Below are positions 1-64,000 of a DNA stretch of 64,000 bases, one piece after another; within the stretch, counting starts at the first letter, position 1, and the number at the start of each line of letters is the position of its first letter. The DNA comes from a virus, in the IMG/VR virus record IMGVR_UViG_3300034073_005389, positions 297,491-361,490 of that record; one strand, written 5' to 3'. Made by a program: the position numbers and the translations under genes. The notes below the pieces were generated by a model. It saw only the letters and a list, made by a program, of their open reading frames with translations, ran no database searches and was not told the origin of the DNA.

Positions 1-2
1 CG

Positions 3-590
3 ACTTCAACAAAACTGCCGCCTAAATTTTATTTTAAAGGCTTAAGGCTACATGAATCTATGTGCGGTAAAAATCCGCATGGGAAATCAGTAATGTATCC
101 AACTAAACATTCAGATAAAACTATCGAAAAATTAAAAGAGTCAGGTAAAAAAAGAGTTTGGACTCAGGAACAAAAAATAAAACTTAGTGAAAGTATGAAA
201 AATGCTGTTAAAAAGCATCCGGAATCATACACAAATTCTAATAGAGGAAGGGTTAAACAAATAATATTTGATAATATCAAATTTCATGGTAAATGGGAAG
301 TTGCTTTCTATAAATGGTCAAAAGAAAACAATATTGAGATAAAAAAAAATATTGAAGGATTTAACTATTATTGGAGAGGTAATAGAACATATTTTCCTGA
401 TTTTTATCTTCCAAAATTAGAATTATTTATTGAAATAAAAGGATATGAAACATATCGAGACCAAGCAAAATGGTCTGCATTTCCTAAGAAACTTATAGTA
501 ATTAGAAAAGAACAAATTTTACAAATTAATAAAGGAATATTTCCTGGAATAGAAAGCATTCCTTTAACTAGTCCGACAAACAGGACTTGA
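3..590 (+). CDS. Homing endonuclease-like protein (5' partial)
   Basis: The frame is open to the left edge of the window, so the true start lies upstream; the first internal ATG is at 60. After that ATG comes a basic NUMOD3-like segment (HSDKTIEKLKESGKKR, with a second SESMKN copy). It is followed by a PD-(D/E)xK-like core: FPDFYLP, then FIEIKGY about ten residues later. This order is typical of free-standing phage homing nucleases that cut DNA and spread their own gene. The 3' end overlaps, antiparallel, the 3' exon of the intron-containing tRNA-Met. Strand and context suggest a mobile gene associated with that tRNA. Nuclease class is inferred from motifs only. Confidence 0.7.
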   Translation, partial: TSTKLPPKFYFKGLRLHESMCGKNPHGKSVMYPTKHSDKTIEKLKESGKKRVWTQEQKIKLSESMKNAVKKHPESYTNSNRGRVKQIIFDNIKFHGKWEVAFYKWSKENNIEIKKNIEGFNYYWRGNRTYFPDFYLPKLELFIEIKGYETYRDQAKWSAFPKKLIVIRKEQILQINKGIFPGIESIPLTSPTNRT

Positions 591-883
591 ACCTGTAACC
601 ACGCGATTATGCTTACCACTACGATTTTCATCGCCTTTTTAAAGTTTGTGGTCTGGACTATACCTTCCCTCTCGGGTCTAACGTCTAGTCTCTACACCTT
701 CTCAAATTTATTGAGCTTGGCTCGGGATTAGCATATAAATTTCTTTACTTAGCTTTCCCCGAATTTGTCAGATTCTACCAAGATGTTTCACTTGGCAACC
801 CACGATAGTATATCATGAACATATATTGTTTTTAGATATACAATCTTCGAGTCGCATGCTCTAACCAATTGAGCTATTGTCGG
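572..883 (-). tRNA. tRNA-Met/Ile (CAU) interrupted by a group I intron
   Basis: Joining exon 1 (883-850) to exon 2 (611-572) gives a complete cloverleaf: acceptor CCGACAA/TTGTCGG, D arm GCTC/GAGC, anticodon stem TGCGA/TCGCG with loop CTCATAA, variable loop TGGTT, T stem ACAGG/CCTGT and discriminator A. The anticodon CAT means Met, or Ile if the C is modified to lysidine. Exon 1 ends in U33 and the intron ends in G, as expected for group I splicing. A promoter of the phage class lies just upstream at 928-959. CCA is not encoded. Confidence 0.9.
612..849 (-). other. Group I self-splicing intron in the tRNA anticodon loop
   Basis: This 238 nt insert shows the conserved core elements in order on the minus strand: P (AATTCGGGGAAAGC), Q (AATCCCGAGCCAAGC), R (AGAGACTAGACG) and S (AAGGTATAGTCC). 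It is inserted directly after U33, ends with the expected terminal G and contains no ORF. Self-splicing would restore a perfect anticodon loop. Confidence 0.9.
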
Positions 884-931
884 ATAAACTTTATTTCATC
901 ATCTCGATTTCGACGCTTACCTTGCCCCTCA

Positions 932-959
932 CTTATAGTCGGGCTGGTTGCCCGATGGG
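932..959 (-). promoter_or_regulatory. Phage class A promoter for tRNA-Met
   Basis: Box CCCATCGGGCAAC, 9-nt spacer, -10 TATAAG followed by TGAGGGG. The box with its flanks (GGTTGCCCATCGGGCAACC) is also a perfect palindrome. The intron-containing tRNA starts about 50 nt downstream. Confidence 0.8.
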
Positions 960-971
960 CAACCGCAAGCT

Positions 972-1352
972 TTAGCTATCGATTTGTTGTAGCTTTTCAA
1001 AAAACTTAATCACATTCTCTCTAGACAACTTATATAGATTACCTCCAAAATCTTTGGTATCCATATAATAATTATACTGAACCATATCGGTTATATTCTT
1101 AACCGGTCTATAATCTTTGTCAAGATTAAAAAGAAAACTAAAGTCTGGAGACTTTACTAAATTACGTGTCGTAAGGGCATATATCATACCCTCTCCTTGT
1201 TTTAAAGGAGAAAATTTTTCCACACCCATTAAAGAAACAAGATAATAATCTTGTTGTGCATTTTCTGGATTAGATGAATTATTATAATGAAATTCGGCAG
1301 GAGTCACCCAAGCCACATAATTTTTAAAATGTGTATGACCCAAACATAACAT
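972..1352 (-). CDS. Hypothetical protein, 126 aa
   Basis: Not recognised. Soluble, mixed composition, rich in aromatic residues and Asn, with no signal peptide or membrane segment. The ATG at 1352 has only a weak Shine-Dalgarno (AGAAAGA). It follows the lipoprotein gene by 26 nt and is the last gene before the promoter of the intron-containing tRNA, so it probably ends an operon with the genes at 1379-2355. Confidence 0.75.
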   Translation of the reverse strand: MLCLGHTHFKNYVAWVTPAEFHYNNSSNPENAQQDYYLVSLMGVEKFSPLKQGEGMIYALTTRNLVKSPDFSFLFNLDKDYRPVKNITDMVQYNYYMDTKDFGGNLYKLSRENVIKFFEKLQQIDS

Positions 1353-1378
1353 AAATAAATCTTTCTACTTCATCAAAA

Positions 1379-1675
1379 TCAATAATTTTCTACTTGCTCA
1401 ACAATTTCTAATTCTTGAAAAAATTCCTGCTCTACAGGGCGACCTTGGTCAATTGGTTCAATTCCACAATCTGTAGGAATTGCAATCAGCACAACTTGAT
1501 TATTAATCACTACTTCTTTGTAGTCAACAGGACAGCCCAATTCTTTAGGTAAAGATGATGAAAAATCCTCGGCAGAATCTTGAACAGTATCCTGCTCCAA
1601 CTCCTCTGATTCTGGTAACTCTTGGAAGTTATAACAACCAGTTAATACCAAACAAAGAATAAAAAAATGTCTCAT
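1379..1675 (-). CDS. Predicted small lipoprotein, 98 aa
   Basis: The N-terminus MRHFFILCLVLTGCYN has a short charged start, a hydrophobic core and the lipobox LTGC. The mature protein is very acidic in its first half (ESEELEQD) and has two further cysteines that could pair. It would be exported and lipid-anchored in the host envelope. Phage lipoproteins of this kind can act in superinfection exclusion or lysis, but nothing here decides which. A second predicted lipoprotein lies at 20871-21215. Confidence 0.8.
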   Translation of the reverse strand: MRHFFILCLVLTGCYNFQELPESEELEQDTVQDSAEDFSSSLPKELGCPVDYKEVVINNQVVLIAIPTDCGIEPIDQGRPVEQEFFQELEIVEQVENY

Positions 1676-1705
1676 GACTAAATACCAATTAATTAGTTAA
1701 CTTAA

Positions 1706-2194
1706 CTAATCTCCTTTATTATTTTTTAAAAATTCAGTAGCAGATTTATTAATACGCTCTTCTCTTTTATCTTCTTGCTCTCTATAATGATCTTTACATA
1801 GCGTCATGTACCAACTACCAAGAACTCTATTCTCTCCAGGAACACCACAAGTTTCACAAATATGAAAACTCATATTCTCTGCCATAGAAATGGCTCCAGA
1901 AATATAATCATTGGTGCAGCTAGTGTAAAACCTAAGACCACCAAATTTTTCTTTAACTTGAACCGCAGTAAATAAATCTAACAAACTCTTATTAGTTTTA
2001 TGATCAAAATCTTTATTTACTGGAGAATCTGGATTACTAACTCTCCACTCAATATGTTCAAGATGAGATTCAATTATTGAGCATAGATTATCTATTATCT
2101 TATACCAACCAGAACCACACTCTATGTGTGTTAGATTTTTAAACACTCTAGGATACTTTTCCAGTAAAGTAGAATACCAAACTTCTTTAGTCAT
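1706..2194 (-). CDS. Conserved phage protein with C-terminal Cys pair, 162 aa
   Basis: Contains VQVKEKFGGLRFYT near residue 80, a signature I know from many uncharacterised phage proteins. CETCG follows about 35 residues later, then CKDH, a possible zinc-binding CxxC/CxxH knuckle. The C-terminus is highly charged. The start ATG overlaps the stop of the 54-aa gene upstream (ATGA), which suggests translational coupling. Function unknown. Confidence 0.85.
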   Translation of the reverse strand: MTKEVWYSTLLEKYPRVFKNLTHIECGSGWYKIIDNLCSIIESHLEHIEWRVSNPDSPVNKDFDHKTNKSLLDLFTAVQVKEKFGGLRFYTSCTNDYISGAISMAENMSFHICETCGVPGENRVLGSWYMTLCKDHYREQEDKREERINKSATEFLKNNKGD

Positions 2195-2355
2195 AAAAGC
2201 TCTTCTTTGTGTTCAGTATGAGTATCATCACAATGCTTCTCATGACATTTATGAGAATATTTTGTATGATACCATGTATGAAGTTTCTTAAACCATATTC
2301 CAACAAAAGGAATAAGAGACATAATTAAAAATAATTCATCAGCACAAAAATGCAT
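2191..2355 (-). CDS. Small His/Cys-rich membrane protein, 54 aa
   Basis: The start at 2355 sits behind a good Shine-Dalgarno (AGAGGAG) and the stop overlaps the next gene by 4 nt. Residues about 7-22 (ELFLIMSLIPFVGIWF) can form one membrane helix. The cytoplasmic-like tail is rich in His and Cys (KCHEKHCDDTHTEH) and may bind metal. Function unknown. Confidence 0.65.
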   Translation of the reverse strand: MHFCADELFLIMSLIPFVGIWFKKLHTWYHTKYSHKCHEKHCDDTHTEHKEELL

Positions 2356-2749
2356 ACTGGACTCCTCTTAAGAAATTTGCAACCGAGAATATATCACCTA
2401 CATATATTTTAGATATTAAAAATATATTTATAACTTTGTTAAAGCGGCAAAACTAGTAAGTCTACCACTGTAGTACAGCAACAAAGTTATAAATAATATT
2501 TTAAAGACTACCTTCTAAGTGATAAATCTCTCGACAAAAAATGGGATATATTATAGGGAAGAGTAGTTCTTTTATGATCTAAGAAGATCTGATCAAGTAG
2601 AAGAAAATAATATACAGTAAAATTAATACTATCTCCCAGAGTTTTTGGGAGAAGTTGACTTTCTCTTTAGAACTTCCATCAGGTGGATGGCAGGTAAAAG
2701 TCAATTAATATCCTAATTATTAGGGTTATACTAATATAAGATATTATTA
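2356..2749. other. Intergenic region with inverted repeats, no gene seen
   Basis: No credible ORF here. It contains a 14-bp perfect inverted repeat (2427-2440 with 2480-2493) around a 39-nt loop, and extended by further pairing outside. It also contains a TCTCCCA/TGGGAGA hairpin at 2632-2652 and an outer TTGACTT/AAGTCAA pairing around 2655-2705. The latter two may form the 3' end of the gene at 2750. Confidence 0.6.
2427..2493. repeat. Perfect 14-bp inverted repeat with structured loop
   Basis: Arms TTTATAACTTTGTT and AACAAAGTTATAAA enclose AAAGCGGC...CTACCACTGTAG. The loop contains a second small CTAC/GTAG stem. AAATAT/ATATTT pairs extend the outer helix. Could be a small RNA, a protein-binding site or an old mobile-element end. 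Confidence 0.6.
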
Positions 2750-3265
2750 CTATTTATTTTTAATTCTAGAAGTCTGGACAAACAGATCATTCATGCTCAA
2801 ATAGTAATCATTAACATCCAGCTCATAGTAACCACAATTTTTCAGCATTATGGCTGAGTTTTTCACATCTCCTGCATGAAAAAATGTTAATGCTCCTTTA
2901 CATCTATTTTTAATAACTTTCCAATAATTCCTAGCGCCTTCATGGAAGGAAAGGAAAGATCTAAATCTAGAACTAGCTACTTTGTAGTATGCCCTAGTGG
3001 CATGATTAACATGGGCTCCAATATTTCCTAAATTATAATTATATACTAATTTACCTTTACCATTTTCAAGTGCAATTTGTGACCAAGCCATATTTACAGT
3101 ATTTTTGGACGCTGGCTTATCAAAAACTTCTAAATAAGTTTCTTTTAAAACTTCTTTTAATTTTTCTTCTTGAATAGGTGTTTGGTGTTTTTTTATCTCA
3201 AAATTAGCAGAACATTCTTCAACAGGACCAAATGTTCCAAGTATAATACACAATGATTTTATCAT
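2750..3265 (-). CDS. Exported glucosaminidase/lysozyme-like protein, 171 aa
   Basis: Starts with a signal-peptide-like segment (MIKSLCIILGTFG, cleavage possible near SA-N at 20-21). The central part, WSQIALENGKGK followed by NYNLGNIG, resembles peptidoglycan glucosaminidases and FlgJ-type muramidases, where an AxxxxExG..YN.GNI pattern carries the catalytic Glu. It would attack host peptidoglycan from the periplasm. The short length and divergent motif mean this is a family resemblance, not a firm assignment. Confidence 0.6.
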   Translation of the reverse strand: MIKSLCIILGTFGPVEECSANFEIKKHQTPIQEEKLKEVLKETYLEVFDKPASKNTVNMAWSQIALENGKGKLVYNYNLGNIGAHVNHATRAYYKVASSRFRSFLSFHEGARNYWKVIKNRCKGALTFFHAGDVKNSAIMLKNCGYYELDVNDYYLSMNDLFVQTSRIKNK

Positions 3266-3327
3266 TATATTCTCCTTTTATGTTTGTTATGGTGGGAATA
3301 TAATATATAATTATGAATAGAAAATAG

Positions 3328-3400
3328 CTGAGGAAGAAGGATTCGAACCTTCAACTTACGGATTCAAAGTCCGTCATTCTGCCAATTGAATTATTCCTCA
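3328..3400 (-). tRNA. tRNA-Gln (UUG)
   Basis: Cloverleaf with acceptor TGAGGAA/TTCCTCA, anticodon stem CGGAC..., loop CTTTGAA (anticodon TTG), T loop TTCGAAT and discriminator G. No encoded CCA. Confidence 0.9.
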
Positions 3401-3431
3401 ATGCACTAATTAAATTATTAGTGCAAAAATT

Positions 3432-3551
3432 TTAGTGCAAAACAATCTCTTCATCTGAACTATCAGCTGAATCTTCTAAGGAGATAAGAACTTCTCCATC
3501 TGGATAAATATATGTATACCATCCACGAGGAAATTTATCTTCACTCATCAT
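3432..3551 (-). CDS. Small acidic-tailed protein, 38-39 aa
   Basis: The start chosen is ATGATGAGTG, which overlaps the stop of the acidic gene upstream. The frame upstream of that is only a shadow of the neighbour. It contains GWYTYIYPDGEVLISLED and a Ser/Asp/Glu-rich end. The tight overlap suggests co-translation with the acidic protein at 3541-3753. Function unknown. Confidence 0.55.
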   Translation of the reverse strand: MMSEDKFPRGWYTYIYPDGEVLISLEDSADSSDEEIVLH

Positions 3552-3753
3552 CTTCTTCGTCCTCATCGCTATCAAAATCTTCTTCCTCTTCCTCTTCTTC
3601 ATCATCATCTGATTCAAATTCTACTAACTCACCATCTTCATCTTGCATAAGACCAGTAAGAATAACTATTTGACCATCGTCGTCAGTTGTAAGTTCAAAA
3701 CCATTTGGAAATAGTTCTTCCAATGCTTCTTCTAAATCTTCAAGAGTCATCAT
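3541..3753 (-). CDS. Small protein with highly acidic tail, 70 aa
   Basis: AAGGAG lies just ahead of ATGATG at 3753; the longer frame has no ribosome site. The first half is MMTLEDLEEALEELFPNG-like. The second half is a run of Asp and Glu, nearly 25 of the last 28 residues. Such tails mimic DNA or bind basic proteins, but no family is recognised. Confidence 0.75.
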   Translation of the reverse strand: MMTLEDLEEALEELFPNGFELTTDDDGQIVILTGLMQDEDGELVEFESDDDEEEEEEEDFDSDEDEEDDE

Positions 3754-3860
3754 ATGTATCTCCTTATTATTAAGCACTATTATAACAGTAGTTGTAAGAT
3801 TTTTACTTTTTAAGTAAAAATTTTGGCGCTATGTGATTGAACGTGATCTCACACACAGCA

Positions 3861-3891
3861 ACCTGCTAACTATGGCAAATAGTTAGCAGGT
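3861..3891 (-). terminator. Stem-loop between acidic gene and 3901 gene
   Basis: ACCTGCTAACTA pairs with TAGTTAGCAGGT around a 7-nt loop. A second AAGTAAAAA hairpin with flanking T tracts follows at about 3801-3826. Sits directly upstream of the 3541-3753 gene on the minus strand, so it can terminate or punctuate. Confidence 0.5.
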
Positions 3892-3900
3892 GATTATCAT

Positions 3901-4239
3901 TCACTTCATATGAACGCGAACTACTCCGCCACCGTGACCACGAACCACAGTAAACTGAGTTCCAAGAGAAGTTTGAGCCTTAATATAGCTATGAACCTGC
4001 TTGCTAATTGCTGGGAACAAAGCTGGATCTTTAGAGATTGCAGTAGATACAGTGTAAACCAGCATAGTAGTTGGGATAGCAGAAGCACTATTATCAAATA
4101 CTGCGTGCATAGCGCGCTCAATATCTGTAGCTGGAACCTCATTTCGTGAAACCCAATCAGTTAGTGCCTTAGTATAAGCGGCAACTGAAGCGTTTACGTC
4201 AACTGAACCATCAACACCATGAACTGTGAACTTATCCAT
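3901..4239 (-). CDS. RGxxGG-family small protein, 112 aa
   Basis: One of four related small proteins in this window (with 4316, 49469 and 50578). They share a helical body and a C-terminal RG-x-x-GG motif, here VVRGHGGGVVR. The Gly/Arg turn near the end resembles the wing of a winged-helix fold, so DNA or RNA binding is plausible but unproven. The N-terminus (MDKFTVHGVDGSVD) aligns with the copies at 49469 and 50578. Likely cotranscribed with 4316-4639. Confidence 0.85.
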   Translation of the reverse strand: MDKFTVHGVDGSVDVNASVAAYTKALTDWVSRNEVPATDIERAMHAVFDNSASAIPTTMLVYTVSTAISKDPALFPAISKQVHSYIKAQTSLGTQFTVVRGHGGGVVRVHMK

Positions 4240-4281
4240 TTTTAATTATATCTCCAATTATTATAATACTACTCAAACAAT

Positions 4282-4306
4282 CTAAAATAGAACTATTCTA
4301 TTTTAG
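4282..4306 (-). terminator. AT-rich hairpin between the two RGxxGG genes
   Basis: CTAAAATAG/CTATTTTAG with a short loop lies just after the stop of the 4316 gene on the minus strand. It lacks a long T tract, so it may attenuate or protect rather than fully terminate. Confidence 0.45.
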
Positions 4307-4315
4307 AAAACTAAA

Positions 4316-4639
4316 TCAATCTTCTGATACTGATTCAGAATTTGGGGCTACTTGAACCTCTACCTTTTTAGTGGGCTTCTTACTAGCATTTGGATCAGGC
4401 TTAAGAATACCACCATGAGCGCCACGCCTAACTAGTACACCAGGATATGACTCTAGCAAAAATCGAATTGTTGGATATAGTTGAGGACCAGTCATTCCGA
4501 ATTCTGCACCTAACTCAGCGGCAAGGGCAGTTGCAGGGATTTTATCTCCTGGATTTAGAGCTTCAATTCTCTCAGATGCCTTAACAAAAATTTCACGAAT
4601 CTTATTTAGAGAAGCCTCTACATGATCTACATTATGCAT
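4316..4639 (-). CDS. RGxxGG-family small protein with basic/acidic tail, 107 aa
   Basis: The ATG at 4639 has GGAG eight bases upstream; the GTG nine bases earlier is less likely. The helix-rich body contains IPATALAAELGAEFGM, like the recognition part of a helix-turn-helix, then VLVRRGAHGGILKP, the family motif. The C-terminal tail (KKPTKKVEVQV...ESVSED) is variable. A small nucleic-acid-binding regulator is a reasonable guess. Confidence 0.85.
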   Translation of the reverse strand: MHNVDHVEASLNKIREIFVKASERIEALNPGDKIPATALAAELGAEFGMTGPQLYPTIRFLLESYPGVLVRRGAHGGILKPDPNASKKPTKKVEVQVAPNSESVSED

Positions 4640-4692
4640 TTTATTCACTCCAATTTACTTTGTTACTAACTTGGTACAGGGTACCGCCTCTA

Positions 4693-4720
4693 CTTATAAA
4701 AACCTAGGTTGCCCGATGGG
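4693..4720 (-). promoter_or_regulatory. Class A promoter for 4316/3901 genes
   Basis: Box CCCATCGGGCAAC, spacer CTAGGTTTT (9), -10 TATAAG then TAGAGG. Same self-complementary box variant as at 932-959. Confidence 0.8.
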
Positions 4721-4751
4721 CAACCCATATAATTACTTTATCTACAATAAC

Positions 4752-5078
4752 TCAATTTCGAGTTAAACCATTTTGGCGAATCCAAAGTCGAGCAGCCTTA
4801 ATTGCTCTAGTTGGTGCGTCTTTATAAGATACAATATCTTTCATTACCGCTTCTGAAATATCGTGCATAGTAGCTTCTCTATGCATGGAGATCTTTAGCG
4901 GTTCCTCCAAAAGACGACCAAGAGCAAGTTGTCGTGCTACTGCACGATTAAAACGATCTCTTGGATTTAAGACTGAAAGCTGATAAGTAGCTGTCCCACT
5001 ACTACGGTTCACTTGAATTGCAAGACAACCAACGGGATGACCATTTTCTGAACGAAGATACATAATACGACGTGACAT
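4752..5078 (-). CDS. Hypothetical basic protein, 108 aa
   Basis: Not recognised. Arg-rich, begins MSRRIMYLRSENGHPVGCLA, probably alpha/beta, ends in a basic helix (RAIKAARLWIRQNG). AAGGAG is upstream. The nearest class A box on this strand is at 5888-5915, beyond the convergent amidase, so its mRNA may be antisense to the amidase. Confidence 0.8.
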   Translation of the reverse strand: MSRRIMYLRSENGHPVGCLAIQVNRSSGTATYQLSVLNPRDRFNRAVARQLALGRLLEEPLKISMHREATMHDISEAVMKDIVSYKDAPTRAIKAARLWIRQNGLTRN

Positions 5079-5152
5079 ATTTATTACTCCTTGTTAACTA
5101 AACTTGGTTTAATTAGGTATTGATATTAGACGATTAAGATAAGGATTAAGTT

Positions 5153-5854
5153 ATGAATAGAATAATTATTTGTGGAAAAGATTATAGCCTTGATTGCCCC
5201 ACTTTAACTTGGAAAGATAAAGGCGGATTTAATGCTTATCCTTACAAAAAGTTTAATTTAAGAAACTTAAAATTAGAAGATTTAAAGAAACAATCTTCTT
5301 GTTTTGTATTGCACCATTCAGTTACTTATACTGCGGCTACTTGCCAAGCCGTTTTAGTAAGCAGGGGTTTATCCTGTACTTTTCTAATTGATGATAATGA
5401 CGTAGATGGATATGCTACATTATATCAAACTTTAGATGTAAAAGAAGGTGCTTGGTCACATGGCGAAATGAATAATTTTGGTGCCGGAGTAGAAATTTGT
5501 TATATGCCCCAAGCATGGGAAAATAAAAATTTGTACTCCGAAAGTAATAGAAAAAAATTTAATGTTCCAGAACACTTTGTAGTGGATGATACAGTTCAAG
5601 GAAGAACATTAAAAGTCTTTGCGCCTACTGAAGCTCAAATAAAAACTTTAAAATGTTTAATTAAAACAGTATGTTCTGCTCTTGATATTCCTATGATTTT
5701 TCCTAAAAATCAGGAAGGAAATATTATTAAAAGTATTTTATCAGATCCTAAACAACATAAAGGATTACTGGGTCATTTTAATATTAGTAAACAAAAAAAC
5801 GACCCAGCAGGTTTAGATTTAGATTATCTTGAAAAATTTTTAAATGAAGAATAG
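5153..5854 (+). CDS. N-acetylmuramoyl-L-alanine amidase (endolysin)
   Basis: Amidase_2/PGRP-type zinc amidase that cleaves the bond between MurNAc and the stem peptide. Visible motifs: FVLHHS with the first zinc His at 54-55, a central SHGEMNNFGAGVEI strand, and GHFN at 207-210 followed by K..KNDPAG, the canonical His/Lys/Asp-Pro end of the active site. At 233 residues it is a single catalytic domain without a signal peptide, so release to the wall would need a holin or another route. It is one of few plus-strand genes and is flanked on both sides by minus-strand genes. Confidence 0.9.
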   Translation: MNRIIICGKDYSLDCPTLTWKDKGGFNAYPYKKFNLRNLKLEDLKKQSSCFVLHHSVTYTAATCQAVLVSRGLSCTFLIDDNDVDGYATLYQTLDVKEGAWSHGEMNNFGAGVEICYMPQAWENKNLYSESNRKKFNVPEHFVVDDTVQGRTLKVFAPTEAQIKTLKCLIKTVCSALDIPMIFPKNQEGNIIKSILSDPKQHKGLLGHFNISKQKNDPAGLDLDYLEKFLNEE

Positions 5855-5887
5855 TTTTTTTATTTGGGGTTCGTTGCCTTACCCTCA

Positions 5888-5915
5888 CTTCTAGTGAGGC
5901 GAGATGACCGATGGG
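5888..5915 (-). promoter_or_regulatory. Class A promoter pointing antisense into the amidase gene
   Basis: Box CCCATCGGTCATC, 9-nt spacer, -10 TAGAAG then TGAGGG. Lies between the stop of the RNA ligase and the 3' end of the plus-strand amidase. Its transcript would run through the amidase antisense strand to the 4752 gene. Confidence 0.7.
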
Positions 5916-5934
5916 AACCCCTCCTTGAATCACG

Positions 5935-7014
5935 CTATTTATTTAAATTATAGCCTTCTCCAACTAATTTTAGTTGCATTCTAGAATTTAATTTTGGTTC
6001 AAATCTTTCTTTTGTAGTTTTAACTACAAAACCTTCTCTAATATGCTTGCCGCCTAAGGTAGTCAATCCTTCAGCATAAGGATACATCTGATCTTTGCCA
6101 AGCCATTTCCCACGATACAACTCAGGGACCATATCTAATTGTAGATCGTTAATAATCTCAACAAATTTATCATAATCTAAATATCTTCCTGTTTTACGAT
6201 CCCAGATATCAAAAAATCTAATTCTTGACTGATACTTACCATTTACTGGTGTTGTATCGTACTTAAATCCTTTAACTAGTCCATATAGCTCTCCAAAGAA
6301 AACTAAATTAGGATATCTAGTTAATTTTTCTTCTAGATTATAACGGATAGCAATATCCCACCAAGAATCTCCACCATCTCTTCTTTTATAGAGATTTCTA
6401 GATTTTACCCAGAATTTTTCTCCATCAAAACAATAGGAAGAATTCGCCCCATGTATTTTTTCGTTAATTACTATTTCTTCGTCAGGAAGTAAGCAATTTG
6501 CATACTGTCTCAATCCAGATACATCATAAAATGGAATACTCCATCCTACAGGAGATTTTTCCGTTTTTCCTGGATTAAGTTTTGCTTGCTCAGTATGTTC
6601 TTCTTCATCTTCTTCCATCTTTTTAAGATTAAAGAATTCAACTACTGAATCCCCAACAGAAAAATTATATGGGGCAGGAACCAGCATTCCCTGACTATAA
6701 ATATTTCTAATTTTCTTTGCCTTGATAACTCTGTATTTATCGGGAACAGAACCTAAAGTATATTTAGTGCCAATTACTTTTACTTCTCCTGATTCTGTTT
6801 TTTGAGTAAGTTTTGGGCAAAGAAAATAAAATTGTTGAGTGTCAGGAACGATAGTATCAGTTGGAAAATAAGCCGCTACACTATTTACTTTAAATTCCCC
6901 AGTCTTAATTATTACTGGATAATCTCCAAGTACAGTTGCTATTTCTAAATTATCAGCATTAGGATGCTTTTCTATTTTTTCAATAATTACTACCTGTGGA
7001 TTCCATTCTGACAT
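5935..7014 (-). CDS. RNA ligase, Rnl5 (DraRnl) type
   Basis: ATP-dependent RNA ligase that reseals broken RNA through a lysyl-AMP intermediate. The N-terminal domain (1-120) looks like the OB-fold of Deinococcus Rnl5 (KHPNADNLEIATVLGDYPV; IRNIYSQGMLVP). The C-terminal nucleotidyltransferase domain carries motif I EKIHGAN with the nucleophile Lys186, motif III FFGELYG (239-245), motif IV EGFVVK (327-332) and motif V LKLV (348-351). The 359-residue length fits the family. An AAGGAG site precedes the ATG. With many phage tRNAs nearby, repair of cleaved tRNA is a likely role (inference). Confidence 0.9.
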   Translation of the reverse strand: MSEWNPQVVIIEKIEKHPNADNLEIATVLGDYPVIIKTGEFKVNSVAAYFPTDTIVPDTQQFYFLCPKLTQKTESGEVKVIGTKYTLGSVPDKYRVIKAKKIRNIYSQGMLVPAPYNFSVGDSVVEFFNLKKMEEDEEEHTEQAKLNPGKTEKSPVGWSIPFYDVSGLRQYANCLLPDEEIVINEKIHGANSSYCFDGEKFWVKSRNLYKRRDGGDSWWDIAIRYNLEEKLTRYPNLVFFGELYGLVKGFKYDTTPVNGKYQSRIRFFDIWDRKTGRYLDYDKFVEIINDLQLDMVPELYRGKWLGKDQMYPYAEGLTTLGGKHIREGFVVKTTKERFEPKLNSRMQLKLVGEGYNLNK

Positions 7015-7108
7015 AATAATCTCCTTTAAGACTTAAAACTAAATATGGTCAGAAGAATACTAATACCTAGTATTATTTGTAATTTAAAAAATATTATATC
7101 CATAATTT

Positions 7109-7369
7109 TTACACAAACAAATCTAAACCATATTCAGTCAAGGTAATATACTCATCATATTTAGCTGTGCCACTTTTTAATTTATCTTTAAGATAAATTA
7201 AATGCTTACAAGTCTTGCTACCACGATGAATAAAAGAAGGACAATTACAAGACCACTTTACTCCCCTACCTCCTTCTTTTTTAGATTTGCCTGTCCTGCT
7301 AATTCTATAAGGAATATCTTTATTTTTATTACTAAAACTCCAAACTAAAGCTACAGTTTCTTGATCCAT
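7109..7369 (-). CDS. SWIM-type zinc finger protein, 86 aa
   Basis: Contains WSCNCPSFIHR...KTCKHLIYLK, the CxC...CxH pattern of SWIM zinc fingers, which bind nucleic acid or protein partners. The rest is short and basic. The start overlaps the stop of the radical SAM gene by one base, so the two are probably cotranslated. Confidence 0.8.
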   Translation of the reverse strand: MDQETVALVWSFSNKNKDIPYRISRTGKSKKEGGRGVKWSCNCPSFIHRGSKTCKHLIYLKDKLKSGTAKYDEYITLTEYGLDLFV

Positions 7370-8301
7370 TAATTTTTAATATCCTTAAAAAATTGTAACA
7401 AATTTGTTTCGGAAAAGTTTTTACGCTCTGATGAAGTACTAGATACTGCAAAATTTTGCTCTACTGCATCCAAATACATAGTAAATGTTCCATCAGAACC
7501 CATATAAAAAGTATTCCATGCTTCAGATGTAAAATACCTTTTGGCATTTAATTGTTGCAAAGCAAGGTTATCAAAAGATAAAATAATGTTATTATATTTG
7601 AAATATTTAACTAATTGAGTATACCACTCATATTTATTAGCTTCTACTTCTTTATTTTTTAAATAGTAATTTAAACCATTACCATATTTCTTATAGCCAA
7701 GAATTAATACCTTGCACTCTTTATTATTTTGTTGACAAAGTTGATATAATTGATCAATGTCGTCAACATGATTAATTCCCATTATTACATGAAATACTAG
7801 ATGATCAGTTAATGAAATAATAGGTTGAATATCGTTCAGATACTTCGAATCAGAATAAGAAATACCAATACCAAAAACTAAATTATCAGTAATTAATTTT
7901 TCAATTAAAGACTGATAATTTTTAACATGTTTTTGATTAATAGTAATATTAGGAATTAATCCTTGTTTTCTAACATTTTGTAGGAAGCTAATTAGCTTAG
8001 GATGAGCTAATGGATTACCTCCTCCAATTGCTATCTCTACACCAGCCGGTAGAACCGAAAGCTCTAATTCTAACCTCTCTAGGTCAGCATGTTTGCCTTT
8101 TAAATTAGACTTTTCATGGCAAAATGCGCATATAGGATTATCTGATGTTGGTTCGCAATAATTAGTGATCTTTACATCTAAAGATGATGGAAAGTCTACT
8201 GTTAATAGTTCTTGAGAACTATATTCTCTTTCAAGAGAGCCATCTTCAAATAATGTAACAGTAGTATTTCCATTTTGATACTTATGAAGAATTTGGCTCA
8301 T
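7369..8301 (-). CDS. Radical SAM protein
   Basis: Cysteines at 49, 58 and 61 (NYC...PICAFCHEK) give Cx8CxxC, an expanded form of the radical SAM iron-sulfur motif. EIAIGGGNPLAHPKL follows, the usual Gly-rich strand that binds S-adenosylmethionine. About 310 residues, so one TIM-barrel-like domain with little extra. The substrate cannot be told; relatives in phages modify nucleosides or peptides. The ATG at 8301 is preferred to the TTG at 8316. It overlaps the upstream gene by 20 nt. Confidence 0.8.
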   Translation of the reverse strand: MSQILHKYQNGNTTVTLFEDGSLEREYSSQELLTVDFPSSLDVKITNYCEPTSDNPICAFCHEKSNLKGKHADLERLELELSVLPAGVEIAIGGGNPLAHPKLISFLQNVRKQGLIPNITINQKHVKNYQSLIEKLITDNLVFGIGISYSDSKYLNDIQPIISLTDHLVFHVIMGINHVDDIDQLYQLCQQNNKECKVLILGYKKYGNGLNYYLKNKEVEANKYEWYTQLVKYFKYNNIILSFDNLALQQLNAKRYFTSEAWNTFYMGSDGTFTMYLDAVEQNFAVSSTSSERKNFSETNLLQFFKDIKN

Positions 8302-9079
8302 CTTTGATTTTATCAATAGTAAATTTAATATTTTCTATAGAATTTACTTTATAAGTGGGGATTTTATATCCAATAACAAAATCAGCATCATATAAAATAC
8401 AAATGCCATGCTCTATTAAAGAGAAACTATTTAGCTCTTTGCCATCTAAATCTTTAGACTTATTAAAGTTTGGATCAAATATTCTATAGTTAGAATAACT
8501 AATATTTTGATCAGATAACTTATAAGTCATAAGTTTAAGTGATTTTTTAATCTCTGATGTTTCAGGGTATCCTAAAAACTTTGTGACGAGATTTGTATTT
8601 TCTACTTTTAAGAAATGAGTATATTTACTTTCTGGATGATTATAAAATTCACAATCAGCATCTGAATTATCATTTCCAGTATACAGCCAGCAGCTTGGAT
8701 TAAAAATCCAATTTTTAAGAATTTCTTTAGATTGAAAGATTGTTTTTGCCTCACCATCTTCTGACCAAGAAGATTGGTGATCAATATTAGAATCTCTAAG
8801 ATCCCAATAAATATCTTTGGCTCCAGTTTGCTCTTTTAGCACTTCATTTAACATTTCCACTTCTTGTGGATGGTCTTGACAAAAGACGGCTGCATAATTT
8901 GCTTTTGTGGTAGCATCGTTATATTTTTCCCATTCCCAACCAAATAAGCCGCCAGTCAAAGTAATAATACCATTATCTGGTATAATAGAATCGTAAATGC
9001 CGCTAACATTGGACACAATGGAAACAGAATGAGTGCTAGATGAATTAGTTTCAAAAACTTTATTCCTAATATTTTTCAT
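8282..9079 (-). CDS. Conserved 'FETNSSSTHS' protein, 265 aa
   Basis: Starts MKNIRNKVFETNSSSTHSVS, a signature I recall from uncharacterised proteins in many phages and plasmids. The rest is acidic and aromatic with no recognisable catalytic motif. It leads an operon with the radical SAM and SWIM genes, and a joint modification system is conceivable (inference). The tRNA-Tyr lies just upstream. Confidence 0.85.
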   Translation of the reverse strand: MKNIRNKVFETNSSSTHSVSIVSNVSGIYDSIIPDNGIITLTGGLFGWEWEKYNDATTKANYAAVFCQDHPQEVEMLNEVLKEQTGAKDIYWDLRDSNIDHQSSWSEDGEAKTIFQSKEILKNWIFNPSCWLYTGNDNSDADCEFYNHPESKYTHFLKVENTNLVTKFLGYPETSEIKKSLKLMTYKLSDQNISYSNYRIFDPNFNKSKDLDGKELNSFSLIEHGICILYDADFVIGYKIPTYKVNSIENIKFTIDKIKDEPNSS

Positions 9080-9101
9080 ATGTTACCTAATAACAATTTA
9101 G

Positions 9102-9183
9102 TGGGAAGTGATGAATTTGAACCACCGTAGTCTATGACAAAGCGTTTACAGCGCTCCCCCGTTAGCCACTTGGGTAACTTCCC
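9102..9183 (-). tRNA. tRNA-Tyr (GUA)
   Basis: Class II tRNA: acceptor GGGAAGT/ACTTCCC, anticodon stem GAGCG/CGCTT, loop CTGTAAA (GTA), a long variable arm as in bacterial tRNA-Tyr, T loop TTCAAAT and discriminator A. Confidence 0.9.
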
Positions 9184-9248
9184 GAATACAGCATATGCAA
9201 GCTGACATATGCACTATATCTTTAAGGCATATATAGTTTGCCATTAAA

Positions 9249-9377
9249 TCAATAATAATTCTGAGACCTAAAATTCATATACCGCTCTTGCTTTAAGAAT
9301 TTAATCTCATCTTCTAAAATTTTAATTTTTTTCTCTAGCTCTTCTATTTTAGCTAGTAAAATTTTTACATCTTCCAA
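9249..9377 (-). CDS. Small coiled-coil protein, about 42 aa
   Basis: The open frame has strong heptad character (LLAKIEELEKKIKILEDE). The only usable start is TTG at 9377, just past the stop of the previous gene. Coupled translation is possible. Function unknown. Confidence 0.5.
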   Translation of the reverse strand: MEDVKILLAKIEELEKKIKILEDEIKFLKQERYMNFRSQNYY

Positions 9378-9379
9378 AA

Positions 9380-9574
9380 CTAATTTACCATTTTTTTATC
9401 AGATACCAAATGTTCTCCTATAGCATACCCAATATCTGTAAGTTGGTAATATACTGTACCATCTTTAATAAAAGAGCTAACCAAACCATTAGCTAGCATT
9501 TGCTCCATAGCAAGATGAAATTCAGTTAATGATAAATTTAAATCTTCAAAACAAAATGGAGATCGAGGACTCAT
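9380..9574 (-). CDS. Small winged-helix-like protein, 64 aa
   Basis: LTEFHLAMEQMLANGLV followed by a GTVYYQLTDIG hairpin resembles the helix-wing part of a winged-helix domain. It is one base from the next gene upstream. A small DNA-binding regulator is possible but no family is recognised. Confidence 0.7.
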   Translation of the reverse strand: MSPRSPFCFEDLNLSLTEFHLAMEQMLANGLVSSFIKDGTVYYQLTDIGYAIGEHLVSDKKMVN

Positions 9575-9774
9575 TATATTCTCTTTCTATAATTTATTAA
9601 AAATTGTTTGTGATCGTTGCACAAAATTTGACCTGCTTTAATAAATAAAAAAGCATCTGCTTCAGACCAGCCTTTATAAATTAAAGCATCATGTATTGAT
9701 TGTATTGATTCTCCAATCAATATAGCTTGAGACACTATTGATATGATCTCATCAGCACGATCAATGCTGCTCAT
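9574..9774 (-). CDS. Hypothetical helical protein, 66 aa
   Basis: Not recognised. All-helical by eye, with ALIYKGWSEADAFLFIKAG, a UBA-like or helix-hairpin pattern. The start overlaps the stop of the 9771 gene by 4 nt (ATGA), so it belongs to the same operon. Confidence 0.75.
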   Translation of the reverse strand: MSSIDRADEIISIVSQAILIGESIQSIHDALIYKGWSEADAFLFIKAGQILCNDHKQFLINYRKRI

Positions 9775-10202
9775 GGTCTACAGGCGTAGCAAGTATGCTT
9801 TCCGTCATTTGCGTCAGCAACTGCAAATTGATTATAGTTATTACATTTACGGCAAATAGCTCCGCTTTTATTTAAATTAATTTTAATCTGAGAAGAATTA
9901 GAAATTGACATTCCAATTGAATTAGGTTTACTAAGTTTTGTTGGGCAAATAATAAATCTCATTGTGTCTGAGAAATTCATCTCTAATACTGCTTGTTGAT
10001 AATTTCCTGTAGAAATTAAATTTTGAATATTATTTGATACAATAGGATCTAATTTTAAAAAATCTACTTCATTACAGTAGATGGCACAAGCTTGCTGATA
10101 TGCCTCTCTTTCAGAAGAATATATTGGGATAGGGGTAGATTCGTTTTTCCAAACAGAAAACCCCTCATCTTTATAACTGATCTTAATAAGATATTTATTC
10201 AT
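9771..10202 (-). CDS. Protein with C-terminal zinc ribbon, 143 aa
   Basis: The last 30 residues hold CRKCNNYNQF...HTCYACRP, two CxxC knuckles 20 residues apart, a zinc ribbon. The N-terminal body (MNKYLIKISYKDEGF) is beta-rich and unknown. Zinc ribbons at the end of phage proteins commonly mediate nucleic-acid or RNA polymerase contacts. Confidence 0.8.
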   Translation of the reverse strand: MNKYLIKISYKDEGFSVWKNESTPIPIYSSEREAYQQACAIYCNEVDFLKLDPIVSNNIQNLISTGNYQQAVLEMNFSDTMRFIICPTKLSKPNSIGMSISNSSQIKINLNKSGAICRKCNNYNQFAVADANDGKHTCYACRP

Positions 10203-10329
10203 CTACTTTTCCTTTGGGGTAATACATATAACCTATGGCAGATAAATGTAAAATAATAAAAAAATAAAATAAATATTTTATATTATCATTGACAGTAAAA
10301 ACTACCATGGCGCATGTAATCAAATTCAT
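10195..10329 (-). CDS. Small membrane protein, 44 aa
   Basis: An open frame overlapping the start of the zinc-ribbon gene. One strongly hydrophobic segment (YLFYFFIILHLSAIGYMYY). No clear ribosome site, so it may be a chance frame. Confidence 0.4.
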   Translation of the reverse strand: MNLITCAMVVFTVNDNIKYLFYFFIILHLSAIGYMYYPKGKVDE

Positions 10330-10358
10330 AATTAGCGCTGGTAACAAGTTTTCATATT

Positions 10359-10730
10359 TCACTTAAAAACTTCCCATGTTCCATTAGAAAATAAATAAAA
10401 ATAATTCATAACAGAATCAGGAATTTTTTGTTTCATTTCAGAAACTGAAGAATAATTTATAGTTTCATAGATATCGTCTCCTTCTCTTCTATCTCTAGGA
10501 TAAGAGATTACCCAATTAGGAGTAGGACTATGGAAAGAGTGCGGCTCACCAATTTCATGGTTAAGCTCAGAAATTGGTCCTATTTTTATTAAATCTAACA
10601 CCTTATCTAATTTTAGATAAGATTTTTCTAAAATTGATAAGTGGTGCTTAGGATATCCATCCCAATGACAATAAATGCCTTCAATAGAATTGTCTAATTT
10701 AATATAGCCAATAAATGATCTGGTTGACAT
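10359..10730 (-). CDS. Conserved phage protein 'GIYCHWDGYP', 123 aa
   Basis: Begins MSTRSFIGY and contains GIYCHWDGYPKHH, a signature of an uncharacterised family seen in many phages. Trp/His/Asp-rich with no membrane segment. Located just upstream of tRNA-Gly, with AAGGAAAG before the ATG. Function unknown. Confidence 0.85.
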   Translation of the reverse strand: MSTRSFIGYIKLDNSIEGIYCHWDGYPKHHLSILEKSYLKLDKVLDLIKIGPISELNHEIGEPHSFHSPTPNWVISYPRDRREGDDIYETINYSSVSEMKQKIPDSVMNYFYLFSNGTWEVFK

Positions 10731-10743
10731 AACTTTCCTTTAG

Positions 10744-10815
10744 AGCAGGCGACAAGACTTGAACTTGCAACATTTCGGATGGAAACCGAAGGCTCTGCCA
10801 TTGAGCTACGCCTGC
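10744..10815 (-). tRNA. tRNA-Gly (UCC)
   Basis: Acceptor GCAGGCG/CGCCTGC, D arm GCTC/GAGC, anticodon stem TTCGG/CCGAA with loop TTTCCAT (TCC), T loop TTCAAGT and discriminator T. The acceptor and anticodon stems are fully paired. Confidence 0.9.
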
Positions 10816-10865
10816 AAATACTAAAAACAATATATCAAAACTATTAATAGTTGAATATAACTATT

Positions 10866-11354
10866 ATGAAATATAGTGTTCAAACAAGAATAAATTTTTT
10901 ACAAAAATTTGCTAATCAAAAAACATATTCAATTTATTCAGTAGAGCAATGGAAAAATATATTAAAAAGAGTAGCTGGAAATATTAACAACTCTTTTAAA
11001 GATAGCAAGACTCCTCCAGCTACTTTCTGGGAGAGAAACTATCTTACTGGAAAAGAAACACAATATTCTAATTGCATTATTAAATATGCTATTTTTGATA
11101 AAAATGAATTTCCGGCTATAGTTTTTATGTTTCCCAACCCAGACGTTTTTCGCTCTTGCTATTATAGGGCAGGTGATGGTCCTAAAAGAATGTCTTTAGC
11201 TAAGAAGCTGTTAGAAGAAGCTTTGCTTAAAGAAAATCCACCTATACCTGTTTCAGATTTTGAATATGACTTTAGTGGACAAATAAGTGAGGCAAAAGTG
11301 CCAATAAATTATGATATTCTTATTATCTGCCAACCTAAAGGCATTGGCAAATAA
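10866..11354 (+). CDS. Plus-strand protein with shared N-terminal helix, 162 aa
   Basis: The ATG at 10866 is preferred to the TTG at 10851. The N-terminus MKYSVQTRINFLQKFANQ matches an amphipathic leader (..K/RIxxFxKxA..) also found at 20207, 24643, 40421 and 43784. The body (FWERNYLTG...FVFMFPNPDV) is not recognised. Genes with this leader are mostly the rare plus-strand ones, so they may be late virion proteins carrying a targeting or processing peptide (inference). Confidence 0.75.
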   Translation: MKYSVQTRINFLQKFANQKTYSIYSVEQWKNILKRVAGNINNSFKDSKTPPATFWERNYLTGKETQYSNCIIKYAIFDKNEFPAIVFMFPNPDVFRSCYYRAGDGPKRMSLAKKLLEEALLKENPPIPVSDFEYDFSGQISEAKVPINYDILIICQPKGIGK

Positions 11355-11361
11355 TTTGCTT

Positions 11362-11625
11362 TTATGCATAAAAACAAATTCTCGCCGCACCTTGCCGTCT
11401 AGCTTTTAGGATAATATCCTTAATATTTACCGGCACCGCACTTGTTAAGTAATTTTTGATATACCATTCTTCTGTTTCATCCGGGAACAGATGATGAATG
11501 AATTCATAAGTAGATTGATGAACAAAAGATGAATTAATTTCAAGCCAACGATCAAAACTATCAGTTACCATCCCACTGATATTTACTTCAGCCAACTTAG
11601 AAATATCAAAATTAATATCACTCAT
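11362..11625 (-). CDS. Hypothetical protein, 87 aa
   Basis: Not recognised. Starts MSDINFDISKLAEVNISGM. Helical with two Trp residues and a basic C-terminal end. The ATG at 11625 is chosen because the longer frame starts with TTG and lacks a ribosome site. The stop converges on the plus-strand gene at 10866-11354. Confidence 0.75.
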   Translation of the reverse strand: MSDINFDISKLAEVNISGMVTDSFDRWLEINSSFVHQSTYEFIHHLFPDETEEWYIKNYLTSAVPVNIKDIILKARRQGAARICFYA

Positions 11626-11638
11626 ATTATTTTTTATT

Positions 11639-11833
11639 TCATCCTTCTGAACTTTGACACTCTTCAATTTCTTGATCAGCTTTATAATTTAGCCACTCTA
11701 ACCACTGATCTTCTAGATCATGTAGTGATACGAACTCTGTAAAGAGTTGAAGCATAGTATCTTCATTCCAACCAGTCTTTTCAGCAATATCGCTACCAGA
11801 AATATAATCAGGAATCATAGAAATATAATCCAT
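11639..11833 (-). CDS. Hypothetical protein with HTH-like segment, 64 aa
   Basis: ISGSDIAEKTGWNEDTMLQLF looks like a helix-turn-helix, and the remainder is acidic and Trp-rich. No family recognised. It precedes the 11362 gene and is followed upstream by a strong terminator hairpin at 11864-11890. Confidence 0.75.
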   Translation of the reverse strand: MDYISMIPDYISGSDIAEKTGWNEDTMLQLFTEFVSLHDLEDQWLEWLNYKADQEIEECQSSEG

Positions 11834-11863
11834 AGTCTACAAAAATAAAAATTTAAAATAAAA

Positions 11864-11890
11864 TTGGGGCATAGAGTTTCTATGCCCCAA
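11864..11890 (-). terminator. Strong intrinsic terminator
   Basis: TTGGGGCATAG/CTATGCCCCAA stem with a short loop and T-rich tracts on both sides. It ends the 11898-12903 operon. Confidence 0.85.
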
Positions 11891-11897
11891 CCTTTTT

Positions 11898-12143
11898 TCA
11901 CATATGTCGTAAGTGCTCGGACCTCTGAGTCTCTGACATATTATTCCACTCGCACAACCCTTCATAAGTTGCATTTACTTCACGAACAATCTCCCAACCA
12001 TGAGAGACTTCAACCTCTTCTACTTGACCAATATCCTCATTAAAGATTTTGGCAGTATAAACTCTATCTCTCTTTTGCACAACAATCTTATGTACTTTTT
12101 CTCCAGGCTTACTTAGCCTGCCGCTAATTTGACAAACAAACAT
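11898..12143 (-). CDS. Hypothetical protein, 81 aa
   Basis: The start MFVCQISGRLSKPG at 12143 has GAGGAGG nine bases upstream, inside the end of the previous gene. N-terminal CxxxGxxSxPGE, then KIVVQKRDRVY. Resembles short phage proteins of unknown role with a possible beta-barrel. Confidence 0.8.
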   Translation of the reverse strand: MFVCQISGRLSKPGEKVHKIVVQKRDRVYTAKIFNEDIGQVEEVEVSHGWEIVREVNATYEGLCEWNNMSETQRSEHLRHM

Positions 12144-12144
12144 T

Positions 12145-12378
12145 TCAATCATCCTCCTCGTCTCGACGACGACGTTTAGATGGCAATTCAACTCCACTAA
12201 CAAAGTTATGTCTCTCTAAATCATCTCCATAAACAACGTAACTATCATCACCAAACTCTACCACGAAAGCATCTGCGTTCTGCACACGAGAAATAATTTC
12301 TCCAACTTTATTTAAAAGTTGAGACCTTCCAACATGCTTTACTCTATCACCAGGCATAAAATAATACTTATTAAACAT
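12145..12378 (-). CDS. Hypothetical protein with basic/acidic tail, 77 aa
   Basis: The start MFNKYYFMPGDRVKHVG at 12378 sits behind AGGAG. GDRVKHVG...KVGEIISR...DSYVVYGDDLERH is an SH3/KOW-like beta pattern, suggesting RNA or protein binding. Ends KRRRRDEEDD. Function unknown. Confidence 0.8.
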   Translation of the reverse strand: MFNKYYFMPGDRVKHVGRSQLLNKVGEIISRVQNADAFVVEFGDDSYVVYGDDLERHNFVSGVELPSKRRRRDEEDD

Positions 12379-12385
12379 AAATCTC

Positions 12386-12697
12386 CTACTTAAATACTGC
12401 CAGTTTTTCAAACTTAACTTTTTTAAAGCTCAATCCATTTAGCAACCATTGTGAACCAACTTCTACTCTAATAGATGATGGTACGTAAATCGGCTTACCC
12501 CAAGCTCTTTTATAAGCATTGGGGTGCCTAATAATGTCCCCTGATTTATTTGTATGATAGTAACTTTTACCTCGCAATTTAGGAGGTGAATCACCATCAA
12601 CAACTACAATTCGGCAATTATTTCTAGCACCGGCTACTTCTCTTATCCATTTCTTCAATAGTCGAGAAACATCTGTCTTTGCGCTTATTTTTTGCAT
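12386..12697 (-). CDS. Hypothetical basic protein, 103 aa
   Basis: Not recognised. Strongly basic (RLLKKWIREVAGARNN; HPNAYKRAWGKPIYV). Ends in a beta segment. Probably cytoplasmic and nucleic-acid associated. In operon with the genes on both sides. Confidence 0.8.
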   Translation of the reverse strand: MQKISAKTDVSRLLKKWIREVAGARNNCRIVVVDGDSPPKLRGKSYYHTNKSGDIIRHPNAYKRAWGKPIYVPSSIRVEVGSQWLLNGLSFKKVKFEKLAVFK

Positions 12698-12708
12698 AAA
12701 AATTTTTA

Positions 12709-12903
12709 TTAGAACTTGATCTTTGTTTTAGATGCAGTTTGGTTATACAAACCCTTCTTCATATCAAACCAAGTAGTTGCCATGATATCTCCAGCATCTA
12801 CTAGCTTACGAGCAAATTGCTTTAGTGAAAGTCCCTTACCTTCTTTACGCCATCGTAGTTTAAGCTGCTGACCTGTTGTAAATTGCTCTGTTGCATTACT
12901 CAT
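12709..12903 (-). CDS. Small basic helix-turn-helix-like protein, 64 aa
   Basis: LSLKQFARKLVDAGDIMATTWF reads like a helix-turn-helix; the ends are Lys/Thr rich. AAGGAG before the ATG. It is the first gene of the 11.9-12.9 kb operon, so it could be its regulator (inference). Confidence 0.75.
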   Translation of the reverse strand: MSNATEQFTTGQQLKLRWRKEGKGLSLKQFARKLVDAGDIMATTWFDMKKGLYNQTASKTKIKF

Positions 12904-13007
12904 ATTAACTTACTCCTTTTTATACTGATAAAATTATAAGAGCACCACGCCCTTATAAGAGTCTATTTTTTATAAATTACCTGTCAACCAGTCAGAAATT
13001 TTAAAAA

Positions 13008-13757
13008 TTAACTAACAATAAGTTGCTCAATAATTTGAATTGTAAATTCTGGACCAGAAGTCTGAATACACTCCACACCAGTAGAAGTAACCGGATAATC
13101 ATTTCCTCCAGGAAATAAAGCATCTCCCACAAATAACATATCTTCTACAGATAGATGTAGATATCTATCTAATTGTTGAATTCCAAATGCTTTATCAATA
13201 CCCTTCTTAGTTACATCAATAGATGTTGATCCACCAGTTTTAATATCAAACTCTGGTAAAAGTTCAGATATTTCTTTAATCAACACTAGTCTCTTTGAGA
13301 AATTTGGATCCCAACTCTTTTTTATTTCTACTGGTGCTTGTTGACCTAATGCAGAAAAAGTTACCTGAGAACCTCTGTTCTCTAACTTATCTCCCCAAGA
13401 TTCAGCGGGCAACACTACCTTAGTAGTGGAGAATACTTTTTCAAAAGCAGAGTATATTTTAGTAATTTCTTCTAAAGAAAAATTATCAGAATATAATTGC
13501 TCCCATAAATTACCAGTGGGATTACTATAAAAACTAGTTCCAGAAGTTGGAAGTAAAAATAATTTTTTATTTTCTTCATTTGAAGAATTTAAATTAGCTA
13601 GCAGCTGCGTTTGAAACTGATTCCAATTGCCGCCAGAAATAATAGCTACACTAAATTTTTGTAACAGCTTTTTTAAGCTGCTAGCCATAGATGTGCTAAT
13701 AGCTGATTTGCTTTCAGCCAATGTTCCATCTAAATCAAAAATAATTAACTTTTTCAT
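13008..13757 (-). CDS. HAD-superfamily phosphomannomutase/phosphatase
   Basis: HAD IIB enzyme. Motif I is IIFDLDGTLAES with nucleophile Asp8 and Asp10, motif II lies in VAIISGGN, and the C-terminal motif is FVGDALFPGGNDYPV. The 249-residue length and the early Asp match eukaryote-type phosphomannomutases, which interconvert mannose-6-P and mannose-1-P. A phosphatase of the same fold cannot be excluded. Next to a nucleotidylyltransferase gene (4 nt overlap) and 4.5 kb from a phosphomannose-isomerase-like cupin, so a sugar-nucleotide route is likely (inference). Confidence 0.8.
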   Translation of the reverse strand: MKKLIIFDLDGTLAESKSAISTSMASSLKKLLQKFSVAIISGGNWNQFQTQLLANLNSSNEENKKLFLLPTSGTSFYSNPTGNLWEQLYSDNFSLEEITKIYSAFEKVFSTTKVVLPAESWGDKLENRGSQVTFSALGQQAPVEIKKSWDPNFSKRLVLIKEISELLPEFDIKTGGSTSIDVTKKGIDKAFGIQQLDRYLHLSVEDMLFVGDALFPGGNDYPVTSTGVECIQTSGPEFTIQIIEQLIVS

Positions 13758-14149
13758 TTACTTAAAAGCCAAGAAGATGACTGTACTTTTTCTCCTAAAC
13801 CATCTACTATAGATATTCCTAATTGTTTGCAAATTTTAGACTCAGGAATCTCTGACGAAAAACGATCTCCGCCCTTTGCAAAAATATTAGGCTTAATCGC
13901 AGCCAGACTTTCACAAACTGAAGTGTCTTGATCAATAGATAAAAATACTTCATCTACACATTTTAGAGCAGAAACAATAAACATTCTTTCCTGCTCATCC
14001 ATAAATTCTTTAGAATTTTTTAAAGCACGCTGCTTGTCATTATTAATGATAACAATTAAATAATCTCCAAGAGATTTTGCTTTTTGTAAATATTCTACAT
14101 GACCTTTATGTAATGGATTAAAATATCCGCTGGCTGCAACTTTTATCAT
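13754..14149 (-). CDS. Cytidylyltransferase-like nucleotidyltransferase (RfaE-C type)
   Basis: The start MIKVAASGYFNPLHKGH at 14149 carries the HxGH nucleotide-binding motif. KNSKEFMDEQER and IFAKGGDR follow as in the adenylyl/cytidylyltransferase domain of HldE/RfaE. The late SSS (VQSSSWLL) replaces the usual ISST. At 131 residues it is a single domain that activates a sugar- or polyol-phosphate with NTP. Overlaps the HAD gene by 4 nt, which supports a joint pathway. Confidence 0.85.
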   Translation of the reverse strand: MIKVAASGYFNPLHKGHVEYLQKAKSLGDYLIVIINNDKQRALKNSKEFMDEQERMFIVSALKCVDEVFLSIDQDTSVCESLAAIKPNIFAKGGDRFSSEIPESKICKQLGISIVDGLGEKVQSSSWLLSK

Positions 14150-14153
14150 AAAC

Positions 14154-14348
14154 TTACCGCTCCCATGCGGTGCTATATAACATCTTAAGCATTTCTGGAG
14201 TAATAGGTCCGATAGTTGTAGGAGGTCCATTATGTGATGATGGAATCACAATAATATTGTAAGAATCAGTAGATGGATCGTACCTTAGAATTTTGTTAGG
14301 ACTAATTCTTGTAGAAGTAGTCCCGTTAATCTCTTTCCTGATCTCCAT
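14154..14348 (-). CDS. Hypothetical protein, 64 aa
   Basis: The ATG at 14348 (MEIRKEINGT) lies within the end of the previous gene. A short beta-like protein with NGPPTTIGPITPEM. No family recognised. The operon position links it to the nucleotidyltransferase downstream. Confidence 0.7.
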   Translation of the reverse strand: MEIRKEINGTTSTRISPNKILRYDPSTDSYNIIVIPSSHNGPPTTIGPITPEMLKMLYSTAWER

Positions 14349-14586
14349 CTTCTTTGCTTTCATCAAATTTATCAAGTTCTACAGCTAACCAACCTTCTGC
14401 ATTTTCTAATGCTTCGTGAATGGTAGCGCATCCTTTAGTCTGTGGTAAAGATGTATCTCCTTCTACACATCCTACTAGCCACCATTTATTGGTAAAAAGA
14501 TCCTTGACCAAGGACACTTTGTGTGTTGGAGTAACACAAAGAGCCTTGGCTAAGGCAACAATTCTATTGTGAAGAGAATTTGTCAT
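14326..14586 (-). CDS. Hypothetical protein, 86 aa
   Basis: Not recognised. N-terminal helix, then WWLVGCVEGD and an acidic tail (DESKEDGDQERD). Overlaps the helicase stop (ATGA) upstream and the 14154 gene downstream, so it is translationally coupled to both. Confidence 0.8.
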   Translation of the reverse strand: MTNSLHNRIVALAKALCVTPTHKVSLVKDLFTNKWWLVGCVEGDTSLPQTKGCATIHEALENAEGWLAVELDKFDESKEDGDQERD

Positions 14587-16040
14587 TTACCACTCACCAA
14601 GAACAATTCTCTACGAGCCCTTGTATAAGCTACATAAGCCAAATTATTCTCTTCAATTCCTTTACCAACTTTGTAAGTATCTTTCAACATAAAGACTCGA
14701 TCTCTTTCTAGCCCCTTTGCCTTATGAGTAGAAGAAAGAATGACACGATCTTTATCGTCTCCATCCTTAAACAAGTGATTGATATTATCTTTCACTTCAT
14801 CCAAGGTCTTAGCTCCGTCACAAAGAACTCGCAAACATTCTGCCTTGTCAGAAACAATAGAAGAATCTCTACGAATATTTGCCAATCGAGCAACTTCCGT
14901 ATCTTCGTATTCTTCTAGCCAAGAAAGAAATCCAGCAACAGTCTTACTACTTGACTTTTTAATCAAAGAAGAAAGCTGCTGACCCATATCCCGACCTTGA
15001 ATATTAGCAGGAACTCTAGCCTTAAGCAAAGCCAAACACCACTTAATCAGTGGTGCATTAACTCTACTCAAAATAAAATCTCCAGGCTTAACCAAATTTT
15101 CCATCTGATTGACTGGAATCTCAGTTACTGAACCCTCTTCTGCATTAGGGGCAGCTTCAATTTCTGGAACCAGAGTTTGTGCTAGCTCTACAATGTTCTT
15201 AGCACAACGATATGTTACACTAAGAGGCATACGCTTGGAGCCAAGACGTTCTACAATATTGTCAATAGCGTTACTATCTGCTCCCCTGAATGAGTAGATT
15301 GCCTGATTTTTGTCACCAACGGAAATAATACGACCATTATCAGAAACTGAATTAAGCGCCAAATTAATTTGTGCGCTATTCAAATCCTGAGCTTCGTCAA
15401 TAAATACCATTCCGTATTTATCAAGTCTAAGATTCAAAACATTAGGAAGCCAAATCATATCATCAAAATCAACACGACTTGTATCTTTCTTAGTTGCTTC
15501 CATTACCTTGAGAACAGTAGTGGTAAATTGTTCACGAGTATCAGAACAAATATCTACCTGATGACGATCAATAATCTCATCAATTTGTTCAGTAGTATTA
15601 GCCAAATATCCCTTAGCCAAAGAGATTGCCTTAGCAAGATTAGTTCGCAGCTCGTAGTTATCTTCATCGCCACGATCTGCTTTAATATAAGCATCTAGCT
15701 TTTTGCTATCAGGTTGACTAAGCTTAGGAAATGCCCTGCGACAAGCAGCATATCCCAAACCATGCAAAGTCTTTACACTAACTTCAGAAGGCGCACGAGA
15801 TTCCAATTCAGTTTGAATAGACTTATTGAAAGCGCACATAAGGCTATTTTTGTTCTTAGGAACATGATAAAAACCTTCTACAATAGTAGAAGTTTTTCCA
15901 GTTCCTGCAAGAGCATCTACTTGAGTATTTCCATTTCCCTTGGCAATATCAGAAAAAATATCTTGCTGATATACAGACCAATTACGAGTTACTCGATTTT
16001 GCTTAATCGTCTGAGGATTATTAAAACGACGATAAGTCAT
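14583..16040 (-). CDS. SF1 (UvrD/Dda-like) DNA helicase
   Basis: Walker A ALAGTGKTS at 43-51, Walker B FIDEAQD near 213-219, motif III GDKNQAIYSFRGA at 242-254, and C-terminal STHKAKGLE and YVAYTRAR (motifs V-VI). At 485 residues it is a compact superfamily 1A helicase, translocating 3'-5' in known relatives, and likely serves phage replication or recombination. AUG at 16040 follows closely on the small gene upstream. Confidence 0.9.
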   Translation of the reverse strand: MTYRRFNNPQTIKQNRVTRNWSVYQQDIFSDIAKGNGNTQVDALAGTGKTSTIVEGFYHVPKNKNSLMCAFNKSIQTELESRAPSEVSVKTLHGLGYAACRRAFPKLSQPDSKKLDAYIKADRGDEDNYELRTNLAKAISLAKGYLANTTEQIDEIIDRHQVDICSDTREQFTTTVLKVMEATKKDTSRVDFDDMIWLPNVLNLRLDKYGMVFIDEAQDLNSAQINLALNSVSDNGRIISVGDKNQAIYSFRGADSNAIDNIVERLGSKRMPLSVTYRCAKNIVELAQTLVPEIEAAPNAEEGSVTEIPVNQMENLVKPGDFILSRVNAPLIKWCLALLKARVPANIQGRDMGQQLSSLIKKSSSKTVAGFLSWLEEYEDTEVARLANIRRDSSIVSDKAECLRVLCDGAKTLDEVKDNINHLFKDGDDKDRVILSSTHKAKGLERDRVFMLKDTYKVGKGIEENNLAYVAYTRARRELFLVSGK

Positions 16041-16064
16041 ATAATTTTATCTTTATGTAAAAGA

Positions 16065-16256
16065 TTACAGGTTGTTATTAAAGCTTACGGCGACTTCAAA
16101 AAAGATTTCAGGGATATTATCCTTGTCATATGCATCCATCATATGGCAAGTTTCTTCTGCCAATCCAGTATAATTAACTTCATTGGTAAAGGGATCAATG
16201 TGATTTCGAATCAAAGTACGCATCATCTTCTTAATCTGAATCTTGTTCGGCTTCAT
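16065..16256 (-). CDS. Hypothetical protein, 63 aa
   Basis: Not recognised. Basic N-terminal half (MKPNKIQIKKMMRTLIRNH), acidic second half. Overlaps the end of the Cys-rich 16231 gene by 26 nt and precedes the helicase. Probably the same transcript. Confidence 0.75.
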   Translation of the reverse strand: MKPNKIQIKKMMRTLIRNHIDPFTNEVNYTGLAEETCHMMDAYDKDNIPEIFFEVAVSFNNNL

Positions 16257-16395
16257 TTTGTTCTTTCTTGATTTCTTTATAGGGACAGTGTTTACAGTTA
16301 GAATTACAACAAAATCCGCGAGATAAAAGAAACTCGCGAGTAAAAATCATCCTATGATTTTCCCAATAATAATCAATACCTTCAACTAATTTCAT
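16231..16395 (-). CDS. Cys-rich DUF5522-like protein, 54 aa
   Basis: Contains YYWENHRMIFTREFLLSRG then CCNSNCKHCPY, the pattern of a small bacterial family (DUF5522) with CC..xC..CPY that could bind metal. Start ATG at 16395. Lies between the odd tRNA-Arg and the helicase operon. Function unknown. Confidence 0.75.
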   Translation of the reverse strand: MKLVEGIDYYWENHRMIFTREFLLSRGFCCNSNCKHCPYKEIKKEQNEAEQDSD

Positions 16396-16400
16396 ATTTG

Positions 16401-16471
16401 CGCCTCACCCCCGAGTCGAACGGGGTAAACTGAGATTAGAAGGCTCTGTTGGGTAATCCGACCCGTGAGGC
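16401..16471 (-). tRNA. tRNA-Arg (UCU)-like, with unusual D and anticodon stems
   Basis: Acceptor GCCTCAC/GTGAGGC and T arm CCCCG-TTCGACT-CGGGG are perfect. The anticodon loop reads CTTCTAA, but its stem (AGAGC/TCTCA) pairs only in the middle three positions. The D region (GGGT-CGGATT-ACCC) lacks the normal two-base linker. Promoter 16501-16528 directly upstream. May be a degenerate or non-canonical tRNA. Confidence 0.65.
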
Positions 16472-16500
16472 AAATAAATTGTTTTTTTATCGTCCCCCTA

Positions 16501-16528
16501 CTATAAACCATCAAGGCTGACCGATGGG
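16501..16528 (-). promoter_or_regulatory. Class A promoter for the 16401 tRNA
   Basis: Box CCCATCGGTCAGC, 9-nt spacer, -10 TTATAG then TAGGGGG. Confidence 0.75.
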
Positions 16529-16537
16529 AAAGCCTTT

Positions 16538-16636
16538 CTAATCTAGAAAAGAGAATAGAAGAGTTAATAAAAAAACAAAACTAACCCATAAAAAATATAT
16601 AGTTATATGTTCTTTTTTATATTTCCTGTAAATCAT
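16538..16636 (-). CDS. Possible small membrane protein, 32 aa
   Basis: The frame encodes a basic start and a long hydrophobic helix (ITIYFLWVSFVFLLTLLFSF). No good ribosome site, but it fills the gap between the SPL-like gene and the tRNA promoter. Confidence 0.35.
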   Translation of the reverse strand: MIYRKYKKEHITIYFLWVSFVFLLTLLFSFLD

Positions 16637-16649
16637 CCAGCATAATATA

Positions 16650-17768
16650 TCAGAACATATATCTAATATTACTATAAGGAGTATATCTGCTAATAATATC
16701 TTTCATTGTATTTTTTAAGTTTGATTTATCAGATTGAGAGTAGCTCAATACATTTGGCTTATTCCATTTAGGAACTAACTTTAGTGGACCATTAACCATT
16801 AAATTATGTGCCTTTGGTACACACTGAGAAATTGGCTCAAACATCTTCTCACTGTGAGTAAGAAAAATAATTTCATACGCCATTTGCTTTTTAGCCTTAT
16901 CTGATAAGGTGTCGTTAACTAGCGACAATAATTCACTATATTCATTTTTAAAATGATTTGTAATCACAATGGGGCTAAGATTAATATGCACCTCAAACCC
17001 AGCATCTACCAATTTATTGGCGGCATGAAGTCGATCAATAATCTTACTAGTATTTTGTTCTAGTATTTGTCGGTGATGCTCTGGCATTAATGACAATCTA
17101 ATTCTATGTTTATCAGGAAATTTGCAACCCTCAATAAAAACATCAATTTTAGATGATTTAGTAGCGAAACTAGTCATCACATGATGAGTATTATCAGCTA
17201 CCAAATTCATTACTTCTACCATATGACCGTGGTAGCTAGAATGCATAGTGGTACTATTACTAGTAACTACATCGCTATCACAACCTAAATCAATGGTAAC
17301 CATTTTATTATGGTGTTGATTTCTTTCTCGCTCGAATCTCTTCTTAGTTTCTTTAAAGAACTTTTCTTCACAAACTTCTTGATTTTGATCAATATAGATT
17401 GATAAATCTACCAATTTAAAAAGATCGTTATAAATCTTCAAGAAATTATTAGGATAATTTCTTTCTGTATAGCAGTAGCTACATCCAAATTTATAACAAC
17501 CTTGTTCCATCATTTGAGAAGGAAGAAAGTCTGTAGACCTACCATTACAATCTAAACTCCATTTAGCTTCTCTTTTTAAGAGTCCAACAAATCGTTTCTT
17601 TTGTAAGAAACGATCTTTAGGATGCAAGGAAATTAAATTGTAATTAGGATTGGTTAGCTCTGTATTCTTCTTGATAATAACTACTTGGCTAGTTGGATTA
17701 GCTGTCTTTAGATTTTGTGCTAAAGGAGAATTAATACAATCTTTATGCAAGAATAAAGTATTTTTCAT
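16650..17768 (-). CDS. Radical SAM protein, spore-photoproduct-lyase-like
   Basis: GCYKFGCSYCYTER holds Cx4CxxC followed by Tyr, like the iron-sulfur cluster site of SPL-type DNA repair lyases, which usually have Cx3CxxC. TIDLGCDSDVV and HIRLSLMPEHH-like strands fit a radical SAM barrel. The 372-residue length also fits. A role in DNA photoproduct repair or nucleoside chemistry is possible. The ATG at 17768 (MKNTLFLHKD) is preferred to the upstream TTG. Confidence 0.6.
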   Translation of the reverse strand: MKNTLFLHKDCINSPLAQNLKTANPTSQVVIIKKNTELTNPNYNLISLHPKDRFLQKKRFVGLLKREAKWSLDCNGRSTDFLPSQMMEQGCYKFGCSYCYTERNYPNNFLKIYNDLFKLVDLSIYIDQNQEVCEEKFFKETKKRFERERNQHHNKMVTIDLGCDSDVVTSNSTTMHSSYHGHMVEVMNLVADNTHHVMTSFATKSSKIDVFIEGCKFPDKHRIRLSLMPEHHRQILEQNTSKIIDRLHAANKLVDAGFEVHINLSPIVITNHFKNEYSELLSLVNDTLSDKAKKQMAYEIIFLTHSEKMFEPISQCVPKAHNLMVNGPLKLVPKWNKPNVLSYSQSDKSNLKNTMKDIISRYTPYSNIRYMF

Positions 17769-17769
17769 T

Positions 17770-18003
17770 TTATTGTCTGTATTCAAAATCGTGCCTAGCC
17801 TCTTCTAAAGAAGAAAAATACCTGCCCAAATAAAAAGAATAATGATGCAATTCATCATTCTCTACTTTAAGATTTTCATAATGAGTTGAATATGGAGCCT
17901 TTGAATCTGGTAGATATCTTAGTACAATTCTATGAGGAAACTCTCCTGGTCTCATACGAAAAGACTTTGAATCAATAATAGATGACTCATCAACTATTTT
18001 CAA
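17770..18003 (-). CDS. Hypothetical protein, 77 aa
   Basis: Not recognised. Arg/Tyr/His-rich (PHRIVLRYLPDSK; HHYSFYLGRYFSSLEEA). One nucleotide from the radical SAM gene and 4-nt overlap with the gene upstream. Confidence 0.8.
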   Translation of the reverse strand: MKIVDESSIIDSKSFRMRPGEFPHRIVLRYLPDSKAPYSTHYENLKVENDELHHYSFYLGRYFSSLEEARHDFEYRQ

Positions 18004-18194
18004 TCATCATCTCCTAAAGAAAAAACAGATAAGAACTCCCACTCATTATTAGGAATTCCAATCCAATTAACTTCATTATTTTTAATTTTTTGAGCAGCAA
18101 TAAGAATTGCATCTCTTTGATGCGATGCATCAAGCACAATTCTTGCTTCTGCATCACCAGAAACAATATTTACTTCGTACTTATTTTGTTTCAT
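18000..18194 (-). CDS. Hypothetical protein, 64 aa
   Basis: The start MKQNKYEVNIVSGDAEARIV at 18194 lies inside the end of the cupin gene. Alpha/beta pattern: a beta hairpin, then a helix (QRDAILIAAQKIKN). Such small beta-alpha-beta proteins are common in phage operons. Function unknown. Confidence 0.75.
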   Translation of the reverse strand: MKQNKYEVNIVSGDAEARIVLDASHQRDAILIAAQKIKNNEVNWIGIPNNEWEFLSVFSLGDDD

Positions 18195-18543
18195 TTTCTC
18201 TACCAAAATCATCTTGAATACGAACTACATCATCTAATTCAGGCGTAGAAACTTCAATTACTTCTGTATCTTCAATTCCAGACATACGATGTACCATATT
18301 TGTTTTAATATGGTATGCGTCTCCTGGTAGCAATACAATTTGTTGTAATTGATTCTTATCTGAACCAATTTCTAATAAAAGTTTTCCAGATTTTACTAAA
18401 ATTGTCTCGTCTTTCTTTTCGTGGTACTGAAGCGATAGTCGCTTTCCAGCTTCCACAAAAAGAATTTTGCCCACATATTTATTGGTTTCTGCCCAAATTT
18501 TTTCATGCCCCCAAGGCTTGGGGATATATTTAATATTGTTCAT
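18181..18543 (-). CDS. Mannose-6-phosphate isomerase-like cupin
   Basis: Single-domain type II phosphomannose-isomerase cupin: PKPWGHEKIWAETN, KRLSLQYHEKKDET (metal-binding HxxxxE region), LLPGDAYHIKTNMVHRM (second cupin motif) and VIEVSTPELDDVVRIQDDFGR. At 120 residues it matches the C-terminal domain of ManC-type enzymes. With the HAD enzyme and nucleotidyltransferase at 13.0-14.1 kb it could make an activated mannose- or heptose-like sugar (inference). Confidence 0.85.
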   Translation of the reverse strand: MNNIKYIPKPWGHEKIWAETNKYVGKILFVEAGKRLSLQYHEKKDETILVKSGKLLLEIGSDKNQLQQIVLLPGDAYHIKTNMVHRMSGIEDTEVIEVSTPELDDVVRIQDDFGRENETK

Positions 18544-18552
18544 TCACTCTCC

Positions 18553-18900
18553 TTAAGAGTGAATATAACCATCCTGCTCAATACCGAACGTAATATTATT
18601 CCATCGAAAAGTCCAGTAATCTCCCAAAGTATGGTAAATCATATTACCAAAAATAGACTTATCTGTAATATTATGAAATTCTGAAAACTTATTAATAGCT
18701 TCATTAATTTGAGGCAGGGGCTTCATTTTCCAATGCTCAAGCATTAGCAGCTCGCTAAAATGCTCTTTACAAATAGGAATAGGTTGACAACCAACCTCTC
18801 CAAAACTCTTTGGATCATAACATACAGCCATTCCAACTGCTTCATTATTATCAGGAGTAGGATTGCCATGGTTATCAACCCATTGAATACAACACTTCAT
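18553..18900 (-). CDS. Hypothetical protein with His/Cys clusters, 115 aa
   Basis: Begins MKCCIQWVDNHGNPTPDNNEAV and has PIPICKEHFSEL, a pattern like small zinc-binding phage proteins. The C-terminal half is aromatic. Two nucleotides from the methyltransferase-like gene. No family recognised. Confidence 0.8.
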   Translation of the reverse strand: MKCCIQWVDNHGNPTPDNNEAVGMAVCYDPKSFGEVGCQPIPICKEHFSELLMLEHWKMKPLPQINEAINKFSEFHNITDKSIFGNMIYHTLGDYWTFRWNNITFGIEQDGYIHS

Positions 18901-18902
18901 AA

Positions 18903-19466
18903 TTATCTCCTACAATAAATTTGAACTGAATCGTTAATGCCATTCCAACGAGGAATAAATATCTCTTTTACAAGAGAATAGTGCTGCTCTACATAGTCAA
19001 ACATCTTATCATTACCGGTACAACCATACTTACTTTCTCCAATCAGAATAAGATTCTTACCCTGATGAGCGGTAATATGATCATATCCCATATCTGTGTT
19101 ATATGGTGCCCAACACAACATTAAAGTTTTATCATGATGATTTTTCATGATTTCTGCATCACCAAGATGCACTCTATGATATTGAGCTTTATGCTGATAA
19201 ATATTATGAGTTTCTCCAGGAGGAGCGATATCATAACAAATAATATCTCCTCCAGCCTGGTGAATTAAACTAGCCCAATATCCAGTACCGGCTCCGCCTT
19301 CTACAATTGGGCTATACTTAACAATTTCTTTGATTGCTTCTTCGTTAGGAATTGCCCAACTATATTTAGTAGTAAGCTCTGTCCTTGCAGGATTAAATAA
19401 TCCTACATTTAGACGACGGCACCTTGCAATTTCTTTACTAGCTAATTCAAGGTACGGATTATACAT
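18903..19466 (-). CDS. SAM-dependent methyltransferase-like protein
   Basis: Class I Rossmann pattern: VEGGAGTGYWASLIHQAG (motif I), IICYDIAPPG (acidic end of beta 2), VHLGDAEIM (motif III-like), then MLCWAPYN in place of a DPPY motif. 187 residues. The substrate is unknown; the absence of DPPY argues against a simple DNA adenine methylase. Confidence 0.75.
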   Translation of the reverse strand: MYNPYLELASKEIARCRRLNVGLFNPARTELTTKYSWAIPNEEAIKEIVKYSPIVEGGAGTGYWASLIHQAGGDIICYDIAPPGETHNIYQHKAQYHRVHLGDAEIMKNHHDKTLMLCWAPYNTDMGYDHITAHQGKNLILIGESKYGCTGNDKMFDYVEQHYSLVKEIFIPRWNGINDSVQIYCRR

Positions 19467-19470
19467 ATAA

Positions 19471-20010
19471 TCACTCTGTAGGAATAATTTCCAGTCGCTC
19501 TACAGTAATCTTTTCTACTTGATTTGGCGTAATCTTAAATTGTCTAAAAGAATTAATTGGTGTCATTTTTCGGAGCTTATCCTTAGCAAGCGATAGAGGC
19601 GACTTATTGGTTTTCTTATACTTACCAGGAGCAAGTGTCTTTTTACTTACTACTGCTCCATAAAGATGAAGAGTGTCTGTTTTCTTATGAAGCTTTACAC
19701 CTTTGATTAGGGAGCCGTCAGCATCATAAAAATGATGATATGAATTTTCATCCAGAAAGGATGCCATCCTTGTAAGAGACGATTGATATCCATCAATAAG
19801 TTCAGACTTAGCTTGAAACTCTAGATCATTTAGAGGCTTATAACTTTGAAGTGCAGTAATTGATCGCTCCAAAGCAGATTGATAACTAATATGAAAAACA
19901 ATATTATAATCAGCAACTTCTCCAGCTAGATTGCGATAATGATGAAGCTGAAGAAAAGTAGCAGAAGGACGAATAGTAGCTAGAGTTCCAACAATATCAA
20001 ACTTGTTCAT
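19471..20010 (-). CDS. Hypothetical protein, 179 aa
   Basis: Not recognised. The first half is mixed helix/strand (TLATIRPSATFLQLHHY). The second half is very basic (KKTNKSPLSLAKDKLRKMTP), suggesting nucleic-acid binding. First gene behind the class A promoter at 20056-20083, so it heads the 16.6-20.0 kb operon. Confidence 0.85.
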   Translation of the reverse strand: MNKFDIVGTLATIRPSATFLQLHHYRNLAGEVADYNIVFHISYQSALERSITALQSYKPLNDLEFQAKSELIDGYQSSLTRMASFLDENSYHHFYDADGSLIKGVKLHKKTDTLHLYGAVVSKKTLAPGKYKKTNKSPLSLAKDKLRKMTPINSFRQFKITPNQVEKITVERLEIIPTE

Positions 20011-20055
20011 AAGTTTCCTTTTATTTAAAAATATTCGGTGAGATATGCACCCTTA

Positions 20056-20083
20056 CTGTTAATCCTGCAAGATGACCGATGGG
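20056..20083 (-). promoter_or_regulatory. Class A promoter for the 19471 operon
   Basis: Box CCCATCGGTCATC, 9-nt spacer, -10 TAACAG then TAAGGG. Confidence 0.7.
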
Positions 20084-20206
20084 CACGTAGAATTATTTAT
20101 AAAAATTAAAAAAAAGTTAATAAAAATAGCAATATGCTTATATATTAATTGCTACCGTCACAATTTCTTTCTTTTAGAAAGAAAGAACAAAGAAGGCATA
20201 AATTTT

Positions 20207-20821
20207 ATGAAAAAAATATCTGCTCAACAAAAAATTAAAATTTTAGATAAGTTTGCCAAACACTTAGGGCATTTTACCAGCAAATTTGCTGCTGGACCTA
20301 ATGATATGTATGTCACAGATGCTTCTATGGAAGTAGCTAAAGTTTTAGAAAAACTAGTAAATGAAGATCAATACAAGGCTGTCAGATATGTAAAATCTCA
20401 GTTTCCTGGAGTAGATTTGGCGGAAGAACCAATGCCAGATACTTATGGCGGTATTAGTGCCAAGGCTGCTGGCGTAGGAATGATGAAAGCACTAAAGAAA
20501 ATAAGAAACTCTATACCTGCATTTAGTATGCCTTTTGAAAATGTTCAAAAATTTAGATCTAAATTAGAAGAAACTCTTTTAGATATTTCACAATTTGAAC
20601 TAAACTTTCCTACATCTTTTGAGGATATAGAAAAAGTAAAAGCTTATACTGATAGATTAAAAGAAATTAAAAATAAAAATATTACAATAGATCCTTATGC
20701 TTCAGATACTGAGCTTGATACTGAGCTTAAAAAGATCGAAGAAAGATCTAAAGAAATGGGTGATGTTTTACGATCACCTGGTTTTGGTAGCGCAACAGAA
20801 ACTGTCTTATCTAGAAGATGA
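20207..20821 (+). CDS. Plus-strand helical protein with shared N-terminal leader, 204 aa
   Basis: The ATG at 20207 is preferred to the long upstream frame, which crosses a promoter. MKKISAQQKIKILDKFAKHL is the recurrent amphipathic leader. The rest is Lys/Glu-rich helix without known motifs (KAAGVGMMKALKKIRN). Followed by a strong terminator at 20851-20870. Possibly a virion or scaffold protein (inference). Confidence 0.75.
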   Translation: MKKISAQQKIKILDKFAKHLGHFTSKFAAGPNDMYVTDASMEVAKVLEKLVNEDQYKAVRYVKSQFPGVDLAEEPMPDTYGGISAKAAGVGMMKALKKIRNSIPAFSMPFENVQKFRSKLEETLLDISQFELNFPTSFEDIEKVKAYTDRLKEIKNKNITIDPYASDTELDTELKKIEERSKEMGDVLRSPGFGSATETVLSRR

Positions 20822-20850
20822 TAGATATTTAACAATCAAAAAATTATTAA

Positions 20851-20870
20851 AACCGGCATCATGCCGGTTT
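20851..20870 (+). terminator. Intrinsic terminator of the 20207 gene
   Basis: AACCGGCAT/ATGCCGGTT hairpin followed by TTTATTTG on the plus strand. It sits directly against the convergent lipoprotein gene stop. Confidence 0.85.
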
Positions 20871-21215
20871 TTATTTGTCTAATTCACAAAGACTCCAAAA
20901 ATCTTCACAAGCATACCAATCAATGCTTTCAGCGCAAGATGGCTCTAGATAATCTAACCATCCACAATTATTGGGACAGTTATCAGAAGTGTGGCATTGA
21001 CAATTTGATAATAGATTAGCAATCTGCTTAGCAGCAGTACAAGCAAACTGATAATCTTCAGGTCGTCTAAGCTCCGAACAATGTAAACAATCAGGTTCGT
21101 CACCCTCTATCTCATGCGGATCAATTAAATCTAGCCAGGTGGATTCATTTTCTGAATCAGGAGAATATTCCTGGCAATTAACTAGAATAACTAGTACAAT
21201 CAAAAATTTCTTCAT
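20871..21215 (-). CDS. Predicted Cys-rich lipoprotein, 114 aa
   Basis: MKKFLIVLVILVNCQE has a signal peptide and lipobox LVNC. The mature part holds ten further Cys residues (CLHC, CQCH, CPNNC), likely disulfide-bonded in the periplasm. It has acidic residues and DYLEPS. May be a surface or exclusion protein, but no family is recognised. Confidence 0.8.
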   Translation of the reverse strand: MKKFLIVLVILVNCQEYSPDSENESTWLDLIDPHEIEGDEPDCLHCSELRRPEDYQFACTAAKQIANLLSNCQCHTSDNCPNNCGWLDYLEPSCAESIDWYACEDFWSLCELDK

Positions 21216-21291
21216 ATTAATTTTTAATATTTAAACCAATAATTAAACCTGTGGTAAAACAGATCCACATATTTAATATAATGAAAAACAT

Positions 21292-21483
21292 TTAAAAGTT
21301 TTTATAAAACTCTGATTTATGTTTATTTAACGTTTCAAAATATTCTTGAGGAGTCCAGCCAGAATCTTCAATCATTTTAGTATGAGATTGTTCACTTTCA
21401 GCGAGCACCTCACTAATTTTACTAGAATAATAAGAAGTCAATTTGTTTATACAAACAATTAATTCTACAAATTGAAGTTTCAT
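21292..21483 (-). CDS. Hypothetical helical protein, 63 aa
   Basis: Not recognised. All helix, N-terminal hydrophobic stretch (LQFVELIVCINKL), later SGWTPQEYFETL. The ATGA overlap with the upstream zinc-ribbon gene suggests coupling. Confidence 0.7.
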   Translation of the reverse strand: MKLQFVELIVCINKLTSYYSSKISEVLAESEQSHTKMIEDSGWTPQEYFETLNKHKSEFYKNF

Positions 21484-21821
21484 GCCTTGCCTTTATGGTT
21501 GGTTGGCTTAAACCCTTGAATAGTCTCAAACTGAATTCCAGGAGTAGTAGATAAATGTGCTCCTAGTTGACAGCTTTTAGACTTATGATACCCACTATTG
21601 TTCTGCCAAAAAGAAATATATGCTTTTTTGTCTTGTTCTGAGTTAAACTTTAGAATAGTGGCTTGTGATTGTTTCCCATCTGCTGCTTGAAAGCCAGCAT
21701 ATCGAATGGCTGTTTCTACAGAACAATCAGGGCAATTATTAATTTTTCCTCCAGCCCTATTCTTTTCTGAAGAATGCAAATCGAACTCTTCCCCACATTC
21801 AACACAAACTTTGATCATCAT
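21480..21821 (-). CDS. Zinc-knuckle protein, 113 aa
   Basis: Starts MMIKVCVECGEEFDLH and continues INNCPDCSVE, two CxxC pairs about 22 residues apart, a zinc ribbon. The C-terminal part is basic and beta-rich (KACISFWQNNSGYHK-like). Probably nucleic-acid binding. Function unknown. Confidence 0.8.
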   Translation of the reverse strand: MMIKVCVECGEEFDLHSSEKNRAGGKINNCPDCSVETAIRYAGFQAADGKQSQATILKFNSEQDKKAYISFWQNNSGYHKSKSCQLGAHLSTTPGIQFETIQGFKPTNHKGKA

Positions 21822-21823
21822 AA

Positions 21824-22006
21824 TCAAAAAGGCAGATCGTCAAAAACATCCATTGTACGATAAGGGTAATTATCTGTTGGAGCAACTTGCATAGCATACT
21901 CTTGCTTGCTAAGCAAATGCCTAACATGCTCTAACTGCTCCAGCTTATCCATTTCAATACAACATTGATCGTCAAAATGATTACTAATAATAGTCTTTGC
22001 TTGCAT
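21824..22006 (-). CDS. Hypothetical protein, 60 aa
   Basis: The ATG at 22006 (MQAKTIISNHFDDQC) is preferred. Acidic, ends DVFDDLPF, a motif seen at the C-terminus of single-strand binding proteins (D[D/F]DLPF), which contact replication partners. It has no OB-fold, so only the tail resembles SSB. Confidence 0.7.
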   Translation of the reverse strand: MQAKTIISNHFDDQCCIEMDKLEQLEHVRHLLSKQEYAMQVAPTDNYPYRTMDVFDDLPF

Positions 22007-22367
22007 TCTTCCCTCCAATAAAACCAATTTGTGAAGGATATAGTAGAGGAATTATTTCTTCAGAAATAAGCTCTTCCTCTGAATCAAAAGCTTGAACCTG
22101 CTCTTTATCATTGTCTGATTTGACCAGACGATGATAATCAAACAAATTCATATGAACTCTAAAAGAGTGCTTTAATACTCTTTTATATAGAGTACCTCTA
22201 CTTGAAACGCCAAGATAATATTCTACAGATCCATCTTGCCCAACCTTATAAAAGGTAATGCCCTTGTGTGTCTCGCCAAACAAATGATCTCGATAATGAT
22301 TAAAATCACCATTATCACCAGCAATATATTTGGTGGCTAGCTTATAAACTAAATCTTGATTACTCAT
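21984..22367 (-). CDS. Hypothetical protein, 127 aa
   Basis: The ATG at 22367 (MSNQDLVYKLATKYIAG) overlaps the end of the upstream gene. Contains VEYYLGVSSRGTLYKRVLKHSFR and a C-terminal SEEIIPLLYPSQIGFI. Not recognised. Confidence 0.75.
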   Translation of the reverse strand: MSNQDLVYKLATKYIAGDNGDFNHYRDHLFGETHKGITFYKVGQDGSVEYYLGVSSRGTLYKRVLKHSFRVHMNLFDYHRLVKSDNDKEQVQAFDSEEELISEEIIPLLYPSQIGFIGGKNASKDYY

Positions 22368-22761
22368 TCTCTTTCGCATTCCAAAAAGCAGTTGACCATT
22401 TTTGAAAAATATCTTCGGCATTATCACGATACCAACTATTGATCTCCTGCTGAAGATAAAAGTAAATAGCTGCCATACCATCATTCTGCATCGGATTATC
22501 ACCGACTCCAGCATCTTCATAAGCTTGAATAAAATCATTCTTATAAAGATACCAAAGATCTTCGATCTCCTTAGTATAAATAGGAACCGCAGAATCTACA
22601 ATCTCATGAATTGATCCATTGTAGTCTAGATCATTCCAAAGGTCTGGGCAACTAGATGGAGTATTAGCGTCAAGATACTCTGTTAGAGTATTCTTTACAT
22701 CTTCAATTGCAGACTCAACACGATCATTGAGAGTATCATTAACTTCAATGGTGCGCATCAT
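22360..22761 (-). CDS. Hypothetical acidic protein, 133 aa
   Basis: Not recognised. Acidic, helical, several Trp/Tyr (DLWYLYKNDFIQAYEDAG). Starts ATGATG, so 22758 is an alternative. Overlaps the next gene by 8 nt. Confidence 0.85.
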   Translation of the reverse strand: MMRTIEVNDTLNDRVESAIEDVKNTLTEYLDANTPSSCPDLWNDLDYNGSIHEIVDSAVPIYTKEIEDLWYLYKNDFIQAYEDAGVGDNPMQNDGMAAIYFYLQQEINSWYRDNAEDIFQKWSTAFWNAKENE

Positions 22762-22770
22762 AAATCACCA

Positions 22771-22926
22771 ATCAGTAGAAGAATTTTCCCAACGATTCTT
22801 GTTTGGATTGTTTTGACGCTTATCTCGACGATTCTTCATTGGTCCTCCCTTATGGCTAGAACCCATATCTTTTGCAATAAAATTACGAGGCAACTTTTGT
22901 TGACGAGGCTTAATCTTAGATCCCAT
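22771..22926 (-). CDS. Small very basic protein, 51 aa
   Basis: Lys/Arg/Gln-rich: KIKPRQQKLPRNF, then KNRRDKRQNN. Starts MGSK at 22926. Likely binds nucleic acid or ribosomes; no family recognised. Ends just before the start of the acidic 22360 protein, a possible charge partner (inference). Confidence 0.65.
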
Positions 22927-22937
22927 GATACATTCTT

Positions 22938-23129
22938 TCAAGAAAAATTTTGCTTGTTAACTTCCCGAGTAATTTCTTCGTTAATTACAAAACTACCATC
23001 TAAATAAATACCATCTGGTAAATCATCAGTAGAAGATTCTACTATCTTTATAGCTTCTTGCATAGAAGAAGCTTTGACTTCAACAAAATCATGCATAATC
23101 CATTCAACTGCAATTTTATACTTTGTCAT
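22938..23129 (-). CDS. Hypothetical protein, 63 aa
   Basis: MTKYKIAVEWIMHDFVEVKA followed by SMQEAIKIVES. A beta-beta-alpha fold as in many small phage proteins (compare 35544 and 18000). First gene after the class A promoter 23153-23180. Confidence 0.8.
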   Translation of the reverse strand: MTKYKIAVEWIMHDFVEVKASSMQEAIKIVESSTDDLPDGIYLDGSFVINEEITREVNKQNFS

Positions 23130-23149
23130 TTTCTCTCTGAGGCTTGCCC

Positions 23150-23335
23150 TCACTTATAGTCGGGCTGGTTAACCGATGGGAGCCCTTCATCATTACCTGA
23201 TAGCTTTTTAAGCTGTTCAATACAACGTTCAAACAAATAAAAGCTATTCTTATAAGGACCAACAGAGTCCCAAGTTTTTTGTTCCTGCTTTATTTCTTCA
23301 ATCAATTGCTTAATTTCTAAATTAATATTATTCAT
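23150..23335 (-). CDS. Hypothetical protein, 61 aa
   Basis: Helical N-terminal half (NLEIKQLIEEIKQEQK). The final residues PSVNQPDYK are encoded by the class A promoter. Not recognised. Confidence 0.7.
   Translation of the reverse strand: MNNINLEIKQLIEEIKQEQKTWDSVGPYKNSFYLFERCIEQLKKLSGNDEGLPSVNQPDYK
23153..23180 (-). promoter_or_regulatory. Class A promoter embedded in the end of the 23150 gene
   Basis: Box CCCATCGGTTAAC, spacer CAGCCCGAC, -10 TATAAG then TGAGGGC. The TGA is also the stop codon of the gene at 23150-23335, so the box is translated as part of that protein. Confidence 0.8.
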
Positions 23336-23389
23336 TTAAACTACTAAATTTTTCTTCTAGTTAAGAACTGTATTTAACATCTAAAAAAC

Positions 23390-23605
23390 TTAGATAATGG
23401 TTACAACCTGTACAGGGGAATCAAAGTTAAAAACTTTACTCACTTGGGGTAATTGTATTTTTACAATCTTAGTGTCTTTATTTGTTCTTACTACATGTTC
23501 ATGCTGTAAGCTTCTAACTTGATGATATTGCCAAGTAGTCGCAATAACCATATTTGTGTCGTACTCTACAATACAATACATTGAATTGTCATCGTTATTT
23601 ATCAT
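23390..23605 (-). CDS. Hypothetical protein, 71 aa
   Basis: Not recognised. Beta-rich (YCIVEYDTNMVIATTWQYHQ), ends VQVVTII. Follows a tiny membrane-protein gene on the same strand. Confidence 0.75.
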   Translation of the reverse strand: MINNDDNSMYCIVEYDTNMVIATTWQYHQVRSLQHEHVVRTNKDTKIVKIQLPQVSKVFNFDSPVQVVTII

Positions 23606-23614
23606 AAATATATT

Positions 23615-23704
23615 TTAACGCTGAGTAATTATTTGTAATAAATTTAAAATTATTGTAAATATAAGAATAACGTTTGTAATGTGTACTTTAGTTTCGAAAG
23701 TCAT
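23615..23704 (-). CDS. Tiny membrane protein, 29 aa
   Basis: Good Shine-Dalgarno (AAAGGATAGG) before ATG at 23704. Encodes a short polar start and one hydrophobic helix (NVILIFTIILNLLQIIT). Ends ten bases before the next gene. Function unknown. Confidence 0.55.
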   Translation of the reverse strand: MTFETKVHITNVILIFTIILNLLQIITQR

Positions 23705-23786
23705 ATACCTATCCTTTATAGAAAAAAGTTGTTCCCCTTTTCTACCTATCAATAGCCAATTGACCATCTCTCCCTGATAGATATTG

Positions 23787-23870
23787 TGCGGTTGACCAGA
23801 CTTGAACTGGTACGCTCTAACGAGCAGGAGATTTTAAGTCTCCGGTGTCTGCCGATTCCACCACAACCGC
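23787..23870 (-). tRNA. tRNA-Leu (UAA), copy 1
   Basis: Acceptor GCGGTTG/CAACCGC, anticodon stem GGAGA/TCTCC with loop CTTAAAA, long variable arm TGCTCGTTAGAGCG, T loop TTCAAGT, discriminator A. Confidence 0.9.
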
Positions 23871-23877
23871 TAACTTT

Positions 23878-24030
23878 TTAGTTATAACTCTTCTTCAAAT
23901 GCTTGTCAAGCACTTGCTGCTTTGCTTTAGCAATTGCAGCCGCCCGCTGCATTTCATATAACATTTCTTTTCTATAATTTTCATCTTTCAATAATTCTTC
24001 TACCGTTCTATCATCAAAATCATTTTTCAT
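23878..24030 (-). CDS. Small charged coiled-coil protein, 50 aa
   Basis: Starts MKNDFDDRTVEELLKDENYR; the second half is Ala/Lys/Gln helix (AAIAKAKQQVLDKHLKK). The ATG overlaps the stop of the upstream gene by 4 nt. Function unknown. Confidence 0.7.
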   Translation of the reverse strand: MKNDFDDRTVEELLKDENYRKEMLYEMQRAAAIAKAKQQVLDKHLKKSYN

Positions 24031-24194
24031 AGGCTTGATTCCCAGTATCCATTAATAGGAAGATCAAATTTATTTTTTTCTTCTTCAGAAAAGAGATCGG
24101 CTTCTGATTGATTTACCCAACCCCACTGGTTATTCCAGTACAATGGAATTCCATCATCATCCATCTCAAAAGAATTTCGAATATAATATTCCAT
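24027..24194 (-). CDS. Small aromatic protein, 55 aa
   Basis: The ATG at 24194 (MEYYIRNSFEMDDDG) has TGGAG upstream; the longer frame is not used. Rich in Trp/Tyr (PLYWNNQWGWVNQSE). Not recognised. Confidence 0.75.
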   Translation of the reverse strand: MEYYIRNSFEMDDDGIPLYWNNQWGWVNQSEADLFSEEEKNKFDLPINGYWESSL

Positions 24195-24195
24195 A

Positions 24196-24624
24196 TTACT
24201 CCAGAGAATTAATTTCTTCACAACTACAATCAAAATCAGGAGGATCCATATAAGATCCGCTATAGTGCGTCTCAGTATACTTTAACCACCTAGCCTTATT
24301 ATCGTTGCAATTCACTTTGCAAGTGAAACTAGTAGAATTGCTGCGACTACTAATACGTACCACGGCATCACGAACCTCTAATACTTCTACAGGTAGAAAT
24401 TCAATGGTATCAGGATCAGCTTCATAATACTGCTTCAACATCTCCAAAACTTGATCTTTGTTTTGAAGAATTTGATTGGCAGAATCTTTTTCTTCTTGAG
24501 CAAGAGATTGATAAAAATCTTCCATCAAATCAGAAGCATCAATTCCTTCTCTTTCAGATTCTGACTTCCAGAATTCAGAAGTTGTCATACAAGAAACGCC
24601 CAAAACATTATGATTGTACGGCAT
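24196..24624 (-). CDS. Hypothetical acidic protein, 142 aa
   Basis: Acidic helical N-terminal half (DASDLMEDFYQSLAQEEK), beta-rich second half with CKVNC and a CSCEE near the end. Not recognised. Starts MPYNHNVLGV. Confidence 0.8.
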   Translation of the reverse strand: MPYNHNVLGVSCMTTSEFWKSESEREGIDASDLMEDFYQSLAQEEKDSANQILQNKDQVLEMLKQYYEADPDTIEFLPVEVLEVRDAVVRISSRSNSTSFTCKVNCNDNKARWLKYTETHYSGSYMDPPDFDCSCEEINSLE

Positions 24625-24642
24625 AATTATATACTTTCATTA

Positions 24643-25257
24643 TCAATTCATTTTTTTTAATTCTAATAATTTTTGAAAAGATGAAGAAGTTAATAAGAAT
24701 GATTTAGAGTTATTTAACAAATCTCTTATTCGAGGCTCTAAATCTAAATCAGTAAATGATATTTGAATTTTATCTAAATTATATTTTTTTAAATCTTCAT
24801 CAATCTCTGAAAATTTATACTTCCATTTTAATGGAATTAATAATCCATTTTCTTGGATAAGACCATGAAGTCTTACATAGTCATCTGTTTTGGGATCTGT
24901 TTTTTCTACTAAAACTTGACCTTGAGGACTTCTACCAATAGAAGATTTTGCTAAATCACTCCACTTTTCTTGCCATTGTAAATCATCCCAATGATTAAAC
25001 AAATTTTGTGCATACTTAACTGGTAAAGTTTCTGGTACTGGAGGCTCATCAAAAGGCTCAAAAGTATAGTAAATACTTAAGTCAGGAAGAATAGATATTT
25101 TGTAATTTAAATAAGATAATAAATTTTCTCTGTATATTTCTTTTATAGAAAAATTTTTAATTTTAACAAGAGTTGGCTCATCATCTGATGACCCAAGGCT
25201 ATACTTAAATTTAAATTTATTAGCAAGTTTAAATATTCTATTGTAGAAATATTCCAT
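24643..25257 (-). CDS. Protein with shared N-terminal leader, 204 aa
   Basis: MEYFYNRIFKLANKFKFKY carries the FKLA leader pattern found in the plus-strand proteins. The body is acidic/aromatic with DLSIYYTFEPFDEPPVPE. No family recognised. Start preceded by GAGGTGAT. Confidence 0.8.
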   Translation of the reverse strand: MEYFYNRIFKLANKFKFKYSLGSSDDEPTLVKIKNFSIKEIYRENLLSYLNYKISILPDLSIYYTFEPFDEPPVPETLPVKYAQNLFNHWDDLQWQEKWSDLAKSSIGRSPQGQVLVEKTDPKTDDYVRLHGLIQENGLLIPLKWKYKFSEIDEDLKKYNLDKIQISFTDLDLEPRIRDLLNNSKSFLLTSSSFQKLLELKKMN

Positions 25258-25301
25258 AATATCACCTCAATATTATTGATATGATATTATCATCCATATG
25301 A

Positions 25302-25487
25302 TTAGTTATCTCGTACAATATAATATTTATTTCCAAATTTATCAAATGCCCAGGTCCAACCATCTACCTCTAAAGAGGTAAATGACTTCTCTGGCACCAA
25401 CATCATTAGATTAGCATTATCAATACCAATTCTTTGCAGACCGGCAACCAAAGCCCCATGCTGATAAACTGTAAATTTCTTATCCAT
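25302..25487 (-). CDS. Hypothetical protein, 61 aa
   Basis: Not recognised. Beta-rich: MDKKFTVYQHGALVAGLQR, then DGWTWAFDKFGNKYYIV. No membrane helix. Confidence 0.75.
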   Translation of the reverse strand: MDKKFTVYQHGALVAGLQRIGIDNANLMMLVPEKSFTSLEVDGWTWAFDKFGNKYYIVRDN

Positions 25488-25526
25488 AATATTTATTTTG
25501 TTGAGGTTAATAGTTAATTAACTTAG

Positions 25527-25600
25527 CGTCCCCGATAGGATTTGAACCTATAACCTACGGATTAGAAGCCCGTTGCTCTATCCAATTGAGCTACGAGGAC
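25527..25600 (-). tRNA. tRNA-Arg (UCU)
   Basis: Canonical: acceptor GTCCTCG/CGGGGAC with G-T pairs, D arm GCTC/GAGC, anticodon stem ACGGG/TCCGT (one G-T), loop CTTCTAA, T loop TTCAAAT, discriminator G. Confidence 0.9.
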
Positions 25601-25605
25601 TCAAT

Positions 25606-26130
25606 CTATTCTTTCTCTACGCCTAGTAGATGCTCTTTATATAGAGATTCTAAGTCTCGATCTGATAAATCAACGATCTTTTTTCTTCTAGGAGAATTAG
25701 GCATCGCTCTAGTTAATTCATCTATTAAAGGAGAAGATGGATCTTTCCTCTCTAATCTTCTAATTTTATACTCTAATGAGAGAATCTTTAGATCATTCTC
25801 GTGAAGTATTAAATAACTATAATCTTTTTCTTCTTCTGGCTCAGGCTCTACCAGAACTTTTTCTTTTTTAGAAACATTAGCAACTGGTTTTTCAACCGGC
25901 TCTATTACAGGAGCTTTAGGTTTTGGCTTTTCACTTTCAACAGGTTTGCTCTTAGGTCTCTTAGCTATTTCTTCATCTAAAATTTTATTAGCTAATCTTT
26001 TTCCCTCTGCAATACCATCCCCACCTAACATCATTTTTTCAAAACCACTTAGCTCAGACTCTATCAAAGATTCTGTGGTAGAGTTTACCTGCTCTTTAGC
26101 TTTATACAACTCTCCTAAACTAAGTTGCAT
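25606..26130 (-). CDS. Hypothetical protein with Pro/Lys/Glu linker, 174 aa
   Basis: Three parts: a helical N-terminus (1-65), a low-complexity linker rich in Pro, Lys and Val (SKPVESEKPKPKAPVIEPVE), and a charged C-terminal helix region (SLEYKIRRLERKDPSSP; DLSDRDLESLYKEHL). Could be an adaptor or virion assembly factor. Coupled to the small gene upstream by TAATG. Confidence 0.75.
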   Translation of the reverse strand: MQLSLGELYKAKEQVNSTTESLIESELSGFEKMMLGGDGIAEGKRLANKILDEEIAKRPKSKPVESEKPKPKAPVIEPVEKPVANVSKKEKVLVEPEPEEEKDYSYLILHENDLKILSLEYKIRRLERKDPSSPLIDELTRAMPNSPRRKKIVDLSDRDLESLYKEHLLGVEKE

Positions 26131-26267
26131 TAAAGTTCTACCAGTTTTTTTTTAGAATATTCTTCCATTTTGCCACGAACTTGATCTTCACTTGGCTTCA
26201 TGGCTAAAGAGTATAAACTAATTTTATCTATATTGCTATTTTTTCTAATAGTAGAAGATCTAGACAT
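26130..26267 (-). CDS. Small basic protein, 45 aa
   Basis: MSRSSTIRKNSNIDKISLYSL... ends KMEEYSKKKLVEL. The stop and next start overlap (TAATG). Unknown function. Probably a partner of the 25606 protein. Confidence 0.65.
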   Translation of the reverse strand: MSRSSTIRKNSNIDKISLYSLAMKPSEDQVRGKMEEYSKKKLVEL

Positions 26268-26320
26268 AATATCACCCGTATTATATATGTATATATTACA
26301 AGCAATACTATTTTAAGTTT

Positions 26321-26914
26321 TCAATCATCAGAATTATTCTGATCTTCTTCTGCTTCCATTTCTCGAAGATACTCTACTTCTGATTCAGCTAAGAAATGCT
26401 CTAGCTCATTAACGTATTCTTCCAATTCATCAGCATTAGAATAATCACGATATTCATCGTGAAAACTACCATCTGTAGTATGAGCTACGCCCATAAAACG
26501 ATTACCTGACTCTAAATACTCCAGACGAATTCTAAGACCACGATCCTTATATTTATCATAAATATCTTCAAAAGCCGCTACTGGTGGTCCCCAAGCACTA
26601 TCAAAGTTTGATCTAAGTTCAAACTTATCGTGATCTTCTTCGAAAATTTCCAAATCATCAACTGGACCAACATCCCATTTAGTTCCCCAATTCTCTACAC
26701 ACCAATCATACCAAGATTTATATCCATATTTCTCTTGGTTTTGCTGCATCTTACTAGGCATATCGCCAGCTTCATTAGCATAAACTGCTTCAGTTTCAAG
26801 CAATTCTTGCGGGCATGGAACTAACTTTTGCAAAGACAATTTAGTCTCTGCAATCTCCTGAATTACATCTTTAGGTCCAGACAAAAATAAACTGTTTTGA
26901 CACCAATTAGGCAT
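26321..26914 (-). CDS. Api92/DUF1281-like protein, 197 aa
   Basis: MPNWCQNSLFLSGPKDVI, then WYDWCVENWGTKWDVG and FDSAWGPPVAAFE are hallmarks of the phage/plasmid Api92-like (DUF1281, YubB) family with a ferredoxin-like fold. Acidic C-terminal tail (EAEEDQNNSDD). Biochemical role unknown. A shorter paralogue lies at 27228-27719. Confidence 0.9.
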   Translation of the reverse strand: MPNWCQNSLFLSGPKDVIQEIAETKLSLQKLVPCPQELLETEAVYANEAGDMPSKMQQNQEKYGYKSWYDWCVENWGTKWDVGPVDDLEIFEEDHDKFELRSNFDSAWGPPVAAFEDIYDKYKDRGLRIRLEYLESGNRFMGVAHTTDGSFHDEYRDYSNADELEEYVNELEHFLAESEVEYLREMEAEEDQNNSDD

Positions 26915-27149
26915 TGCTGTTTTCCTTTACTCCAAAACGATCTTCGAACTCATTGCAAAGAAAAAAGTAATCAGGATGATCAGAAGAATTTCTCTTACAG
27001 AATAAATCTTTTTGACCATTTCCAATATAAACATATCCCACTTCAAATTCTTTACCAGTATTCTGTGCAATACGATACTGCCAAAAAATCTTATAATTAT
27101 TATCCTCTGCAATCTGATTCAATTCAGAACGTGAATAATATTGCCTCAT
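26907..27149 (-). CDS. Hypothetical protein, 80 aa
   Basis: Not recognised. Tyr/Phe-rich with GKEFEVGYVYIGNGQKDLFC. First gene behind promoter 27166-27193; overlaps the Api92-like gene by 8 nt. Confidence 0.8.
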   Translation of the reverse strand: MRQYYSRSELNQIAEDNNYKIFWQYRIAQNTGKEFEVGYVYIGNGQKDLFCKRNSSDHPDYFFLCNEFEDRFGVKENSNA

Positions 27150-27165
27150 GCCCTCTTACTTCCTA

Positions 27166-27193
27166 CTACTAAACTCTTAGATTGACCGATGGG
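27166..27193 (-). promoter_or_regulatory. Class A promoter for the 26907-26321 genes
   Basis: Box CCCATCGGTCAAT, 9-nt spacer, -10 TAGTAG then TAGGAAG. Confidence 0.7.
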
Positions 27194-27227
27194 AAGCCTC
27201 ACGATATCTCTATTTGTCGAGAGATAA

Positions 27228-27719
27228 TTAGCCTCCACGATAACCGCGATAATCTTCTCGAAGATCACGAAGAATTTTGCCGCCCTTTATCTCAAAAATT
27301 CCTTTGAATTGAGCACCTCGCTCATAATATTTGAGCAAAAATCTAACCGCAGGGTACTTGTCACTCATCTTATGAATTACTGGAATCGGAGGACTCCATG
27401 CAGAATCAAAATAATATGTGGCACGACTACGAGAACCAGACAATCTAGAACTAACTAGCTTAGATCGATAAATTCCCCACTTAGTCCCCCAATTATCAAT
27501 ACACCATTGATAACCGCCAGAATTAAATCCATCTTTAATATAATTGCCCTGCTCACGAGCAAGAGCTGCCATTTCATCCATTTTCTTAAAATTTTCAGGG
27601 TATGGAATGTACTTATTAGCACTTAAAACTTCCAAACCTTCTTGCGAAAATTCCATGAAATCTATCACAAAGATTTCTTTACCATAAACAAACAAATCTT
27701 GTGAACAATGATTAGGCAT
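27228..27719 (-). CDS. Api92/DUF1281-like protein, 163 aa
   Basis: Same family as 26321: MPNHCSQDLFVYGK, YQWCIDNWGTKWGIY, YFDSAWSPPIPVI and FKGIFEIKGG. Lacks the acidic tail and ends in an Arg/Gly/Tyr-rich segment (DLREDYRGYRGG). Probably a tandem duplication that diverged. Confidence 0.9.
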   Translation of the reverse strand: MPNHCSQDLFVYGKEIFVIDFMEFSQEGLEVLSANKYIPYPENFKKMDEMAALAREQGNYIKDGFNSGGYQWCIDNWGTKWGIYRSKLVSSRLSGSRSRATYYFDSAWSPPIPVIHKMSDKYPAVRFLLKYYERGAQFKGIFEIKGGKILRDLREDYRGYRGG

Positions 27720-27722
27720 ACA

Positions 27723-27929
27723 TCACTTCTTTTCCGAATGATCAGAACATTCACCCTGACAATAAATAGTACAATCAGGATAATTAATTAGTTGAGCAAA
27801 TTGCTCTCTAGTAGTGCTATTTTGAAACAATCTTCGCCATGCAACAGTTGCAGCACCAAGATCGCTTCCCCACCTACGGAAAATAGCTCTTGCCAAAATA
27901 ACATGATCAATATGAGAAAAATCTTTCAT
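27723..27929 (-). CDS. Hypothetical protein, 68 aa
   Basis: Helix-rich (HVILARAIFRRWGSDLGAATVAWRRLF), ends CTIYCQGECSDHSEKK with three Cys. Not recognised. Three nucleotides from the Api92-like gene. Confidence 0.75.
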   Translation of the reverse strand: MKDFSHIDHVILARAIFRRWGSDLGAATVAWRRLFQNSTTREQFAQLINYPDCTIYCQGECSDHSEKK

Positions 27930-27949
27930 AGAATATCCTATGTTAATTG

Positions 27950-28384
27950 TTAATCTTTAGTGTAGTAAATGTATCCGGTCTTACCCATTGTGTCATACGA
28001 CAATCCTAAATCAATTAGGTTCTGACCCAACTCTGAATCAGGATCTGCCTCAGTACGAATAGCAAAACTGCTTTTCTTGCCAAACATTCCACGACCAGAA
28101 TAATCTAAATCAACCGTATAGTCAAGGTCTGAGCCAGAAAACAATTCATATACTTGATCTTCAAGATCCTCAGTATCAGGACCAAACTTATCAGAATAAT
28201 TATCTTCTGCCCAATTATAAATTGCCTCAATCGCCCCAGGATTATCCTCTAGGAAATTAACCAATGAAGCCAGATTAGCCCCACTAGATCCAATTCTAAA
28301 AAACCTATTCCGATCTGTATAGCCCAAATGCTCTGACAAACAGATTAGATCATTTACAGAGGAATTTAAATCTTCAATCTTCAT
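27950..28384 (-). CDS. Hypothetical acidic protein, 144 aa
   Basis: Not recognised. Acidic alpha/beta protein: DRNRFFRIGSSGANLASLVNFL, SGSDLDYTVDLDYSGRGMFGK, ends GYIYYTKD. Directly downstream of the Gly/Tyr gene array. Confidence 0.85.
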   Translation of the reverse strand: MKIEDLNSSVNDLICLSEHLGYTDRNRFFRIGSSGANLASLVNFLEDNPGAIEAIYNWAEDNYSDKFGPDTEDLEDQVYELFSGSDLDYTVDLDYSGRGMFGKKSSFAIRTEADPDSELGQNLIDLGLSYDTMGKTGYIYYTKD

Positions 28385-28415
28385 AAAATCTTTCTTCTAA
28401 GGAAAAAGTAAATAA

Positions 28416-28631
28416 TTATCCTTTACGACTAACAGTTCCATAACCGTCACCGAAACCATTACCGTAACGGTCACTATAATTATAACCGTAACCATAACCG
28501 TCACCGTCACCGCCACTGTAACCGTAACCGTTACCGTAACCTTCACCGCCAAAGCCACTGTAACCGTAACCGTAACCATTACCGTAACCGTAACCGTCAC
28601 GGCTTCCAACTAGCATAAAATATTCTTCCAT
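28416..28631 (-). CDS. Gly/Tyr-rich repeat protein 5, 71 aa
   Basis: MEEYFMLVG head, then GYGYGNGYGYGYSGFGG-type repeats, ending GYGTVSRKG. Last of five paralogues. Tyr and Gly at near-regular spacing with no hydrophobic core means disorder or beta-spine stacking. Possible self-assembly or phase separation (inference). No known family. Confidence 0.85.
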   Translation of the reverse strand: MEEYFMLVGSRDGYGYGNGYGYGYSGFGGEGYGNGYGYSGGDGDGYGYGYNYSDRYGNGFGDGYGTVSRKG

Positions 28632-28635
28632 ATAT

Positions 28636-28965
28636 TTACCTCTTACGACTAACAGTTCCGTAACCGCAACCGTCACTGTCACCATAACCGTAACCGTAAC
28701 CGTAACCGTAACCGTCACCACGACCATTACCGTAACCATTACAATTACCGTAACCATTACCGTAACCGGAACCGTCACCGGAACCGTCACCGGAACCATT
28801 ACCATTACCATTACCATTACCGTAACCATTACCGGAACCATTACCGGAACCATTACCGGAACCATTACCGGAACCATCACTGTAACTGTAACTGTAACCG
28901 TAACCGTAACCATTACCGTAACCGTAATGGTCACGGCTTCCAACTAACATAAAATATTCTTCCAT
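28636..28965 (-). CDS. Gly/Tyr/Ser/Asn-rich repeat protein 4, 109 aa
   Basis: Longest copy. The middle is GSGNGSGNG and NGNGNGSGDGSGDG, so Ser/Asn/Asp replace Tyr there, while both ends keep GYGYGYG. MEEYFMLVGSRD head and TVSRKR tail are shared with copy 5, its closest relative. The different length among paralogues points to repeat slippage. Confidence 0.85.
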   Translation of the reverse strand: MEEYFMLVGSRDHYGYGNGYGYGYSYSYSDGSGNGSGNGSGNGSGNGYGNGNGNGNGSGDGSGDGSGYGNGYGNCNGYGNGRGDGYGYGYGYGYGDSDGCGYGTVSRKR

Positions 28966-28969
28966 ATAT

Positions 28970-29242
28970 TTACCTCTTACTAACAGTTTCGTAACCGTAA
29001 CCGTCACCGTAACCGGAACCATCATCATAACCGTAACCATAACCGGAACCATAATCGTTACCGTAACCATTACCGTAACCATAACCGTTACCGTAACCAT
29101 TACTGTAGCCGTAACCGTAACCGTCACCATAACCACGACCATTACCGTAACCGTAACCATTACCGTCACCGCAACCGTCACCATTAAAGGAAACGTCACC
29201 GGAACCATAACCATTACCGACTAACATAAAATATTCTTCCAT
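28970..29242 (-). CDS. Gly/Tyr-rich repeat protein 3, 90 aa
   Basis: Head MEEYFMLVGNGYGSGDVSFN, then CGDGNGYGYGNGRG and YDDGSGYGDGYGYETVSKR. The C-terminal block matches copy 1 (29497), so these two share a recent ancestor or exchanged sequence. Confidence 0.85.
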   Translation of the reverse strand: MEEYFMLVGNGYGSGDVSFNGDGCGDGNGYGYGNGRGYGDGYGYGYSNGYGNGYGYGNGYGNDYGSGYGYGYDDGSGYGDGYGYETVSKR

Positions 29243-29246
29243 ATGT

Positions 29247-29492
29247 TTACCTCTTACGACTAACAGTTCCGTAACCGGAACCGCCACCGTAACCGTTACC
29301 GTAACCGTAACCGCCACCGTAACCGTTACCGTAACCGGAACCGCCACCGTAACCGTAACCGTAACCGTAACCGCCACCGTAACCGTAACCGTCACCGTAA
29401 CCGTTACCGTAACCGTCACTGTAACCGTAACCGTAACCGTAACCGTAACCGTCACCGGAACCATTACCGACTAACATAAAATATTCTTCCAT
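29247..29492 (-). CDS. Gly/Tyr-rich repeat protein 2, 81 aa
   Basis: Nearly pure Gly-Tyr with regular GGGYGYG blocks (YGGGSGYGNGYGGG) between the shared MEEYFMLVG head and GTVSRKR tail. The most regular of the five. Confidence 0.85.
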   Translation of the reverse strand: MEEYFMLVGNGSGDGYGYGYGYGYSDGYGNGYGDGYGYGGGYGYGYGYGGGSGYGNGYGGGYGYGNGYGGGSGYGTVSRKR

Positions 29493-29496
29493 ATGT

Positions 29497-29676
29497 TTAC
29501 CTCTTACGACCAACAGTTTCGTAACCGTAACCGTCACCGTAACCGGAACCATCATCATAACCGGAACCATAACCGGAACCATAATCGTTACCATAACCGT
29601 TACCGTAACCATAACCATTACTGTAGCCGTAACCGTAACCGTCACCATTACCAACTAACATAAAATATTCTTCCAT
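29497..29676 (-). CDS. Gly/Tyr-rich repeat protein 1, 59 aa
   Basis: First and shortest copy. MEEYFMLVGNGDGYGYGYSN head, then NDYGSGYGSGYDDGSGYG, ending YETVGRKR. Has its own AAGGA ribosome site. Downstream copies depend on stop-start proximity. Confidence 0.85.
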   Translation of the reverse strand: MEEYFMLVGNGDGYGYGYSNGYGYGNGYGNDYGSGYGSGYDDGSGYGDGYGYETVGRKR

Positions 29677-29702
29677 ATATAAGTCCTTCAATGGAAGGTA
29701 AG

Positions 29703-29737
29703 ATAATCCCCATCATCATTATGATGATGGGGATTAT
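29703..29737 (-). terminator. Long hairpin ahead of the Gly/Tyr array
   Basis: ATAATCCCCATCATCAT/ATGATGATGGGGATTAT, 17 bp with a minimal loop. It follows the stop of the 29743 gene. The T tract is weak, so it could also be a protective 5' or processing hairpin for the array mRNA. Confidence 0.7.
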
Positions 29738-29742
29738 TAGTT

Positions 29743-30069
29743 TCAAAGCCCCCAGTCAGAAGAAACTGGAACCCTGAAAATTTCAGATTCCTTAGGAAAA
29801 TCTACAACATGATCCATCTTCCTAAGAGTAACGCTCTTACTCTTAGGATCTTTAAGCACACCGTCGAATCCACAAGATTCCCACTTAAAAACCCAAACTG
29901 CATTACTCAGTCGAACTCGACCATTTTCTTCTGTTACATCACCTGCAAAAACCCAACCACGATCTACCACAACAACACAACGATTACCAGAAGGAACTAC
30001 AGTTCCAACAGAATCCTTACGAACATAATCAACGCCATTAATCGAAATAGTTTCAACAATAGTATTCAT
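29743..30069 (-). CDS. Hypothetical protein, 108 aa
   Basis: All-beta by eye: SINGVDYVRKDSV, NRCVVVVDRGWVFAGDV, ending SSDWGL. Similar to small phage proteins of unknown role. AAAGGAG before the ATG. Confidence 0.85.
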   Translation of the reverse strand: MNTIVETISINGVDYVRKDSVGTVVPSGNRCVVVVDRGWVFAGDVTEENGRVRLSNAVWVFKWESCGFDGVLKDPKSKSVTLRKMDHVVDFPKESEIFRVPVSSDWGL

Positions 30070-30123
30070 AACTTTCTCCTTTAAAAAATAGTAAAAATTT
30101 ACTTCCTGATATCAATCTTAATC

Positions 30124-30540
30124 TTAACCCTGAACCTCTACCACATAATAAAAATTAAAATTAAAACAATTAAGCAATCGAGCCCAATCACTATCAGATG
30201 GCTCAACCACAGATTGACCTCCTTGGTTATCATCAAAATAAGTAACGTTATCCCACCACTCTGATGCCGTCTTTCCAAATAGCTTCATAAAGATTCCATC
30301 TTTACCATCTAGCTCATCACTAGAACCACGATGATCCAAAACTTCATCTAAACTATAACCATAATCTTTAATACTTCCATCTTCAAGAATATTTCTAAAT
30401 TGCTCAATATTCTTTTGAAGCATCACTTTTTCAGCAGCCTCTTTACTAGTAAAGACTCTACTAGGATTACCTCCCTCACTAGGAAGATAAACCTCATCGT
30501 TATAATCAAAACCAGCTTCCATCAACACAAAATAACTCAT
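30124..30540 (-). CDS. Hypothetical acidic protein, 138 aa
   Basis: The ATG at 30540 (MSYFVLMEAGFDYNDEVY) is preferred. Acidic, aromatic, with a C-terminal Tyr/Phe/Asn stretch. Contains FTSKEAAEKVMLQ, resembling domains common in phage host-takeover loci. Function unknown. Confidence 0.8.
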   Translation of the reverse strand: MSYFVLMEAGFDYNDEVYLPSEGGNPSRVFTSKEAAEKVMLQKNIEQFRNILEDGSIKDYGYSLDEVLDHRGSSDELDGKDGIFMKLFGKTASEWWDNVTYFDDNQGGQSVVEPSDSDWARLLNCFNFNFYYVVEVQG

Positions 30541-30547
30541 TGTTACC

Positions 30548-30904
30548 TCAATCAACTTTAATTGTTAGGTTTTTATTTTGCTTACGCTGTGAACCTAACA
30601 TCCAATCTTGGATGTTAATATTTTGCATCCATTGATCTAGACTAGGAATAAATCCTAAATCTTCAATCACATGATCTTCAGCAATATCCCGAACAGAAAC
30701 TAACTTACCATCAGAATTAGTAATTGTAATTCCGTAAGTTTTCTCTACAATAAAAATTCCAAATGCAGAATGGAAAATAGCTCGGTGCTGCATCGAAGCA
30801 CATGCTGCTTTACTACTATCCATGAAATTATGGATGTCAATATAATCTTCCCACTTACCGCCATGCTTTTTAGCAGAATTCTTAGCGTGAATCAAAGGCT
30901 TCAT
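30548..30904 (-). CDS. Conserved phage protein (DUF6915-like), 118 aa
   Basis: HAKNSAKKHGGKWEDYIDIH, FMDSSKAAC, HRAIFHSAFGIFIVEKTYG and VRDIAEDHVIEDLGFIPSL follow the pattern of a conserved His-rich phage/bacterial family that I associate with DUF6915. Probably metal binding. Function unknown. Confidence 0.8.
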   Translation of the reverse strand: MKPLIHAKNSAKKHGGKWEDYIDIHNFMDSSKAACASMQHRAIFHSAFGIFIVEKTYGITITNSDGKLVSVRDIAEDHVIEDLGFIPSLDQWMQNINIQDWMLGSQRKQNKNLTIKVD

Positions 30905-30908
30905 ATAT

Positions 30909-31115
30909 TCACTTATAAAGTTTTACAATATGTTCAGCAATTTCTCGTCGATGACATTCTGCCACAATCTCATACAATTCTTGATTGTCTTTGTCTTGCA
31001 CGCAAACATGATACTCGCCAAACGGAGTCTTGCGAAGCAAAACATTCCCAAAACTTTCATCGGTAGATAGTTTGCGATAAAAACAACCTACCGAACCATT
31101 AGGAACTTGAATCAT
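30909..31115 (-). CDS. Hypothetical protein, 68 aa
   Basis: The ATG at 31115 has GAGGTGAAT upstream. Two Cys, basic patches (LLRKTPFGEYHVCVQDKD), C-terminal helix. Not recognised. Confidence 0.8.
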   Translation of the reverse strand: MIQVPNGSVGCFYRKLSTDESFGNVLLRKTPFGEYHVCVQDKDNQELYEIVAECHRREIAEHIVKLYK

Positions 31116-31117
31116 AT

Positions 31118-31375
31118 TCACCTCGTACGAGCCGAACTTTCGGCGTAAAAGATTTCTTCCAATTCTTCAATAGAACGATCTAGCATCAATAAAGCATTGA
31201 CTAGTTTAATACAAACTCCGCTTCGATTGTATTTATTAGTAATAACCTCAACTGCCGATAAAGCGGCATCAGCCAAATCGTTATGCTTACAATATTCATC
31301 TGCTGCATCAGGCGCAAGATCATTCAGAATAAGATACAATGTTTTACGAAGTCTTTTTTGAGAATTAATATCCAT
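31118..31375 (-). CDS. Hypothetical helical protein, 85 aa
   Basis: The ATG at 31375 (MDINSQKRLRKTLYLIL) follows AAGGAT. All helix with ALSAVEVITNKYN and ALLMLDRSIEELEEIF. Not recognised. Confidence 0.8.
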   Translation of the reverse strand: MDINSQKRLRKTLYLILNDLAPDAADEYCKHNDLADAALSAVEVITNKYNRSGVCIKLVNALLMLDRSIEELEEIFYAESSARTR

Positions 31376-31397
31376 TTTCAATCCTTAATAGGATAAG

Positions 31398-31481
31398 TGC
31401 CGCCAACAAGACTCGAACTTGTACGCTTGCAATAAGCAGAAGATTTTAAATCTTCGGTGTCTGCCATTCCACCATGGCGGC
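31398..31481 (-). tRNA. tRNA-Leu (UAA), copy 2
   Basis: Acceptor GCCGCCA/TGGCGGC, anticodon stem GAAGA/TCTTC with loop TTTAAAA, long variable arm, T loop TTCGAGT, discriminator A. Acceptor identical to the tRNA-Leu (CAA) at 45903. Confidence 0.9.
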
Positions 31482-31535
31482 TAATAAAGAACTCTTTACT
31501 TAAGTTACTAACTAATAAAGAACTCTTTACTTAAG
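31481..31535. repeat. 24-bp direct repeat behind tRNA-Leu
   Basis: CTAATAAAGAACTCTTTACT is the start of two identical 24-bp copies (31481-31504 and 31512-31535). The right copy includes the stop region of the 31527 gene. Each copy contains AAGAACTCTT, a palindrome. Confidence 0.8.
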
Positions 31536-32006
31536 AGAGTTCTTGTTTTCAATTTCTTTCTTATGCTGATTTGTATAACTTCTAACGATGCTAGAGATAT
31601 CAACAACAGAGCAATCATTAGCCGTTACAAACAAACAGCCACCACCAAATTCTCCAGACCTCATTTTACTACACACACTTGCCCAAGTCATACTAAAATA
31701 ACCTTCTGCATCAAACTTAGACAAAAAGACCTTCATAATCTCAATGAGATGCTCAATATCACCACCAGAAAAACTATGCTCGTCTGCGTAGAATGTTACC
31801 TCATCTTTATGAAACTGATAATCAAAATTAGGAAAATTAGTACAATCACTAATATCTTCCAGATTAAAACCAAGCTGGACTAGCTTTTCCTGCTTAAGTT
31901 TAAGATCATTTTCATCGCTCAAGAAAAGAACTTCATACATCCAATCACTTTCCTCTGGAGTGTTAAGAGATACTGATTGAGCCCAAAGATTATAATTATT
32001 TGCCAT
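31527..32006 (-). CDS. Hypothetical protein, 159 aa
   Basis: MANNYNLWAQSVSLNTPEE; central FHKDEVTFYADEHSFSGGD, FEGGGCLFVTAN-like strand. Acidic alpha/beta protein found by memory in several phages as unknown. Ends in the direct repeat. Confidence 0.85.
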   Translation of the reverse strand: MANNYNLWAQSVSLNTPEESDWMYEVLFLSDENDLKLKQEKLVQLGFNLEDISDCTNFPNFDYQFHKDEVTFYADEHSFSGGDIEHLIEIMKVFLSKFDAEGYFSMTWASVCSKMRSGEFGGGCLFVTANDCSVVDISSIVRSYTNQHKKEIENKNSLK

Positions 32007-32007
32007 A

Positions 32008-32229
32008 TCAAAACACCTCTACGTTATCAGGATGAGCCAACAACATCCTAACATAGATTTTTTGCTTATCACCTCGATGCAAATAACCAGCCTCCTCCAA
32101 CTCTACTACATAATAAAGAGATGGATTTTCTACCCCAATATTATTGGTAATGGCTGTACCAATAATTCTTCCAATAGACTCGCTTTCATAATCCTTGTCA
32201 ACATACACTTTTGTTCCAATCGGAATCAT
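32008..32229 (-). CDS. Hypothetical SH3-like protein, 73 aa
   Basis: The ATG at 32229 (MIPIGTKVYVDKDYESES) is preferred. Short beta protein with GTKVYV, GRIIGTAI and YYVVELEE, like small SH3/KOW barrels. Not recognised. Confidence 0.8.
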   Translation of the reverse strand: MIPIGTKVYVDKDYESESIGRIIGTAITNNIGVENPSLYYVVELEEAGYLHRGDKQKIYVRMLLAHPDNVEVF

Positions 32230-32230
32230 A

Positions 32231-32599
32231 TCAATCTCCAATAGAGATAGAGGCAGTGACCCAAGAGAGAGTAACATTATTTTTCATATCACTCTCATCA
32301 AATTGCTTACTAGCAGTCTTACAAAAGAGACTATTCAATCCTCGCTCAAACATCTCAACAGCCGCCTTCATCTTACTAGATGAAGAATACAGTGGATGAC
32401 GACGATAGGTTACAAAATATCCAGTATCATCAGTCCAGCTATTTTGGCGCACAGTAGTTCCAAAATCTTCAATAATCAAGACATCATAATCCAAACCAGC
32501 CGACTTACCCGAATCAGCAGCCAACTTTCCAACCTTATTCAAAAGGCTCCGCACATAAGAGTTATTGATATCACGAATTTGAAAAGATTGCTTGATCAT
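32231..32599 (-). CDS. Hypothetical protein, 122 aa
   Basis: Not recognised. Starts MIKQSFQIRDINNSYVRSLL. Mixed helix/strand with YDVLIIEDFGTTVRQNSW. One base from the next gene. Confidence 0.85.
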   Translation of the reverse strand: MIKQSFQIRDINNSYVRSLLNKVGKLAADSGKSAGLDYDVLIIEDFGTTVRQNSWTDDTGYFVTYRRHPLYSSSSKMKAAVEMFERGLNSLFCKTASKQFDESDMKNNVTLSWVTASISIGD

Positions 32600-32609
32600 A
32601 TCTTACCTC

Positions 32610-32999
32610 TCAATAATCATCATAACGATGCGCCCGATCATATGCCATATCTTCATACCGATTATCATCATAGTGGGATGATGAACTGTCATAAATAATC
32701 TGATCTAGCTTAGCTCCAATCTCATTCAATTCAGAATCCGAAACTTTCTCCATCCAATTATTGCCGTCAATATCTTGAATAGATGTAATCTCTGAATCCA
32801 AATCCTCTGGATAACAATCTTCTGGAAGTCGATGAAGGCAGGCTGGAGTGTAACTACCATTACCCTCTACATAAAGAGTAAATCCTTCACAATCCAAAAA
32901 TTTAATATCAAGACCTTGCTTTTCAGCTTCTTCTTTGGTCAAAAGCTGCTTTGTCTTAGGATGCACATAACGATTGATTTCATATTGAAAATCGAACAT
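32610..32999 (-). CDS. Hypothetical acidic protein, 129 aa
   Basis: Asp/Glu/Tyr-rich. Ends SSHYDDNRYEDMAYDRAHR-like, a low-complexity tail resembling those of the 45425 and 54281 proteins. N-terminal HPKTKQLLTKEEAEKQG. Function unknown. Confidence 0.85.
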   Translation of the reverse strand: MFDFQYEINRYVHPKTKQLLTKEEAEKQGLDIKFLDCEGFTLYVEGNGSYTPACLHRLPEDCYPEDLDSEITSIQDIDGNNWMEKVSDSELNEIGAKLDQIIYDSSSSHYDDNRYEDMAYDRAHRYDDY

Positions 33000-33009
33000 A
33001 ATTAATCTC

Positions 33010-33171
33010 CTAACAATGATTAAAATGACAAGCTACTTGCTCCGCCTTCTCTCGACAATCAAAAAAACCAATCAAACATCCGTTAAATATAATATACCAC
33101 TTACCAATATCTTCTTCCTCCAAAGAAGAAAAACACTTCAAATCTTCTTCAGAAATTTGAAAGATTCTCAT
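33010..33171 (-). CDS. Small acidic/aromatic protein, 53 aa
   Basis: MRIFQISEEDLKCFSSLEEE, then WYIIFNGCLIGFFDCREKAE. AAGGAATG upstream of the ATG and a class A promoter 40 nt further. Function unknown. Confidence 0.7.
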   Translation of the reverse strand: MRIFQISEEDLKCFSSLEEEDIGKWYIIFNGCLIGFFDCREKAEQVACHFNHC

Positions 33172-33212
33172 AGTTATTCATTCCTTGGATTGTCAATCAA
33201 TCTTGCCCCTCA

Positions 33213-33240
33213 CTTATAGCTCGGCAAGTTGACCGATGGG
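33213..33240 (-). promoter_or_regulatory. Class A promoter for the 33010 operon
   Basis: Box CCCATCGGTCAAC, spacer TTGCCGAGC, -10 TATAAG then TGAGGGG. Exact consensus. Confidence 0.85.
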
Positions 33241-33321
33241 AACACCCAACATTAACAACTACTCTGAAATATTCTTATACCTAACACCCGACAACCTAAC
33301 CCTTTTGACCGACAACTTAAT

Positions 33322-33534
33322 TTACTCTGATGGAATATTTACAAAAATTGGCTTTTGTACCGTCAAAGGCTGATAAACCCACTGATCACCATATCGAACT
33401 AATCGAATAGGCTCCATGCCAAAAGAAAAAGAAATCTTATAAATAGAAGAATCTTTTTCAGCTGCAATCATAGCATCAGAAAGTTGCTGAAAATATCGAA
33501 TACCATTTATTTCAGAACGAGTTTGAACTTGCAT
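33322..33534 (-). CDS. Hypothetical protein, 70 aa
   Basis: Not recognised. Begins MQVQTRSEINGIRYFQQLSD, beta-rich second half (ISFSFGMEPIRLVRYGDQWV). Last gene of its operon. Confidence 0.8.
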   Translation of the reverse strand: MQVQTRSEINGIRYFQQLSDAMIAAEKDSSIYKISFSFGMEPIRLVRYGDQWVYQPLTVQKPIFVNIPSE

Positions 33535-33549
33535 TTTTAACCTAACAGT

Positions 33550-33861
33550 TTAACATTGAATCCAAGAAAGCCATTCACACTTCTTTTTAATCGAAATGTT
33601 GGCTCTAACATCATCTGCCACTTCCATCATAATAAGTGACAATACTCGATGCGCCTTTTCTGGATCAAGATCGCTAGGCAATTCAGTACAATATGAACTA
33701 TTGTCTACCTCTACCCACTCGTTATTTTCAAATTTAAATACGTCAAACCGCATCAACAACTTATCCTCAGGATCGTCTGGATTATAATCTCCATTATATC
33801 CTTCGTTGGTTTCGTCATGCAATTCAACCTTTACATCATTGTCAATCAATTTGTAATTCAT
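33550..33861 (-). CDS. Hypothetical acidic protein, 103 aa
   Basis: Acidic N-terminal half (NEGYNGDYNPDDPEDKLL), helical C-terminal half (KAHRVLSLIMMEVADDVR) ending in KKKCEWLSWIQC. Not recognised. Confidence 0.8.
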   Translation of the reverse strand: MNYKLIDNDVKVELHDETNEGYNGDYNPDDPEDKLLMRFDVFKFENNEWVEVDNSSYCTELPSDLDPEKAHRVLSLIMMEVADDVRANISIKKKCEWLSWIQC

Positions 33862-33871
33862 TATTCACCAC

Positions 33872-34282
33872 TCAAATCACTGAGTCTAAACTTCTTCCAT
33901 AAAAACTAGTCGGAGTCGGCACCATAGGCGGATTGATATTGTAAATAAATACAATATCCGGCTCCGTAATCAACTTCAACTTTTCCACTGGGAAAGTTTC
34001 TATCTCAGTACCATAAGACTTCTCAAAAAATGATTTCTCATTCAATTGAATCCTAGCTGGATAAAATGATCCTTGGTAAGTAACAAATACTCCACCAAAC
34101 AAATCATACAAATAATCACCAGATTGCAAAGTAATCTTCTTATACTGATTACCTAATACATTCGCCCGACCTATATAATGCTCAGTCTTATAACATCCAA
34201 CCAAAATAAAAATATCAAAACTTTCCACTACCTCAAAATAAGAGTTAGTAGAAACTTCTGATAGATTATTGCGATACTTCAT
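33872..34282 (-). CDS. Hypothetical protein, 136 aa
   Basis: The ATG at 34282 (MKYRNNLSEVSTNSYFE) is preferred. Beta-rich with FIYNINPPMVPTPTSFYG near the end. Not recognised. Confidence 0.8.
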   Translation of the reverse strand: MKYRNNLSEVSTNSYFEVVESFDIFILVGCYKTEHYIGRANVLGNQYKKITLQSGDYLYDLFGGVFVTYQGSFYPARIQLNEKSFFEKSYGTEIETFPVEKLKLITEPDIVFIYNINPPMVPTPTSFYGRSLDSVI

Positions 34283-34289
34283 TTTTTTT

Positions 34290-34493
34290 CTATGCCTTAT
34301 CATTTACAGCAAACACAATTTGCTTTAATACCACCCCACAAGGATCTTTAAAAGAAAGAGTTGGTGGTGTCGGAATAATATTTGGCGTTTGATAATGCCC
34401 TAAACTCTGAGTAAGATGCACAATCAATTGACATGCTTCTTCCCTGGAAAGAACTATTCCTTGAATATTATTTGAGATTTTTTCTGTTGCCAT
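34290..34493 (-). CDS. Hypothetical protein, 67 aa
   Basis: Helix (LSREEACQLIVHLTQSLGHY), then a Pro/Thr loop (TPNIIPTPPTLSF). Not recognised. Three bases from the gene upstream. Confidence 0.75.
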   Translation of the reverse strand: MATEKISNNIQGIVLSREEACQLIVHLTQSLGHYQTPNIIPTPPTLSFKDPCGVVLKQIVFAVNDKA

Positions 34494-34496
34494 TAC

Positions 34497-34694
34497 CTAA
34501 TAATCCTTATTAGACTCTGCCTTATCTAGATTGCTAATAATCTGATTGATATCATTAACAATCTTCTCAGCAGAAGAAGTGCTTACATTCTTTCCATTAC
34601 TAAGAAATGACTGTATCAGAAAAGTCATTGCCTTTAGCTTAGTAACATCTTCTACCGCAATTAAATAGAATCCATCAGGAATATTAGCTTCCAT
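34497..34694 (-). CDS. Hypothetical protein, 65 aa
   Basis: The ATG at 34694 (MEANIPDGFYLIAVEDVTK) is two bases past the stop of the 34696 gene. The longer hydrophobic start would overlap that gene by 80 nt and is rejected. Helical. Not recognised. Confidence 0.7.
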   Translation of the reverse strand: MEANIPDGFYLIAVEDVTKLKAMTFLIQSFLSNGKNVSTSSAEKIVNDINQIISNLDKAESNKDY

Positions 34695-34695
34695 T

Positions 34696-35085
34696 TCAAT
34701 AAAATCCAGCTTCTTTGGCAGCCCCACAGCCATCAAACAAAATAATATCATCACAATAATCAATATTATCTCCATAAGTTTCTCCAGCTGCCAATAAAAT
34801 TACACTATTCCTCAGTTGAATCTTATTCATAAACCTATGACTGTTTTCCCAGCCAGCCTGGCAAGAAAATAAAGCATCCATAAATGCCTTCTTGGCATTC
34901 TCAATCTCAAGAGGAATATCTTCCAAATCCTCCTCGGTATATTCATCTCCCAACTGTAGAATATCCGAATATGTATTTACTGCTACCAAATCATCCATGT
35001 TTTGGATGTACATTTCTGCTTTCTTCCAATCAGGATTAATGTTCTTTTTGATTTCCAAAACAGCAGAAATTAGTTCAGCACCCAT
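34696..35085 (-). CDS. Hypothetical acidic protein, 129 aa
   Basis: Helix-rich: LISAVLEIKKNINPDWKKAE, TEEDLEDIPLEIENAKKAF. The C-terminal DYCDDIILFDGCGAAKEAG could bind metal. Not recognised. Confidence 0.85.
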   Translation of the reverse strand: MGAELISAVLEIKKNINPDWKKAEMYIQNMDDLVAVNTYSDILQLGDEYTEEDLEDIPLEIENAKKAFMDALFSCQAGWENSHRFMNKIQLRNSVILLAAGETYGDNIDYCDDIILFDGCGAAKEAGFY

Positions 35086-35119
35086 TGTTTACTCCAGAAG
35101 TAATTTGGTCATTCATAAA

Positions 35120-35554
35120 TCACCAACTAGATTGGTAATAAATACTTCCACCCTCTGTAACCAATTCCAATGCCTTCTTGCAAATCTTTACAGTATTTGC
35201 CAAATCATCCAAGTAATAATCATCATACTCTGTGCTACCAAAGAAAAATCCACTAGCAGTAGGCAAAATATCCCTACCACTCTTAGGATCATTCAAGACA
35301 GTCTCACAATCAGTAATCAATTCCTTCAACATATCAGGAGATACATAATAATTCCCGCAATCATCCTGCCCATCCTGAACATGCTGCACAAACCAATTGT
35401 GAATTGCATTTGCCTTGCGCCAATATCCAATTTCCTCTACTACATGAGAAATCTTACTGCAATCAATATCAGCAGGTTGACCATTCTTAGTAATGGTGAC
35501 AGTATATCCAGGATCAATATAAGTCTTACGAGTCAAAAACATATCAAGTCCCAT
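35120..35554 (-). CDS. Conserved phage protein 'GYWRKANAIHNWFV', 144 aa
   Basis: MGLDMFLTRKTYI, then EEIGYWRKANAIHNWFVQHV, QDGQDDCGNYYVSPDML and GFFFGSTEYDDYYLDDL are hallmarks of a family found in very many phages and mobile elements. Function unknown despite wide distribution. Confidence 0.9.
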   Translation of the reverse strand: MGLDMFLTRKTYIDPGYTVTITKNGQPADIDCSKISHVVEEIGYWRKANAIHNWFVQHVQDGQDDCGNYYVSPDMLKELITDCETVLNDPKSGRDILPTASGFFFGSTEYDDYYLDDLANTVKICKKALELVTEGGSIYYQSSW

Positions 35555-35795
35555 AATGCTTCTCCTTCAAAATTTCTTCTACCAACTTTTCAGGCTCATT
35601 TTGCCTATAACTACTACGCCAAGGCAAAATGCCTTTTTCAATTGGTAACAAATCTGTTACATTATTAATTTGTTCCACTGAATCTAAATCAGTAATCTCT
35701 TGGTGCTGATGCAATTTGGCAATATCAATTGCCTGATTTGCATCCTCAGCTTCTACTAAAAGCTGTGTAAGAAAAGAAACTCTGTATAACTTCAT
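35544..35795 (-). CDS. Hypothetical protein, 83 aa
   Basis: MKLYRVSFLTQLLVEAEDAN, then QAIDIAK: a beta-strand plus helix fold common to small phage genes. Ends basic/acidic. Overlaps the 35120 gene by 11 nt. Confidence 0.8.
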   Translation of the reverse strand: MKLYRVSFLTQLLVEAEDANQAIDIAKLHQHQEITDLDSVEQINNVTDLLPIEKGILPWRSSYRQNEPEKLVEEILKEKHYGT

Positions 35796-35823
35796 AATTA
35801 CTCCACAAATATTTTATATAAAG

Positions 35824-35899
35824 CGCGCCTGGCAGGACTCGAACCTGCATGAATCCAATTAGCTTTCTCCTGCTTAGAAGGCAGGCGGCATACAGACGC
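35824..35899 (-). tRNA. tRNA-Arg (UCU)-like element lacking a D arm
   Basis: Acceptor GCGTCTG/CAGGCGC, perfect anticodon arm CCTGC-CTTCTAA-GCAGG and perfect T arm GCAGG-TTCGAGT-CCTGC. Only seven bases (TATGCCG) lie where the D arm should be, and the variable region is 20 nt. May be a functional D-armless tRNA, a decoy or a relic. Confidence 0.65.
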
Positions 35900-35916
35900 C
35901 TATCAAGCAAAAATAA

Positions 35917-36114
35917 TTACCGCAAACTACTTTTGCCAGTCAATTGCATAATTGCCATATCAGCTTGGTCAATGGTCTTATACTCTCCAAGACAAACCGG
36001 AAATGGCGAAACATCCTCATAAAAATCATTTTCATCATCACATGCCTCAATCTGAATCCAAACCTTAAACTTTAAACTACCATTTTTATTAAGCTTCAAC
36101 GGCTCATCTTTCAT
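35917..36114 (-). CDS. Hypothetical protein, 65 aa
   Basis: KFKVWIQIEACDDENDFYED, then YKTIDQADMAIMQLTG: beta plus helix. The start overlaps the stop of the 36114 gene. Not recognised. Confidence 0.8.
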   Translation of the reverse strand: MKDEPLKLNKNGSLKFKVWIQIEACDDENDFYEDVSPFPVCLGEYKTIDQADMAIMQLTGKSSLR

Positions 36115-36626
36115 CAGCTTACCTCCAATTTTCCATTGTAATCTTCCAAAGCCTCATTCCCAGCTTCTTCGGCATCCTTCTTAAAATAAAATCCATAACA
36201 ACTATCTACCACCTGATCATCATCAATCACTTGATAACCATATACCTCGCCAGATAGATAGTGAGAAAATACCTCTACCTCAACCTTAAGAAAATCAATT
36301 ACCCTTTGCTTCAAAGCAGCAGTAATTCTCTTTACATCAAAATGCTCTCGAACTTGCTGCTTGCTAATATAAATAATTCCACACTTACCACTATCCCAAG
36401 GACAACTAAACCCAACCGTATTTAGCACTACCCCACTGTGAATATAAGCATATACCGGGACTACAATATTGTCACCGTCTTTCTCAATCTTGTCAATCTC
36501 CTCCCAACTAACTTGCTTATCTCCCAGATTATACCTAGAAGAAGTATATAGCATAGTTCCAAGATTGCAATACGCAACCCGAGGAGACATAGGATCGTTA
36601 TCCATTACAATCTCAAGATGTGCCAT
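36114..36626 (-). CDS. Conserved phage protein 'DNDPMSPR', 170 aa
   Basis: VMDNDPMSPRVAYCNLGTML and RYNLGDKQVSW match a family widely distributed in phages and plasmids. FYFKKDAEEAGNEAL at the end. Cys pair near the middle (SCPWDSGKCG). The ATG at 36626 with AGGAAT is preferred. Function unknown. Confidence 0.85.
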   Translation of the reverse strand: MAHLEIVMDNDPMSPRVAYCNLGTMLYTSSRYNLGDKQVSWEEIDKIEKDGDNIVVPVYAYIHSGVVLNTVGFSCPWDSGKCGIIYISKQQVREHFDVKRITAALKQRVIDFLKVEVEVFSHYLSGEVYGYQVIDDDQVVDSCYGFYFKKDAEEAGNEALEDYNGKLEVS

Positions 36627-36641
36627 TTTATTCCTCACAGA

Positions 36642-36812
36642 TTAGAATTGCTTATTAGCCACAACTTCTGGATTATCCAACTCTACCACAAAACAATTCT
36701 TCAAATTAAATAAATTAGCATACTCTGCCGCCAAATCCGCATTGGTAAATGGTCCGTAAAACTTATACCCAGTCACCAAATTGCCAATTACCAAAATAGC
36801 CATTTTGCTCAT
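36642..36812 (-). CDS. Small hypothetical protein, 56 aa
   Basis: MSKMAILVIGNLVTGYKFYG, then NADLAAEYANLF: Rossmann-like start in miniature. GGGGAT before the ATG and a class A promoter 30 nt upstream. Function unknown. Confidence 0.65.
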   Translation of the reverse strand: MSKMAILVIGNLVTGYKFYGPFTNADLAAEYANLFNLKNCFVVELDNPEVVANKQF

Positions 36813-36840
36813 TTTTTTATCCCCTCAACCAACACCCTCA

Positions 36841-36868
36841 CTACTAACTATCTCAGTTAACCGATGGG
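36841..36868 (-). promoter_or_regulatory. Class A promoter for the 36642 operon
   Basis: Box CCCATCGGTTAAC, 9-nt spacer, -10 TAGTAG then TGAGGG. Confidence 0.75.
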
Positions 36869-36880
36869 AACCCCCTCCCA

Positions 36881-37315
36881 TCACTCCAAAAGATATTGCT
36901 CAATCAAGCTCAACATCTTCTTAGAAAGAAAGTTATTATATACCTCTTGAGCAAAATCTTCCGCAAATTGTTCTTCATCCCATGGTCGATTATATGACCG
37001 ACCAGGATAACTATCCCTCAATAAAGAAAACATTTTGTCATTATTCACATAAGCACTTTCTGCCATCACATGACCATATTCATGCAATACAGAAAGTATA
37101 AACTCTGGCTTATTCTCCAATAACATTGGAGCAAGCCAAAAAATAGGTCCCCTGCCACCATTCTTATATTGAGAATAACTACGATACATAGCAACAAAAT
37201 TATTATTTGGTTGCTTGATTTTGATCATAAACTTATCCTCAATACCAACGGAGGCAAGCTTATTCAAAGCCAATTGCTTATAATCAAGTAATTTATTGAT
37301 AATAGTTGAGTTCAT
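36881..37315 (-). CDS. Zinc metallopeptidase-like protein, 144 aa
   Basis: FILSVLHEYGHVMAES carries HExxH with zinc ligands His78 and His82 and catalytic Glu79. A third acidic ligand is likely in DEEQFAEDFAQE about 35 residues later, as in gluzincin or minigluzincin phage proteins. No signal peptide, so it would cut an intracellular target. Overlaps the upstream gene by 23 nt. Confidence 0.8.
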   Translation of the reverse strand: MNSTIINKLLDYKQLALNKLASVGIEDKFMIKIKQPNNNFVAMYRSYSQYKNGGRGPIFWLAPMLLENKPEFILSVLHEYGHVMAESAYVNNDKMFSLLRDSYPGRSYNRPWDEEQFAEDFAQEVYNNFLSKKMLSLIEQYLLE

Positions 37316-37529
37316 AAAAATAAACCCGACGCAAATATCCTAGATTCTCAGCAAGATCGCAAGCATCAAGAAAACGAAAATAATTTTTATTGTTTTCTGA
37401 AGGAGGATCATAAATGTGAAAATGATAACGCAATTTGGGCTTCTTCCCGCCCCAACCCCGTAAATCTCCATCCGAAGTTAAAAACCAAACAATATTATCA
37501 ATCTCTCCAAGATAATCTATTTGTTTCAT
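37293..37529 (-). CDS. Hypothetical protein, 78 aa
   Basis: Aromatic, beta-rich: IVWFLTSDGDLRGWGGKKPK, YHFHIYDPPSENN. Not recognised. Translationally linked to the metallopeptidase. Confidence 0.8.
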   Translation of the reverse strand: MKQIDYLGEIDNIVWFLTSDGDLRGWGGKKPKLRYHFHIYDPPSENNKNYFRFLDACDLAENLGYLRRVYFYELNYYQ

Positions 37530-37605
37530 TATTAACCTCGCTAGTTAAACCTAAGATTATTATCTTAATAATCTATTTATTAAAAATAAGATTTTAGTAG
37601 TATAA

Positions 37606-37833
37606 TCAACCTTCAACTTGATTCATTCGCAAACCATGATCCATATCCAATACAGATTCCACAATCTCACTAATCTCAAATCCTTGATCCAACAAAATCT
37701 TTACCTGCTCAAGAATCTCATTGGAACTAATCTCTCGTTCAAATGGTCCCCTATCACAAGATACAAGAATCTCGTCAACCTGCTTCTCTACATGATTAAC
37801 AATCTTTTGCAACATCTGATCTTGCGTAATCAT
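37606..37833 (-). CDS. Hypothetical helical protein, 75 aa
   Basis: All helix: QMLQKIVNHVEKQVDEILV, SSNEILEQVKILLDQGFEIS. Not recognised. May oligomerise. Confidence 0.8.
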   Translation of the reverse strand: MITQDQMLQKIVNHVEKQVDEILVSCDRGPFEREISSNEILEQVKILLDQGFEISEIVESVLDMDHGLRMNQVEG

Positions 37834-37860
37834 TTTACCTATCTCCCAATACTAAATAGA

Positions 37861-38046
37861 TTATTCCTTGCCTAGATATTGAAACCTATGCTGCTCTCCA
37901 TCTACTTCTAAAACTAGAGCTTTATCATCCCAATAACATTTAGCGGTCTTTAACGAATCGCTGCCTCGTAAAGCGTAATACCTATCCTGGGATATCCCTA
38001 GGTTAAGCCAATAAGCAGCAGTACTAATAGCTTTGCTAGGTCTCAT
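37861..38046 (-). CDS. Hypothetical protein, 61 aa
   Basis: MRPSKAISTAAYWLNLGISQ, then CYWDDKALVLEVDG. GGAG before the ATG. Not recognised. Lies between two small genes and tRNA-Leu. Confidence 0.75.
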   Translation of the reverse strand: MRPSKAISTAAYWLNLGISQDRYYALRGSDSLKTAKCYWDDKALVLEVDGEQHRFQYLGKE

Positions 38047-38066
38047 TATTTCTCCTATTATATTAG

Positions 38067-38149
38067 TGCTCAGAGGGGGACTTGAACCCCCACGACCATA
38101 AGGTCCGCAGATTTTAAGTCTGCTGCGTATGCCATTCCGCCATCCGAGC
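38067..38149 (-). tRNA. tRNA-Leu (UAA), copy 3
   Basis: Acceptor GCTCGGA/TCTGAGC, anticodon stem GCAGA/TCTGC with loop CTTAAAA, long variable arm GGACCTTATGGTCG, T loop TTCAAGT, discriminator A. Confidence 0.9.
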
Positions 38150-38160
38150 TAAACTAAAAA

Positions 38161-38322
38161 CTAAATCCAAACCCATGTCTGATATTGATGAAAATCTCGC
38201 ACCATCTCCAAATATTCCACTTGGTCAATGGTCAATTGCGGCTCCTGCTTTTGCAAAATCTCAATGTTGTGCTTATATTCCTTCTCAGAAATAGGACTCA
38301 GAATAATATTCTCCTCAATCAT
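38161..38322 (-). CDS. Hypothetical protein, 53 aa
   Basis: The ATG at 38322 (MIEENIILSPISEKEYK) has GGGGAGG nine bases upstream. The longer frame lies over the 38315 gene and is rejected. Acidic start, C-terminal Trp. Not recognised. Confidence 0.7.
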   Translation of the reverse strand: MIEENIILSPISEKEYKHNIEILQKQEPQLTIDQVEYLEMVRDFHQYQTWVWI

Positions 38323-38491
38323 TGCAATCATCCTCCCCATCTTCCTCATCCACAATAAACTCATTGCACTCTGCCATATCCTGAACATCAGATTCACTCA
38401 TATAGTTCAAACATGCCAGAATCAAGGTATCCTTATCCAGAATACCCTCCTCCACCATTTGCAACAACTGATTGGTAAACTTACGAGTCAT
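38315..38491 (-). CDS. Small acidic protein, 58 aa
   Basis: MTRKFTNQLLQMVEEGILDK, then an acidic tail (DEEDGEDDCND). Good GGGAG before ATG at 38491, 8-nt overlap with the next gene. Unknown; acidic tail as in 3541-3753. Confidence 0.75.
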   Translation of the reverse strand: MTRKFTNQLLQMVEEGILDKDTLILACLNYMSESDVQDMAECNEFIVDEEDGEDDCND

Positions 38492-38526
38492 AACTATCTC
38501 CCTTTACTAAAATATTTATATTCTGA

Positions 38527-38979
38527 TCAGAATGGAATATGATTATCCTCAATCCTATCATCCATTGATGCAATAGATACCGGCATACTAACTTTCACAA
38601 AAGTCTTATGCTCCACCGGCATCTCATTCCAAGCAATCAACAATTGCTGATCCTGTTGGCTCATCTCAACCAATCTCTTAGCGAAATCCTCAATATAATT
38701 GTTCAAATGATATTGATAATACTCACTATCAGTCATCATGCTTTCCGCCGCACCAAAACTCCATCCCTCTCCATCAGGATTACTATTATAATCACTAATC
38801 ACCTGATTCAAATGCCGCGCAGCCAAAGCATAAACAACTTGCTCTAGCTTATCCAAATAAGCAGTATTCTCGTCTACTTCTCCAGTCCCACGACAATGAT
38901 AACAATCTTCCTGAAAATATCGACCATCTTCGTAATCTTCATGGTAGCCAATGCCATAACAGCTAGAACAAATAGCCAT
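38527..38979 (-). CDS. DnaJ-type zinc-cluster protein, 150 aa
   Basis: The ATG at 38979 (MAICSSCYGIGYHEDYE). CSSCYGIG and CYHCRGTG form the CxxCxGxG pair of the DnaJ cysteine-rich domain, binding one zinc. The rest is helical and unrelated to J-domains. Probably a protein-interaction module. First gene after promoter 39035-39062. Confidence 0.85.
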   Translation of the reverse strand: MAICSSCYGIGYHEDYEDGRYFQEDCYHCRGTGEVDENTAYLDKLEQVVYALAARHLNQVISDYNSNPDGEGWSFGAAESMMTDSEYYQYHLNNYIEDFAKRLVEMSQQDQQLLIAWNEMPVEHKTFVKVSMPVSIASMDDRIEDNHIPF

Positions 38980-39034
38980 AATACTCCTCAAAAGATTAGG
39001 AATCCAATCTATCAGGGGCTAAACAAACCCCTCA

Positions 39035-39062
39035 CCTATAACCCTACAGGTTAACCGATGGG
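39035..39062 (-). promoter_or_regulatory. Class A promoter for the 38527 operon
   Basis: Box CCCATCGGTTAAC, 9-nt spacer, -10 TATAGG then TGAGGGG. Confidence 0.85.
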
Positions 39063-39074
39063 TAACTCCTCACC

Positions 39075-39782
39075 TTACCCCAATAACCTTACCTTGCTAC
39101 CAGATGCCATACTCTGCCCCAAATGAATGGACTTTCCCCTATCCATCCCAGCATTATATGCCCCAAGATCAAATCTGCTCGAACTAGTTACCTTACTAGT
39201 ACGCAAAGTATGCATCTTGTTCATAAATGCAATTGCCTCATTCTCACGAGAGTTAATCTTAATAATAGAACTCTCACTGGCATTTGCCTTAGCTTCTTCT
39301 CTAGACTTATTCAACTGTTGCCTAATGCCAGCCACAAATCCCTGACAATAAGAAGCTGCAAAAATATTTCCTTTTCCACGAGCCTCTTTCTCAGAAAGAC
39401 GCTGACATTCCATCACCAACCAATTAAACATATAATTGGTAATATGAATATCACTGGTCCTACCAATTAGCTTATACCGGCTTACCTTGCGACCATTAGG
39501 ATAATATGCAGAATTAAATACCGCACATCCATAATGCTTGGCAAGCACTACCACCAAAGAACTCTTCCAAGGTACAATCCGACCAGTCTCATAAATAAAT
39601 CCATCATCCTCAACCAATGGATCAAGATCCTTCTCCTCAGTAGAATAATCCGCCTCAGACAAACGATATTGGTCAATTAGCTTATTGGCAGCAGCAGCCG
39701 CCGCCGCTGCCTCATTCGCATTACTGCTATTAGACAAACTCAATAGCTTCTGGACTTTGCTGATAACTGTAGATAGTTCCAT
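39075..39782 (-). CDS. DUF2786 domain protein, 235 aa
   Basis: KVQKLLSLSNSSNANEAAAA followed by ANKLIDQYRLSEADY is the DUF2786 repeat unit. The middle (RRKVSRYKLIGRTSDIHIT-like) and the SYCQGFVAGI region match the extended phage form. Ends SMASGSKVRLLG. Possible DNA-interaction role, unproven. Confidence 0.85.
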   Translation of the reverse strand: MELSTVISKVQKLLSLSNSSNANEAAAAAAAANKLIDQYRLSEADYSTEEKDLDPLVEDDGFIYETGRIVPWKSSLVVVLAKHYGCAVFNSAYYPNGRKVSRYKLIGRTSDIHITNYMFNWLVMECQRLSEKEARGKGNIFAASYCQGFVAGIRQQLNKSREEAKANASESSIIKINSRENEAIAFMNKMHTLRTSKVTSSSRFDLGAYNAGMDRGKSIHLGQSMASGSKVRLLG

Positions 39783-39783
39783 C

Positions 39784-40131
39784 TCAAACCTCCTCTACAA
39801 ACTGAGCCTCAAAATCCTTAATGTACTTTCGCTCTCCATTCAAATAATGAATCACCGTCACATTATGATCAAACCTAAATGTAGAATAATCTTGAGTAGG
39901 AACTTCATTAGCATGGTCTAATGAAAATGTAATCTCATCCCCACCATACCAACGATCCCCGCAACAATCACAATCTTTCCCGTTCAAAACCCCATCAAAA
40001 TAAATGCCAATCTTCTGGGCTCGCTGATAACAATCATCTTCATCAACTCCCTCCACTACCACAGTAGAAGAAATGTCATCATCCAAATCATAAGAACCAC
40101 CGGAATTATTCTGACGAAATTGATAAAACAT
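39784..40131 (-). CDS. Conserved phage protein with CDCCGDRW, 115 aa
   Basis: MFYQFRQNNSGGSYDLDDD, GIYFDGVLNGKDCDCCGDRW is a signature of a widely distributed small phage family; the Cys cluster may bind zinc. AAGGAG upstream. Function unknown. Confidence 0.85.
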   Translation of the reverse strand: MFYQFRQNNSGGSYDLDDDISSTVVVEGVDEDDCYQRAQKIGIYFDGVLNGKDCDCCGDRWYGGDEITFSLDHANEVPTQDYSTFRFDHNVTVIHYLNGERKYIKDFEAQFVEEV

Positions 40132-40139
40132 AATACTCC

Positions 40140-40367
40140 TTACTTATTAGGATTAACTTTCAACAGCTCCATAGCCTTATGGAAAGAATAATACTTTCCA
40201 TTCACCATCATACTGTGATCTAATACATCAGCAAAAGCTAAATACAACGTACTAGGATAACTAGTAGTTTGATACAAACTCATCAATTGCTGATATTTAG
40301 TCTCATCTACTCCTTCTTCTAACCAATCAAAAAGAGTAATAGCTAACTGATCTTCAAAGTTTTTCAT
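40140..40367 (-). CDS. Hypothetical helical protein, 75 aa
   Basis: Not recognised. Helical with FEDQLAITLFDWLEEGVDE and TLYLAFADVLDHSMMV. First gene of its operon. Confidence 0.8.
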   Translation of the reverse strand: MKNFEDQLAITLFDWLEEGVDETKYQQLMSLYQTTSYPSTLYLAFADVLDHSMMVNGKYYSFHKAMELLKVNPNK

Positions 40368-40420
40368 AGATATTACTAATATTTATTTATATATTTTATT
40401 TTCAACCTTATAGGAATACT

Positions 40421-41038
40421 ATGAATAAGTATAGTTCTCTACTAAATAAAGTAAATTTGTTCTATAAATTAGCCAATCAAAGTAGTAAAGTAATAGACCC
40501 AGAAATCCAAAAGATTCTTGGAGTAGCAGCTGATGGTCAATTAGGTCCTCAGACTAGAAAAGCTATTGACGCTAAAAAAGCTGAATTGGCAAAAAAATTC
40601 AATATACAACCTAGCTCTATATCAGATAGTACTTTGTTTAGTCATCTTCTTACTGGAAGCCCTATAACTCAAAGTTTTCAACAAGCAGAAAAAACTACTG
40701 GTCCAACAACTAGTACCATTCCAAGTGAATTAAAAGGCTTTATTCCAGAAAGCACTGTTGAAAGCTTTCAACAAGCAGCACCAACAACCACTCCAGCAGT
40801 AGATTTTAATACTGCTTATGAAGCATACATAAAAGGCTTGCAATCACCAGTTACTAGCTTCCAACAAGCACAACCAACTACTGCCCCAACAACTACTACT
40901 ATTCCTCCAGGGCTTCAAGGATTTATTCCATCAACCCAAACTCAAAGCTTTCAACAAGCACAACCATCTACCACTCCAGCAGTAGATTTTAATACCGCTT
41001 TTAATGAGTATATGAAAAAACTACAACAAAAGCCTTAA
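40421..41038 (+). CDS. Plus-strand repeat protein with peptidoglycan-binding-like N-terminus, 205 aa
   Basis: Leader MNKYSSLLNKVNLFYKLANQ (the FYKLA motif). Then IQKILGVAADGQLGPQTRKAI resembles a PGBD_1 peptidoglycan-binding unit. The second half has four SFQQAxPTT repeats alternating with AVDFNTAxxxYxK and IPxxLxGFIP segments, an irregular Thr/Pro/Gln-rich fibre-like region. Likely virion associated (inference). Strong terminator behind it. Confidence 0.8.
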   Translation: MNKYSSLLNKVNLFYKLANQSSKVIDPEIQKILGVAADGQLGPQTRKAIDAKKAELAKKFNIQPSSISDSTLFSHLLTGSPITQSFQQAEKTTGPTTSTIPSELKGFIPESTVESFQQAAPTTTPAVDFNTAYEAYIKGLQSPVTSFQQAQPTTAPTTTTIPPGLQGFIPSTQTQSFQQAQPSTTPAVDFNTAFNEYMKKLQQKP

Positions 41039-41067
41039 TCTACCAACCTAAAACAGTAAAGTAAACA

Positions 41068-41097
41068 AGAAGCAGAATATATTTATATTCTGCTTCT
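41068..41097 (+). terminator. Intrinsic terminator of the 40421 gene
   Basis: AGAAGCAGAATAT/ATATTCTGCTTCT followed by TTTTATTTATT on the plus strand. Confidence 0.9.
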
Positions 41098-41109
41098 TTT
41101 ATTTATTGG

Positions 41110-41182
41110 TCCGGAGAGGGAGAATCGAACTCACCAATGGGAGCTTTATAAGAACTCCTGCCATAACCAATGACTTCTCCGG
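41110..41182 (-). tRNA. tRNA-Ile (UAU)
   Basis: Acceptor CCGGAGA/TCTCCGG, anticodon stem GAGTT/AGCTC, loop CTTATAA (anticodon TAT), T loop TTCGATT, discriminator A. A UAU anticodon reads AUA directly, bypassing lysidine tRNA. Confidence 0.85.
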
Positions 41183-41241
41183 GTATCTTACTTTAAGCTA
41201 AGTAAATTACTTCTTATTTACCAATTGCATTAAAGAAAATC

Positions 41242-41562
41242 CTATGAGTGCATGACGTCTTGTATCTTGAGCAGGGGCACTTTCCGAGCCCAATCCTCAT
41301 CAGTCTTTATGTCAGGATACTGAGTCCCATTCCACCAATAATAATGGGACTTAATTGCGCCAGATTCGTAATACCAGATGGATGCAGGACCGTCCTCACG
41401 ATGCCGATTGCCGTTGAGGTCCCATTCCTGGCGCATGACGGCGCCGGATTTGTAATAATGGATAAGTGCGGGACCGTCCTCACGATGCAACTTGCCTTTG
41501 AGGAACCATTCCTGGGACCTGATGGCGTTGGATTTGTAGTACATAAAGATCTTGGGTTCCAT
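41242..41562 (-). CDS. HREDGPA-repeat (MORN-like) protein, 106 aa
   Basis: Two and a half repeats of a roughly 24-residue unit: KLHREDGPALIHYYKSGAV, NRHREDGPASIWYYESGAI. This degenerate MORN-type beta-hairpin repeat occurs in large viruses and phages. Probable protein-interaction surface. Paralogue at 43001-43429. AGGAGG before ATG. Confidence 0.85.
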   Translation of the reverse strand: MEPKIFMYYKSNAIRSQEWFLKGKLHREDGPALIHYYKSGAVMRQEWDLNGNRHREDGPASIWYYESGAIKSHYYWWNGTQYPDIKTDEDWARKVPLLKIQDVMHS

Positions 41563-41570
41563 AATTCCTC

Positions 41571-41810
41571 CTACGAATTCATCGTATCTTCTATCAGGAA
41601 TAGTCTTAAAGAAAATCCCGTGATTTCCTCAATCATAAAGTCTAGATCCGAAATAAACAACTGATCCCGCTCGTCAAGCCCCTTCAATAAAGCAAATACA
41701 AGCTTCTTCGCCTCCAAATAAGGTATCTCACATTTGTCCTCTCCAAGAATAAAAATAATACTTTCCCCAAATGAAGATACATCTAATCCATTATACTCAA
41801 ATAACTTCAT
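41571..41810 (-). CDS. Hypothetical protein, 79 aa
   Basis: Not recognised. Acidic alpha/beta: SFGESIIFILGEDKCEIPYL, helix AKKLVFALLKGLDERDQ. The ATGA overlap with upstream gene indicates coupling. Confidence 0.8.
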   Translation of the reverse strand: MKLFEYNGLDVSSFGESIIFILGEDKCEIPYLEAKKLVFALLKGLDERDQLFISDLDFMIEEITGFSLRLFLIEDTMNS

Positions 41811-42010
41811 TTCCTAATAAGATCCCTAACCGCCCATAAAGGCAAAGTCACTACCTTATCTCCAGCAAGAAACTGCAAATCAGGATCAAATGCCACCAAC
41901 TTCCATCCTGTCTTTTTACAAAGACTATTAGCTTCTGCTTTCCAAGCCTTACTATATTCTGTAGTGTTATTGGTAAACTTGCCATTAGGCAAACGTCGAA
42001 TAGTGCTCAT
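41807..42010 (-). CDS. Hypothetical basic protein, 67 aa
   Basis: MSTIRRLPNGKFTNNTTEYS, then WKLVAFDPDLQFLAGDKVVT. Small, basic. Overlaps both neighbours by 4 nt. Not recognised. Confidence 0.8.
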   Translation of the reverse strand: MSTIRRLPNGKFTNNTTEYSKAWKAEANSLCKKTGWKLVAFDPDLQFLAGDKVVTLPLWAVRDLIRK

Positions 42011-42273
42011 TTCGCCTCCAACCTAATAACCTCATTCCGCCAATAACGAAACAAAGTCCTATACTGAAAATAAGTCTCAAACGTACTAGTGCAATACTGC
42101 TTGTACTTATCTCCATACTCCTTACGCATATTCTTGAGCAATAGCTTCCAATCAAGATATCCTTGCCGATAACTATTCAACATAGACTTGGCAAATACCA
42201 ACTTTACATTATCTTCCCACGACAAATACCTATCTGCCATGTCATTATCCTCAGAATAAAAAATAGGCTTCAT
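42007..42273 (-). CDS. Hypothetical basic helical protein, 88 aa
   Basis: Helical, Tyr/Arg/Lys-rich (NSYRQGYLDWKLLLKNMRKEYG). First gene after promoter 42286-42313. Not recognised. Confidence 0.8.
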   Translation of the reverse strand: MKPIFYSEDNDMADRYLSWEDNVKLVFAKSMLNSYRQGYLDWKLLLKNMRKEYGDKYKQYCTSTFETYFQYRTLFRYWRNEVIRLEAK

Positions 42274-42285
42274 ACTTTCTCCTTA

Positions 42286-42313
42286 CCTACAATCACCAAG
42301 ATTGACCGATGGG
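42286..42313 (-). promoter_or_regulatory. Class A promoter for the 42007 operon
   Basis: Box CCCATCGGTCAAT, 9-nt spacer, -10 TGTAGG then TAAGG. Confidence 0.7.
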
Positions 42314-42362
42314 AAACACTGACCATTATCAAGAATCCCATAAGACTTCTTGATAAAATATC

Positions 42363-42611
42363 TCACTGGAAAACCAACCTCAAGCTTCGCTCTTTCTCCA
42401 GCTTCTCCAACTCGCTCTGGTAATAAAGCAGATCCGACTTGCAAGCTTTCATCCTTTGCTTACAGCCACGCACATATGCCACCGCATAGGTATCCAGCCT
42501 TCCACGGTGCTGCTCAATGTGACTCAAATACATCTGAATGGATTTCTGACAACCCTCGATTTTCATTTGCAAAAATGACATTTTGTTATCCAAACCCATT
42601 TGTTGCCACAT
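42363..42611 (-). CDS. Small coiled-coil protein, 82 aa
   Basis: Continuous amphipathic helix: LQMKIEGCQKSIQMYLSHIE, then KSDLLYYQSELEKLEKERS. AGGAGCGG before the ATG. Likely dimeric. Function unknown. Confidence 0.8.
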   Translation of the reverse strand: MWQQMGLDNKMSFLQMKIEGCQKSIQMYLSHIEQHRGRLDTYAVAYVRGCKQRMKACKSDLLYYQSELEKLEKERSLRLVFQ

Positions 42612-42653
42612 AATACCGCTCCTGTATAAGTGTATACAAAAAACTAAATAACT

Positions 42654-42977
42654 TCAATCAACAAATGTGTCGTGAAGATCATCCAACATATTCTCAATCT
42701 CATCACGAGGAACATCTGCCGCCACATTATCAAAACTAGACCAATACTTGGACCAAGTAGTCTTGGAAAATCTCTTATCCCTCTCTGGATGAAACCACTC
42801 ATCATTCAGAATAAGAGCCACCTCAAAACGATCATAATAATCCGATTCCATGCCATCCCTCCGAGGGGAACAATAATGAGTTTGACTTGCTTGAATGGAA
42901 ACCGTCAAATCCCCAATCTGAATAGGCTGAAAATGAGTATAGCTGCCAGGAACCCGCGTCAATACAAAATCAATCAT
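42654..42977 (-). CDS. Hypothetical protein, 107 aa
   Basis: The ATG at 42977 (MIDFVLTRVPGSYTHF) has TAGGAG upstream. Beta-rich, with SPRRDGMESDYYDRFEVALI and DEWFHPERDKRF, and an acidic C-terminal helix. Resembles unknown proteins in other phages. Confidence 0.8.
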   Translation of the reverse strand: MIDFVLTRVPGSYTHFQPIQIGDLTVSIQASQTHYCSPRRDGMESDYYDRFEVALILNDEWFHPERDKRFSKTTWSKYWSSFDNVAADVPRDEIENMLDDLHDTFVD

Positions 42978-43000
42978 GGCTATTCTCCTATCAAATAGGG

Positions 43001-43429
43001 TCAAACAGGATCAATCAATTTCCCGTTTACGTAGTATTGCTCATAGGTAACCTTCCCACTATTATCATAATGAATAATAGCAGGTCCATTTTCTCTATGA
43101 AAATTGTTATTCTGCCAATATTCTTCAACACTTACCTGTCCATCCTCATAATAAGAGGTGCAAGTAGGTCCATCTTCTCGATGAATCATCCCATGATGAT
43201 AATAATATTCCAATATCTTATTGCCACTCTCGCTCCAAGCAATACAAGCAGGTCCATTATCCCTATGCCGTTCCCCATTCATATAATACCACTCATAATA
43301 AAGAACGCCATTAGAATGATAAGTAAAAATCTTACAGCTCTTTTGGCTAAGCTCAATCTCAGCATAGCGAATAGCATCGCTTACATACTTGAAAGTAGTC
43401 GTCTGCCCTTCACATTCTACCATATACAT
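43001..43429 (-). CDS. HREDGPA-repeat (MORN-like) protein, 142 aa
   Basis: Four repeats: ERHRDNGPACIAWSESGNK, MIHREDGPTCTSYYEDGQV, NFHRENGPAIIHYDNSGKV and a degenerate first unit. Same family as 41242-41562, so a dispersed duplication. Probable beta-solenoid interaction protein. Confidence 0.85.
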   Translation of the reverse strand: MYMVECEGQTTTFKYVSDAIRYAEIELSQKSCKIFTYHSNGVLYYEWYYMNGERHRDNGPACIAWSESGNKILEYYYHHGMIHREDGPTCTSYYEDGQVSVEEYWQNNNFHRENGPAIIHYDNSGKVTYEQYYVNGKLIDPV

Positions 43430-43432
43430 AAA

Positions 43433-43708
43433 TCACCTATAAAGATATCCACCATATGGATCGCATTCTTGCAATAGACGATCTATGTCATTATATAGAT
43501 TATATCTTATTCCTTTTGCTGGTGCTTTCCAACTAGCGGGCTTATAAATATCCCCAGTATTGTTATCCACAAAGGCATGTGAACTATTTTGCCCATTATA
43601 TTGACGAATAACCTTGGTATATTTATAGCCAGTCTCACTGAAAAACTTGGTATGTTTATCAGCTTTACTCTCCAAAGCTGATAGCCATCTATCCATGTAT
43701 AGATTCAT
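43433..43708 (-). CDS. Hypothetical protein, 91 aa
   Basis: MNLYMDRWLSALESKADKHT; second half basic and aromatic with YRYNLYNDIDRLLQECDPYG-like end. Could also start at the second Met. Not recognised. Confidence 0.8.
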   Translation of the reverse strand: MNLYMDRWLSALESKADKHTKFFSETGYKYTKVIRQYNGQNSSHAFVDNNTGDIYKPASWKAPAKGIRYNLYNDIDRLLQECDPYGGYLYR

Positions 43709-43752
43709 TATATCTTTGCCCTATCAAGAAAGATAAACAATCTTGCCCTTCA

Positions 43753-43780
43753 CTTATAGTCGCCTAAGTTGACCGATGGG
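43753..43780 (-). promoter_or_regulatory. Class A promoter for the 43433/43001 genes
   Basis: Box CCCATCGGTCAAC, 9-nt spacer, -10 TATAAG then TGAAGGG. Confidence 0.85.
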
Positions 43781-43783
43781 TAG

Positions 43784-44920
43784 CTACCATAAAGGAACAA
43801 CTCTGCCTTTTATATATTCTAATTGATTACTTAAAGTCTTATCATACTCTCTAGCATAATCTAAAAATACTTTTTTAATATTAGGAATATCTTTTTTGGG
43901 AGCTATTTTGTATATCTTATACGAAAGATTTCTTAACCAATCATATTTCGTGGGGGGAATGTTAGCAATAGATTTATTAATATTATCTATCAGACGTTGA
44001 GGATTAGTTGCCATCACACCCCCCATATCAGTATAATATATATCTATAGGAGATAAACTGTCTACAAACTTAGATATCCCACCTTGTTTCCTATGATATA
44101 ACATCATATCAGGAAATAAATCTTGTAAAGAAGATTCACTTATATTCTTAGTAGAAATAGCTCCAGGTATTGGATTATTAATAAAAAATAGAGACATGAT
44201 TATGGTGTTCCATAAATCAACTTTATATTCCAAGAAAGATGATACATCATCCAATAATGGATGATATTCTTTCTCTGTATATACTTTTACCGATATCTCA
44301 TAATCTTTAGAAATTGCATCTATTATTTTTTCTGGAAGTGAATCCGAAAAAAATTGATCAAATAATTCAGTTGGACCACCAAGTAAGTGATGACCTATAT
44401 CGTGATCAAGTGCTAATGGATTCTTAGCATCATTAATATCTAAATCGTTAGCTAATATCGTAACGCTATTCTCAGCATTACTAAATAACTTATTCCAATT
44501 ATCTAATAAATACTCTGCCTTTTCCTTCACACGTTGATCTACATCCTTTGAATCAGGTCTTAAAAGACCTTCAAGTTTCTCTTTGAAATCTTCTACCGGT
44601 AAACCATATTTTCCTAGATCAAATGTATAATTGGTAAATATAATGTGATATGGTATGTCGGTCCCACCAAAATAACTCCTATATTCCTCAATAGGAGATA
44701 TATTAGCTCTTCCACCAGTAGAAGGTATTTCCTCTTTTGTAGAAGGAATACCCTCTAAAATAGGCTCCTCGCCCTCATCACCCTCATCACCCTCATCACC
44801 CTCATCACTATAATGTATTAGATTTCCACCTAGATCTCCACCTAGATAATCAGGTAATACTGTAAGCCTAGCTATCTTATAATAAAAATCTATTTTTCTT
44901 AGTAATCTCTTATCCAACAT
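43784..44920 (-). CDS. Large protein with shared leader and DEG repeat, 378 aa
   Basis: Leader MLDKRLLRKIDFYYKIARL (recurrent motif), then an acidic run encoded by a perfect 9-bp repeat (GDEGDEGDEGDEGEE). The central LALDHDIGHHLLGGP has clustered His/Asp residues like a metal-binding active site. Two hydrophobic stretches (DLWNTIIMSLFFINNPIPGA). By length and leader a virion or late protein is possible. No family recognised. Confidence 0.8.
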   Translation of the reverse strand: MLDKRLLRKIDFYYKIARLTVLPDYLGGDLGGNLIHYSDEGDEGDEGDEGEEPILEGIPSTKEEIPSTGGRANISPIEEYRSYFGGTDIPYHIIFTNYTFDLGKYGLPVEDFKEKLEGLLRPDSKDVDQRVKEKAEYLLDNWNKLFSNAENSVTILANDLDINDAKNPLALDHDIGHHLLGGPTELFDQFFSDSLPEKIIDAISKDYEISVKVYTEKEYHPLLDDVSSFLEYKVDLWNTIIMSLFFINNPIPGAISTKNISESSLQDLFPDMMLYHRKQGGISKFVDSLSPIDIYYTDMGGVMATNPQRLIDNINKSIANIPPTKYDWLRNLSYKIYKIAPKKDIPNIKKVFLDYAREYDKTLSNQLEYIKGRVVPLW

Positions 44921-45008
44921 ACTAAGAATAAGTATTTATTAGCTGGCGGCTACTTATAAACAATAAAACTAAAATATTATCCAATGTAGCCCCATGTACA
45001 AATAGATA

Positions 45009-45221
45009 TCACTTCTCCAGTTCCTTTACCAATCTTTCAATCTGATTCCATTCTCTTTCAGATAAATGAACCCTAAACTCACCTTCATTGGAATCAGAAC
45101 AACTAGATCGTAGAACCCTTATTCGGGATAACCTAAGAACTAATTCATTTGCGATTGGAACATTGAATCCAAATAATGGATCATTATCTTTTGTCTCACA
45201 CTTATTACTGCAATCACACAT
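45009..45221 (-). CDS. Small Cys-rich-headed protein, 70 aa
   Basis: MCDCSNKCETKDNDPLFGFN then a helix-turn-helix-like basic half (VHLSEREWNQIERLVKELEK). Head may bind metal. AGGAGC upstream. Not recognised. Confidence 0.75.
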   Translation of the reverse strand: MCDCSNKCETKDNDPLFGFNVPIANELVLRLSRIRVLRSSCSDSNEGEFRVHLSEREWNQIERLVKELEK

Positions 45222-45253
45222 ATAGGCGCGCTCCTATTGTCAAAATATAATAG

Positions 45254-45337
45254 TGCTCAAAGTGGGACTCGAACCCACACGGTTATTATAACCCGCAGAT
45301 TTTAAGTCTGCTGCGTATGCCATTCCGCCATTTGAGC
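45254..45337 (-). tRNA. tRNA-Leu (UAA), copy 4
   Basis: Acceptor GCTCAAA/TTTGAGC, anticodon stem GCAGA/TCTGC with loop CTTAAAA, variable arm GGGTTATAATAACCG, T loop TTCGAGT, discriminator A. D and anticodon arms match copy 3, while acceptor and variable arms differ. Confidence 0.9.
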
Positions 45338-45424
45338 AATATACCCACTTTTATACCATAAGGGATTAGTGGGAACACCTGCCGTTTTTTATCTAGGAGG
45401 ATAACGGTCAACCTAAATCTCTAC

Positions 45425-45865
45425 TCAATAATCATCATACGATGAGTACCGACTCTCCATATAATCGTAATACGATTCCATCTCATTGTGATGCTCATAT
45501 GGGCGCGCAAGTCGAACACCCAACACATTCAACATCTCCTCAATCACATTCATGCGAATGAGTGGTTCATTTTTCTTCTCATCTACTTCTTTATAGAAGT
45601 TCTCAATAGCCTCTTCTCGAAGCTCTGCAATCTCATCCTTAGAAAGATTAGGATTCTTCTCCAAAGCCGCGTATTCTGCCTCATACGCAATCTCATCTGC
45701 CAAATCGCCCAACATATCATGTTCTTCATCAGCAGGACAAATATAATCCGTACTACGATCCAAACGATTCCATTCATCAACCAACTTACTAATCATCTCA
45801 AGCTTGATACGCGATTGCATGCTTTCGTCATTGAGAGAATCATCCAAAATCACATAGCTTCGCAT
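45425..45865 (-). CDS. Acidic coiled-coil protein, RPYEH family, 146 aa
   Basis: Long acidic helix (EHDMLGDLADEIAYEAEYAA...) ending RPYEHHNEMESYYDYME then SYDDY. The cassette gene at 54281-54739 has the same C-terminal pattern (RPYEHWNEEERYMQYME) and starts MRGYVI versus MRSYVI here. Paralogues across the composition boundary. Function unknown. Confidence 0.85.
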   Translation of the reverse strand: MRSYVILDDSLNDESMQSRIKLEMISKLVDEWNRLDRSTDYICPADEEHDMLGDLADEIAYEAEYAALEKNPNLSKDEIAELREEAIENFYKEVDEKKNEPLIRMNVIEEMLNVLGVRLARPYEHHNEMESYYDYMESRYSSYDDY

Positions 45866-45902
45866 ATATATACCTCTGTGTGAATGTTTGTTTACAGTAT
45901 GG

Positions 45903-45985
45903 TGCCGCCAACAGGACTTGAACCTGTATGCTCAATGAGCAAAAGATTTTGAATCTTCCGTGTATGCCGATTCCACCATGGCGGC
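45903..45985 (-). tRNA. tRNA-Leu (CAA)
   Basis: Acceptor GCCGCCA/TGGCGGC, anticodon stem GAAGA/TCTTT with loop TTCAAAA, long variable arm TGCTCATTGAGCA, T loop TTCAAGT, discriminator A. Promoter at 46017-46044. Confidence 0.9.
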
Positions 45986-46016
45986 TTATTTAGGGTAAGT
46001 AACAACCTACCCTTCA

Positions 46017-46044
46017 CTTCTAATGAATTAGGTTAACCGATGGG
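46017..46044 (-). promoter_or_regulatory. Class A promoter for tRNA-Leu (CAA)
   Basis: Box CCCATCGGTTAAC, 9-nt spacer, -10 TAGAAG then TGAAGGG. Confidence 0.8.
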
Positions 46045-46062
46045 AAACCCTGTTCATAACAA

Positions 46063-46090
46063 TAGGCAGTTTAGACACATGCCCAGGTGT
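46063..46090 (-). promoter_or_regulatory. Class B promoter-like repeat, copy 1
   Basis: Minus strand ACACCTGGGCATGTGTCTAAAC then TGCCTA; the -10 is TCTAAA. Lies 20 nt upstream of the class A box for tRNA-Leu (CAA). Confidence 0.65.
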
Positions 46091-46166
46091 ATCTTACTAT
46101 AATCACCATGCTACCAAATGTCAACTCTCAAGTATTTTATAAATATATAGGCTGTCAATGGCAAGA

Positions 46167-46388
46167 TTAGATTTCCACCATTGCCAAACGCACATTGGTA
46201 AACGTATACGGAACACCATCCGGCGTCTTATCAGGAAGATAGGAAAGCAGCTTCCTAGCCGCTTCATCCCTATTAGGAGAAGTACGAATACACTCAAGCA
46301 TCAGTCGATACAAGGGTTCATCATTACCCAGCCAAAGACACACATTCCAAGCGTTGTAGTTCTTATGCCCGTTATACTTCTTAGACAT
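46167..46388 (-). CDS. Conserved phage protein 'YNGHKNYNAWNVCLWL', 73 aa
   Basis: The ATG at 46388 (MSKKYNGHKNYNAWNV). The NGxxNxxxWNVxLWLxND signature marks a small family widespread in phages (DUF7249-like in my memory). Function unknown. Confidence 0.85.
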   Translation of the reverse strand: MSKKYNGHKNYNAWNVCLWLGNDEPLYRLMLECIRTSPNRDEAARKLLSYLPDKTPDGVPYTFTNVRLAMVEI

Positions 46389-46413
46389 TTGTGCCTCCAC
46401 TAGACTTGAGTAG

Positions 46414-46734
46414 TTAGACCCACATTCCTTCGTGGAAAGGAACTACATTTCCATCCTTTTTCCGAAAAAACCATTTGAACTTTCGCTGAAAAAGATCTCC
46501 ACGAGAACCAATAGCCTGATTGATTCTCCTCTTGGTGGTTACACCCCTATAGTTGTTTGTAAGCAACTGAACATCCCCGTTCTTATTCCAAGTCACCACT
46601 GGAGTATTATGGTAAAACAAACCAATGGCATCAGCGGTAATACGAGCAACCCTCGTTGCCTTCTTACCACGAACATTCTTGCTATTCTTGCCATTCAAGA
46701 ACTGTTCCGCCGAAACATAGCTACAAGGAATCAT
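46414..46734 (-). CDS. Hypothetical basic protein, 106 aa
   Basis: Basic, beta-rich: GKKATRVARITADAIGLFYH, NGDVQLLTNNYRGVTTKRRI, FKWFFRKKDGNVVPF. Resembles phage nucleic-acid-binding unknowns. Not recognised. Confidence 0.85.
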   Translation of the reverse strand: MIPCSYVSAEQFLNGKNSKNVRGKKATRVARITADAIGLFYHNTPVVTWNKNGDVQLLTNNYRGVTTKRRINQAIGSRGDLFQRKFKWFFRKKDGNVVPFHEGMWV

Positions 46735-46744
46735 AAATACCTCT

Positions 46745-47014
46745 TCAACTATTAGAGTAATAGGTTACAATAACTGCTTGATATTCACCAGCAGTATTTA
46801 CCACAACTCCAAGTACCGCTCCCATTCCTCCAGGAAAAGAACTTCTCTCATAAGCAATAACATGCTTACGACCATGCATATAAGCATCTTCAGCAGAAGA
46901 AAATAGTTCTGGCAAAACCACAGGTTCTCTAGGAAACGGATTATGAAAACTATAAAAGGGAAGCCCATTAGAATAATGACCCTTTGGATTTAGGTCTAAA
47001 ACCTGAATGTTCAT
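46745..47014 (-). CDS. Hypothetical protein, 89 aa
   Basis: MNIQVLDLNPKGHYSNGLPF then a helix (SSAEDAYMHGRKHVIAYERS) and C-terminal strands (GAVLGVVVNTAGEYQAVIV). Ends four bases before the start of the upstream... gene order is 46745 then 46414. Not recognised. Confidence 0.85.
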   Translation of the reverse strand: MNIQVLDLNPKGHYSNGLPFYSFHNPFPREPVVLPELFSSAEDAYMHGRKHVIAYERSSFPGGMGAVLGVVVNTAGEYQAVIVTYYSNS

Positions 47015-47044
47015 TGTAAACCTCTTATAAGAAAACTTCTTGAT

Positions 47045-47198
47045 TATAAGATTAGGTATTTCAGAATAAGCCCCTGGCTACTTCCACTACAGAAGCGCGG
47101 AATCGAACCGCACGCAGTTTCTAGTTTCGTGCACAAAACTATACTTCTGCTTATTCAGATAAGTTAGCTACTCTTACCTTGAAATACCTAATCTTATA
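47045..47198 (-). ncRNA. tRNA-like RNA enclosed in a perfect 19-bp inverted repeat
   Basis: TATAAGATTAGGTATTTCA (47045-47063) is perfectly repeated, inverted, at 47180-47198. A further GAATAAG/CTTATTC pair lies just inside. The centre (47090-47149, minus strand) has an acceptor-like helix CAGAAGT/GCTTCTG, a hairpin TAGTTT/AAACTA and a canonical T arm GCGG-TTCGATT-CCGC, but no D arm and no standard anticodon loop. Class B promoter just upstream at 47210. No CCA follows. Confidence 0.6.
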
Positions 47199-47209
47199 AA
47201 CAAAAATAT

Positions 47210-47237
47210 TAGGCAGTTTATACACATGCCCAGGTGT
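47210..47237 (-). promoter_or_regulatory. Class B promoter-like repeat, copy 2
   Basis: Minus strand ACACCTGGGCATGTGTATAAAC then TGCCTA; -10 TATAAA. Drives the tRNA-like RNA at 47045-47198. Confidence 0.7.
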
Positions 47238-47271
47238 CAACATGATTGACTCCTTCATTCCAGAAACTATT

Positions 47272-47361
47272 TTACCACTTATACAAACACATAACAAAAA
47301 CAATACCACCCGAAACAAACCAAGAGCCAACCATAACCAAAAACCCAGTTTGTGCCGACAT
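47272..47361 (-). CDS. Tiny membrane protein, 29 aa
   Basis: AGAGG five bases before ATG at 47361. Single hydrophobic helix (FLVMVGSWFVSGGIVFVMCL) with a short basic end (YKW). Class B repeat lies 39 nt upstream. Could be a regulatory or toxic micropeptide. Confidence 0.6.
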   Translation of the reverse strand: MSAQTGFLVMVGSWFVSGGIVFVMCLYKW

Positions 47362-47399
47362 ACTAACCTCTATAGTTATGTGATTTGTTGAATACAAAA

Positions 47400-47432
47400 A
47401 GGCAGTTTATACACATACCCAGGTGTATAAAC
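47400..47432 (-). promoter_or_regulatory. Class B promoter-like repeat, copy 3, with palindrome
   Basis: Minus strand ACACCTGGGTATGTGTATAAAC. The copy is part of a 10-bp perfect palindrome, GTTTATACAC-N8-GTGTATAAAC (47405-47432), unlike the others, so a TATAAA is present on both strands. Precedes the 29-aa gene. Confidence 0.7.
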
Positions 47433-47437
47433 TACGC

Positions 47438-47620
47438 TCAGTCTTCGATCCCGCCTTTGCGGAAGGCTTGGAAGACTTTACCAATGAAATAAGCGGGGAT
47501 GCAGATGAGCTTGGGGGGATTATGCGCCTCGGGTCCGGCGAGAACCAAGATTTCGTATTCGTCAGTCTCCGTGTTGTATCCAACAAGAACGTCATCGTTC
47601 AGAACGAGTTTGTTTTTCAT
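47438..47620 (-). CDS. Hypothetical protein, 60 aa
   Basis: MKNKLVLNDDVLVGYNTETD, then AGPEAHNPPKLICIPAYFIG and a basic helix. AAAGGATAG before ATG. Beta-rich start. Not recognised. Preceded by a long structured leader. Confidence 0.8.
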   Translation of the reverse strand: MKNKLVLNDDVLVGYNTETDEYEILVLAGPEAHNPPKLICIPAYFIGKVFQAFRKGGIED

Positions 47621-47631
47621 GTGCTATCCTT

Positions 47632-47730
47632 TCAGAGTGAACTTTGAACCGCCATGTTTAGAGCAACAGAACAATCCATTCAGGAGTAACTTTGCACTAG
47701 ACACTTTGCCGCATTACGAATGATCCTCAT
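47632..47730 (-). other. Two tiny leader ORFs (16 and 15 codons)
   Basis: ATG at 47730 with GGAGG upstream encodes 16 residues (MRIIRNAAKCLVQSYS). Its TGA is directly followed by ATGG at 47679, encoding 15 residues that end at 47632, just before the 47438 gene. Possible leader peptides; no conservation check possible here. Confidence 0.35.
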
Positions 47731-47760
47731 CACAGCCTCCTTGTAGAATCACACACATTT

Positions 47761-47914
47761 GTGTATTATAATAAACCAACAAGCCGAGAGACTAAATAAA
47801 AATATGTCTCTCTTTCTTGCTGCAACAAGCAAACGATTATAGCTTATCTACTTGCAGGTAAATAAACCTTATCGTTTCTTTATAATCACTTGTTGGCTTA
47901 TTGTAATACACAAG
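47761..47914 (-). ncRNA. Long structured leader or small RNA
   Basis: The ends TTGTGTATTATAATAAACCAACAAG and its inverted partner at about 47890-47914 pair over roughly 25 positions, the differences giving G-U pairs. Inside are GAGAGAC/GTCTCTC and AAACGAT/ATCGTTT stems. Transcribed from the class B repeat at 47912-47939 into the 47438 gene. Confidence 0.55.
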
Positions 47915-47939
47915 GCAGTTTATACACTTGCCTAGGTGT
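47912..47939 (-). promoter_or_regulatory. Class B promoter-like repeat, copy 4
   Basis: Minus strand ACACCTAGGCAAGTGTATAAAC then TGCCTT; -10 TATAAA. Leads into the structured leader at 47761-47914. Confidence 0.7.
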
Positions 47940-47970
47940 TTGGGTTATTTGGTAAAAATAAGTGGGGCAT

Positions 47971-48036
47971 TTGGTAAAAATAGGATTTGCACCTATTTCT
48001 CCCTATCCAGGGCGAGTTAGCTATACTCCTTTACCA
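47971..48036 (-). ncRNA. Degenerate tRNA-like element
   Basis: Outer helix TGGTAAA/TTTACCA, a GAGT/ACTC hairpin, a CCC/GGG arm with a 6-nt loop, and a T-arm-like ATAGG-TGCAAAT-CCTAT. The anticodon arm is not standard and the T loop has TGCAAAT instead of TTCAAAT. Downstream of class B copy 5. A tRNA relic or a structural mimic. Confidence 0.45.
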
Positions 48037-48037
48037 C

Positions 48038-48170
48038 TATCCCCGGTCCTATTAGATTGATAGGTAATCTCACTAATAGGTATTAGGTAGTTTAGACACT
48101 TGCCTAGGTGTGTATGGCTATTCTCTGAAAGGCTCCCAGGTTACTATCCTCGGTCCTATTAGATTGACTA
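48038..48170. repeat. Direct repeat CTATCC(C/T)CGGTCCTATTAG
   Basis: Two near-identical copies of a roughly 24-bp sequence, at 48038 and about 48145, each followed by an inverted CTAATAGG or CTAAGAGG half that can form a hairpin. Each copy lies between two class B RNA units, so they may be terminators or processing sites. Confidence 0.55.
48084..48111 (-). promoter_or_regulatory. Class B promoter-like repeat, copy 5
   Basis: Minus strand ACACCTAGGCAAGTGTCTAAAC then TACCTA; -10 TCTAAA. Upstream of the tRNA-like element at 47971-48036. Confidence 0.65.
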
Positions 48171-48185
48171 AGAGGTAATAAAAAT

Positions 48186-48285
48186 GGCAACCATCCAAAC
48201 ATCTTTATCCACGGTTGCCATCACCGGATAAAGAAATAGCAACCATCTCAACATACTTTACCCACGGTTGCCATCACCGAGTAAA
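48186..48285 (-). ncRNA. Tandem H-type pseudoknot RNA
   Basis: Two units of about 52 nt. Read on the minus strand, unit 1 (48285-48238) is UUUACUC-GGUGAU-GGCAACC-GU-GGGUAAA, then about 12 nt, then GGUUGCU. Unit 2 (48232-48186) is UUUAUCC-GGUGAU-GGCAACC-GU-GGAUAAA, then 11 nt, then GGUUGCC. The helices interleave (a, b, a', b'), forming pseudoknots. One pair changes U-A to C-G, and others change to G-U only on this strand, supporting a real minus-strand RNA. Class B promoter at 48324-48351. No ORF. Confidence 0.75.
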
Positions 48286-48323
48286 GCTGGAACGGTTTCA
48301 GGTAAATCCGCCAACCAAAACTA

Positions 48324-48351
48324 TTAGGCAGTTTATCCACTTGCCCAGGTG
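48324..48351 (-). promoter_or_regulatory. Class B promoter-like repeat, copy 6
   Basis: Minus strand ACACCTGGGCAAGTGGATAAAC then TGCCTA; -10 GATAAA. About 40 nt upstream of the pseudoknot RNA. Confidence 0.7.
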
Positions 48352-48357
48352 TATTCC

Positions 48358-48528
48358 TCACGGCAAGAAATACCTTCCATCCACCGCATCAACCTTATCC
48401 AGCATATCCAGAATCTTGTTCTTCTCCTCGCCTTCCGACAATCCTCGAACCACCAACATCAGATTGTCCCAGGCATCCTGATCAATGCCGTATTCATCAT
48501 CCAAAAGAGACTCAATGAAGTTGAACAT
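48358..48528 (-). CDS. Small acidic helical protein, 56 aa
   Basis: The ATG at 48528 (MFNFIESLLDDEYGIDQD) has GGAGGTAAG upstream. Acidic helices, ends VDGRYFLP. Not recognised. The pseudoknot promoter follows its stop. Confidence 0.8.
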   Translation of the reverse strand: MFNFIESLLDDEYGIDQDAWDNLMLVVRGLSEGEEKNKILDMLDKVDAVDGRYFLP

Positions 48529-48565
48529 TGTGCTTACCTCCAATCCAACCCAACCTTGTCCCCTA

Positions 48566-48593
48566 CCTACAATCTCCCAAGTTTACCGATGGG
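48566..48593 (-). promoter_or_regulatory. Class A promoter for the 48358 gene
   Basis: Box CCCATCGGTAAAC, 9-nt spacer, -10 TGTAGG then TAGGGG. Confidence 0.75.
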
Positions 48594-48605
48594 AACCCCC
48601 ACTTA

Positions 48606-48636
48606 TTGCCAACAAAGCCGAAACCTTGTTGGCAAT
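48606..48636 (-). terminator. Hairpin after the 48641 gene
   Basis: ATTGCCAACAAGG pairs with CTTTGTTGGCAAT on the minus strand. Sits between the stop at 48641 and the promoter box at 48581-48593, but the T tract is weak. Confidence 0.65.
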
Positions 48637-48640
48637 CCTG

Positions 48641-48796
48641 TCAATCCTCTACCCGCTCCAAATAACTCTCCTCCTCATTAGAGGTTTTTTTGTAACCCGT
48701 AGCCACCACAATCTCTCCCGAACTGTCCTCCGAGAATACCGCATCAGGACAAACTTGCAACACCAGTTGCACCATTTCCGCAAAAGTGATCTTCAT
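48641..48796 (-). CDS. Small acidic protein, 51 aa
   Basis: MKITFAEMVQLVLQVCPDAV, then SEDSSGEIVVATGYKKTSNE. The TGATG overlap with the upstream gene couples translation. Function unknown. Confidence 0.75.
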   Translation of the reverse strand: MKITFAEMVQLVLQVCPDAVFSEDSSGEIVVATGYKKTSNEEESYLERVED

Positions 48797-48951
48797 CACC
48801 ACCCAACCTTGTCAGGAGATACCACCAAACAAAAATACGGATTCCCAGGTTTCATCAATCGCAACTTGTTTCCCAGCTTTCCCATAAAACAATACACGCC
48901 AGCATAACCAGAAACACTTGCATACACCAAATCACCAATCCGCAAGTTCAT
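48796..48951 (-). CDS. Hypothetical SH3-like protein, 51 aa
   Basis: The ATG at 48951 (MNLRIGDLVYASVSGYAG) with GGAGGC upstream. Short beta barrel pattern with GDLVYA, GYAGVYCFMG and LRLMKPG. Not recognised. Confidence 0.75.
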   Translation of the reverse strand: MNLRIGDLVYASVSGYAGVYCFMGKLGNKLRLMKPGNPYFCLVVSPDKVGW

Positions 48952-48990
48952 TATGCCTCCTGTTTTATCTCCAACCAACCGCTCCCCCCA

Positions 48991-49018
48991 CCTCTAATCA
49001 CCCAAGTTGACCGATGGG
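48991..49018 (-). promoter_or_regulatory. Class A promoter for the 48796/48641 genes
   Basis: Box CCCATCGGTCAAC, 9-nt spacer, -10 TAGAGG then TGGGGG. Confidence 0.8.
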
Positions 49019-49067
49019 AGCCGTTTGCACTTACCAGGAAGCCCATTACAGGCTTCCCAGTAAATAA

Positions 49068-49382
49068 TCACTTTTGAAGCGCCTTCTTTTCCATATTCTC
49101 CGTGGCAACTTCCACCAGTTGCCGAACATACTTATACATCATCACTCTGGCTTTATTCAAATGATTTCCCGTCAACTTCTTACCACTCATTAGCCATTTG
49201 GCATAATAAGTGCCAAGCCTGGCATCAGGTCCATTGAAGCCTTTGCCATTCGTGTGCAATGTGGTATTGCTGGTTTGCTCATCCATGGTTTGACGAGCAA
49301 AAATAGCCAATACCGCCCTCTCCACCGCATAATCATTGCAAAGCAACAAATAACGAATGTAATCCGGACTATTCTTTTCCAT
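49068..49382 (-). CDS. Conserved phage protein, 104 aa
   Basis: The ATG at 49382 (MEKNSPDYIRYLLLCND) with TGGAGG upstream. TNTTLHTNGKGFNGPDARLGTYY-like core, then WLMSGKKLTGNHLNKARVMM, a signature I have seen in unknown phage proteins. Helical, basic C-terminus. A GGGAAGCC/GGCTTCCC-type hairpin at about 49038-49061 terminates it. Confidence 0.8.
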   Translation of the reverse strand: MEKNSPDYIRYLLLCNDYAVERAVLAIFARQTMDEQTSNTTLHTNGKGFNGPDARLGTYYAKWLMSGKKLTGNHLNKARVMMYKYVRQLVEVATENMEKKALQK

Positions 49383-49416
49383 CTTTTCCTCCAAAAAAAG
49401 ATTTTCAAGAACTTGG

Positions 49417-49459
49417 ACGGAGGGAAAGGAATCGAACCTTTCCTACAACCATTCTCCGT
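49417..49459 (-). ncRNA. tRNA minihelix-like element (acceptor plus T arm only)
   Basis: ACGGAG/CTCCGT helix joined through about ten bases to GGAAAGG-TTCGATT-CCTTTCC. The T loop is canonical, but D and anticodon arms are missing. 43 nt. Lies between two genes on the same strand and has no own promoter; a processed tail or an RNA decoy is possible. Confidence 0.5.
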
Positions 49460-49468
49460 ATTCTCTAA

Positions 49469-49801
49469 CTACTTGCGCGAAATACCACCATTCTGCCCAC
49501 GACTCGCCACAAACTTATTGCTCCCAGCAAGATAATCAGCAATCCGCTTGCTCAATCGACCATAATCCTCATACCGATTGCTAATCTTAGCAAACACCTG
49601 CCCAATCAGCAATGGCTTCACCACCTTTGCGTTATTGTTCTCATCAAAAATACTATTCAAAGCATTCTCAATCAGAATATCCTCCGAAAGATTGACATTC
49701 TCCCATTCCACCAAATCCCCCATAAACTTATTCAGCGTAGCCTCATGATCAATCGCACCCGCGTCATTACGAATAACATAGGAAACAAAATCAATCTTCA
49801 T
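49469..49801 (-). CDS. RGxxGG-family small protein, 110 aa
   Basis: MKIDFVSYVIRNDAGAIDHE, then helices, ending FVASRGQNGGISRK. Clearly homologous to 50578-50925 (same start pattern and SRGQNGG) and more distantly to 3901 and 4316. Possible nucleic-acid-binding regulator. Confidence 0.85.
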   Translation of the reverse strand: MKIDFVSYVIRNDAGAIDHEATLNKFMGDLVEWENVNLSEDILIENALNSIFDENNNAKVVKPLLIGQVFAKISNRYEDYGRLSKRIADYLAGSNKFVASRGQNGGISRK

Positions 49802-49839
49802 AATCTTTTTTTCCTTTCAGCAACCAACCATTCCCCCCA

Positions 49840-49867
49840 CCTCTAATCACTCAGGTTGACCGATGGG
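49840..49867 (-). promoter_or_regulatory. Class A promoter for the 49469 gene
   Basis: Box CCCATCGGTCAAC, 9-nt spacer, -10 TAGAGG then TGGGGGG. Confidence 0.8.
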
Positions 49868-50300
49868 CTAACCCATACATACTTATCTGCCTATTTACCC
49901 ATTCACACATACATACATTTTTTCTGCCCGCTTACGCACACCCGTATACCCACCAACCATAAACATACTCTCCCATTCATACACACCCCTACTTACACTC
50001 CCCCAATAACCTATAAACTATAATAAATACATTCCACCCAAACTAACTACCCAATATCTCAATACCTACACCCCCACACACATCTATATGCAAAATTTAT
50101 TCTACCTATACCTTATACAATACCACTATTCCTTATTTCCATAACTTACATTTCTCCCGCCCCCATTCTTTATTTCCCTAAATCTGCACCCCATTTCTTT
50201 CTTATTTCTACTTATTTATAAAATAGATTATGTAGTTTAGTGTATATGTGTATTGATGTGTCTATGTTTGTGTGCAGTATAATAAATAAAAAAAGTTTGT
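49868..50300. other. Gene-free region, C-depleted on the minus strand
   Basis: From about 49870 to 50220 the plus strand contains almost no G while C, A and T are abundant. No ORF, no clear hairpins. From 50220 to 50300 the bias ends in a GT/TG-rich stretch. The G-rich RNA or strand would be the minus strand. Marks the change from AT-rich to GC-rich sequence. Confidence 0.7.
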
Positions 50301-50375
50301 TTTTGGCTAGGGCAAAAACCATTGTGTGCAGTTGTTTGAATCTATGCCTAAATGTGTTTTGCGCCCTAGCCAAAA
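50301..50375 (-). terminator. Long inverted repeat downstream of stacked terminators
   Basis: TTTTGGCTAGGGC at 50301-50313 pairs with GCCCTAGCCAAAA at 50363-50375 across a 49-nt loop. T tracts on both sides. Confidence 0.55.
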
Positions 50376-50460
50376 AGCATTTTTTTTAGGGCTAGGGCTT
50401 ATGCCACACCCAATTGCCAACCGAATGCATTTATCCAAAAACACAAACACAAAAAAAAAA

Positions 50461-50487
50461 GCCAATGGCGGGATTTCCGCCATTGGC
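50461..50487 (-). terminator. Intrinsic terminator, second of a stack
   Basis: GCCAATGGCGG/CCGCCATTGGC followed on the minus strand by ten T residues. Backs up the terminator at 50531-50554. Confidence 0.9.
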
Positions 50488-50530
50488 TTTCACACACGCA
50501 AAAAAAGACAAAAAAAAAGACAAAAAAAAA

Positions 50531-50554
50531 GCCCCAGCGCATTGGCGCTGGGGC
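50531..50554 (-). terminator. Strong intrinsic terminator of the 50578 gene
   Basis: GCCCCAGCGC/GCGCTGGGGC followed on the minus strand by nine T residues. Confidence 0.95.
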
Positions 50555-50577
50555 TTTGGGAGACGGTCAGTCAGGTT

Positions 50578-50925
50578 TCACCGAGCGATGCGCTCGACTC
50601 CGCCATTCTGACCACGCTGGGCGTGGAATCGCGTCTTGTCTCCCAAGTAATCCGCGATCTTCTTAGAGAATTCCCCGAACTGAGTGAACGAAACACCCTT
50701 TCCGAGAAGGTACTGGAACGCTTCGCCCACCACCAGGGGCTTGGGCATGCGTTTGTTATCGTGACGGTCAAAGACCGAGTTGACGGCTTCGCGGATGAGT
50801 TCGAACTCATCCGCCGAAGCGGACTCGAAAGCGATGAGGTCTTGCATGAACTTGTGGAGCGTTTGCTCGTGATCGATGGAACCATCATCCGAGCGAACCA
50901 CGTAGCTAGCGAGATTGATCTCCAT
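50578..50925 (-). CDS. RGxxGG-family small protein, 115 aa
   Basis: MEINLASYVVRSDDGSIDHE, then TLHKFMQDLIAFESA and FHAQRGQNGGVERIAR. Nearest paralogue is 49469. GGAGG before ATG. The GC-rich coding contrasts with the AT-rich copies at 3901 and 4316, so the copies have adopted local base composition. Behind four tandem boxes. Possible regulator (inference). Confidence 0.9.
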   Translation of the reverse strand: MEINLASYVVRSDDGSIDHEQTLHKFMQDLIAFESASADEFELIREAVNSVFDRHDNKRMPKPLVVGEAFQYLLGKGVSFTQFGEFSKKIADYLGDKTRFHAQRGQNGGVERIAR

Positions 50926-50970
50926 GACTGTATCCTCCGAAGGGCGTTGCGGCGTGATTGCCTGCCCTCA

Positions 50971-50998
50971 ATATTGGTTCTGCAGGTTGACCGATGGG
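50971..50998 (-). promoter_or_regulatory. Class A promoter, proximal of four boxes
   Basis: Box CCCATCGGTCAAC, 9-nt spacer, -10 CAATAT then TGAGGG. Serves the 50578 gene. Confidence 0.75.
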
Positions 50999-51019
50999 TG
51001 CAACCGGGACAAAAAAACC

Positions 51020-51047
51020 TTTACTCAGGGGCATGTTGACCGATGGG
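51020..51047 (-). promoter_or_regulatory. Class A box, second of four
   Basis: Exact box. The -10 position reads AGTAAA with no TGAG, so it may be a weak promoter or a bare factor-binding site. Confidence 0.6.
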
Positions 51048-51074
51048 TACAATCCATCTAAAAAACCAAAACCC

Positions 51075-51102
51075 CCGTTGAATAGCAGAGGTTGACCGAT
51101 GG
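51075..51102 (-). promoter_or_regulatory. Class A box, third of four
   Basis: Exact box. The -10 position reads TCAACG, a poor match. Followed by GGGG then T-rich sequence. Confidence 0.5.
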
Positions 51103-51121
51103 GCGCTTTGACGCGCAGGTA

Positions 51122-51149
51122 CATTGTAGATTAGAGGTTGACCGATGGG
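51122..51149 (-). promoter_or_regulatory. Class A box, fourth of four
   Basis: Exact box. -10 ACAATG, or TACAAT one base shifted. Confidence 0.55.
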
Positions 51150-51176
51150 AACCCGATTGCACTTGGCAAAAAAAAA

Positions 51177-51200
51177 TCCCAGGTGCCTAAGCACCTGGGA
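51177..51200 (-). terminator. Intrinsic terminator of the 51223 gene
   Basis: TCCCAGGTGC/GCACCTGGGA followed by nine T residues on the minus strand. Confidence 0.95.
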
Positions 51201-51222
51201 TAAGATAAGACTCACTTTAGTA

Positions 51223-51396
51223 CTAGCTGGTTCGCACCTGGTAACCCACCGCCTTCTCCAGGCTCTTGTCGGTTTGGCTCAGGTTCAGCTTGAGCGCTTC
51301 CTTACGAGCCGTAAGCAAACACTCGTACACCTTCACCACCGACTCAGACAAGGAGTTGCTTTCCAGGTCCAGCTGCAGACGAACGATCTTGTACAT
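51223..51396 (-). CDS. Hypothetical cassette protein, 57 aa
   Basis: The ATG at 51396 (MYKIVRLQLDLESNSLSE) with AGGAGG upstream. Helical, basic end (QTDKSLEKAVGYQVRTS). Own promoter, 5' hairpin (TCAGG/CCTGA) and terminator. Not recognised. Confidence 0.85.
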   Translation of the reverse strand: MYKIVRLQLDLESNSLSESVVKVYECLLTARKEALKLNLSQTDKSLEKAVGYQVRTS

Positions 51397-51425
51397 AGAG
51401 CCTCCTATCAGGAATGACCCTGACA

Positions 51426-51453
51426 CAGTAGTATTGCCTGGTTGACCGATGGG
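51426..51453 (-). promoter_or_regulatory. Class A promoter for the 51223 cassette
   Basis: Exact box, 9-nt spacer, -10 CTACTG then TGTCAGG, which opens the 5' hairpin. Confidence 0.75.
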
Positions 51454-51469
51454 TGCGATCCATTAAAAC

Positions 51470-51497
51470 TTGCTCAGGTACAGATGTACCTGAGCAA
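51470..51497 (-). terminator. Terminator of the 51519 cassette
   Basis: TTGCTCAGGTAC/GTACCTGAGCAA followed by TTTTAATGG on the minus strand. Confidence 0.9.
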
Positions 51498-51518
51498 GTT
51501 AGGCTAAGCTACTACCTG

Positions 51519-52079
51519 TCAGCCGTGAGAGAAGCTGACCTTGGTGGGTCGGGTTGCCATCAGCTTGAAGTCGCTGGTGAACGTACGCTCCTTCATCACA
51601 GGTCCAGAACGCTTACCCATCACCCTGGCGATTGCCTCGTCACGGTCCACTTCCATCGTGATGTGATTAGTGGAGCCGTCTTTGTTGGTGATCTTGGAGT
51701 CAATCACCCCTCGACAACCTGGCGGTCCAGCATCTAGCTTGCGATCCACCCACCTGGACGCTTCCCCACTCATGTAGAAACCCATCTCCTCCAACACTCC
51801 ACCCTTCGCATCGTAGATGCAGGCGTTGATGGGCTTCTGCACCTTCTCACGCTGGCGTGTAGCCTTGGCTTCCTGCTTCTTCTCAGGAACCCTGAGAAGG
51901 TCTTGCAAGACCGCCTCTTGCACCAGCTTGAGCGCTGGCGTCGGATACAGCTCTCCCTTCTCCAGGCGAGCCAGAATCGAGACAGCCTCGGGAATCCCCG
52001 AAAGGAACTCCCTTTGAGCCTGCAAGAAAGCGGCAGCGGAAACCTTACCAGCGGACTGACGCAGGAACTTCTTGTGCAT
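51519..52079 (-). CDS. Hypothetical cassette protein, 186 aa
   Basis: The ATG at 52079 (MHKKFLRQSAGKVSAAAF), GGAGG upstream. Basic/acidic helices (KKQEAKATRQREKVQ), then a beta domain with MGFYMSGEASRWVDRKLDA. C-terminal part basic. Not recognised. Confidence 0.85.
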   Translation of the reverse strand: MHKKFLRQSAGKVSAAAFLQAQREFLSGIPEAVSILARLEKGELYPTPALKLVQEAVLQDLLRVPEKKQEAKATRQREKVQKPINACIYDAKGGVLEEMGFYMSGEASRWVDRKLDAGPPGCRGVIDSKITNKDGSTNHITMEVDRDEAIARVMGKRSGPVMKERTFTSDFKLMATRPTKVSFSHG

Positions 52080-52111
52080 AGGAACCTCCAAACAAAGCCG
52101 TGATTGGCTCA

Positions 52112-52139
52112 CCTATGTTTGTGCAAGTTGACCGATGGG
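52112..52139 (-). promoter_or_regulatory. Class A promoter for the 51519 cassette
   Basis: Exact box, 9-nt spacer, -10 CATAGG then TGAGCC, followed by AGCC/GGCT hairpin. Confidence 0.8.
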
Positions 52140-52156
52140 TTCAAGCCACTGAAAAC

Positions 52157-52184
52157 GCTCTTGAGACCATGTGGTCTCAAGAGC
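52157..52184 (-). terminator. Terminator of the 52190 cassette
   Basis: GCTCTTGAGACC/GGTCTCAAGAGC, then GTTTTC on the minus strand. Confidence 0.9.
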
Positions 52185-52189
52185 CTAGA

Positions 52190-52387
52190 CTAGAAGCTCA
52201 AAGGCGATCCATCCTCGTGTTCAGACTCCTCCGGCAACATGTCAATGAATGGGGCTGCCGTCTCCCAATCATCCTCACAGGCACCTCCCCTGAGGTTGAG
52301 CGTGTGAATACGCTCAAAATCAGGAATATAGCTGTCCATCTCATCTTCCAACATGGGGACGGATCGAGGAACGTATTGCTTTCCCAT
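52190..52387 (-). CDS. Small acidic cassette protein, 65 aa
   Basis: The ATG at 52387 (MGKQYVPRSVPMLEDEMD), GGAGG upstream; the longer frame is rejected. Acidic, Pro-rich, ends EDGSPLSF. Not recognised. Confidence 0.8.
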   Translation of the reverse strand: MGKQYVPRSVPMLEDEMDSYIPDFERIHTLNLRGGACEDDWETAAPFIDMLPEESEHEDGSPLSF

Positions 52388-52416
52388 AACTACCTCCATG
52401 AACCATGATTGGTTCA

Positions 52417-52444
52417 CAATAGGTTTAGCAAGTTGACCGATGGG
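52417..52444 (-). promoter_or_regulatory. Class A promoter for the 52190 cassette
   Basis: Exact box, 9-nt spacer, -10 CTATTG then TGAACC. The 5' hairpin is TGAACC/GGTTCA, a compensated change relative to GAGCC/GGCTC elsewhere. Confidence 0.8.
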
Positions 52445-52471
52445 CTACCTGGATTGCACTCAACAAAAAAA

Positions 52472-52508
52472 AACGCCCTAGTACTCGTGTGTGAGTACTA
52501 GAGCGTTT
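52472..52508 (-). terminator. Terminator of the 52529 cassette
   Basis: AACGC(C)CTAGTACTC pairs with GAGTACTAGAGCGTT on the other arm, followed by eight T residues on the minus strand. Confidence 0.9.
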
Positions 52509-52528
52509 AGGTGTGTGAGACTGTTTAG

Positions 52529-53110
52529 TTACACGCCGAGAGCAGCAAGCCGCTCATCGATGTTATTGATGCGTTCTTGTTCCCACGCTTCCGCACCAGG
52601 ATCATCTTGGTTGTGAGCGTGTAGCAGTGCTTCCACTGCCACTCGACGCTGAGCAATCAAGTTGTCAATCTCTCGCTGCCTGGGATTGGGCATACCTTTG
52701 ACGTAGCCCTGCAAGGTAGCTTGAGCGGTTGGTGCTGGAGACTTGCCGTATCGCTCTTGTTGGATCAAGTACCTGGCTCGTTGCCTGGCACGATCCAACT
52801 GCAAGCTGTACAGCTCACCAGTGTATGCGCCCGTGAACTTCTCAATGGCTCTGATGATTTCTTTCTTTGTCTCCGCTTCGGACTTTTCCTTGTTTGCCAG
52901 ATTGCACTCATGGATGAACGTTTTAGCGTCCTCCAAGGTTGCAACCTTGGTCGGCATGGGCGGAGGCGTTTGAGCAGGCTTGACAGGCTTGCTTACCACC
53001 TTTCGCTCCTCGGGAATGGTCCGGATTTGGATTGTCTGACGCTTCTCTTGCAACTTGGCAAGAGACGCAGCATACAACGCAATCATTTCGCGGAGATCGA
53101 CTTTGTTCAT
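52529..53110 (-). CDS. Coiled-coil cassette protein, 193 aa
   Basis: The ATG at 53110 (MNKVDLREMIALYAASLA). Helical head, Pro-rich linker (KPVKPAQTPPPMPTKVA), then long charged helices (RARQRARYLIQQERYG). Possibly elongated adaptor. Not recognised. Confidence 0.85.
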   Translation of the reverse strand: MNKVDLREMIALYAASLAKLQEKRQTIQIRTIPEERKVVSKPVKPAQTPPPMPTKVATLEDAKTFIHECNLANKEKSEAETKKEIIRAIEKFTGAYTGELYSLQLDRARQRARYLIQQERYGKSPAPTAQATLQGYVKGMPNPRQREIDNLIAQRRVAVEALLHAHNQDDPGAEAWEQERINNIDERLAALGV

Positions 53111-53145
53111 GTTTACTCCAATCCACTGACAAGTGCCAGTAGACA

Positions 53146-53173
53146 CCTATGGTTGTGCTGGTTGACCGATGGG
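53146..53173 (-). promoter_or_regulatory. Class A promoter for the 52529 cassette
   Basis: Exact box, 9-nt spacer, -10 CATAGG. 5' hairpin CTACTG/CAGTGG follows. Confidence 0.8.
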
Positions 53174-53193
53174 TGTGAGCCGCTGAAACAAAA

Positions 53194-53219
53194 TGCTCAG
53201 GTCTATATAGACCTGAGCA
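53194..53219 (-). terminator. Terminator of the 53232 cassette
   Basis: TGCTCAGGTCT/AGACCTGAGCA, then TTTTG on the minus strand. Confidence 0.9.
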
Positions 53220-53231
53220 CCTGTCAACTCG

Positions 53232-53480
53232 TCACCTCTCGTCAGTGAGAACCATCACGAACTCCTTGTCAAGCAAGATCTTGAGCGCATCATCCTGTTC
53301 GGATGGATGCAGCTGTACTTCCAAGGGGAAGAATCGGCTCCAATCATAGGCTCGAACCCGGTATTCTTCCGGCTCACCTGCACAGTCCCAAGTAGGACCT
53401 TTGGCTGGAACATAGTCCAGCTCCAGGTCTACGGTAATGGTTTTGTGGTTGCGTACGATCTGCATCTGAATGTCTTTCAT
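53232..53480 (-). CDS. Hypothetical cassette protein, 82 aa
   Basis: Beta-rich: IQMQIVRNHKTITVDLELDY, then WSRFFPLEVQLHPSEQDDA. GGAGG before ATG. Not recognised. Confidence 0.85.
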   Translation of the reverse strand: MKDIQMQIVRNHKTITVDLELDYVPAKGPTWDCAGEPEEYRVRAYDWSRFFPLEVQLHPSEQDDALKILLDKEFVMVLTDER

Positions 53481-53496
53481 AAAACCTCCTGGGTCA

Positions 53497-53524
53497 ATGG
53501 TGGTGTAGTAAGTTGACCGATGGG
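53497..53524 (-). promoter_or_regulatory. Class A promoter for the 53232 cassette
   Basis: Exact box, but -10 CACCAT is weak; no TGAG. CACCATTGACCC follows. Confidence 0.6.
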
Positions 53525-53541
53525 TGCATACAACTGAAAAC

Positions 53542-53569
53542 GCTCATGGAACCATATGGATCCATGAGC
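53542..53569 (-). terminator. Terminator of the 53575 cassette
   Basis: GCTCATGGA/TCCATGAGC with inner CCATATGG, then GTTTTC on the minus strand. Confidence 0.9.
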
Positions 53570-53574
53570 ATAAA

Positions 53575-53820
53575 CTAGATGATGTTGAGCCTGCTCCAAA
53601 ACCTTTGGCTTTCTTTCCCTACCTCACACAGAGGCAAAGGAGCGACTTCATTTTGAGCAAGCATGCGCCTGACTTTACGCCCTTCCTGGTCCTCCTTGAA
53701 ACCAGGAAGGCAAATAAAGTCTCTGGAAACGGCTTCAGAGAATGCGTCCTCCAACGCAATCTCGAACTGTTTCTCAGACTCGAACTTATAGCCACTGATA
53801 GTGTAAATGCACTGTGCCAT
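53575..53820 (-). CDS. Hypothetical cassette protein, 81 aa
   Basis: The ATG at 53820 (MAQCIYTISGYKFESEKQ), GGAGG upstream. Helical, acidic start, basic middle (KEDQEGRKVRRMLAQNE). Not recognised. Confidence 0.85.
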   Translation of the reverse strand: MAQCIYTISGYKFESEKQFEIALEDAFSEAVSRDFICLPGFKEDQEGRKVRRMLAQNEVAPLPLCEVGKESQRFWSRLNII

Positions 53821-53836
53821 AAATAGCACCTCCGTA

Positions 53837-53864
53837 ACCTACTTACTGCTTGTTGACCGATGGG
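53837..53864 (-). promoter_or_regulatory. Class A promoter for the 53575 cassette
   Basis: Exact box, -10 GTAGGT, short leader with GGAGG close behind. No 5' hairpin. Confidence 0.65.
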
Positions 53865-53891
53865 TTACCTGGATTGAACTTAACAAAAAAA

Positions 53892-53933
53892 CCCAGGCTT
53901 ACATGGACTCATTAGAATCCACATAAACCTGGG
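53892..53933 (-). terminator. Terminator of the 53940 cassette
   Basis: CCCAGG(T/C)TTA.../...ACCTGGG stem, containing a GGACTC/GAATCC inner stem, then TTTTTTTG on the minus strand. Confidence 0.85.
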
Positions 53934-53939
53934 CTCTCA

Positions 53940-54167
53940 CTACCTCACCAACACGAAGGTGTTGGGTTGACCCAGCCAGCTGTTGAGCTGGGTCGCCATC
54001 TGCCTTGCATCTTGGTATGTGTACTCTTGTACACGAGTTATGCCGTTGCGAGTGTCTCGCAACTTCCAACCTTTCTCCTCGAACAATGCCAGGAAACAAT
54101 CCTGGCAAATCGGCTTGCAGTTGAACTTGCATGTGCTTGCGCTTTTATCACACATCTGGCAGTTCAT
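53940..54167 (-). CDS. Zinc-finger-like cassette protein, 75 aa
   Basis: The ATG at 54167 (MNCQMCDKSASTCKFNCK), then PICQDC. Six Cys in CxxC/CxxxC pairs at the N-terminus can bind two zinc ions; helical C-terminal half with Thr/Gln/Leu. Not recognised. AAAGGCATT before ATG. Confidence 0.85.
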   Translation of the reverse strand: MNCQMCDKSASTCKFNCKPICQDCFLALFEEKGWKLRDTRNGITRVQEYTYQDARQMATQLNSWLGQPNTFVLVR

Positions 54168-54203
54168 AATGCCTTTCCATCTACTCTGTTTGGTGAGTAG
54201 ACA

Positions 54204-54231
54204 CCTATACCTATCTATGTTGACCGATGGG
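54204..54231 (-). promoter_or_regulatory. Class A promoter for the 53940 cassette
   Basis: Exact box, 9-nt spacer, -10 TATAGG. 5' hairpin TCTACTC/GAGTAGA. Confidence 0.85.
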
Positions 54232-54247
54232 TGCACACAACTGAAAC

Positions 54248-54275
54248 GTTGTGCAGGAGTTGCCTCCTGCACAAC
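54248..54275 (-). terminator. Terminator of the 54281 cassette
   Basis: GTTGTGCAGGAG/CTCCTGCACAAC, then GTTTCAG on the minus strand. Confidence 0.85.
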
Positions 54276-54280
54276 CTTTC

Positions 54281-54739
54281 TCAGTAGTCGTCGCGACCCG
54301 ACCACCGATCCTGTTCCATGTACTGCATGTACCTCTCCTCCTCGTTCCAGTGCTCGTAGGGTCGCATCATACGAGCGTTGTAGTCTCTGAGTACCGACTC
54401 CAGCGCCTCCCGCTTGGCGTGGAGCCTGTTGATGTAGGCGTCTCGCTGCGCCTCCATCTCTTCGTTCACCTGCTCTCGTAGGTGATCGCGCTCCTCCTTG
54501 GTCAAGTCGCGACCAAGAGCAGACTCACGACTACAGAACTCCTCATACGCACGCTCTTGGAAGAGGTCATCCTCCATCTCACGTGCGTGGTCGTCCCAGT
54601 GGTAACGCTCGATCTGAGCATTGGTATCATTCCACTGAGAGGCGAGACCCTTGATGATCTCCTCCTTTGCCTGAGCGATCAGGCGCTCGTGGTCCGTAGC
54701 GTTTTCGGGGCACTCGATGTTGATCACGTATCCACGCAT
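54281..54739 (-). CDS. Coiled-coil cassette protein, RPYEH family, 152 aa
   Basis: The ATG at 54739 (MRGYVINIECPENATDHE) with TGGAGG upstream. Long charged helix, then RPYEHWNEEERYMQYME and GRDDY at the end, the same architecture as 45425-45865. Shows that the cassette region shares genes with the AT-rich region. Function unknown. Confidence 0.85.
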   Translation of the reverse strand: MRGYVINIECPENATDHERLIAQAKEEIIKGLASQWNDTNAQIERYHWDDHAREMEDDLFQERAYEEFCSRESALGRDLTKEERDHLREQVNEEMEAQRDAYINRLHAKREALESVLRDYNARMMRPYEHWNEEERYMQYMEQDRWSGRDDY

Positions 54740-54770
54740 ATCAGCCTCCAGACAAGCCTTGATTGGCTCA

Positions 54771-54798
54771 CTTATGTTTTTGCATGTTGACCGATGGG
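54771..54798 (-). promoter_or_regulatory. Class A promoter for the 54281 cassette
   Basis: Exact box, -10 CATAAG then TGAGCC. 5' hairpin AGCC/GGCT. Confidence 0.85.
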
Positions 54799-54818
54799 TA
54801 CAGCCCACTGAAAAAAAA

Positions 54819-54843
54819 CCGTGTCAGGAAATTCCTGACACGG
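54819..54843 (-). terminator. Terminator of the 54868 cassette
   Basis: CCGTGTCAGGAA/TTCCTGACACGG followed by eight T residues on the minus strand. Confidence 0.95.
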
Positions 54844-54867
54844 CTAGGTATGTACGCTAGTTGGCGA

Positions 54868-55074
54868 TCACTTGACCTTGATCACCAGACCGTTTTGCAC
54901 GGTCACCTCTGCGTACCAGGTATGGGGCTGCGGGTAGTGCGGTCCACCTACCGCAGTAGTCCCATTCTCTGGCGGGTTGCCGAGACCAGGTGCGTAAATA
55001 TGCACCGGTTTCCCGGCAGCCACATCATCCTTGAGTTGCTTCTTGGTCTTGTAGTTCTTGGTGGTGTAGAACAC
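54868..55074 (-). CDS. Conserved protein with GTG start, 68 aa
   Basis: GGAGGGTTCA precedes GTG at 55074. MFYTTKNYKTKKQLKDDVAA, then VGGPHYPQPHTWYAEV matches a small family common in phages and plasmids, sometimes next to DNA-metabolism genes. Beta-rich C-terminal half. Function unknown. Confidence 0.85.
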   Translation of the reverse strand: MFYTTKNYKTKKQLKDDVAAGKPVHIYAPGLGNPPENGTTAVGGPHYPQPHTWYAEVTVQNGLVIKVK

Positions 55075-55107
55075 TGAACCCTCCTAGACAAAGCCGTGAT
55101 TGGCTCA

Positions 55108-55135
55108 ATGGTAGTTGTGCAGGTTGACCGATGGG
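55108..55135 (-). promoter_or_regulatory. Class A promoter for the 54868 cassette
   Basis: Exact box, -10 TACCAT then TGAGCC; 5' hairpin AGCC/GGCT. Confidence 0.75.
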
Positions 55136-55152
55136 TACGGACCACTGAAACA

Positions 55153-55178
55153 TGCTTGGAAGCATTCGCTTCCAAGCA
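55153..55178 (-). terminator. Terminator of the 55203 cassette
   Basis: TGCTTGGAAGC/GCTTCCAAGCA, then GTTTCAG on the minus strand. Confidence 0.9.
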
Positions 55179-55202
55179 CGTTTTGTTGAGAGTGTTGTTA
55201 GA

Positions 55203-55493
55203 TTACTTCTTGTTGCTCTCCTTGTAGAGTACGATCAGCTGTTCGTATACCTGGCTGTGATGGTACAATCCTTCCTGCCATTCCAGCAGGAGTTTTTTCA
55301 CCCTTTCCTGCTGAATCTCGTTGAGAGCGTTGTACAGGTACAGACCTGGCAGTTCCCCATCCCACAGCTGGGTGAGAAGCCTCTCCTCTTCCATGACCAG
55401 AGCCTTGATCTTCTGGTCGTACGCCAACTGCTTGCGCAGCTTGGCGATACGGTTTTTGATCTGGTGTACGGTGTTGCGGTTGCGGTTGCTCAT
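55203..55493 (-). CDS. Coiled-coil cassette protein, 96 aa
   Basis: The ATG at 55493 (MSNRNRNTVHQIKNRIAK). Almost all helix with heptads (KLRKQLAYDQKIKALVMEE) and a later TQLWDGELPGLYLY break. CGGAG upstream. Not recognised. Confidence 0.85.
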   Translation of the reverse strand: MSNRNRNTVHQIKNRIAKLRKQLAYDQKIKALVMEEERLLTQLWDGELPGLYLYNALNEIQQERVKKLLLEWQEGLYHHSQVYEQLIVLYKESNKK

Positions 55494-55534
55494 GTGAGAC
55501 TCCGAGAAAGCCGTGTGTGGAGTTGTACGGCTCA

Positions 55535-55562
55535 CATACAGTTATGCGGGTTGACCGATGGG
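55535..55562 (-). promoter_or_regulatory. Class A promoter for the 55203 cassette
   Basis: Exact box, -10 TGTATG then TGAGCCG; a longer 5' stem AGCCGT...ACGGCT follows. Confidence 0.8.
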
Positions 55563-55590
55563 TTAACTTGTTTGCATTTAACAAAAAAAA

Positions 55591-55618
55591 CCCTTGGCTT
55601 GCTTGCGCAAACCAAGGG
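55591..55618 (-). terminator. Terminator of the 55624 cassette
   Basis: CCCTTGG(TTTGCG)...CCAAGGG stem followed by eight T residues on the minus strand. Confidence 0.9.
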
Positions 55619-55623
55619 CTTTA

Positions 55624-55827
55624 TCACTGCAACGAAAGCAAGAACATCTCTCCTTTCTGAGTGAAAGACTTGAGAATCATACCGCCAGCCATGGAGTAAA
55701 CTCCAAGGTCTGTGCCAGGATGAACTTTGCTGTTGAACTTTGCCACACGATCTCCATTGGGAGCCATGTAGGCAATGGTCAGCCCTTGCTCCAGGGCTTT
55801 CTCGAACTCAACGTGGCTAATCTGCAT
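55624..55827 (-). CDS. Hypothetical cassette protein, 67 aa
   Basis: The ATG at 55827 (MQISHVEFEKALEQGLTI), AGGAGG upstream; the long upstream frame reads through the promoter and is rejected. Helix, then beta strands with MAPNGDRVAKFNSK. Not recognised. Confidence 0.8.
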   Translation of the reverse strand: MQISHVEFEKALEQGLTIAYMAPNGDRVAKFNSKVHPGTDLGVYSMAGGMILKSFTQKGEMFLLSLQ

Positions 55828-55840
55828 AGCTACCTCCTCG

Positions 55841-55868
55841 TATTGAAGTATGTATATTGACCGATGGG
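55841..55868 (-). promoter_or_regulatory. Class A promoter for the 55624 cassette
   Basis: Box CCCATCGGTCAAT, -10 TCAATA. Short leader without hairpin. Confidence 0.65.
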
Positions 55869-55885
55869 TGCAAACAACTAAAACT

Positions 55886-55913
55886 GCAAGCACCTGATTG
55901 CTCAGGTGCTTGC
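55886..55913 (-). terminator. Terminator of the 55919 cassette
   Basis: GCAAGCACCTG/CAGGTGCTTGC, then AGTTTTAG. Differs from 56244-56271 by a compensated base pair. Confidence 0.9.
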
Positions 55914-55918
55914 AAGAG

Positions 55919-56164
55919 TCAGTACATGCTGATGCTGTTCTCAATCTCTTGGTCTTGGCTCAACCGAGCCGCCTCCTTCCAGCGGCGCTGAACCATCCAA
56001 CGGGTGACCAGCCCGTTGTACTTGAATGCTTTTTCGCACGCTTCTACGGTTTTCCGCCATGCCTCTGCCGCCTTTTGGTTACCGGTGGCGGCAGCGAACT
56101 GCCCCTCCACCGAAGCCAGGATGGAGAGAGAGATGAAAGGCGTGCTGGATCGCATGATCTTCAT
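55919..56164 (-). CDS. Hypothetical helical cassette protein, 81 aa
   Basis: Starts MKIMRSSTPFISLSILASVE. Ala-rich helices (GNQKAAEAWRKTVEACEKAF). AGGAG before ATG. May oligomerise. Not recognised. Confidence 0.85.
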   Translation of the reverse strand: MKIMRSSTPFISLSILASVEGQFAAATGNQKAAEAWRKTVEACEKAFKYNGLVTRWMVQRRWKEAARLSQDQEIENSISMY

Positions 56165-56198
56165 GTTTATCTCCTAGAGCCATTGGTTGATTGGCTCA

Positions 56199-56226
56199 CT
56201 TGTAGTTGTGCAGGTTGACCGATGGG
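56199..56226 (-). promoter_or_regulatory. Class A promoter for the 55919 cassette
   Basis: Exact box, -10 TACAAG then TGAGCC; hairpin GAGCC/GGCTC. Confidence 0.85.
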
Positions 56227-56243
56227 TACATACCACTAAAACT

Positions 56244-56271
56244 GCAAGTACCTGATTGCTCAGGTACTTGC
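56244..56271 (-). terminator. Terminator of the 56277 cassette
   Basis: GCAAGTACCTG/CAGGTACTTGC, then AGTTTTAG on the minus strand. Confidence 0.9.
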
Positions 56272-56276
56272 GTGTT

Positions 56277-56540
56277 TCATGAGTTCACGTATTCCTCCTC
56301 TGCCTTATTGATGATGCGGTGCGCCAAGTTGTCAATCTCATCCATCTCTGCCTCGGTGGCTTGGTCGAGCGCACCCGCAGACACAAGCTCCATCACCTTC
56401 AGATGAAGGTTGCCGATGTTATGGCAACCATTCACGTAGTTGTATTCTCCTCGGATCTTTCCGAAATGGTTCTTGTTACAAGCAAACCCGTTGTTACGGA
56501 GATGCTTGATGACCAGGGGGATCAGCCTACCCAGTTGCAT
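56277..56540 (-). CDS. Hypothetical helical cassette protein, 87 aa
   Basis: The ATG at 56540 (MQLGRLIPLVIKHLRNNG), AAAGGC upstream. Helix, short Cys/His loop (ACNKNHFG...NGCHNIGN), acidic helix at the end. Not recognised. Confidence 0.8.
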   Translation of the reverse strand: MQLGRLIPLVIKHLRNNGFACNKNHFGKIRGEYNYVNGCHNIGNLHLKVMELVSAGALDQATEAEMDEIDNLAHRIINKAEEEYVNS

Positions 56541-56569
56541 AACTTGCCTTTCCGAGCCATAGTGGCTCA

Positions 56570-56597
56570 CTTATGTTTTTGGAAGTTGACCGATGGG
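56570..56597 (-). promoter_or_regulatory. Class A promoter for the 56277 cassette
   Basis: Exact box, -10 CATAAG then TGAGCC; hairpin GAGCC/GGCTC with 5-nt loop. Confidence 0.85.
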
Positions 56598-56612
56598 TAC
56601 AACCAACTGAAA

Positions 56613-56638
56613 CATGCTCAGGATTGCTCCTAAGCATG
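56613..56638 (-). terminator. Terminator of the 56645 cassette
   Basis: CATGCTCAGG/CCTAAGCATG (one mismatch), then TTTCAG on the minus strand. Confidence 0.8.
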
Positions 56639-56644
56639 CTTGTC

Positions 56645-56827
56645 TCAGAGAGATAGGCGAGATACCACCCTGCACCCCTGACGAACCAACGAGGCAAACA
56701 TGCGCTCCCAGTTGTCCTCAGAGACGAGCATGGTTGCCTCGTCTCCTTCTTTGGTAATGTACCACAGGCGTACATTACATTTTTCTTTGATCCCAGGGCT
56801 AACTGCCCTGGGTTTTAGCTTACTCAC
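56645..56827 (-). CDS. Hypothetical basic protein with GTG start, 60 aa
   Basis: AAAGGAT lies upstream of GTG at 56827. MSKLKPRAVSPGIKEKCNVR, then LWYITKEGDEATMLVSEDNW. Overlaps the tiny membrane ORF upstream by 8 nt. Not recognised. Confidence 0.75.
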   Translation of the reverse strand: MSKLKPRAVSPGIKEKCNVRLWYITKEGDEATMLVSEDNWERMFASLVRQGCRVVSRLSL

Positions 56828-56909
56828 GTCTACTTATCCTTTCTTGCGTGAACAATAGTCCAACGCAAAGAAAAAGAACCCCATAGAACATGAAGTCAAA
56901 TAACTCCAT
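56820..56909 (-). CDS. Tiny membrane protein, 29 aa
   Basis: MELFDFMFYGVLFLCVGLLF then TQERISRRE: one hydrophobic helix and a basic tail. The ATG lies only 2-8 nt behind the -10 of promoter 56911-56938, so the mRNA would be nearly leaderless or start at the inner Met (56891). The stop overlaps the next start. Confidence 0.55.
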   Translation of the reverse strand: MELFDFMFYGVLFLCVGLLFTQERISRRE

Positions 56910-56910
56910 A

Positions 56911-56938
56911 ACTATGTTTGTACATGTTGACCGATGGG
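56911..56938 (-). promoter_or_regulatory. Class A promoter for the 56820/56645 genes
   Basis: Exact box, 9-nt spacer, -10 CATAGT, directly followed by TATGGAG. Confidence 0.8.
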
Positions 56939-56954
56939 TGCGAACCATTGAAAC

Positions 56955-57035
56955 AAGAACCCAGGATTGCTGTTGCAATCCTGGGTTCTTATCTGCTCAC
57001 CCACCGGAATCCGTTAGGACTCAACAGTGGGTGAG
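56955..57035 (-). terminator. Double terminator of the MYG1-like gene
   Basis: Two hairpins: CTCACCCAC/GTGGGTGAG (56996-57035, with a GAGTCC/GGATTC inner stem), then AAGAACCCAGGATTGC/GCAATCCTGGGTTCTT (56955-56990), then GTTTCAA on the minus strand. Confidence 0.85.
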
Positions 57036-57039
57036 TGTG

Positions 57040-57900
57040 TCAACCGAGCGCCAGCTTCGCCAGGGCGATTGCGCCCTCCCGACTGCGGGCGCCGCCGATG
57101 AACCGTGCGTTGTGGCAGAATACGGAATCATGAACTCCAGTCACTGCCGCCAGCTGTTCGTTTCGTAGCCCCGCCCATGCCTCGGGGAGCGGTCGGCGTT
57201 GCCCGAAGCTCCCCATGCTGGGCGGAACGCACTGGACCAGCCAGTCGTCCGCTTGGGGGAACACGAGGAAGAGCGCGTGGGTGCTCTCCTCCACCACCGT
57301 CTGCATGACCGGCATGAACCGGTCCAGAACGATGATCTTCCCCTCGATTGCGTTGGAGATGGCGTGGCGAGCGCCCTCCAACGCGAGCATCCGACCCTGC
57401 GCAGAGGCGATCACCCTGCGCAGGTGTGCCTCTGCAAACTCGACGGCGCGGGCGAATGCGTCGTCGAAGTTTTGCGCCTCGTGCCAGCAGGGGTTGAACC
57501 CGCTGACCACATCAGAGAAGGTGTGGTGATCCACACCTTCAGTAATGCTGCGGGTGCCGTACCCGCAGTCGAGGGCGTCAACCGCCCAGATGAGGTCGCT
57601 TTCGACCTCCCCCTCCACGCCGGGGGCGATGGAAGCACCAAAGTGCTTCCACACGAGACCGGCGCTGCTGTAGGGCACCCCATTGGGGCGCACGCCAGCG
57701 CCCCCCTTCTGGTGGTGGTCGAATCGTAGCGTGGTGGGGTCATAGACCCCTCCCACGTCCACAACAACCATCCCCATCTCGATCACCTTGGGATCGCGGG
57801 TCCGGATAACCGGACCCTCGAACCCCGCCATGCGCAAAATAGCGCAGGCGAGAACGTCGTCGGCGTGGAAGGGACCATTGTGAGTGACAATACTGCTCAT
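57040..57900 (-). CDS. MYG1/UPF0160-family metal-dependent hydrolase
   Basis: VTHNGPFHADDVLACAILR carries the N-terminal His/Asp metal site. VVDVGGVYDP then RFDHHQKG (DHH at 61-63) complete the DHH-like catalytic core, and PCWHEAQNFDDAFARAVEFA and VTGVHDSVFCHNARFIGGAR match the MYG1 C-terminal half. 286 residues is close to normal length. Known MYG1 proteins act as RNA 3'-5' exonucleases. High GC, its own cassette, so a recent host acquisition is likely (inference). Confidence 0.85.
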   Translation of the reverse strand: MSSIVTHNGPFHADDVLACAILRMAGFEGPVIRTRDPKVIEMGMVVVDVGGVYDPTTLRFDHHQKGGAGVRPNGVPYSSAGLVWKHFGASIAPGVEGEVESDLIWAVDALDCGYGTRSITEGVDHHTFSDVVSGFNPCWHEAQNFDDAFARAVEFAEAHLRRVIASAQGRMLALEGARHAISNAIEGKIIVLDRFMPVMQTVVEESTHALFLVFPQADDWLVQCVPPSMGSFGQRRPLPEAWAGLRNEQLAAVTGVHDSVFCHNARFIGGARSREGAIALAKLALG

Positions 57901-57941
57901 GTGAGCCTCCTAGAAAGCCGTGTGTGAAGTTGTACGGCTCA

Positions 57942-57969
57942 CATACAGTTGTGCAAGTTGACCGATGGG
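57942..57969 (-). promoter_or_regulatory. Class A promoter for the MYG1-like cassette
   Basis: Exact box, -10 TGTATG then TGAGCCG. 5' stem AGCCGT...ACGGCT. Confidence 0.85.
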
Positions 57970-57987
57970 TACAAGCCATGTAGAAAA

Positions 57988-58027
57988 TCGGTGAGTCAGA
58001 ATCTCGAAAGACTCAATGACTCACCGA
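57988..58027 (-). terminator. Terminator of the 58033 cassette
   Basis: TCGGTGAGTC/GACTCACCGA with an inner GAGTCTTTCGAGATTC hairpin, then TTTTCTAC. Confidence 0.9.
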
Positions 58028-58032
58028 GTGTG

Positions 58033-58506
58033 TCAACCGTAGAGCGTTCGGAGGGTCGCGCAAACGCGCGTCGCCTCCGATTGTTGGAACCGCTCCACTT
58101 TCTGGAGCAGTTCGATTGACTCTTCCCGGTCCATGCCGGGAAGCTGACGGAGTGCCAGCAACAGCAGTTTGCTGCTGGCGGTGGGTGCGCCGTCGAAGCG
58201 CACCACCTCACCGTTGAGGGTGAGGGAGAAGGGCTCATCGCCCTCCTCGCCCTCGCCCTCGCCCTCATTGCCGAGTGCCTCACCGAGTGACCATGCGGTC
58301 ACTCGGTGGGAGGAGGTGCCTGAGTGCCCGTCAAGGCGCACCGACACCCCCTCCTCGTGGGTGAGGGTAAGAACTGCGGGGAGGAGTAACGTACTCCTCC
58401 CGATGTGGTGCCTGAACGAGCCGAGGACAATCGCCCCCAGCTCGTTCAGCACCACCTGGCGGGGTTCAAACCCCGCCATGGCTGCGAAACCAGTTGCAAT
58501 AATCAT
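58033..58506 (-). CDS. Hypothetical cassette protein with acidic repeat, 157 aa
   Basis: The ATG at 58506 (MIIATGFAAMAGFEPRQV), GGAGG upstream. Beta-rich first part, an acidic run GEGEGEEGDE from a short DNA repeat, then a helical end (ESIELLQKVERFQQSEA). Not recognised. Leader element 58521-58584. Confidence 0.8.
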   Translation of the reverse strand: MIIATGFAAMAGFEPRQVVLNELGAIVLGSFRHHIGRSTLLLPAVLTLTHEEGVSVRLDGHSGTSSHRVTAWSLGEALGNEGEGEGEEGDEPFSLTLNGEVVRFDGAPTASSKLLLLALRQLPGMDREESIELLQKVERFQQSEATRVCATLRTLYG

Positions 58507-58520
58507 TGCAACCTCCTTGC

Positions 58521-58584
58521 AGAGTCTATCCACTACCCGTAATAGATCAGCATGACCTGTCATCAGGTAACAGCTTCGACTCTC
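58521..58584 (-). promoter_or_regulatory. Structured leader element, copy a
   Basis: AGAGTC/GACTCT outer stem, TTACC/GGTAG middle stem, AGGTCA-TGC-TGATCT inner hairpin with a G-U pair, then GGAGG. Between promoter 58586 and the 58033 gene. Confidence 0.75.
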
Positions 58585-58585
58585 A

Positions 58586-58613
58586 CATACAGTTGTGCAA
58601 GTTGACCGATGGG
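58586..58613 (-). promoter_or_regulatory. Class A promoter for the 58033 cassette
   Basis: Exact box, -10 TGTATG then TGAGAG. Confidence 0.85.
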
Positions 58614-58627
58614 TACAAGCCATGTAG

Positions 58628-58671
58628 AATCAGTGAGCCGGAATCCCGAAGGACTCAACAGCTCACTGATT
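58628..58671 (-). terminator. Terminator of the 58681 cassette
   Basis: AATCAGTGAGC/GCTCACTGATT enclosing GAGTCC-TTCG-GGATTC. Short T tract. Confidence 0.9.
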
Positions 58672-58680
58672 CCGGGACAC

Positions 58681-58911
58681 CTACAGATCGTAGACGCCCC
58701 GTTGTCCCACGATTGACCAAGAGGAGTACTCCTCTTGGTCAATCATGGTTGTGTGTCCGACGATGAGGTTTTCAAACCTCTCGTCGGTCACCAGTTTGTA
58801 GGCGTCGCCACGTAGCAACGCCTTTGCCGCCCGCATGGCGAGCGGCAGAGGGAGACCCGTCTTTCGACGGATCTCCCTCCCCAAAACCACACGTCTTCGT
58901 TTCAGTGTCAT
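58681..58911 (-). CDS. Small basic cassette protein, 76 aa
   Basis: The ATG at 58911 (MTLKRRRVVLGREIRRKT), GGAGG upstream. Strongly basic N-terminal third, then AMRAAKALLRGDAYKLVTDE. Likely nucleic-acid binding. Not recognised. Confidence 0.8.
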   Translation of the reverse strand: MTLKRRRVVLGREIRRKTGLPLPLAMRAAKALLRGDAYKLVTDERFENLIVGHTTMIDQEEYSSWSIVGQRGVYDL

Positions 58912-58923
58912 TTGACACCTCCA

Positions 58924-58951
58924 CTTACTTGTTTGCAAGTTGACCGATGGG
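58924..58951 (-). promoter_or_regulatory. Class A promoter for the 58681 cassette
   Basis: Exact box, -10 AGTAAG then TGGAGG; the Shine-Dalgarno follows at once, so a very short leader. Confidence 0.8.
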
Positions 58952-58966
58952 TGCGTGCCAGTTAGA

Positions 58967-59055
58967 TTGACCAGCCGGAATCCCGAAGGACTCAACAGCT
59001 GGTCAATACTACCCCCTCACTGAAGCTCAACCCTCTCAGGGAACTTCAGTGAGGG
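58967..59055 (-). terminator. Double terminator of the 59060 cassette
   Basis: CCCTCACTGAAG/CTTCAGTGAGGG (59014-59055), then TTGACCAGC/GCTGGTCAA with the GAGTCC-TTCG-GGATTC core (58967-59006). Confidence 0.85.
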
Positions 59056-59059
59056 ACCT

Positions 59060-59407
59060 TCACACCTCACACCAGGGAATAGTCTCCCTGGTGAAATCCT
59101 CCTCCACCTCATGCCAGCCGAACTGGTCGGCATGAGGTGAAACCCTCCCCACGTAGCGGACCAAACGAAATGGTCCGCTGTGGGGGTAGTCCGTATCGTA
59201 CGCGGCGGACTCTTCGTCCACCTCGTACGCCACCACCCACGCCATTCCGGCGTGGAAGCCACGCGCCCACGGGGGCGCGTCGTCGCCCCGAAGAGCCCAG
59301 AGCCCTTCGGGGTGGGTATAGAGGAGGTCACGGACCTCCTCCATGGTGGGGATGGGGAGGTCCGTCTCCGGAACCTCCCCATCCCAATCAGGAAACATCA
59401 CCCTCAT
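59060..59407 (-). CDS. Acidic cassette protein, 115 aa
   Basis: The ATG at 59407 (MRVMFPDWDGEVPETDLP), AGGAGG upstream. Acidic, Trp-rich: WALRGDDAPPWARGFHAGMA, ends EVEEDFTRETIPWCEV. Not recognised. Confidence 0.8.
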   Translation of the reverse strand: MRVMFPDWDGEVPETDLPIPTMEEVRDLLYTHPEGLWALRGDDAPPWARGFHAGMAWVVAYEVDEESAAYDTDYPHSGPFRLVRYVGRVSPHADQFGWHEVEEDFTRETIPWCEV

Positions 59408-59421
59408 GGTGACCTCCTTGT

Positions 59422-59485
59422 AGAGTCTATCCACTACCCGCAACAGATCACCACGATCTATTATCAGGCAGTAGCTTCGACCCTC
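59422..59485 (-). promoter_or_regulatory. Structured leader element, copy b
   Basis: GGGTC/GACTC(T) outer stem, CTGCC/GGTAG middle stem (one G-U), AGATCG-TGG-TGATCT inner hairpin. Followed by AGGAGG of the 59060 gene. Confidence 0.75.
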
Positions 59486-59486
59486 A

Positions 59487-59514
59487 CATACAGTTATGCA
59501 AGTTGACCGATGGG
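59487..59514 (-). promoter_or_regulatory. Class A promoter for the 59060 cassette
   Basis: Exact box, -10 TGTATG then TGAGGG. Confidence 0.85.
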
Positions 59515-59528
59515 TGCACGCCAGTTAG

Positions 59529-59570
59529 ATTGACCAGCCGGAATCCCGAAGGACTCAACAGCTGGTCAAT
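59529..59570 (-). terminator. Terminator of the 59576 cassette
   Basis: ATTGACCAGC/GCTGGTCAAT with the TTCG-capped core; nearly identical to the one at 58967-59006. Confidence 0.9.
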
Positions 59571-59575
59571 CTCAC

Positions 59576-59797
59576 TCACTGCGGGAGGAAGCTCCGAAGA
59601 GCCTCCATCGCCACAGCGAGGGTTGCGCCCCCGCCCGTGCGGTCCCACGCCCCTCGGGCGTGGTTCTCCGCTGCTGGCACGTAGGTGACGTGCCAGCAGC
59701 GCCCGCAGGCGCACCCATCCGGGGAAGGTGGCGTGATCTCCACCTTCCCCGGACCCCAGGCGGCACAAGCCGCCTGTACCAGAGATTCGAAGTCCAT
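59576..59797 (-). CDS. Hypothetical cassette protein, 73 aa
   Basis: The ATG at 59797 (MDFESLVQAACAAWGPGK), GAGGAGG upstream. Central CACGRCWHVTYVPA has Cys/His that may bind metal; helical end (ATLAVAMEALRSFLPQ). Not recognised. Confidence 0.8.
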   Translation of the reverse strand: MDFESLVQAACAAWGPGKVEITPPSPDGCACGRCWHVTYVPAAENHARGAWDRTGGGATLAVAMEALRSFLPQ

Positions 59798-59810
59798 GTG
59801 GACCTCCTCA

Positions 59811-59875
59811 GAGAGCGTATCCACTACCCGCAATAGATCACCACGATCTATCATCAGATAGAGGTTTCCACCCTC
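59811..59875 (-). promoter_or_regulatory. Structured leader element, copy c
   Basis: GAGGGTG/CGCTCTC outer stem with G-U pairs, CTATC/GGTAG middle, ATAGATCG-TGG-TGATCTAT inner. Ahead of the 59576 gene. Confidence 0.75.
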
Positions 59876-59876
59876 A

Positions 59877-59904
59877 CATGCAGTTATGCAGGTTGACCGA
59901 TGGG
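59877..59904 (-). promoter_or_regulatory. Class A promoter for the 59576 cassette
   Basis: Exact box, -10 TGCATG then TGAGGG. Confidence 0.8.
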
Positions 59905-59921
59905 TGCGAGCAGTGTAGAAA

Positions 59922-59965
59922 CTCGGCAAGCCGGAATCCCTTACGGGACTCAACAGCTTGCCGAG
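59922..59965 (-). terminator. Terminator of the 59973 cassette
   Basis: CTCGGCAAGC/GCTTGCCGAG with a longer GAGTCCCGTAAGGGATTC core, then TTTCTACAC. Confidence 0.9.
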
Positions 59966-59972
59966 GGGGGAG

Positions 59973-60185
59973 TCAATGAAGCTTGAAAAGCTTCATTGCC
60001 TCCCCCGCTGTCATTTTTTGCGGGAAGTCGTATTCATATACGACCCCCGCTACGTCGTACGTGAGTCCGAGGTACACAAGTACCTCGGACTCTGGGGGGA
60101 GGACTGCCAGCCTCTGGCAGTCCTCCCCGTGCAAATATGGATAGCCCCATAAATCGGGGCTCATCCACTCGTAGAATTCCTCCAT
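59973..60185 (-). CDS. MEEFYE-family cassette protein, 70 aa
   Basis: The ATG at 60185 (MEEFYEWMSPDLWGYPYL), AAGGAG upstream. Shares LxxLPxxSEVxVYxGxxYxxxGxVY and MTAxEAxKxF with 61286-61489. Small alpha/beta fold. Paralogous cassettes, function unknown. Confidence 0.85.
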   Translation of the reverse strand: MEEFYEWMSPDLWGYPYLHGEDCQRLAVLPPESEVLVYLGLTYDVAGVVYEYDFPQKMTAGEAMKLFKLH

Positions 60186-60198
60186 GGAATTCTCCTTA

Positions 60199-60263
60199 GA
60201 GAGCGTATCCACTACCCGCAATAGATCACCATAATCCATTATCAGGTAACAGCTTCAACTCTC
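60199..60263 (-). promoter_or_regulatory. Structured leader element, copy d
   Basis: GAGAGT/GCTCTC outer stem, TTACC/GGTAG middle, ATGGATTA-TGG-TGATCTAT inner with G-U pairs. Ahead of the 59973 gene. Confidence 0.75.
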
Positions 60264-60264
60264 A

Positions 60265-60292
60265 CATACAGTTACGCAGGTTGACCGATGGG
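60265..60292 (-). promoter_or_regulatory. Class A promoter for the 59973 cassette
   Basis: Exact box, -10 TGTATG then TGAGAG. Confidence 0.85.
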
Positions 60293-60354
60293 TGCAAGCC
60301 ATGTATATTAACAAAAAAATTGAAATACTCATATACTCTTGTGTGAAAAGAAAT
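60293..60354 (-). other. Short promoter unit without a supported gene
   Basis: Between boxes 60280-60292 and 60370-60382 there is only about 60 nt ending ATTTTTTTGTTAATATAC. A 25-codon frame (MSISIFLLIYMAC...) runs into the next promoter box and has no ribosome site. May be a deleted cassette or a tiny RNA. Confidence 0.5.
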
Positions 60355-60382
60355 AAGTAACTTATACAAGTTGACCGATGGG
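60355..60382 (-). promoter_or_regulatory. Class A box upstream of an empty unit
   Basis: Exact box; -10 TTACTT is weak (TATAAG occurs three bases into the spacer). Confidence 0.55.
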
Positions 60383-60400
60383 TGCAAGCCGTGTAGAGTA

Positions 60401-60436
60401 ACGAGCCGGAATCCTTTGCAGGACTCAACGACTCGT
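60401..60436 (-). terminator. Terminator of the 60448 cassette
   Basis: ACGAG(TC)/(C)CTCGT outer stem with GAGTCCTGCAAAGGATTC core. Confidence 0.85.
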
Positions 60437-60447
60437 CACTCGCATTG

Positions 60448-61110
60448 TTACTTGCGATTTTTCTTGCCACCAAAGTGGCTCAGAAAACTCGCAATCGCAC
60501 CCGCCGATGCGGGCTCACCTCGCACCGGAGGCGGAGGGGGAGGAGGAGGGGGAGGAGGAGGAGGGGGAGGGTATTCTGAATAATACCTCTCCTTATAATA
60601 CTCCTCCTTCAATCCCCCTGCACTCATGACAAAGCGCGAATACGCGATTTTGTCATGAAAGTTCTCCCAAGAGACCGACCAATCAGCCTCAATTGGGAGA
60701 ACCAGCCACTCTTTGCTGCGGTTTCCATACCGGGACGTGCTCAAATCCCGGTGAAGTTTACACCCCCGGAACACCGGGTCCCCCAGGGTGTAGCGTTTCC
60801 CCCCTTGGGGGATTGCCCTGACCGTGACGCATTGCGCCACGATCAGATCGTCGGCAGCCTTTTCAGCTGCCTTGCGTGCGGCTTCTTCAGCCGCTTTGGC
60901 TGCTTGCGCAGCCTCCCGCGCAGCTGCCTGCGCCGCCCGCTCCGCCCGCTCCTCCGCCAGACGAGCCTCTACCTGGGCGGCAAATGCCGGGTCCAGGTAG
61001 CTCCTTCCCGCCGCCCCGATAGGCGGCGGAGCCGCTTGCCCCCACGGATCGTAGGAGCCGCGCTGCGTGCCGGGCTCCTCCCCGTTGAGATAACGGTTCC
61101 AGTCACCCAT
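60448..61110 (-). CDS. Ala-rich coiled coil protein with polyproline tract, 220 aa
   Basis: GGAGGTCACCT precedes ATG at 61110. Parts in order: Gly/Pro-rich head; Ala/Glu/Arg coiled coil of about 50 residues (EARLAEERAERAAQAA); a beta domain (KRYTLGDPVFRGCKLHRDL); then 15 consecutive prolines and a basic tail (FGGKKNRK). The proline run would need EF-P. Architecture recalls TolA- or TonB-like spacers or virion proteins, but there is no membrane anchor. Not recognised. Confidence 0.85.
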   Translation of the reverse strand: MGDWNRYLNGEEPGTQRGSYDPWGQAAPPPIGAAGRSYLDPAFAAQVEARLAEERAERAAQAAAREAAQAAKAAEEAARKAAEKAADDLIVAQCVTVRAIPQGGKRYTLGDPVFRGCKLHRDLSTSRYGNRSKEWLVLPIEADWSVSWENFHDKIAYSRFVMSAGGLKEEYYKERYYSEYPPPPPPPPPPPPPPPVRGEPASAGAIASFLSHFGGKKNRK

Positions 61111-61125
61111 AGGTGACCTCCTTGT

Positions 61126-61189
61126 AGAGTCTATCCACTACCCGCAATAGATCACCATGATCTATTATCAGGTAGAGGCTTCCACTCTC
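61126..61189 (-). promoter_or_regulatory. Structured leader element, copy e
   Basis: AGAGT/ACTCT outer, CTACC/GGTAG middle, ATAGATCA-TGG-TGATCTAT inner, all Watson-Crick. Ahead of the 60448 gene. Confidence 0.8.
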
Positions 61190-61190
61190 A

Positions 61191-61218
61191 CATGCAGTTA
61201 TGCAGGTTGACCGATGGG
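61191..61218 (-). promoter_or_regulatory. Class A promoter for the 60448 cassette
   Basis: Exact box, -10 TGCATG then TGAGAG. Confidence 0.8.
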
Positions 61219-61235
61219 TGCGAGCAGTGTAGAAA

Positions 61236-61279
61236 CTCGACAAGCCGGAATCCCTTGCGAGACTCAACGGCTTGCCGAG
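61236..61279 (-). terminator. Terminator of the 61286 cassette
   Basis: CTCG(A)CAAGC/GCTTG(C)CGAG with GAGTCTCGCAAGGGATTC core, then TTTCTACAC. Confidence 0.85.
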
Positions 61280-61285
61280 CGACGG

Positions 61286-61489
61286 TCAGAGGAAGGCTTT
61301 TTGAGCCTCCTCTGCCGTCATTACTTCCGGGGCGCCGTGTTGGTACACGTACCCCGACATTTCGTATTCAATTCCGAAGTACACGCGTACTTCGGAATCG
61401 ATCGGGAGGGCGCGGAGGCGGACTTTATCCGCCTCCGCGAGCCAGGCGCGACCTACGTCGCCCCCCCCGCACTCGTAGAATTCCTGCAT
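61286..61489 (-). CDS. MEEFYE-family cassette protein, 67 aa
   Basis: The ATG at 61489 (MQEFYECGGGDVGRAWLA), AAGGAG upstream. Paralogue of 59973-60185 through SEVRVYFGIEYEMSGYVY and MTAEEAQKAFL. Even the leader, Shine-Dalgarno and start context (GAATTCCATG) are shared, so the whole cassette was duplicated. Confidence 0.85.
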   Translation of the reverse strand: MQEFYECGGGDVGRAWLAEADKVRLRALPIDSEVRVYFGIEYEMSGYVYQHGAPEVMTAEEAQKAFL

Positions 61490-61502
61490 GGAATTCTCCT
61501 TA

Positions 61503-61567
61503 GAGAGCGTATCCACTACCCGTAACAGATCACCACGATCTATTATCAGATAGGGGCTTCCACTCTC
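61503..61567 (-). promoter_or_regulatory. Structured leader element, copy f
   Basis: GAGAGTG/CGCTCTC outer, CTATC/GGTAG middle, ATAGATCG-TGG-TGATCTGT inner. Ahead of the 61286 gene. Confidence 0.75.
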
Positions 61568-61568
61568 A

Positions 61569-61596
61569 CATATAGTTGTGCAGGTTGACCGATGGG
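61569..61596 (-). promoter_or_regulatory. Class A promoter for the 61286 cassette
   Basis: Exact box, -10 TATATG then TGAGAG. Confidence 0.85.
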
Positions 61597-61628
61597 TGCA
61601 GACCATGTATATTAACAAAAAAATTGAA

Positions 61629-61657
61629 GCAATCAACCGCTACTCGGTATTACTTGC
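61629..61657 (-). terminator. Terminator of the short 61.63-61.72 kb unit
   Basis: GCAAGTAATACCG/CGGTTGATTGC with internal mismatches, then TTCAATTTTTTTG on the minus strand. Confidence 0.7.
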
Positions 61658-61719
61658 GTGCCTTGTCGAGAAAATAATAAGTAAATAAATAAATACAAAA
61701 CAATAACTTGAATAGCCAT
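61633..61719 (-). CDS. Possible tiny membrane protein, 28 aa
   Basis: MAIQVIVLYLFIYLLFSRQG, one hydrophobic helix and a polar end. The ATG overlaps the -10 of the promoter at 61717-61744, so this start could not be on that transcript. May be a noncoding unit instead. Confidence 0.3.
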   Translation of the reverse strand: MAIQVIVLYLFIYLLFSRQGTQVIPSSG

Positions 61720-61744
61720 AGATTCAAATAAGTTGACCGATGGG
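61717..61744 (-). promoter_or_regulatory. Class A promoter of a very short unit
   Basis: Exact box, -10 TCTATG. Transcript would be only about 90 nt to the terminator at 61629-61657. Confidence 0.65.
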
Positions 61745-61764
61745 TGCAAACCACCAAAACTTGA

Positions 61765-61799
61765 ACCCCCGGACTCACCTATACAGATGAGCCGGGGGT
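61765..61799 (-). terminator. Terminator of the 61805 cassette
   Basis: ACCCCCGG(ACTCA)/...GAGCCGGGGGT stem, then TTCAAGTTTTGG on the minus strand. Confidence 0.85.
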
Positions 61800-61804
61800 C
61801 CATC

Positions 61805-62035
61805 TCAGTCGGCACCTCCTTTCTCGGTTGCGGTGGCGGCGGTGGCGTACCCGTGGAACCACGGGTCGCCACCACCGATGAGGTGGGCGTCGGAGGCTGC
61901 CCAGTCAGCCTCCGACATGTTGTTGAGGGCGCGGGGACCCCAGTAGGGTCCCGCCCCCGAACCAAAGGTAAAGGCGTCACCTGGGGACGCCTCTACCTCC
62001 CAGGTTTTACCCTGGAAAACAACGACGCACTTCAT
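61805..62035 (-). CDS. Hypothetical cassette protein, 76 aa
   Basis: MKCVVVFQGKTWEVEASPGD, then WGPRALNNMSEADWAASDAH. Acidic/aromatic, Ala-rich end. AAAGGGG before ATG. Not recognised. Confidence 0.85.
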   Translation of the reverse strand: MKCVVVFQGKTWEVEASPGDAFTFGSGAGPYWGPRALNNMSEADWAASDAHLIGGGDPWFHGYATAATATEKGGAD

Positions 62036-62080
62036 GTGCGCCCCTTTCTGAGAGCCTCGGCGGGATTGCCATAGCTCTCA

Positions 62081-62108
62081 CATACAGTTACGCAGGTTGA
62101 CCGATGGG
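62081..62108 (-). promoter_or_regulatory. Class A promoter for the 61805 cassette
   Basis: Exact box, -10 TGTATG then TGAGAG. Confidence 0.85.
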
Positions 62109-62130
62109 TGCGAACCATGCAAACAAAAAA

Positions 62131-62154
62131 GTGGATGGTCTTTCGACCATCCAC
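62131..62154 (-). terminator. Terminator behind the 62260 gene
   Basis: GTGGATGGTC/GACCATCCAC with TTTC loop, then TTTTTTG on the minus strand. About 105 nt of sequence rich in GACTC/GAGTC repeats lies between the gene stop and this hairpin. Confidence 0.9.
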
Positions 62155-62259
62155 TCATCTAGCTGCGGTCTCGCTCCAGATTGGTGGAGTCCCCGCTCAG
62201 GACTGCTAGAGTCCCCTCAGGTTACGCCTGAGGACGTTCCCTCGTCACCACCGAGAAGA

Positions 62260-62625
62260 TCAGACGATCTCTCGGAAAGCGACGAACCCGAATACGGCGG
62301 TCTTGGTGACCGAACCGTCAGGGTTCGTCACTTCGACGGAGCGTCGCTCCGTCGTGGTGACGACCACCCGTCGCCCCTTGGAGAGCAGGCTCCGGATGGT
62401 GGTGTAGACCAGGGAGGTTTCTCCCATGATCATCACCACGTCTCCGGGAGCGCATTGCTCCACCAAAGTGGCGGCGAGGGTGGCAACTTCCGCCATGGTG
62501 GCGGAAGCGGGGACGTTCGGGAACGCGATGTCCCTGATGTCCCCGCCGAGCGCCTTGGCGGCGCTCAGCTGGTCCTCGCCCCACTTCTGGGACGGGTGGT
62601 TAGAAATGTTCACAAACATTTCCAA
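62260..62625 (-). CDS. Conserved Rossmann-like small protein, 121 aa
   Basis: MFVNISNHPSQKWGEDQLSA (inner Met), DIRDIAFPNVPASATMAEVA, GDVVMIMGETSLVYTTIRSL, RRVVVTTTERRSVEV and FGFVAFREIV follow a bacterial family of uncharacterised proteins that I recall but cannot name. Alpha/beta nucleotide-fold pattern. Start could be MEMF or MF. Probably acquired from a bacterium. Confidence 0.75.
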   Translation of the reverse strand: MEMFVNISNHPSQKWGEDQLSAAKALGGDIRDIAFPNVPASATMAEVATLAATLVEQCAPGDVVMIMGETSLVYTTIRSLLSKGRRVVVTTTERRSVEVTNPDGSVTKTAVFGFVAFREIV

Positions 62626-62723
62626 CCTTCCTATCGGCTTGATCGGGCTCCTCTATCAAGCCCAGCCGATAACCCTACCACAAGCGATGAATCAACATGA
62701 CTCATCATCAAGCGGCAGGCTCA

Positions 62724-62751
62724 CTTATAGTTGTGCAGGTTGACCGATGGG
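62724..62751 (-). promoter_or_regulatory. Class A promoter for the 62260 gene
   Basis: Exact box, spacer CTGCACAAC, -10 TATAAG then TGAGCC. Confidence 0.9.
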
Positions 62752-62764
62752 TGCAGACCCCTGA

Positions 62765-62912
62765 AATAAAAAACCCCCCGGTCACTCCTGCCCACTATCA
62801 CCCGGTGCCTTTCAGCGTTGGTGAAGTGTTTTTATGGCAATAATTGGAGGGACCGGGGGGGATGCTAGGTCATAACAGCATCCTCCTATAACTGTCACTT
62901 CACTTAGTAACA
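62765..62912 (-). ncRNA. Noncoding unit 1 (structured, own promoter and terminator)
   Basis: Starts behind promoter 62919-62946. Contains a GGATGCT/AGCATCC hairpin. A perfect AGGAGG is followed by ATG ACC TAG, a two-codon frame. The 3' half is closed by CCCCCCGGTC(C)CTCC pairing with GGAGTGACCGGGGGG, then TTTTTTATTTC. No longer ORF. Confidence 0.65.
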
Positions 62913-62918
62913 GTTACA

Positions 62919-62946
62919 CTAATAGATAAGTATGTTGACCGATGGG
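62919..62946 (-). promoter_or_regulatory. Class A promoter of noncoding unit 1
   Basis: Exact box, spacer ATACTTATC, -10 TATTAG then TGTAAC. Confidence 0.85.
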
Positions 62947-62961
62947 TGCGGACCCCTGAAA

Positions 62962-63089
62962 TAAAAAAACCCCGCCACGCTGCAAAGCGTGGCGGGGCAC
63001 AACAGGGCATAGAGATAACCCTTTCCGTAGCCTATAGTAGTAAGATAACTCCTTCCGGCAAAATGCTCCGAAGTTATCTTCGTACCTTA
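62962..63089 (-). ncRNA. Noncoding unit 2
   Basis: Behind promoter 63096-63123. AGATAACT/GGAGTTATCT hairpin containing a GGAGC..GCC interior, then the terminator GCCCCGCCACGC/GCGTGGCGGGG and TTTTTTTATTTC. No ORF with a ribosome site. Confidence 0.65.
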
Positions 63090-63095
63090 GCTACA

Positions 63096-63123
63096 CTAAT
63101 AGATAAGTATGTTGACCGATGGG
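63096..63123 (-). promoter_or_regulatory. Class A promoter of noncoding unit 2
   Basis: Exact box, spacer ATACTTATC, -10 TATTAG then TGTAGC. Same spacer and -10 as unit 1. Confidence 0.85.
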
Positions 63124-63147
63124 TTAACTTGTTTGCATTTAACAAAT

Positions 63148-63462
63148 AAAAAAACCCTGACCAGCTTTCGCCAGTCAGGGTTTGTATGAACGGCGTAGGG
63201 ACTCTGCCTCCCTCTTTCACCCTCTAAGTCACGGGCTCCGTTCTACTTGGTCCTTTGAGCATCGCAATGGTGTGCGTGCTCGTTTTTCCTCCGCGCCGAC
63301 CCCAGGGTAGGACTCTTTGCCCCGTATCGGGTTTGCGTGTGCGCTTATCCCGCCCTGTCTATCCAGGTTTCAGGCGGTTCTTTCCCGGCGCGCACAATGG
63401 GTCCTATAAAGGACCGTCAGTAGGGGAACACATAAGTGTCCGAGATCCCCAGATGCAACTAG
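63148..63462 (-). ncRNA. Noncoding unit 3 (about 310 nt, highly structured)
   Basis: Behind promoter 63469-63496. Hairpins in order: GATGC/GCATC, GGGGA..GACAC/GTGT..TCCCC, GGTCC/GGACC, GTGCGC...GCGCAC enclosing CCGCC/GGCGG, then terminator CCCTGACTGG/CCAGTCAGGG and TTTTTTT. A 31-codon frame from an ATG at about 63462 has its ribosome site too close and no homology I know. Confidence 0.65.
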
Positions 63463-63468
63463 CATCCT

Positions 63469-63496
63469 ACTATAACTCAGTATGTTGACCGATGGG
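63469..63496 (-). promoter_or_regulatory. Class A promoter of noncoding unit 3
   Basis: Exact box, -10 TATAGT then AGGATGC. Confidence 0.85.
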
Positions 63497-63512
63497 TACA
63501 AACCATGTAGAA

Positions 63513-63610
63513 TCTCGACAAGCCAGAATCCCTTGCGGAACTCAACAGCTTGTCGAGTCTCTCTCCCCACCTCTACCAGAATCCGTTAGGACTCGATGAT
63601 AGAGGTGGGG
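63513..63610 (-). terminator. Double terminator of the 63617 cassette
   Basis: CCCCACCTCTA/TAGAGGTGGGG with GAGTCC/GGATTC core (63565-63610), then CTCGACAAGC/GCTTGTCGAG (63513-63557), then ATTCTAC. Confidence 0.9.
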
Positions 63611-63616
63611 AGGTGT

Positions 63617-63859
63617 TTACTTGCGGCGGCTAAGCTGGTGGGCTCGCGCCCAGCCAGCCGCCGACGCCGCCCATGCCGCCACCGCCGCCGTGAGGCAGGC
63701 GATGGCGAGCAGGGCGATTCTGGCGGGGGCGTTTTTCGCCCCCGCCGCCCTCGCCGCCCAGTGGGCGGCGAGGGCGCGCCAAAGCGCGCTCCTCTCCGCC
63801 GCCCAGGCGGCGCGCGCCGACCTGAGGTCGGCGCGGATTCGAAAGAGGGACTTTTCCAT
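63617..63859 (-). CDS. Small Ala/Arg-rich membrane protein, 80 aa
   Basis: AAGGGACC before ATG at 63859. MEKSLFRIRADLRSARAAWA, a basic amphipathic helix, then one hydrophobic helix (RIALLAIACLTAAVAAWAA) and a basic tail. Extreme GC content. Topology is compatible with a holin or pinholin-type protein, but there is no direct evidence. Confidence 0.75.
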   Translation of the reverse strand: MEKSLFRIRADLRSARAAWAAERSALWRALAAHWAARAAGAKNAPARIALLAIACLTAAVAAWAASAAGWARAHQLSRRK

Positions 63860-63948
63860 GGTCCCTTCCCTTCAAGCCCCATTGACACCCATAGACAATC
63901 GTCTCTCACCATGAGAGATTGGACTTCTCTGGCATGCCATGCGGCTCA

Positions 63949-63976
63949 TGTATGGTTTGCTAGGTTGACCGATGGG
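63949..63976 (-). promoter_or_regulatory. Class A promoter for the 63617 cassette
   Basis: Exact box, 9-nt spacer, -10 CATACA then TGAGCC. The terminator of the next cassette begins at the window edge. Confidence 0.8.
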
Positions 63977-64000
63977 TACAAACCATGTAGAAATTCGACA

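Follow-up and report, generated by a model that had tools for sequence, protein, structure and literature searches.

Organization of the window

The window, which is the whole stretch of DNA analysed, forms the end (the final 64 kb) of a virus record of 361,490 bases and carries phage-type genes and 11 tRNAs. The analysis drew on the window, on searches and on selected stretches. From position 48528 downward on the minus strand, a 56-aa ORF ends in a stop codon, which is followed after 5 nt by a pseudoknot and then by the tandem units, another pseudoknot and a tRNA-like RNA. Next in order are a pseudoknot, a multibranched RNA, small ORFs, a pseudoknot, a small ORF, a pseudoknot and a long-hairpin RNA, and the string ends with more ORFs, a pseudoknot and a tRNA-Leu. 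The features are as follows.

48358..48528, minus: small ORF of 56 aa from an ATG with a Shine-Dalgarno sequence (listed as 61 aa from a TTG); its stop codon precedes a pseudoknot
48326..48352, minus: 27-nt pseudoknot, 5 nt past the TGA of ORF 48358-48528; the tandem units follow after 39 nt
48234..48286, minus: 5' tandem unit (53 nt), with helices S1 (48279-48286/48256-48263) and S2 (48266-48274/48236-48244)
48182..48233, minus: 3' tandem unit (52 nt), with helices S1 (48226-48233/48203-48210) and S2 (48213-48221/48184-48192)
48085..48111, minus: 27-nt pseudoknot, with the tandem units on one side and the tRNA-like RNA on the other
47972..48035, minus: tRNA-like RNA whose anticodon arm is shortened; it scores 25.8 bits with the tRNA model, below the 29-bit cut-off
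47913..47939, minus: 27-nt pseudoknot, with the tRNA-like RNA on one side and the multibranched RNA on the other
47759..47913, minus: multibranched RNA without an Rfam match, closed by a long helix and branching into three arms; 47759-47905 folds with z=-7.0
47400..47426, minus: 27-nt pseudoknot, 11 nt past the TGA of the 60-aa ORF 47438-47620
47211..47237, minus: 27-nt pseudoknot, preceding the long-hairpin RNA
47037..47206, minus: RNA closed by a long helix whose 34-nt arms are 85% complementary; the stem inside resembles the T arm of a tRNA, without a clear D arm
46064..46090, minus: 27-nt pseudoknot that precedes tRNA-Leu (45900-45985) and lies 5 nt past the end of a consensus sigma-70 promoter

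All six copies of the 27-nt pseudoknot lie on the minus strand within 2.3 kb (46064-48352), and nowhere else in the 361 kb does the element occur at a convincing score. In this arrangement, the tandem units appear as a single RNA item with a boundary element on either side. A family search of ORF 48358-48528 found no family.

Elsewhere in the window, the eleven tRNAs include four tRNA-Leu(UAA) and one tRNA-Leu(CAA) within 64 kb, which is odd for a phage set. A group I intron match of 52.1 bits (cut-off 50) lies on the minus strand at 630-824, and the region 28416-29654 is low-complexity coding sequence with repeated short frames of the YGYGNGYG type, likely from a repeat protein family. Over the last 16 kb (48001-64000), GC content rises from ~35% to 55-59%, possibly reflecting a different origin or an assembly join, and this part also holds a second repeat family around ACCGATGGG.

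Pairing in the tandem units

The initial annotation had described two units of ~52 nt, each with two interleaved helices, and we found both at 53 and 52 nt. S1 has 8 bp in both units (CUUUAYYC / GRRUAAAG), and S2 has 7 bp that can be extended to 9 bp (AUGGCAACC / GGUUGCYAU). Based on computed pairing, S1 and S2 are interleaved in each unit in the arrangement of an H-type pseudoknot, with loops of 4-6 nt (L1), 2 nt (L2) and 10-11 nt (L3), where L3 is not A-rich.

The two units differ by six substitutions and one indel. Four of the substitutions fall in stems: one pair changes on both sides (C-G to U-A), and two others switch between G-U and G-C. All four are compatible with pairing on the minus strand, where 34/34 pair cells are standard. 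Read from the plus strand, the 5' unit has A-C in place of two of its pairs, which bears out the earlier observation that pairing survives these differences on the minus strand alone. The chance that four random stem substitutions keep all pairs is 0.004-0.05, varying with transition bias, in a comparison that is between two copies only since homologues are absent.

Counting both strands of the 64-kb window (128 kb in all), equally strong pseudoknots number three, two of them on the minus strand and one on the plus. Whole-window shuffles gave an equally strong pseudoknot in 2/6 cases, one each, and shuffles of the 728-nt intergenic stretch in 0/300. When the region was folded without pseudoknots and compared with shuffles, the z-scores were -3.2 on the minus and -2.1 on the plus strand. 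A rough energy estimate places nested alternatives at about the stability of the tandem-unit pseudoknot. As such, S1 and S2 are each supported by the predicted pairing, and because nested folds are energetically close, we only infer that the two helices form at the same time. Considering the interleaved helices and the minus-strand polarity, a structured RNA from the minus strand, as originally suggested, is probable.

Search for relatives of the tandem units

No sequence relatives of the tandem unit were found in named phages or in eleven records carrying related UvrD genes, nor did a model search across 23 records find any. Pattern matches in IMG/VR were not recognisably related and came without a tandem copy, and among 84,980 prokaryote genomes the tandem-unit core was matched once, within apparent coding sequence. 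One UvrD relative is 89% identical and lies on a 36-kb fragment (G001), which by position should end before the tandem-unit region. Relatives of the proteins neighbouring the tandem units were likewise not found. Judging from these searches and from the modelled pairing, the tandem units are best called a putative orphan structured RNA, untranslated, from the minus strand of a large tailed phage.

Tandem units compared with type III antitoxins and DNA repeats

Type III antitoxin RNAs (ToxI, CptI and TenpI) consist of tandem H-type pseudoknot repeats like the tandem units, and the initial annotation had proposed such an antitoxin or a phage mimic of one. Two tandem repeats of 52-53 nt, with the folding computed only, lie within the CptI range; a 45-nt pseudoknot made from two repeats has been described for CptI (PMC4627078). 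However, the tandem units differ from ToxI, CptI and TenpI in their longer repeats and in an L3 that is not A-rich, and the ToxI covariance model (RF02519) had no match there, its only hits in the genome being two sub-threshold matches elsewhere, of 18 and 15 bits (cut-off 50). No toxin gene was found: the ten neighbouring proteins gave no convincing defence match, and none resembles a known defence ribonuclease. A ToxN family search also had no match, but it is uninformative, as 0/14 control genomes matched, and a cognate ribonuclease may still be present. A type III operon has a terminator between the repeats and the toxin gene (PMC5086642), whereas none was found between the repeats and a downstream gene here, with no terminator-like site on the minus strand from 48182 to 47436. 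Since a mimic taken from a host should resemble a host repeat, the absence of a repeat with the tandem-unit sequence from the 84,980 prokaryote genomes, apart from the single match in apparent coding sequence, also counts against a mimic. The antitoxin-mimic proposal is without positive support, and we consider an antitoxin or its mimic highly improbable. A duplicated DNA feature, such as protein-binding inverted repeats or the remnant of a mobile element, would account for the fact that both helices are also inverted repeats at the DNA level. We regard this as distinctly improbable too, given that the differences between units preserve G-U pairs on one strand only, that the minus strand has the better fold z-score and that RNA pseudoknots of the same strand flank the units.

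Structure and covariation of the 27-nt pseudoknot

The 27-nt element is predicted to be an H-type pseudoknot of the form NNNN-CU-NGGYA-N-N'N'N'N'-NUAAAC-UGCCN, in the order P1 (4 bp), loop CU, P2 (5 bp), one nucleotide, P1', loop NUAAAC or similar, and P2'. P2 is either NGGYA/UGCCN or NAGYA/UGCUN. In loose copies of the element both stem strands co-vary (for example AGAC/GTCT, CAAG/CTTG, AATC/GATT and GAG../..CTC). Across 41 distinct sequences, 96.5% of the cells are paired, compared with at most 53% in slid controls, and double-sided changes occur in 7/9 pairs.

Because the descriptor used for the search required pairing, two tests were restricted to positions left free in the search patterns, of which the second was a variant pattern that yielded a second set of at least 120 stretches. 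The outer P2 pair, which lies outside the first pattern, is standard in 35/43 instances versus 12/43 in the neighbouring column, and in the second set it is standard in 83% versus 52% of the control, among the matches listed. The second pattern placed no constraint on the second P1 pair, and in 117/117 of the matches listed this pair is standard, with A-U in 67, U-A in 30, G-C in 13 and C-G in 7 of them. The instances are partly related, and these counts are not independent events. As predicted from these alignments, the 27-nt element is an RNA pseudoknot with strong covariation.

The initial annotation had noted a promoter-like repeat adjacent to the tandem units and on the same strand; the strand assignment was correct, and the supposed promoter is the 27-nt RNA pseudoknot. 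A sigma-70 promoter does not fit the repeat family, where -35 and -10 hexamers at 16-18 nt are not maintained and the TATAAA part varies (TCTAAA, GATAAA, TTTAAA). In one repeat group there is an apparent TTGACA, but its TGA is the stop codon with which the upstream gene ends. A variant of the pseudoknot with an extra hairpin between P2 and P1' was seen at ~6600-6650 of a further locus (L197).

Distribution of the 27-nt pseudoknot

The strict pattern with 20 fixed bases was found in 63 IMG/VR contigs and in 0 contigs of the 84,980 prokaryote genomes of GTDB, and with the exact pattern missing from these genomes the ACAC-type element looks virus-specific. Named carriers are Mycobacterium phage Labelle, Paracoccus phage ParMal1, the cyanophages S-RIM4 and S-H38, the gut phages NatCom_3357 and NatCom_6392, Cellulosimicrobium phage DS1, Moorella phage MTATph1, the Rhizobium phages X2_28B and X3_15 (RHph_X3_15) and Lentibacter phage ICBM2. 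The hosts of the carrier phages are thus very different and include actinobacteria, proteobacteria, cyanobacteria and firmicutes.

In the window and ten annotated phage loci, no Rfam 15 match overlapped the element at E values up to 2-5. No description of it was found in the literature searched, which was mainly openly accessible journal papers. The 27-nt element apparently represents a widespread phage RNA family that is new to Rfam 15 and to this literature.

Position of the 27-nt pseudoknot behind stop codons

In 49 of 62 distinct instances, the end of an upstream ORF lies at most 60 nt from the element. The spacer between stop codon and element is 5-6 nt in 23/62 and at most 11 nt in 39/62, and it is shorter than 5 nt in 0/62; in the second set, 42/117 of the matches listed have a 5-6 nt spacer. 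Among named phages, the spacer is 6 nt in Labelle, ParMal1, NatCom_3357 and NatCom_6392 and 5 nt in Cellulosimicrobium DS1 and Rhizobium RHph_X3_15, where the stop codons of DS1, RHph_X3_15 and NatCom_6392 were identified in the sequence itself and are not annotated gene ends. All three stop codons are found upstream of the element.

On the other side, the start of a tRNA (in most cases tRNA-Asp) follows the element at 3-14 nt in 39/116 second-set instances among the matches listed, compared with a tRNA within 150 nt of 56/3197 ORF ends in the same loci, an enrichment that is large but inflated by lineage sampling. What follows closely in 26/116 of the second-set matches listed (about one fifth) is another gene and not an RNA. 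In NatCom_3357 and NatCom_6392, the DUF2800 RNA (RF02960) starts ~2 nt past the element; this is likewise a phage-associated structured RNA, but a separate structure of 158 positions. At 7403-7540 of another locus (L205), a stop codon is followed by three pseudoknots of the 27-nt type alternating with short putative structured stretches, in a layout like that of the window. In the Cellulosimicrobium phage DS1 locus, a Pistol ribozyme match lies at 96-165, ~330 nt upstream of the 27-nt pseudoknot.

Sigma-70-like promoters occur downstream of the element in 24% of cases versus 3.6% in shuffles, and upstream in 0%. With promoters after the element and not before it, the element appears to be tied to the upstream transcript.

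A proposed boundary element between mRNAs and downstream RNAs

Based on these positions, we propose that the 27-nt element is a boundary mark, with an mRNA (or RNA) upstream of it and another RNA downstream. The downstream tRNA or other RNA would be cut away first, in the case of tRNAs by RNase P, and in our preferred mechanism the tight knot beside the stop codon would then block 3'-to-5' exonucleases. A spacer of 5-6 nt would place the knot where the mRNA enters the ribosome as the stop codon is read, and the knot could therefore stay folded during termination. The tandem units themselves would most likely be a stable folded RNA that resists decay or binds a protein, which is the weakest step of the proposal. 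Taken as a whole, tandem units and 27-nt boundary or decay-block elements combined in one RNA string would be the best explanation of the locus, to which we assign a probability of about 0.5. A broader formulation is put forward tentatively, as its chance appears somewhat below even: the element would be a new cis-acting class of phage RNA, a knot at the shortest stop-codon distance at which it stays folded under the terminating ribosome. It would cap mRNA 3' ends where a tRNA or ncRNA adjoins the mRNA, in tailed phages that infect many hosts, and would punctuate, in the present window, a cluster of new structured RNAs to which the tandem pseudoknot RNA belongs.

The copy at 46064-46090 speaks against a boundary, as it starts 5 nt after the -10 box of a consensus sigma-70 promoter and would occupy a 5' end. 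Within the window, the strongest argument for a 5' role is this promoter directly before the element; in that role, the pseudoknot would protect or define the 5' end of the downstream mRNA, tRNA or ncRNA in the manner of an xrRNA. Such a role would also agree with elements that precede tRNAs and other RNAs and abut the DUF2800 RNA in two gut phages. Against it, the position of the element is fixed relative to the upstream stop codon and its distance to the next gene is variable, new promoters lie between the element and the next gene, and the 5' ends of tRNAs come from RNase P anyway; we therefore judge a 5'-end element to be rather unlikely. Viral xrRNAs and the 27-nt element are alike as small pseudoknots in viral transcripts with a potential to block nucleases, but known xrRNAs belong to RNA viruses and block 5'-to-3' decay, whereas the 27-nt element is found in DNA phages on the 3' side of genes. 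An action on the terminating ribosome, through readthrough, frameshifting, termination efficiency or control of re-initiation, appears unlikely. Recoding pseudoknots have a spacing like the 5-6 nt seen here. However, the frame that extends past the stop codon is not conserved and closes soon or at once, in several contigs another stop follows in frame (TGA CAG TGA), and all three stop codons are used. The double stops and short frames speak against recoding, and we rejected readthrough or frameshifting as the main idea.

Other known RNAs resemble parts of the locus. The preQ1-I riboswitch and other small H-type pseudoknots share with the 27-nt element a short P1, a P2 and an A-rich third loop beside P1, but the element differs from preQ1-I in sequence, is not located upstream of one gene type and has no Rfam match. 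In tmRNA, chains of pseudoknots stand beside a tRNA-like part as they do in the window, but no tmRNA match was found there, and its tRNA-like part forms a complete unit set off by a 27-nt pseudoknot.

If the boundary proposal is true, the 27-nt element would be a compact and portable signal for RNA stability or processing that is common to phages of four bacterial groups, and it would explain how mRNAs stay intact when a tRNA or ncRNA behind them is excised. It also serves as a search handle, as between two copies there is often, as seen in the window, a tRNA or a structured RNA of unknown type. The tandem pseudoknot RNA would then belong to a set of new phage RNAs.
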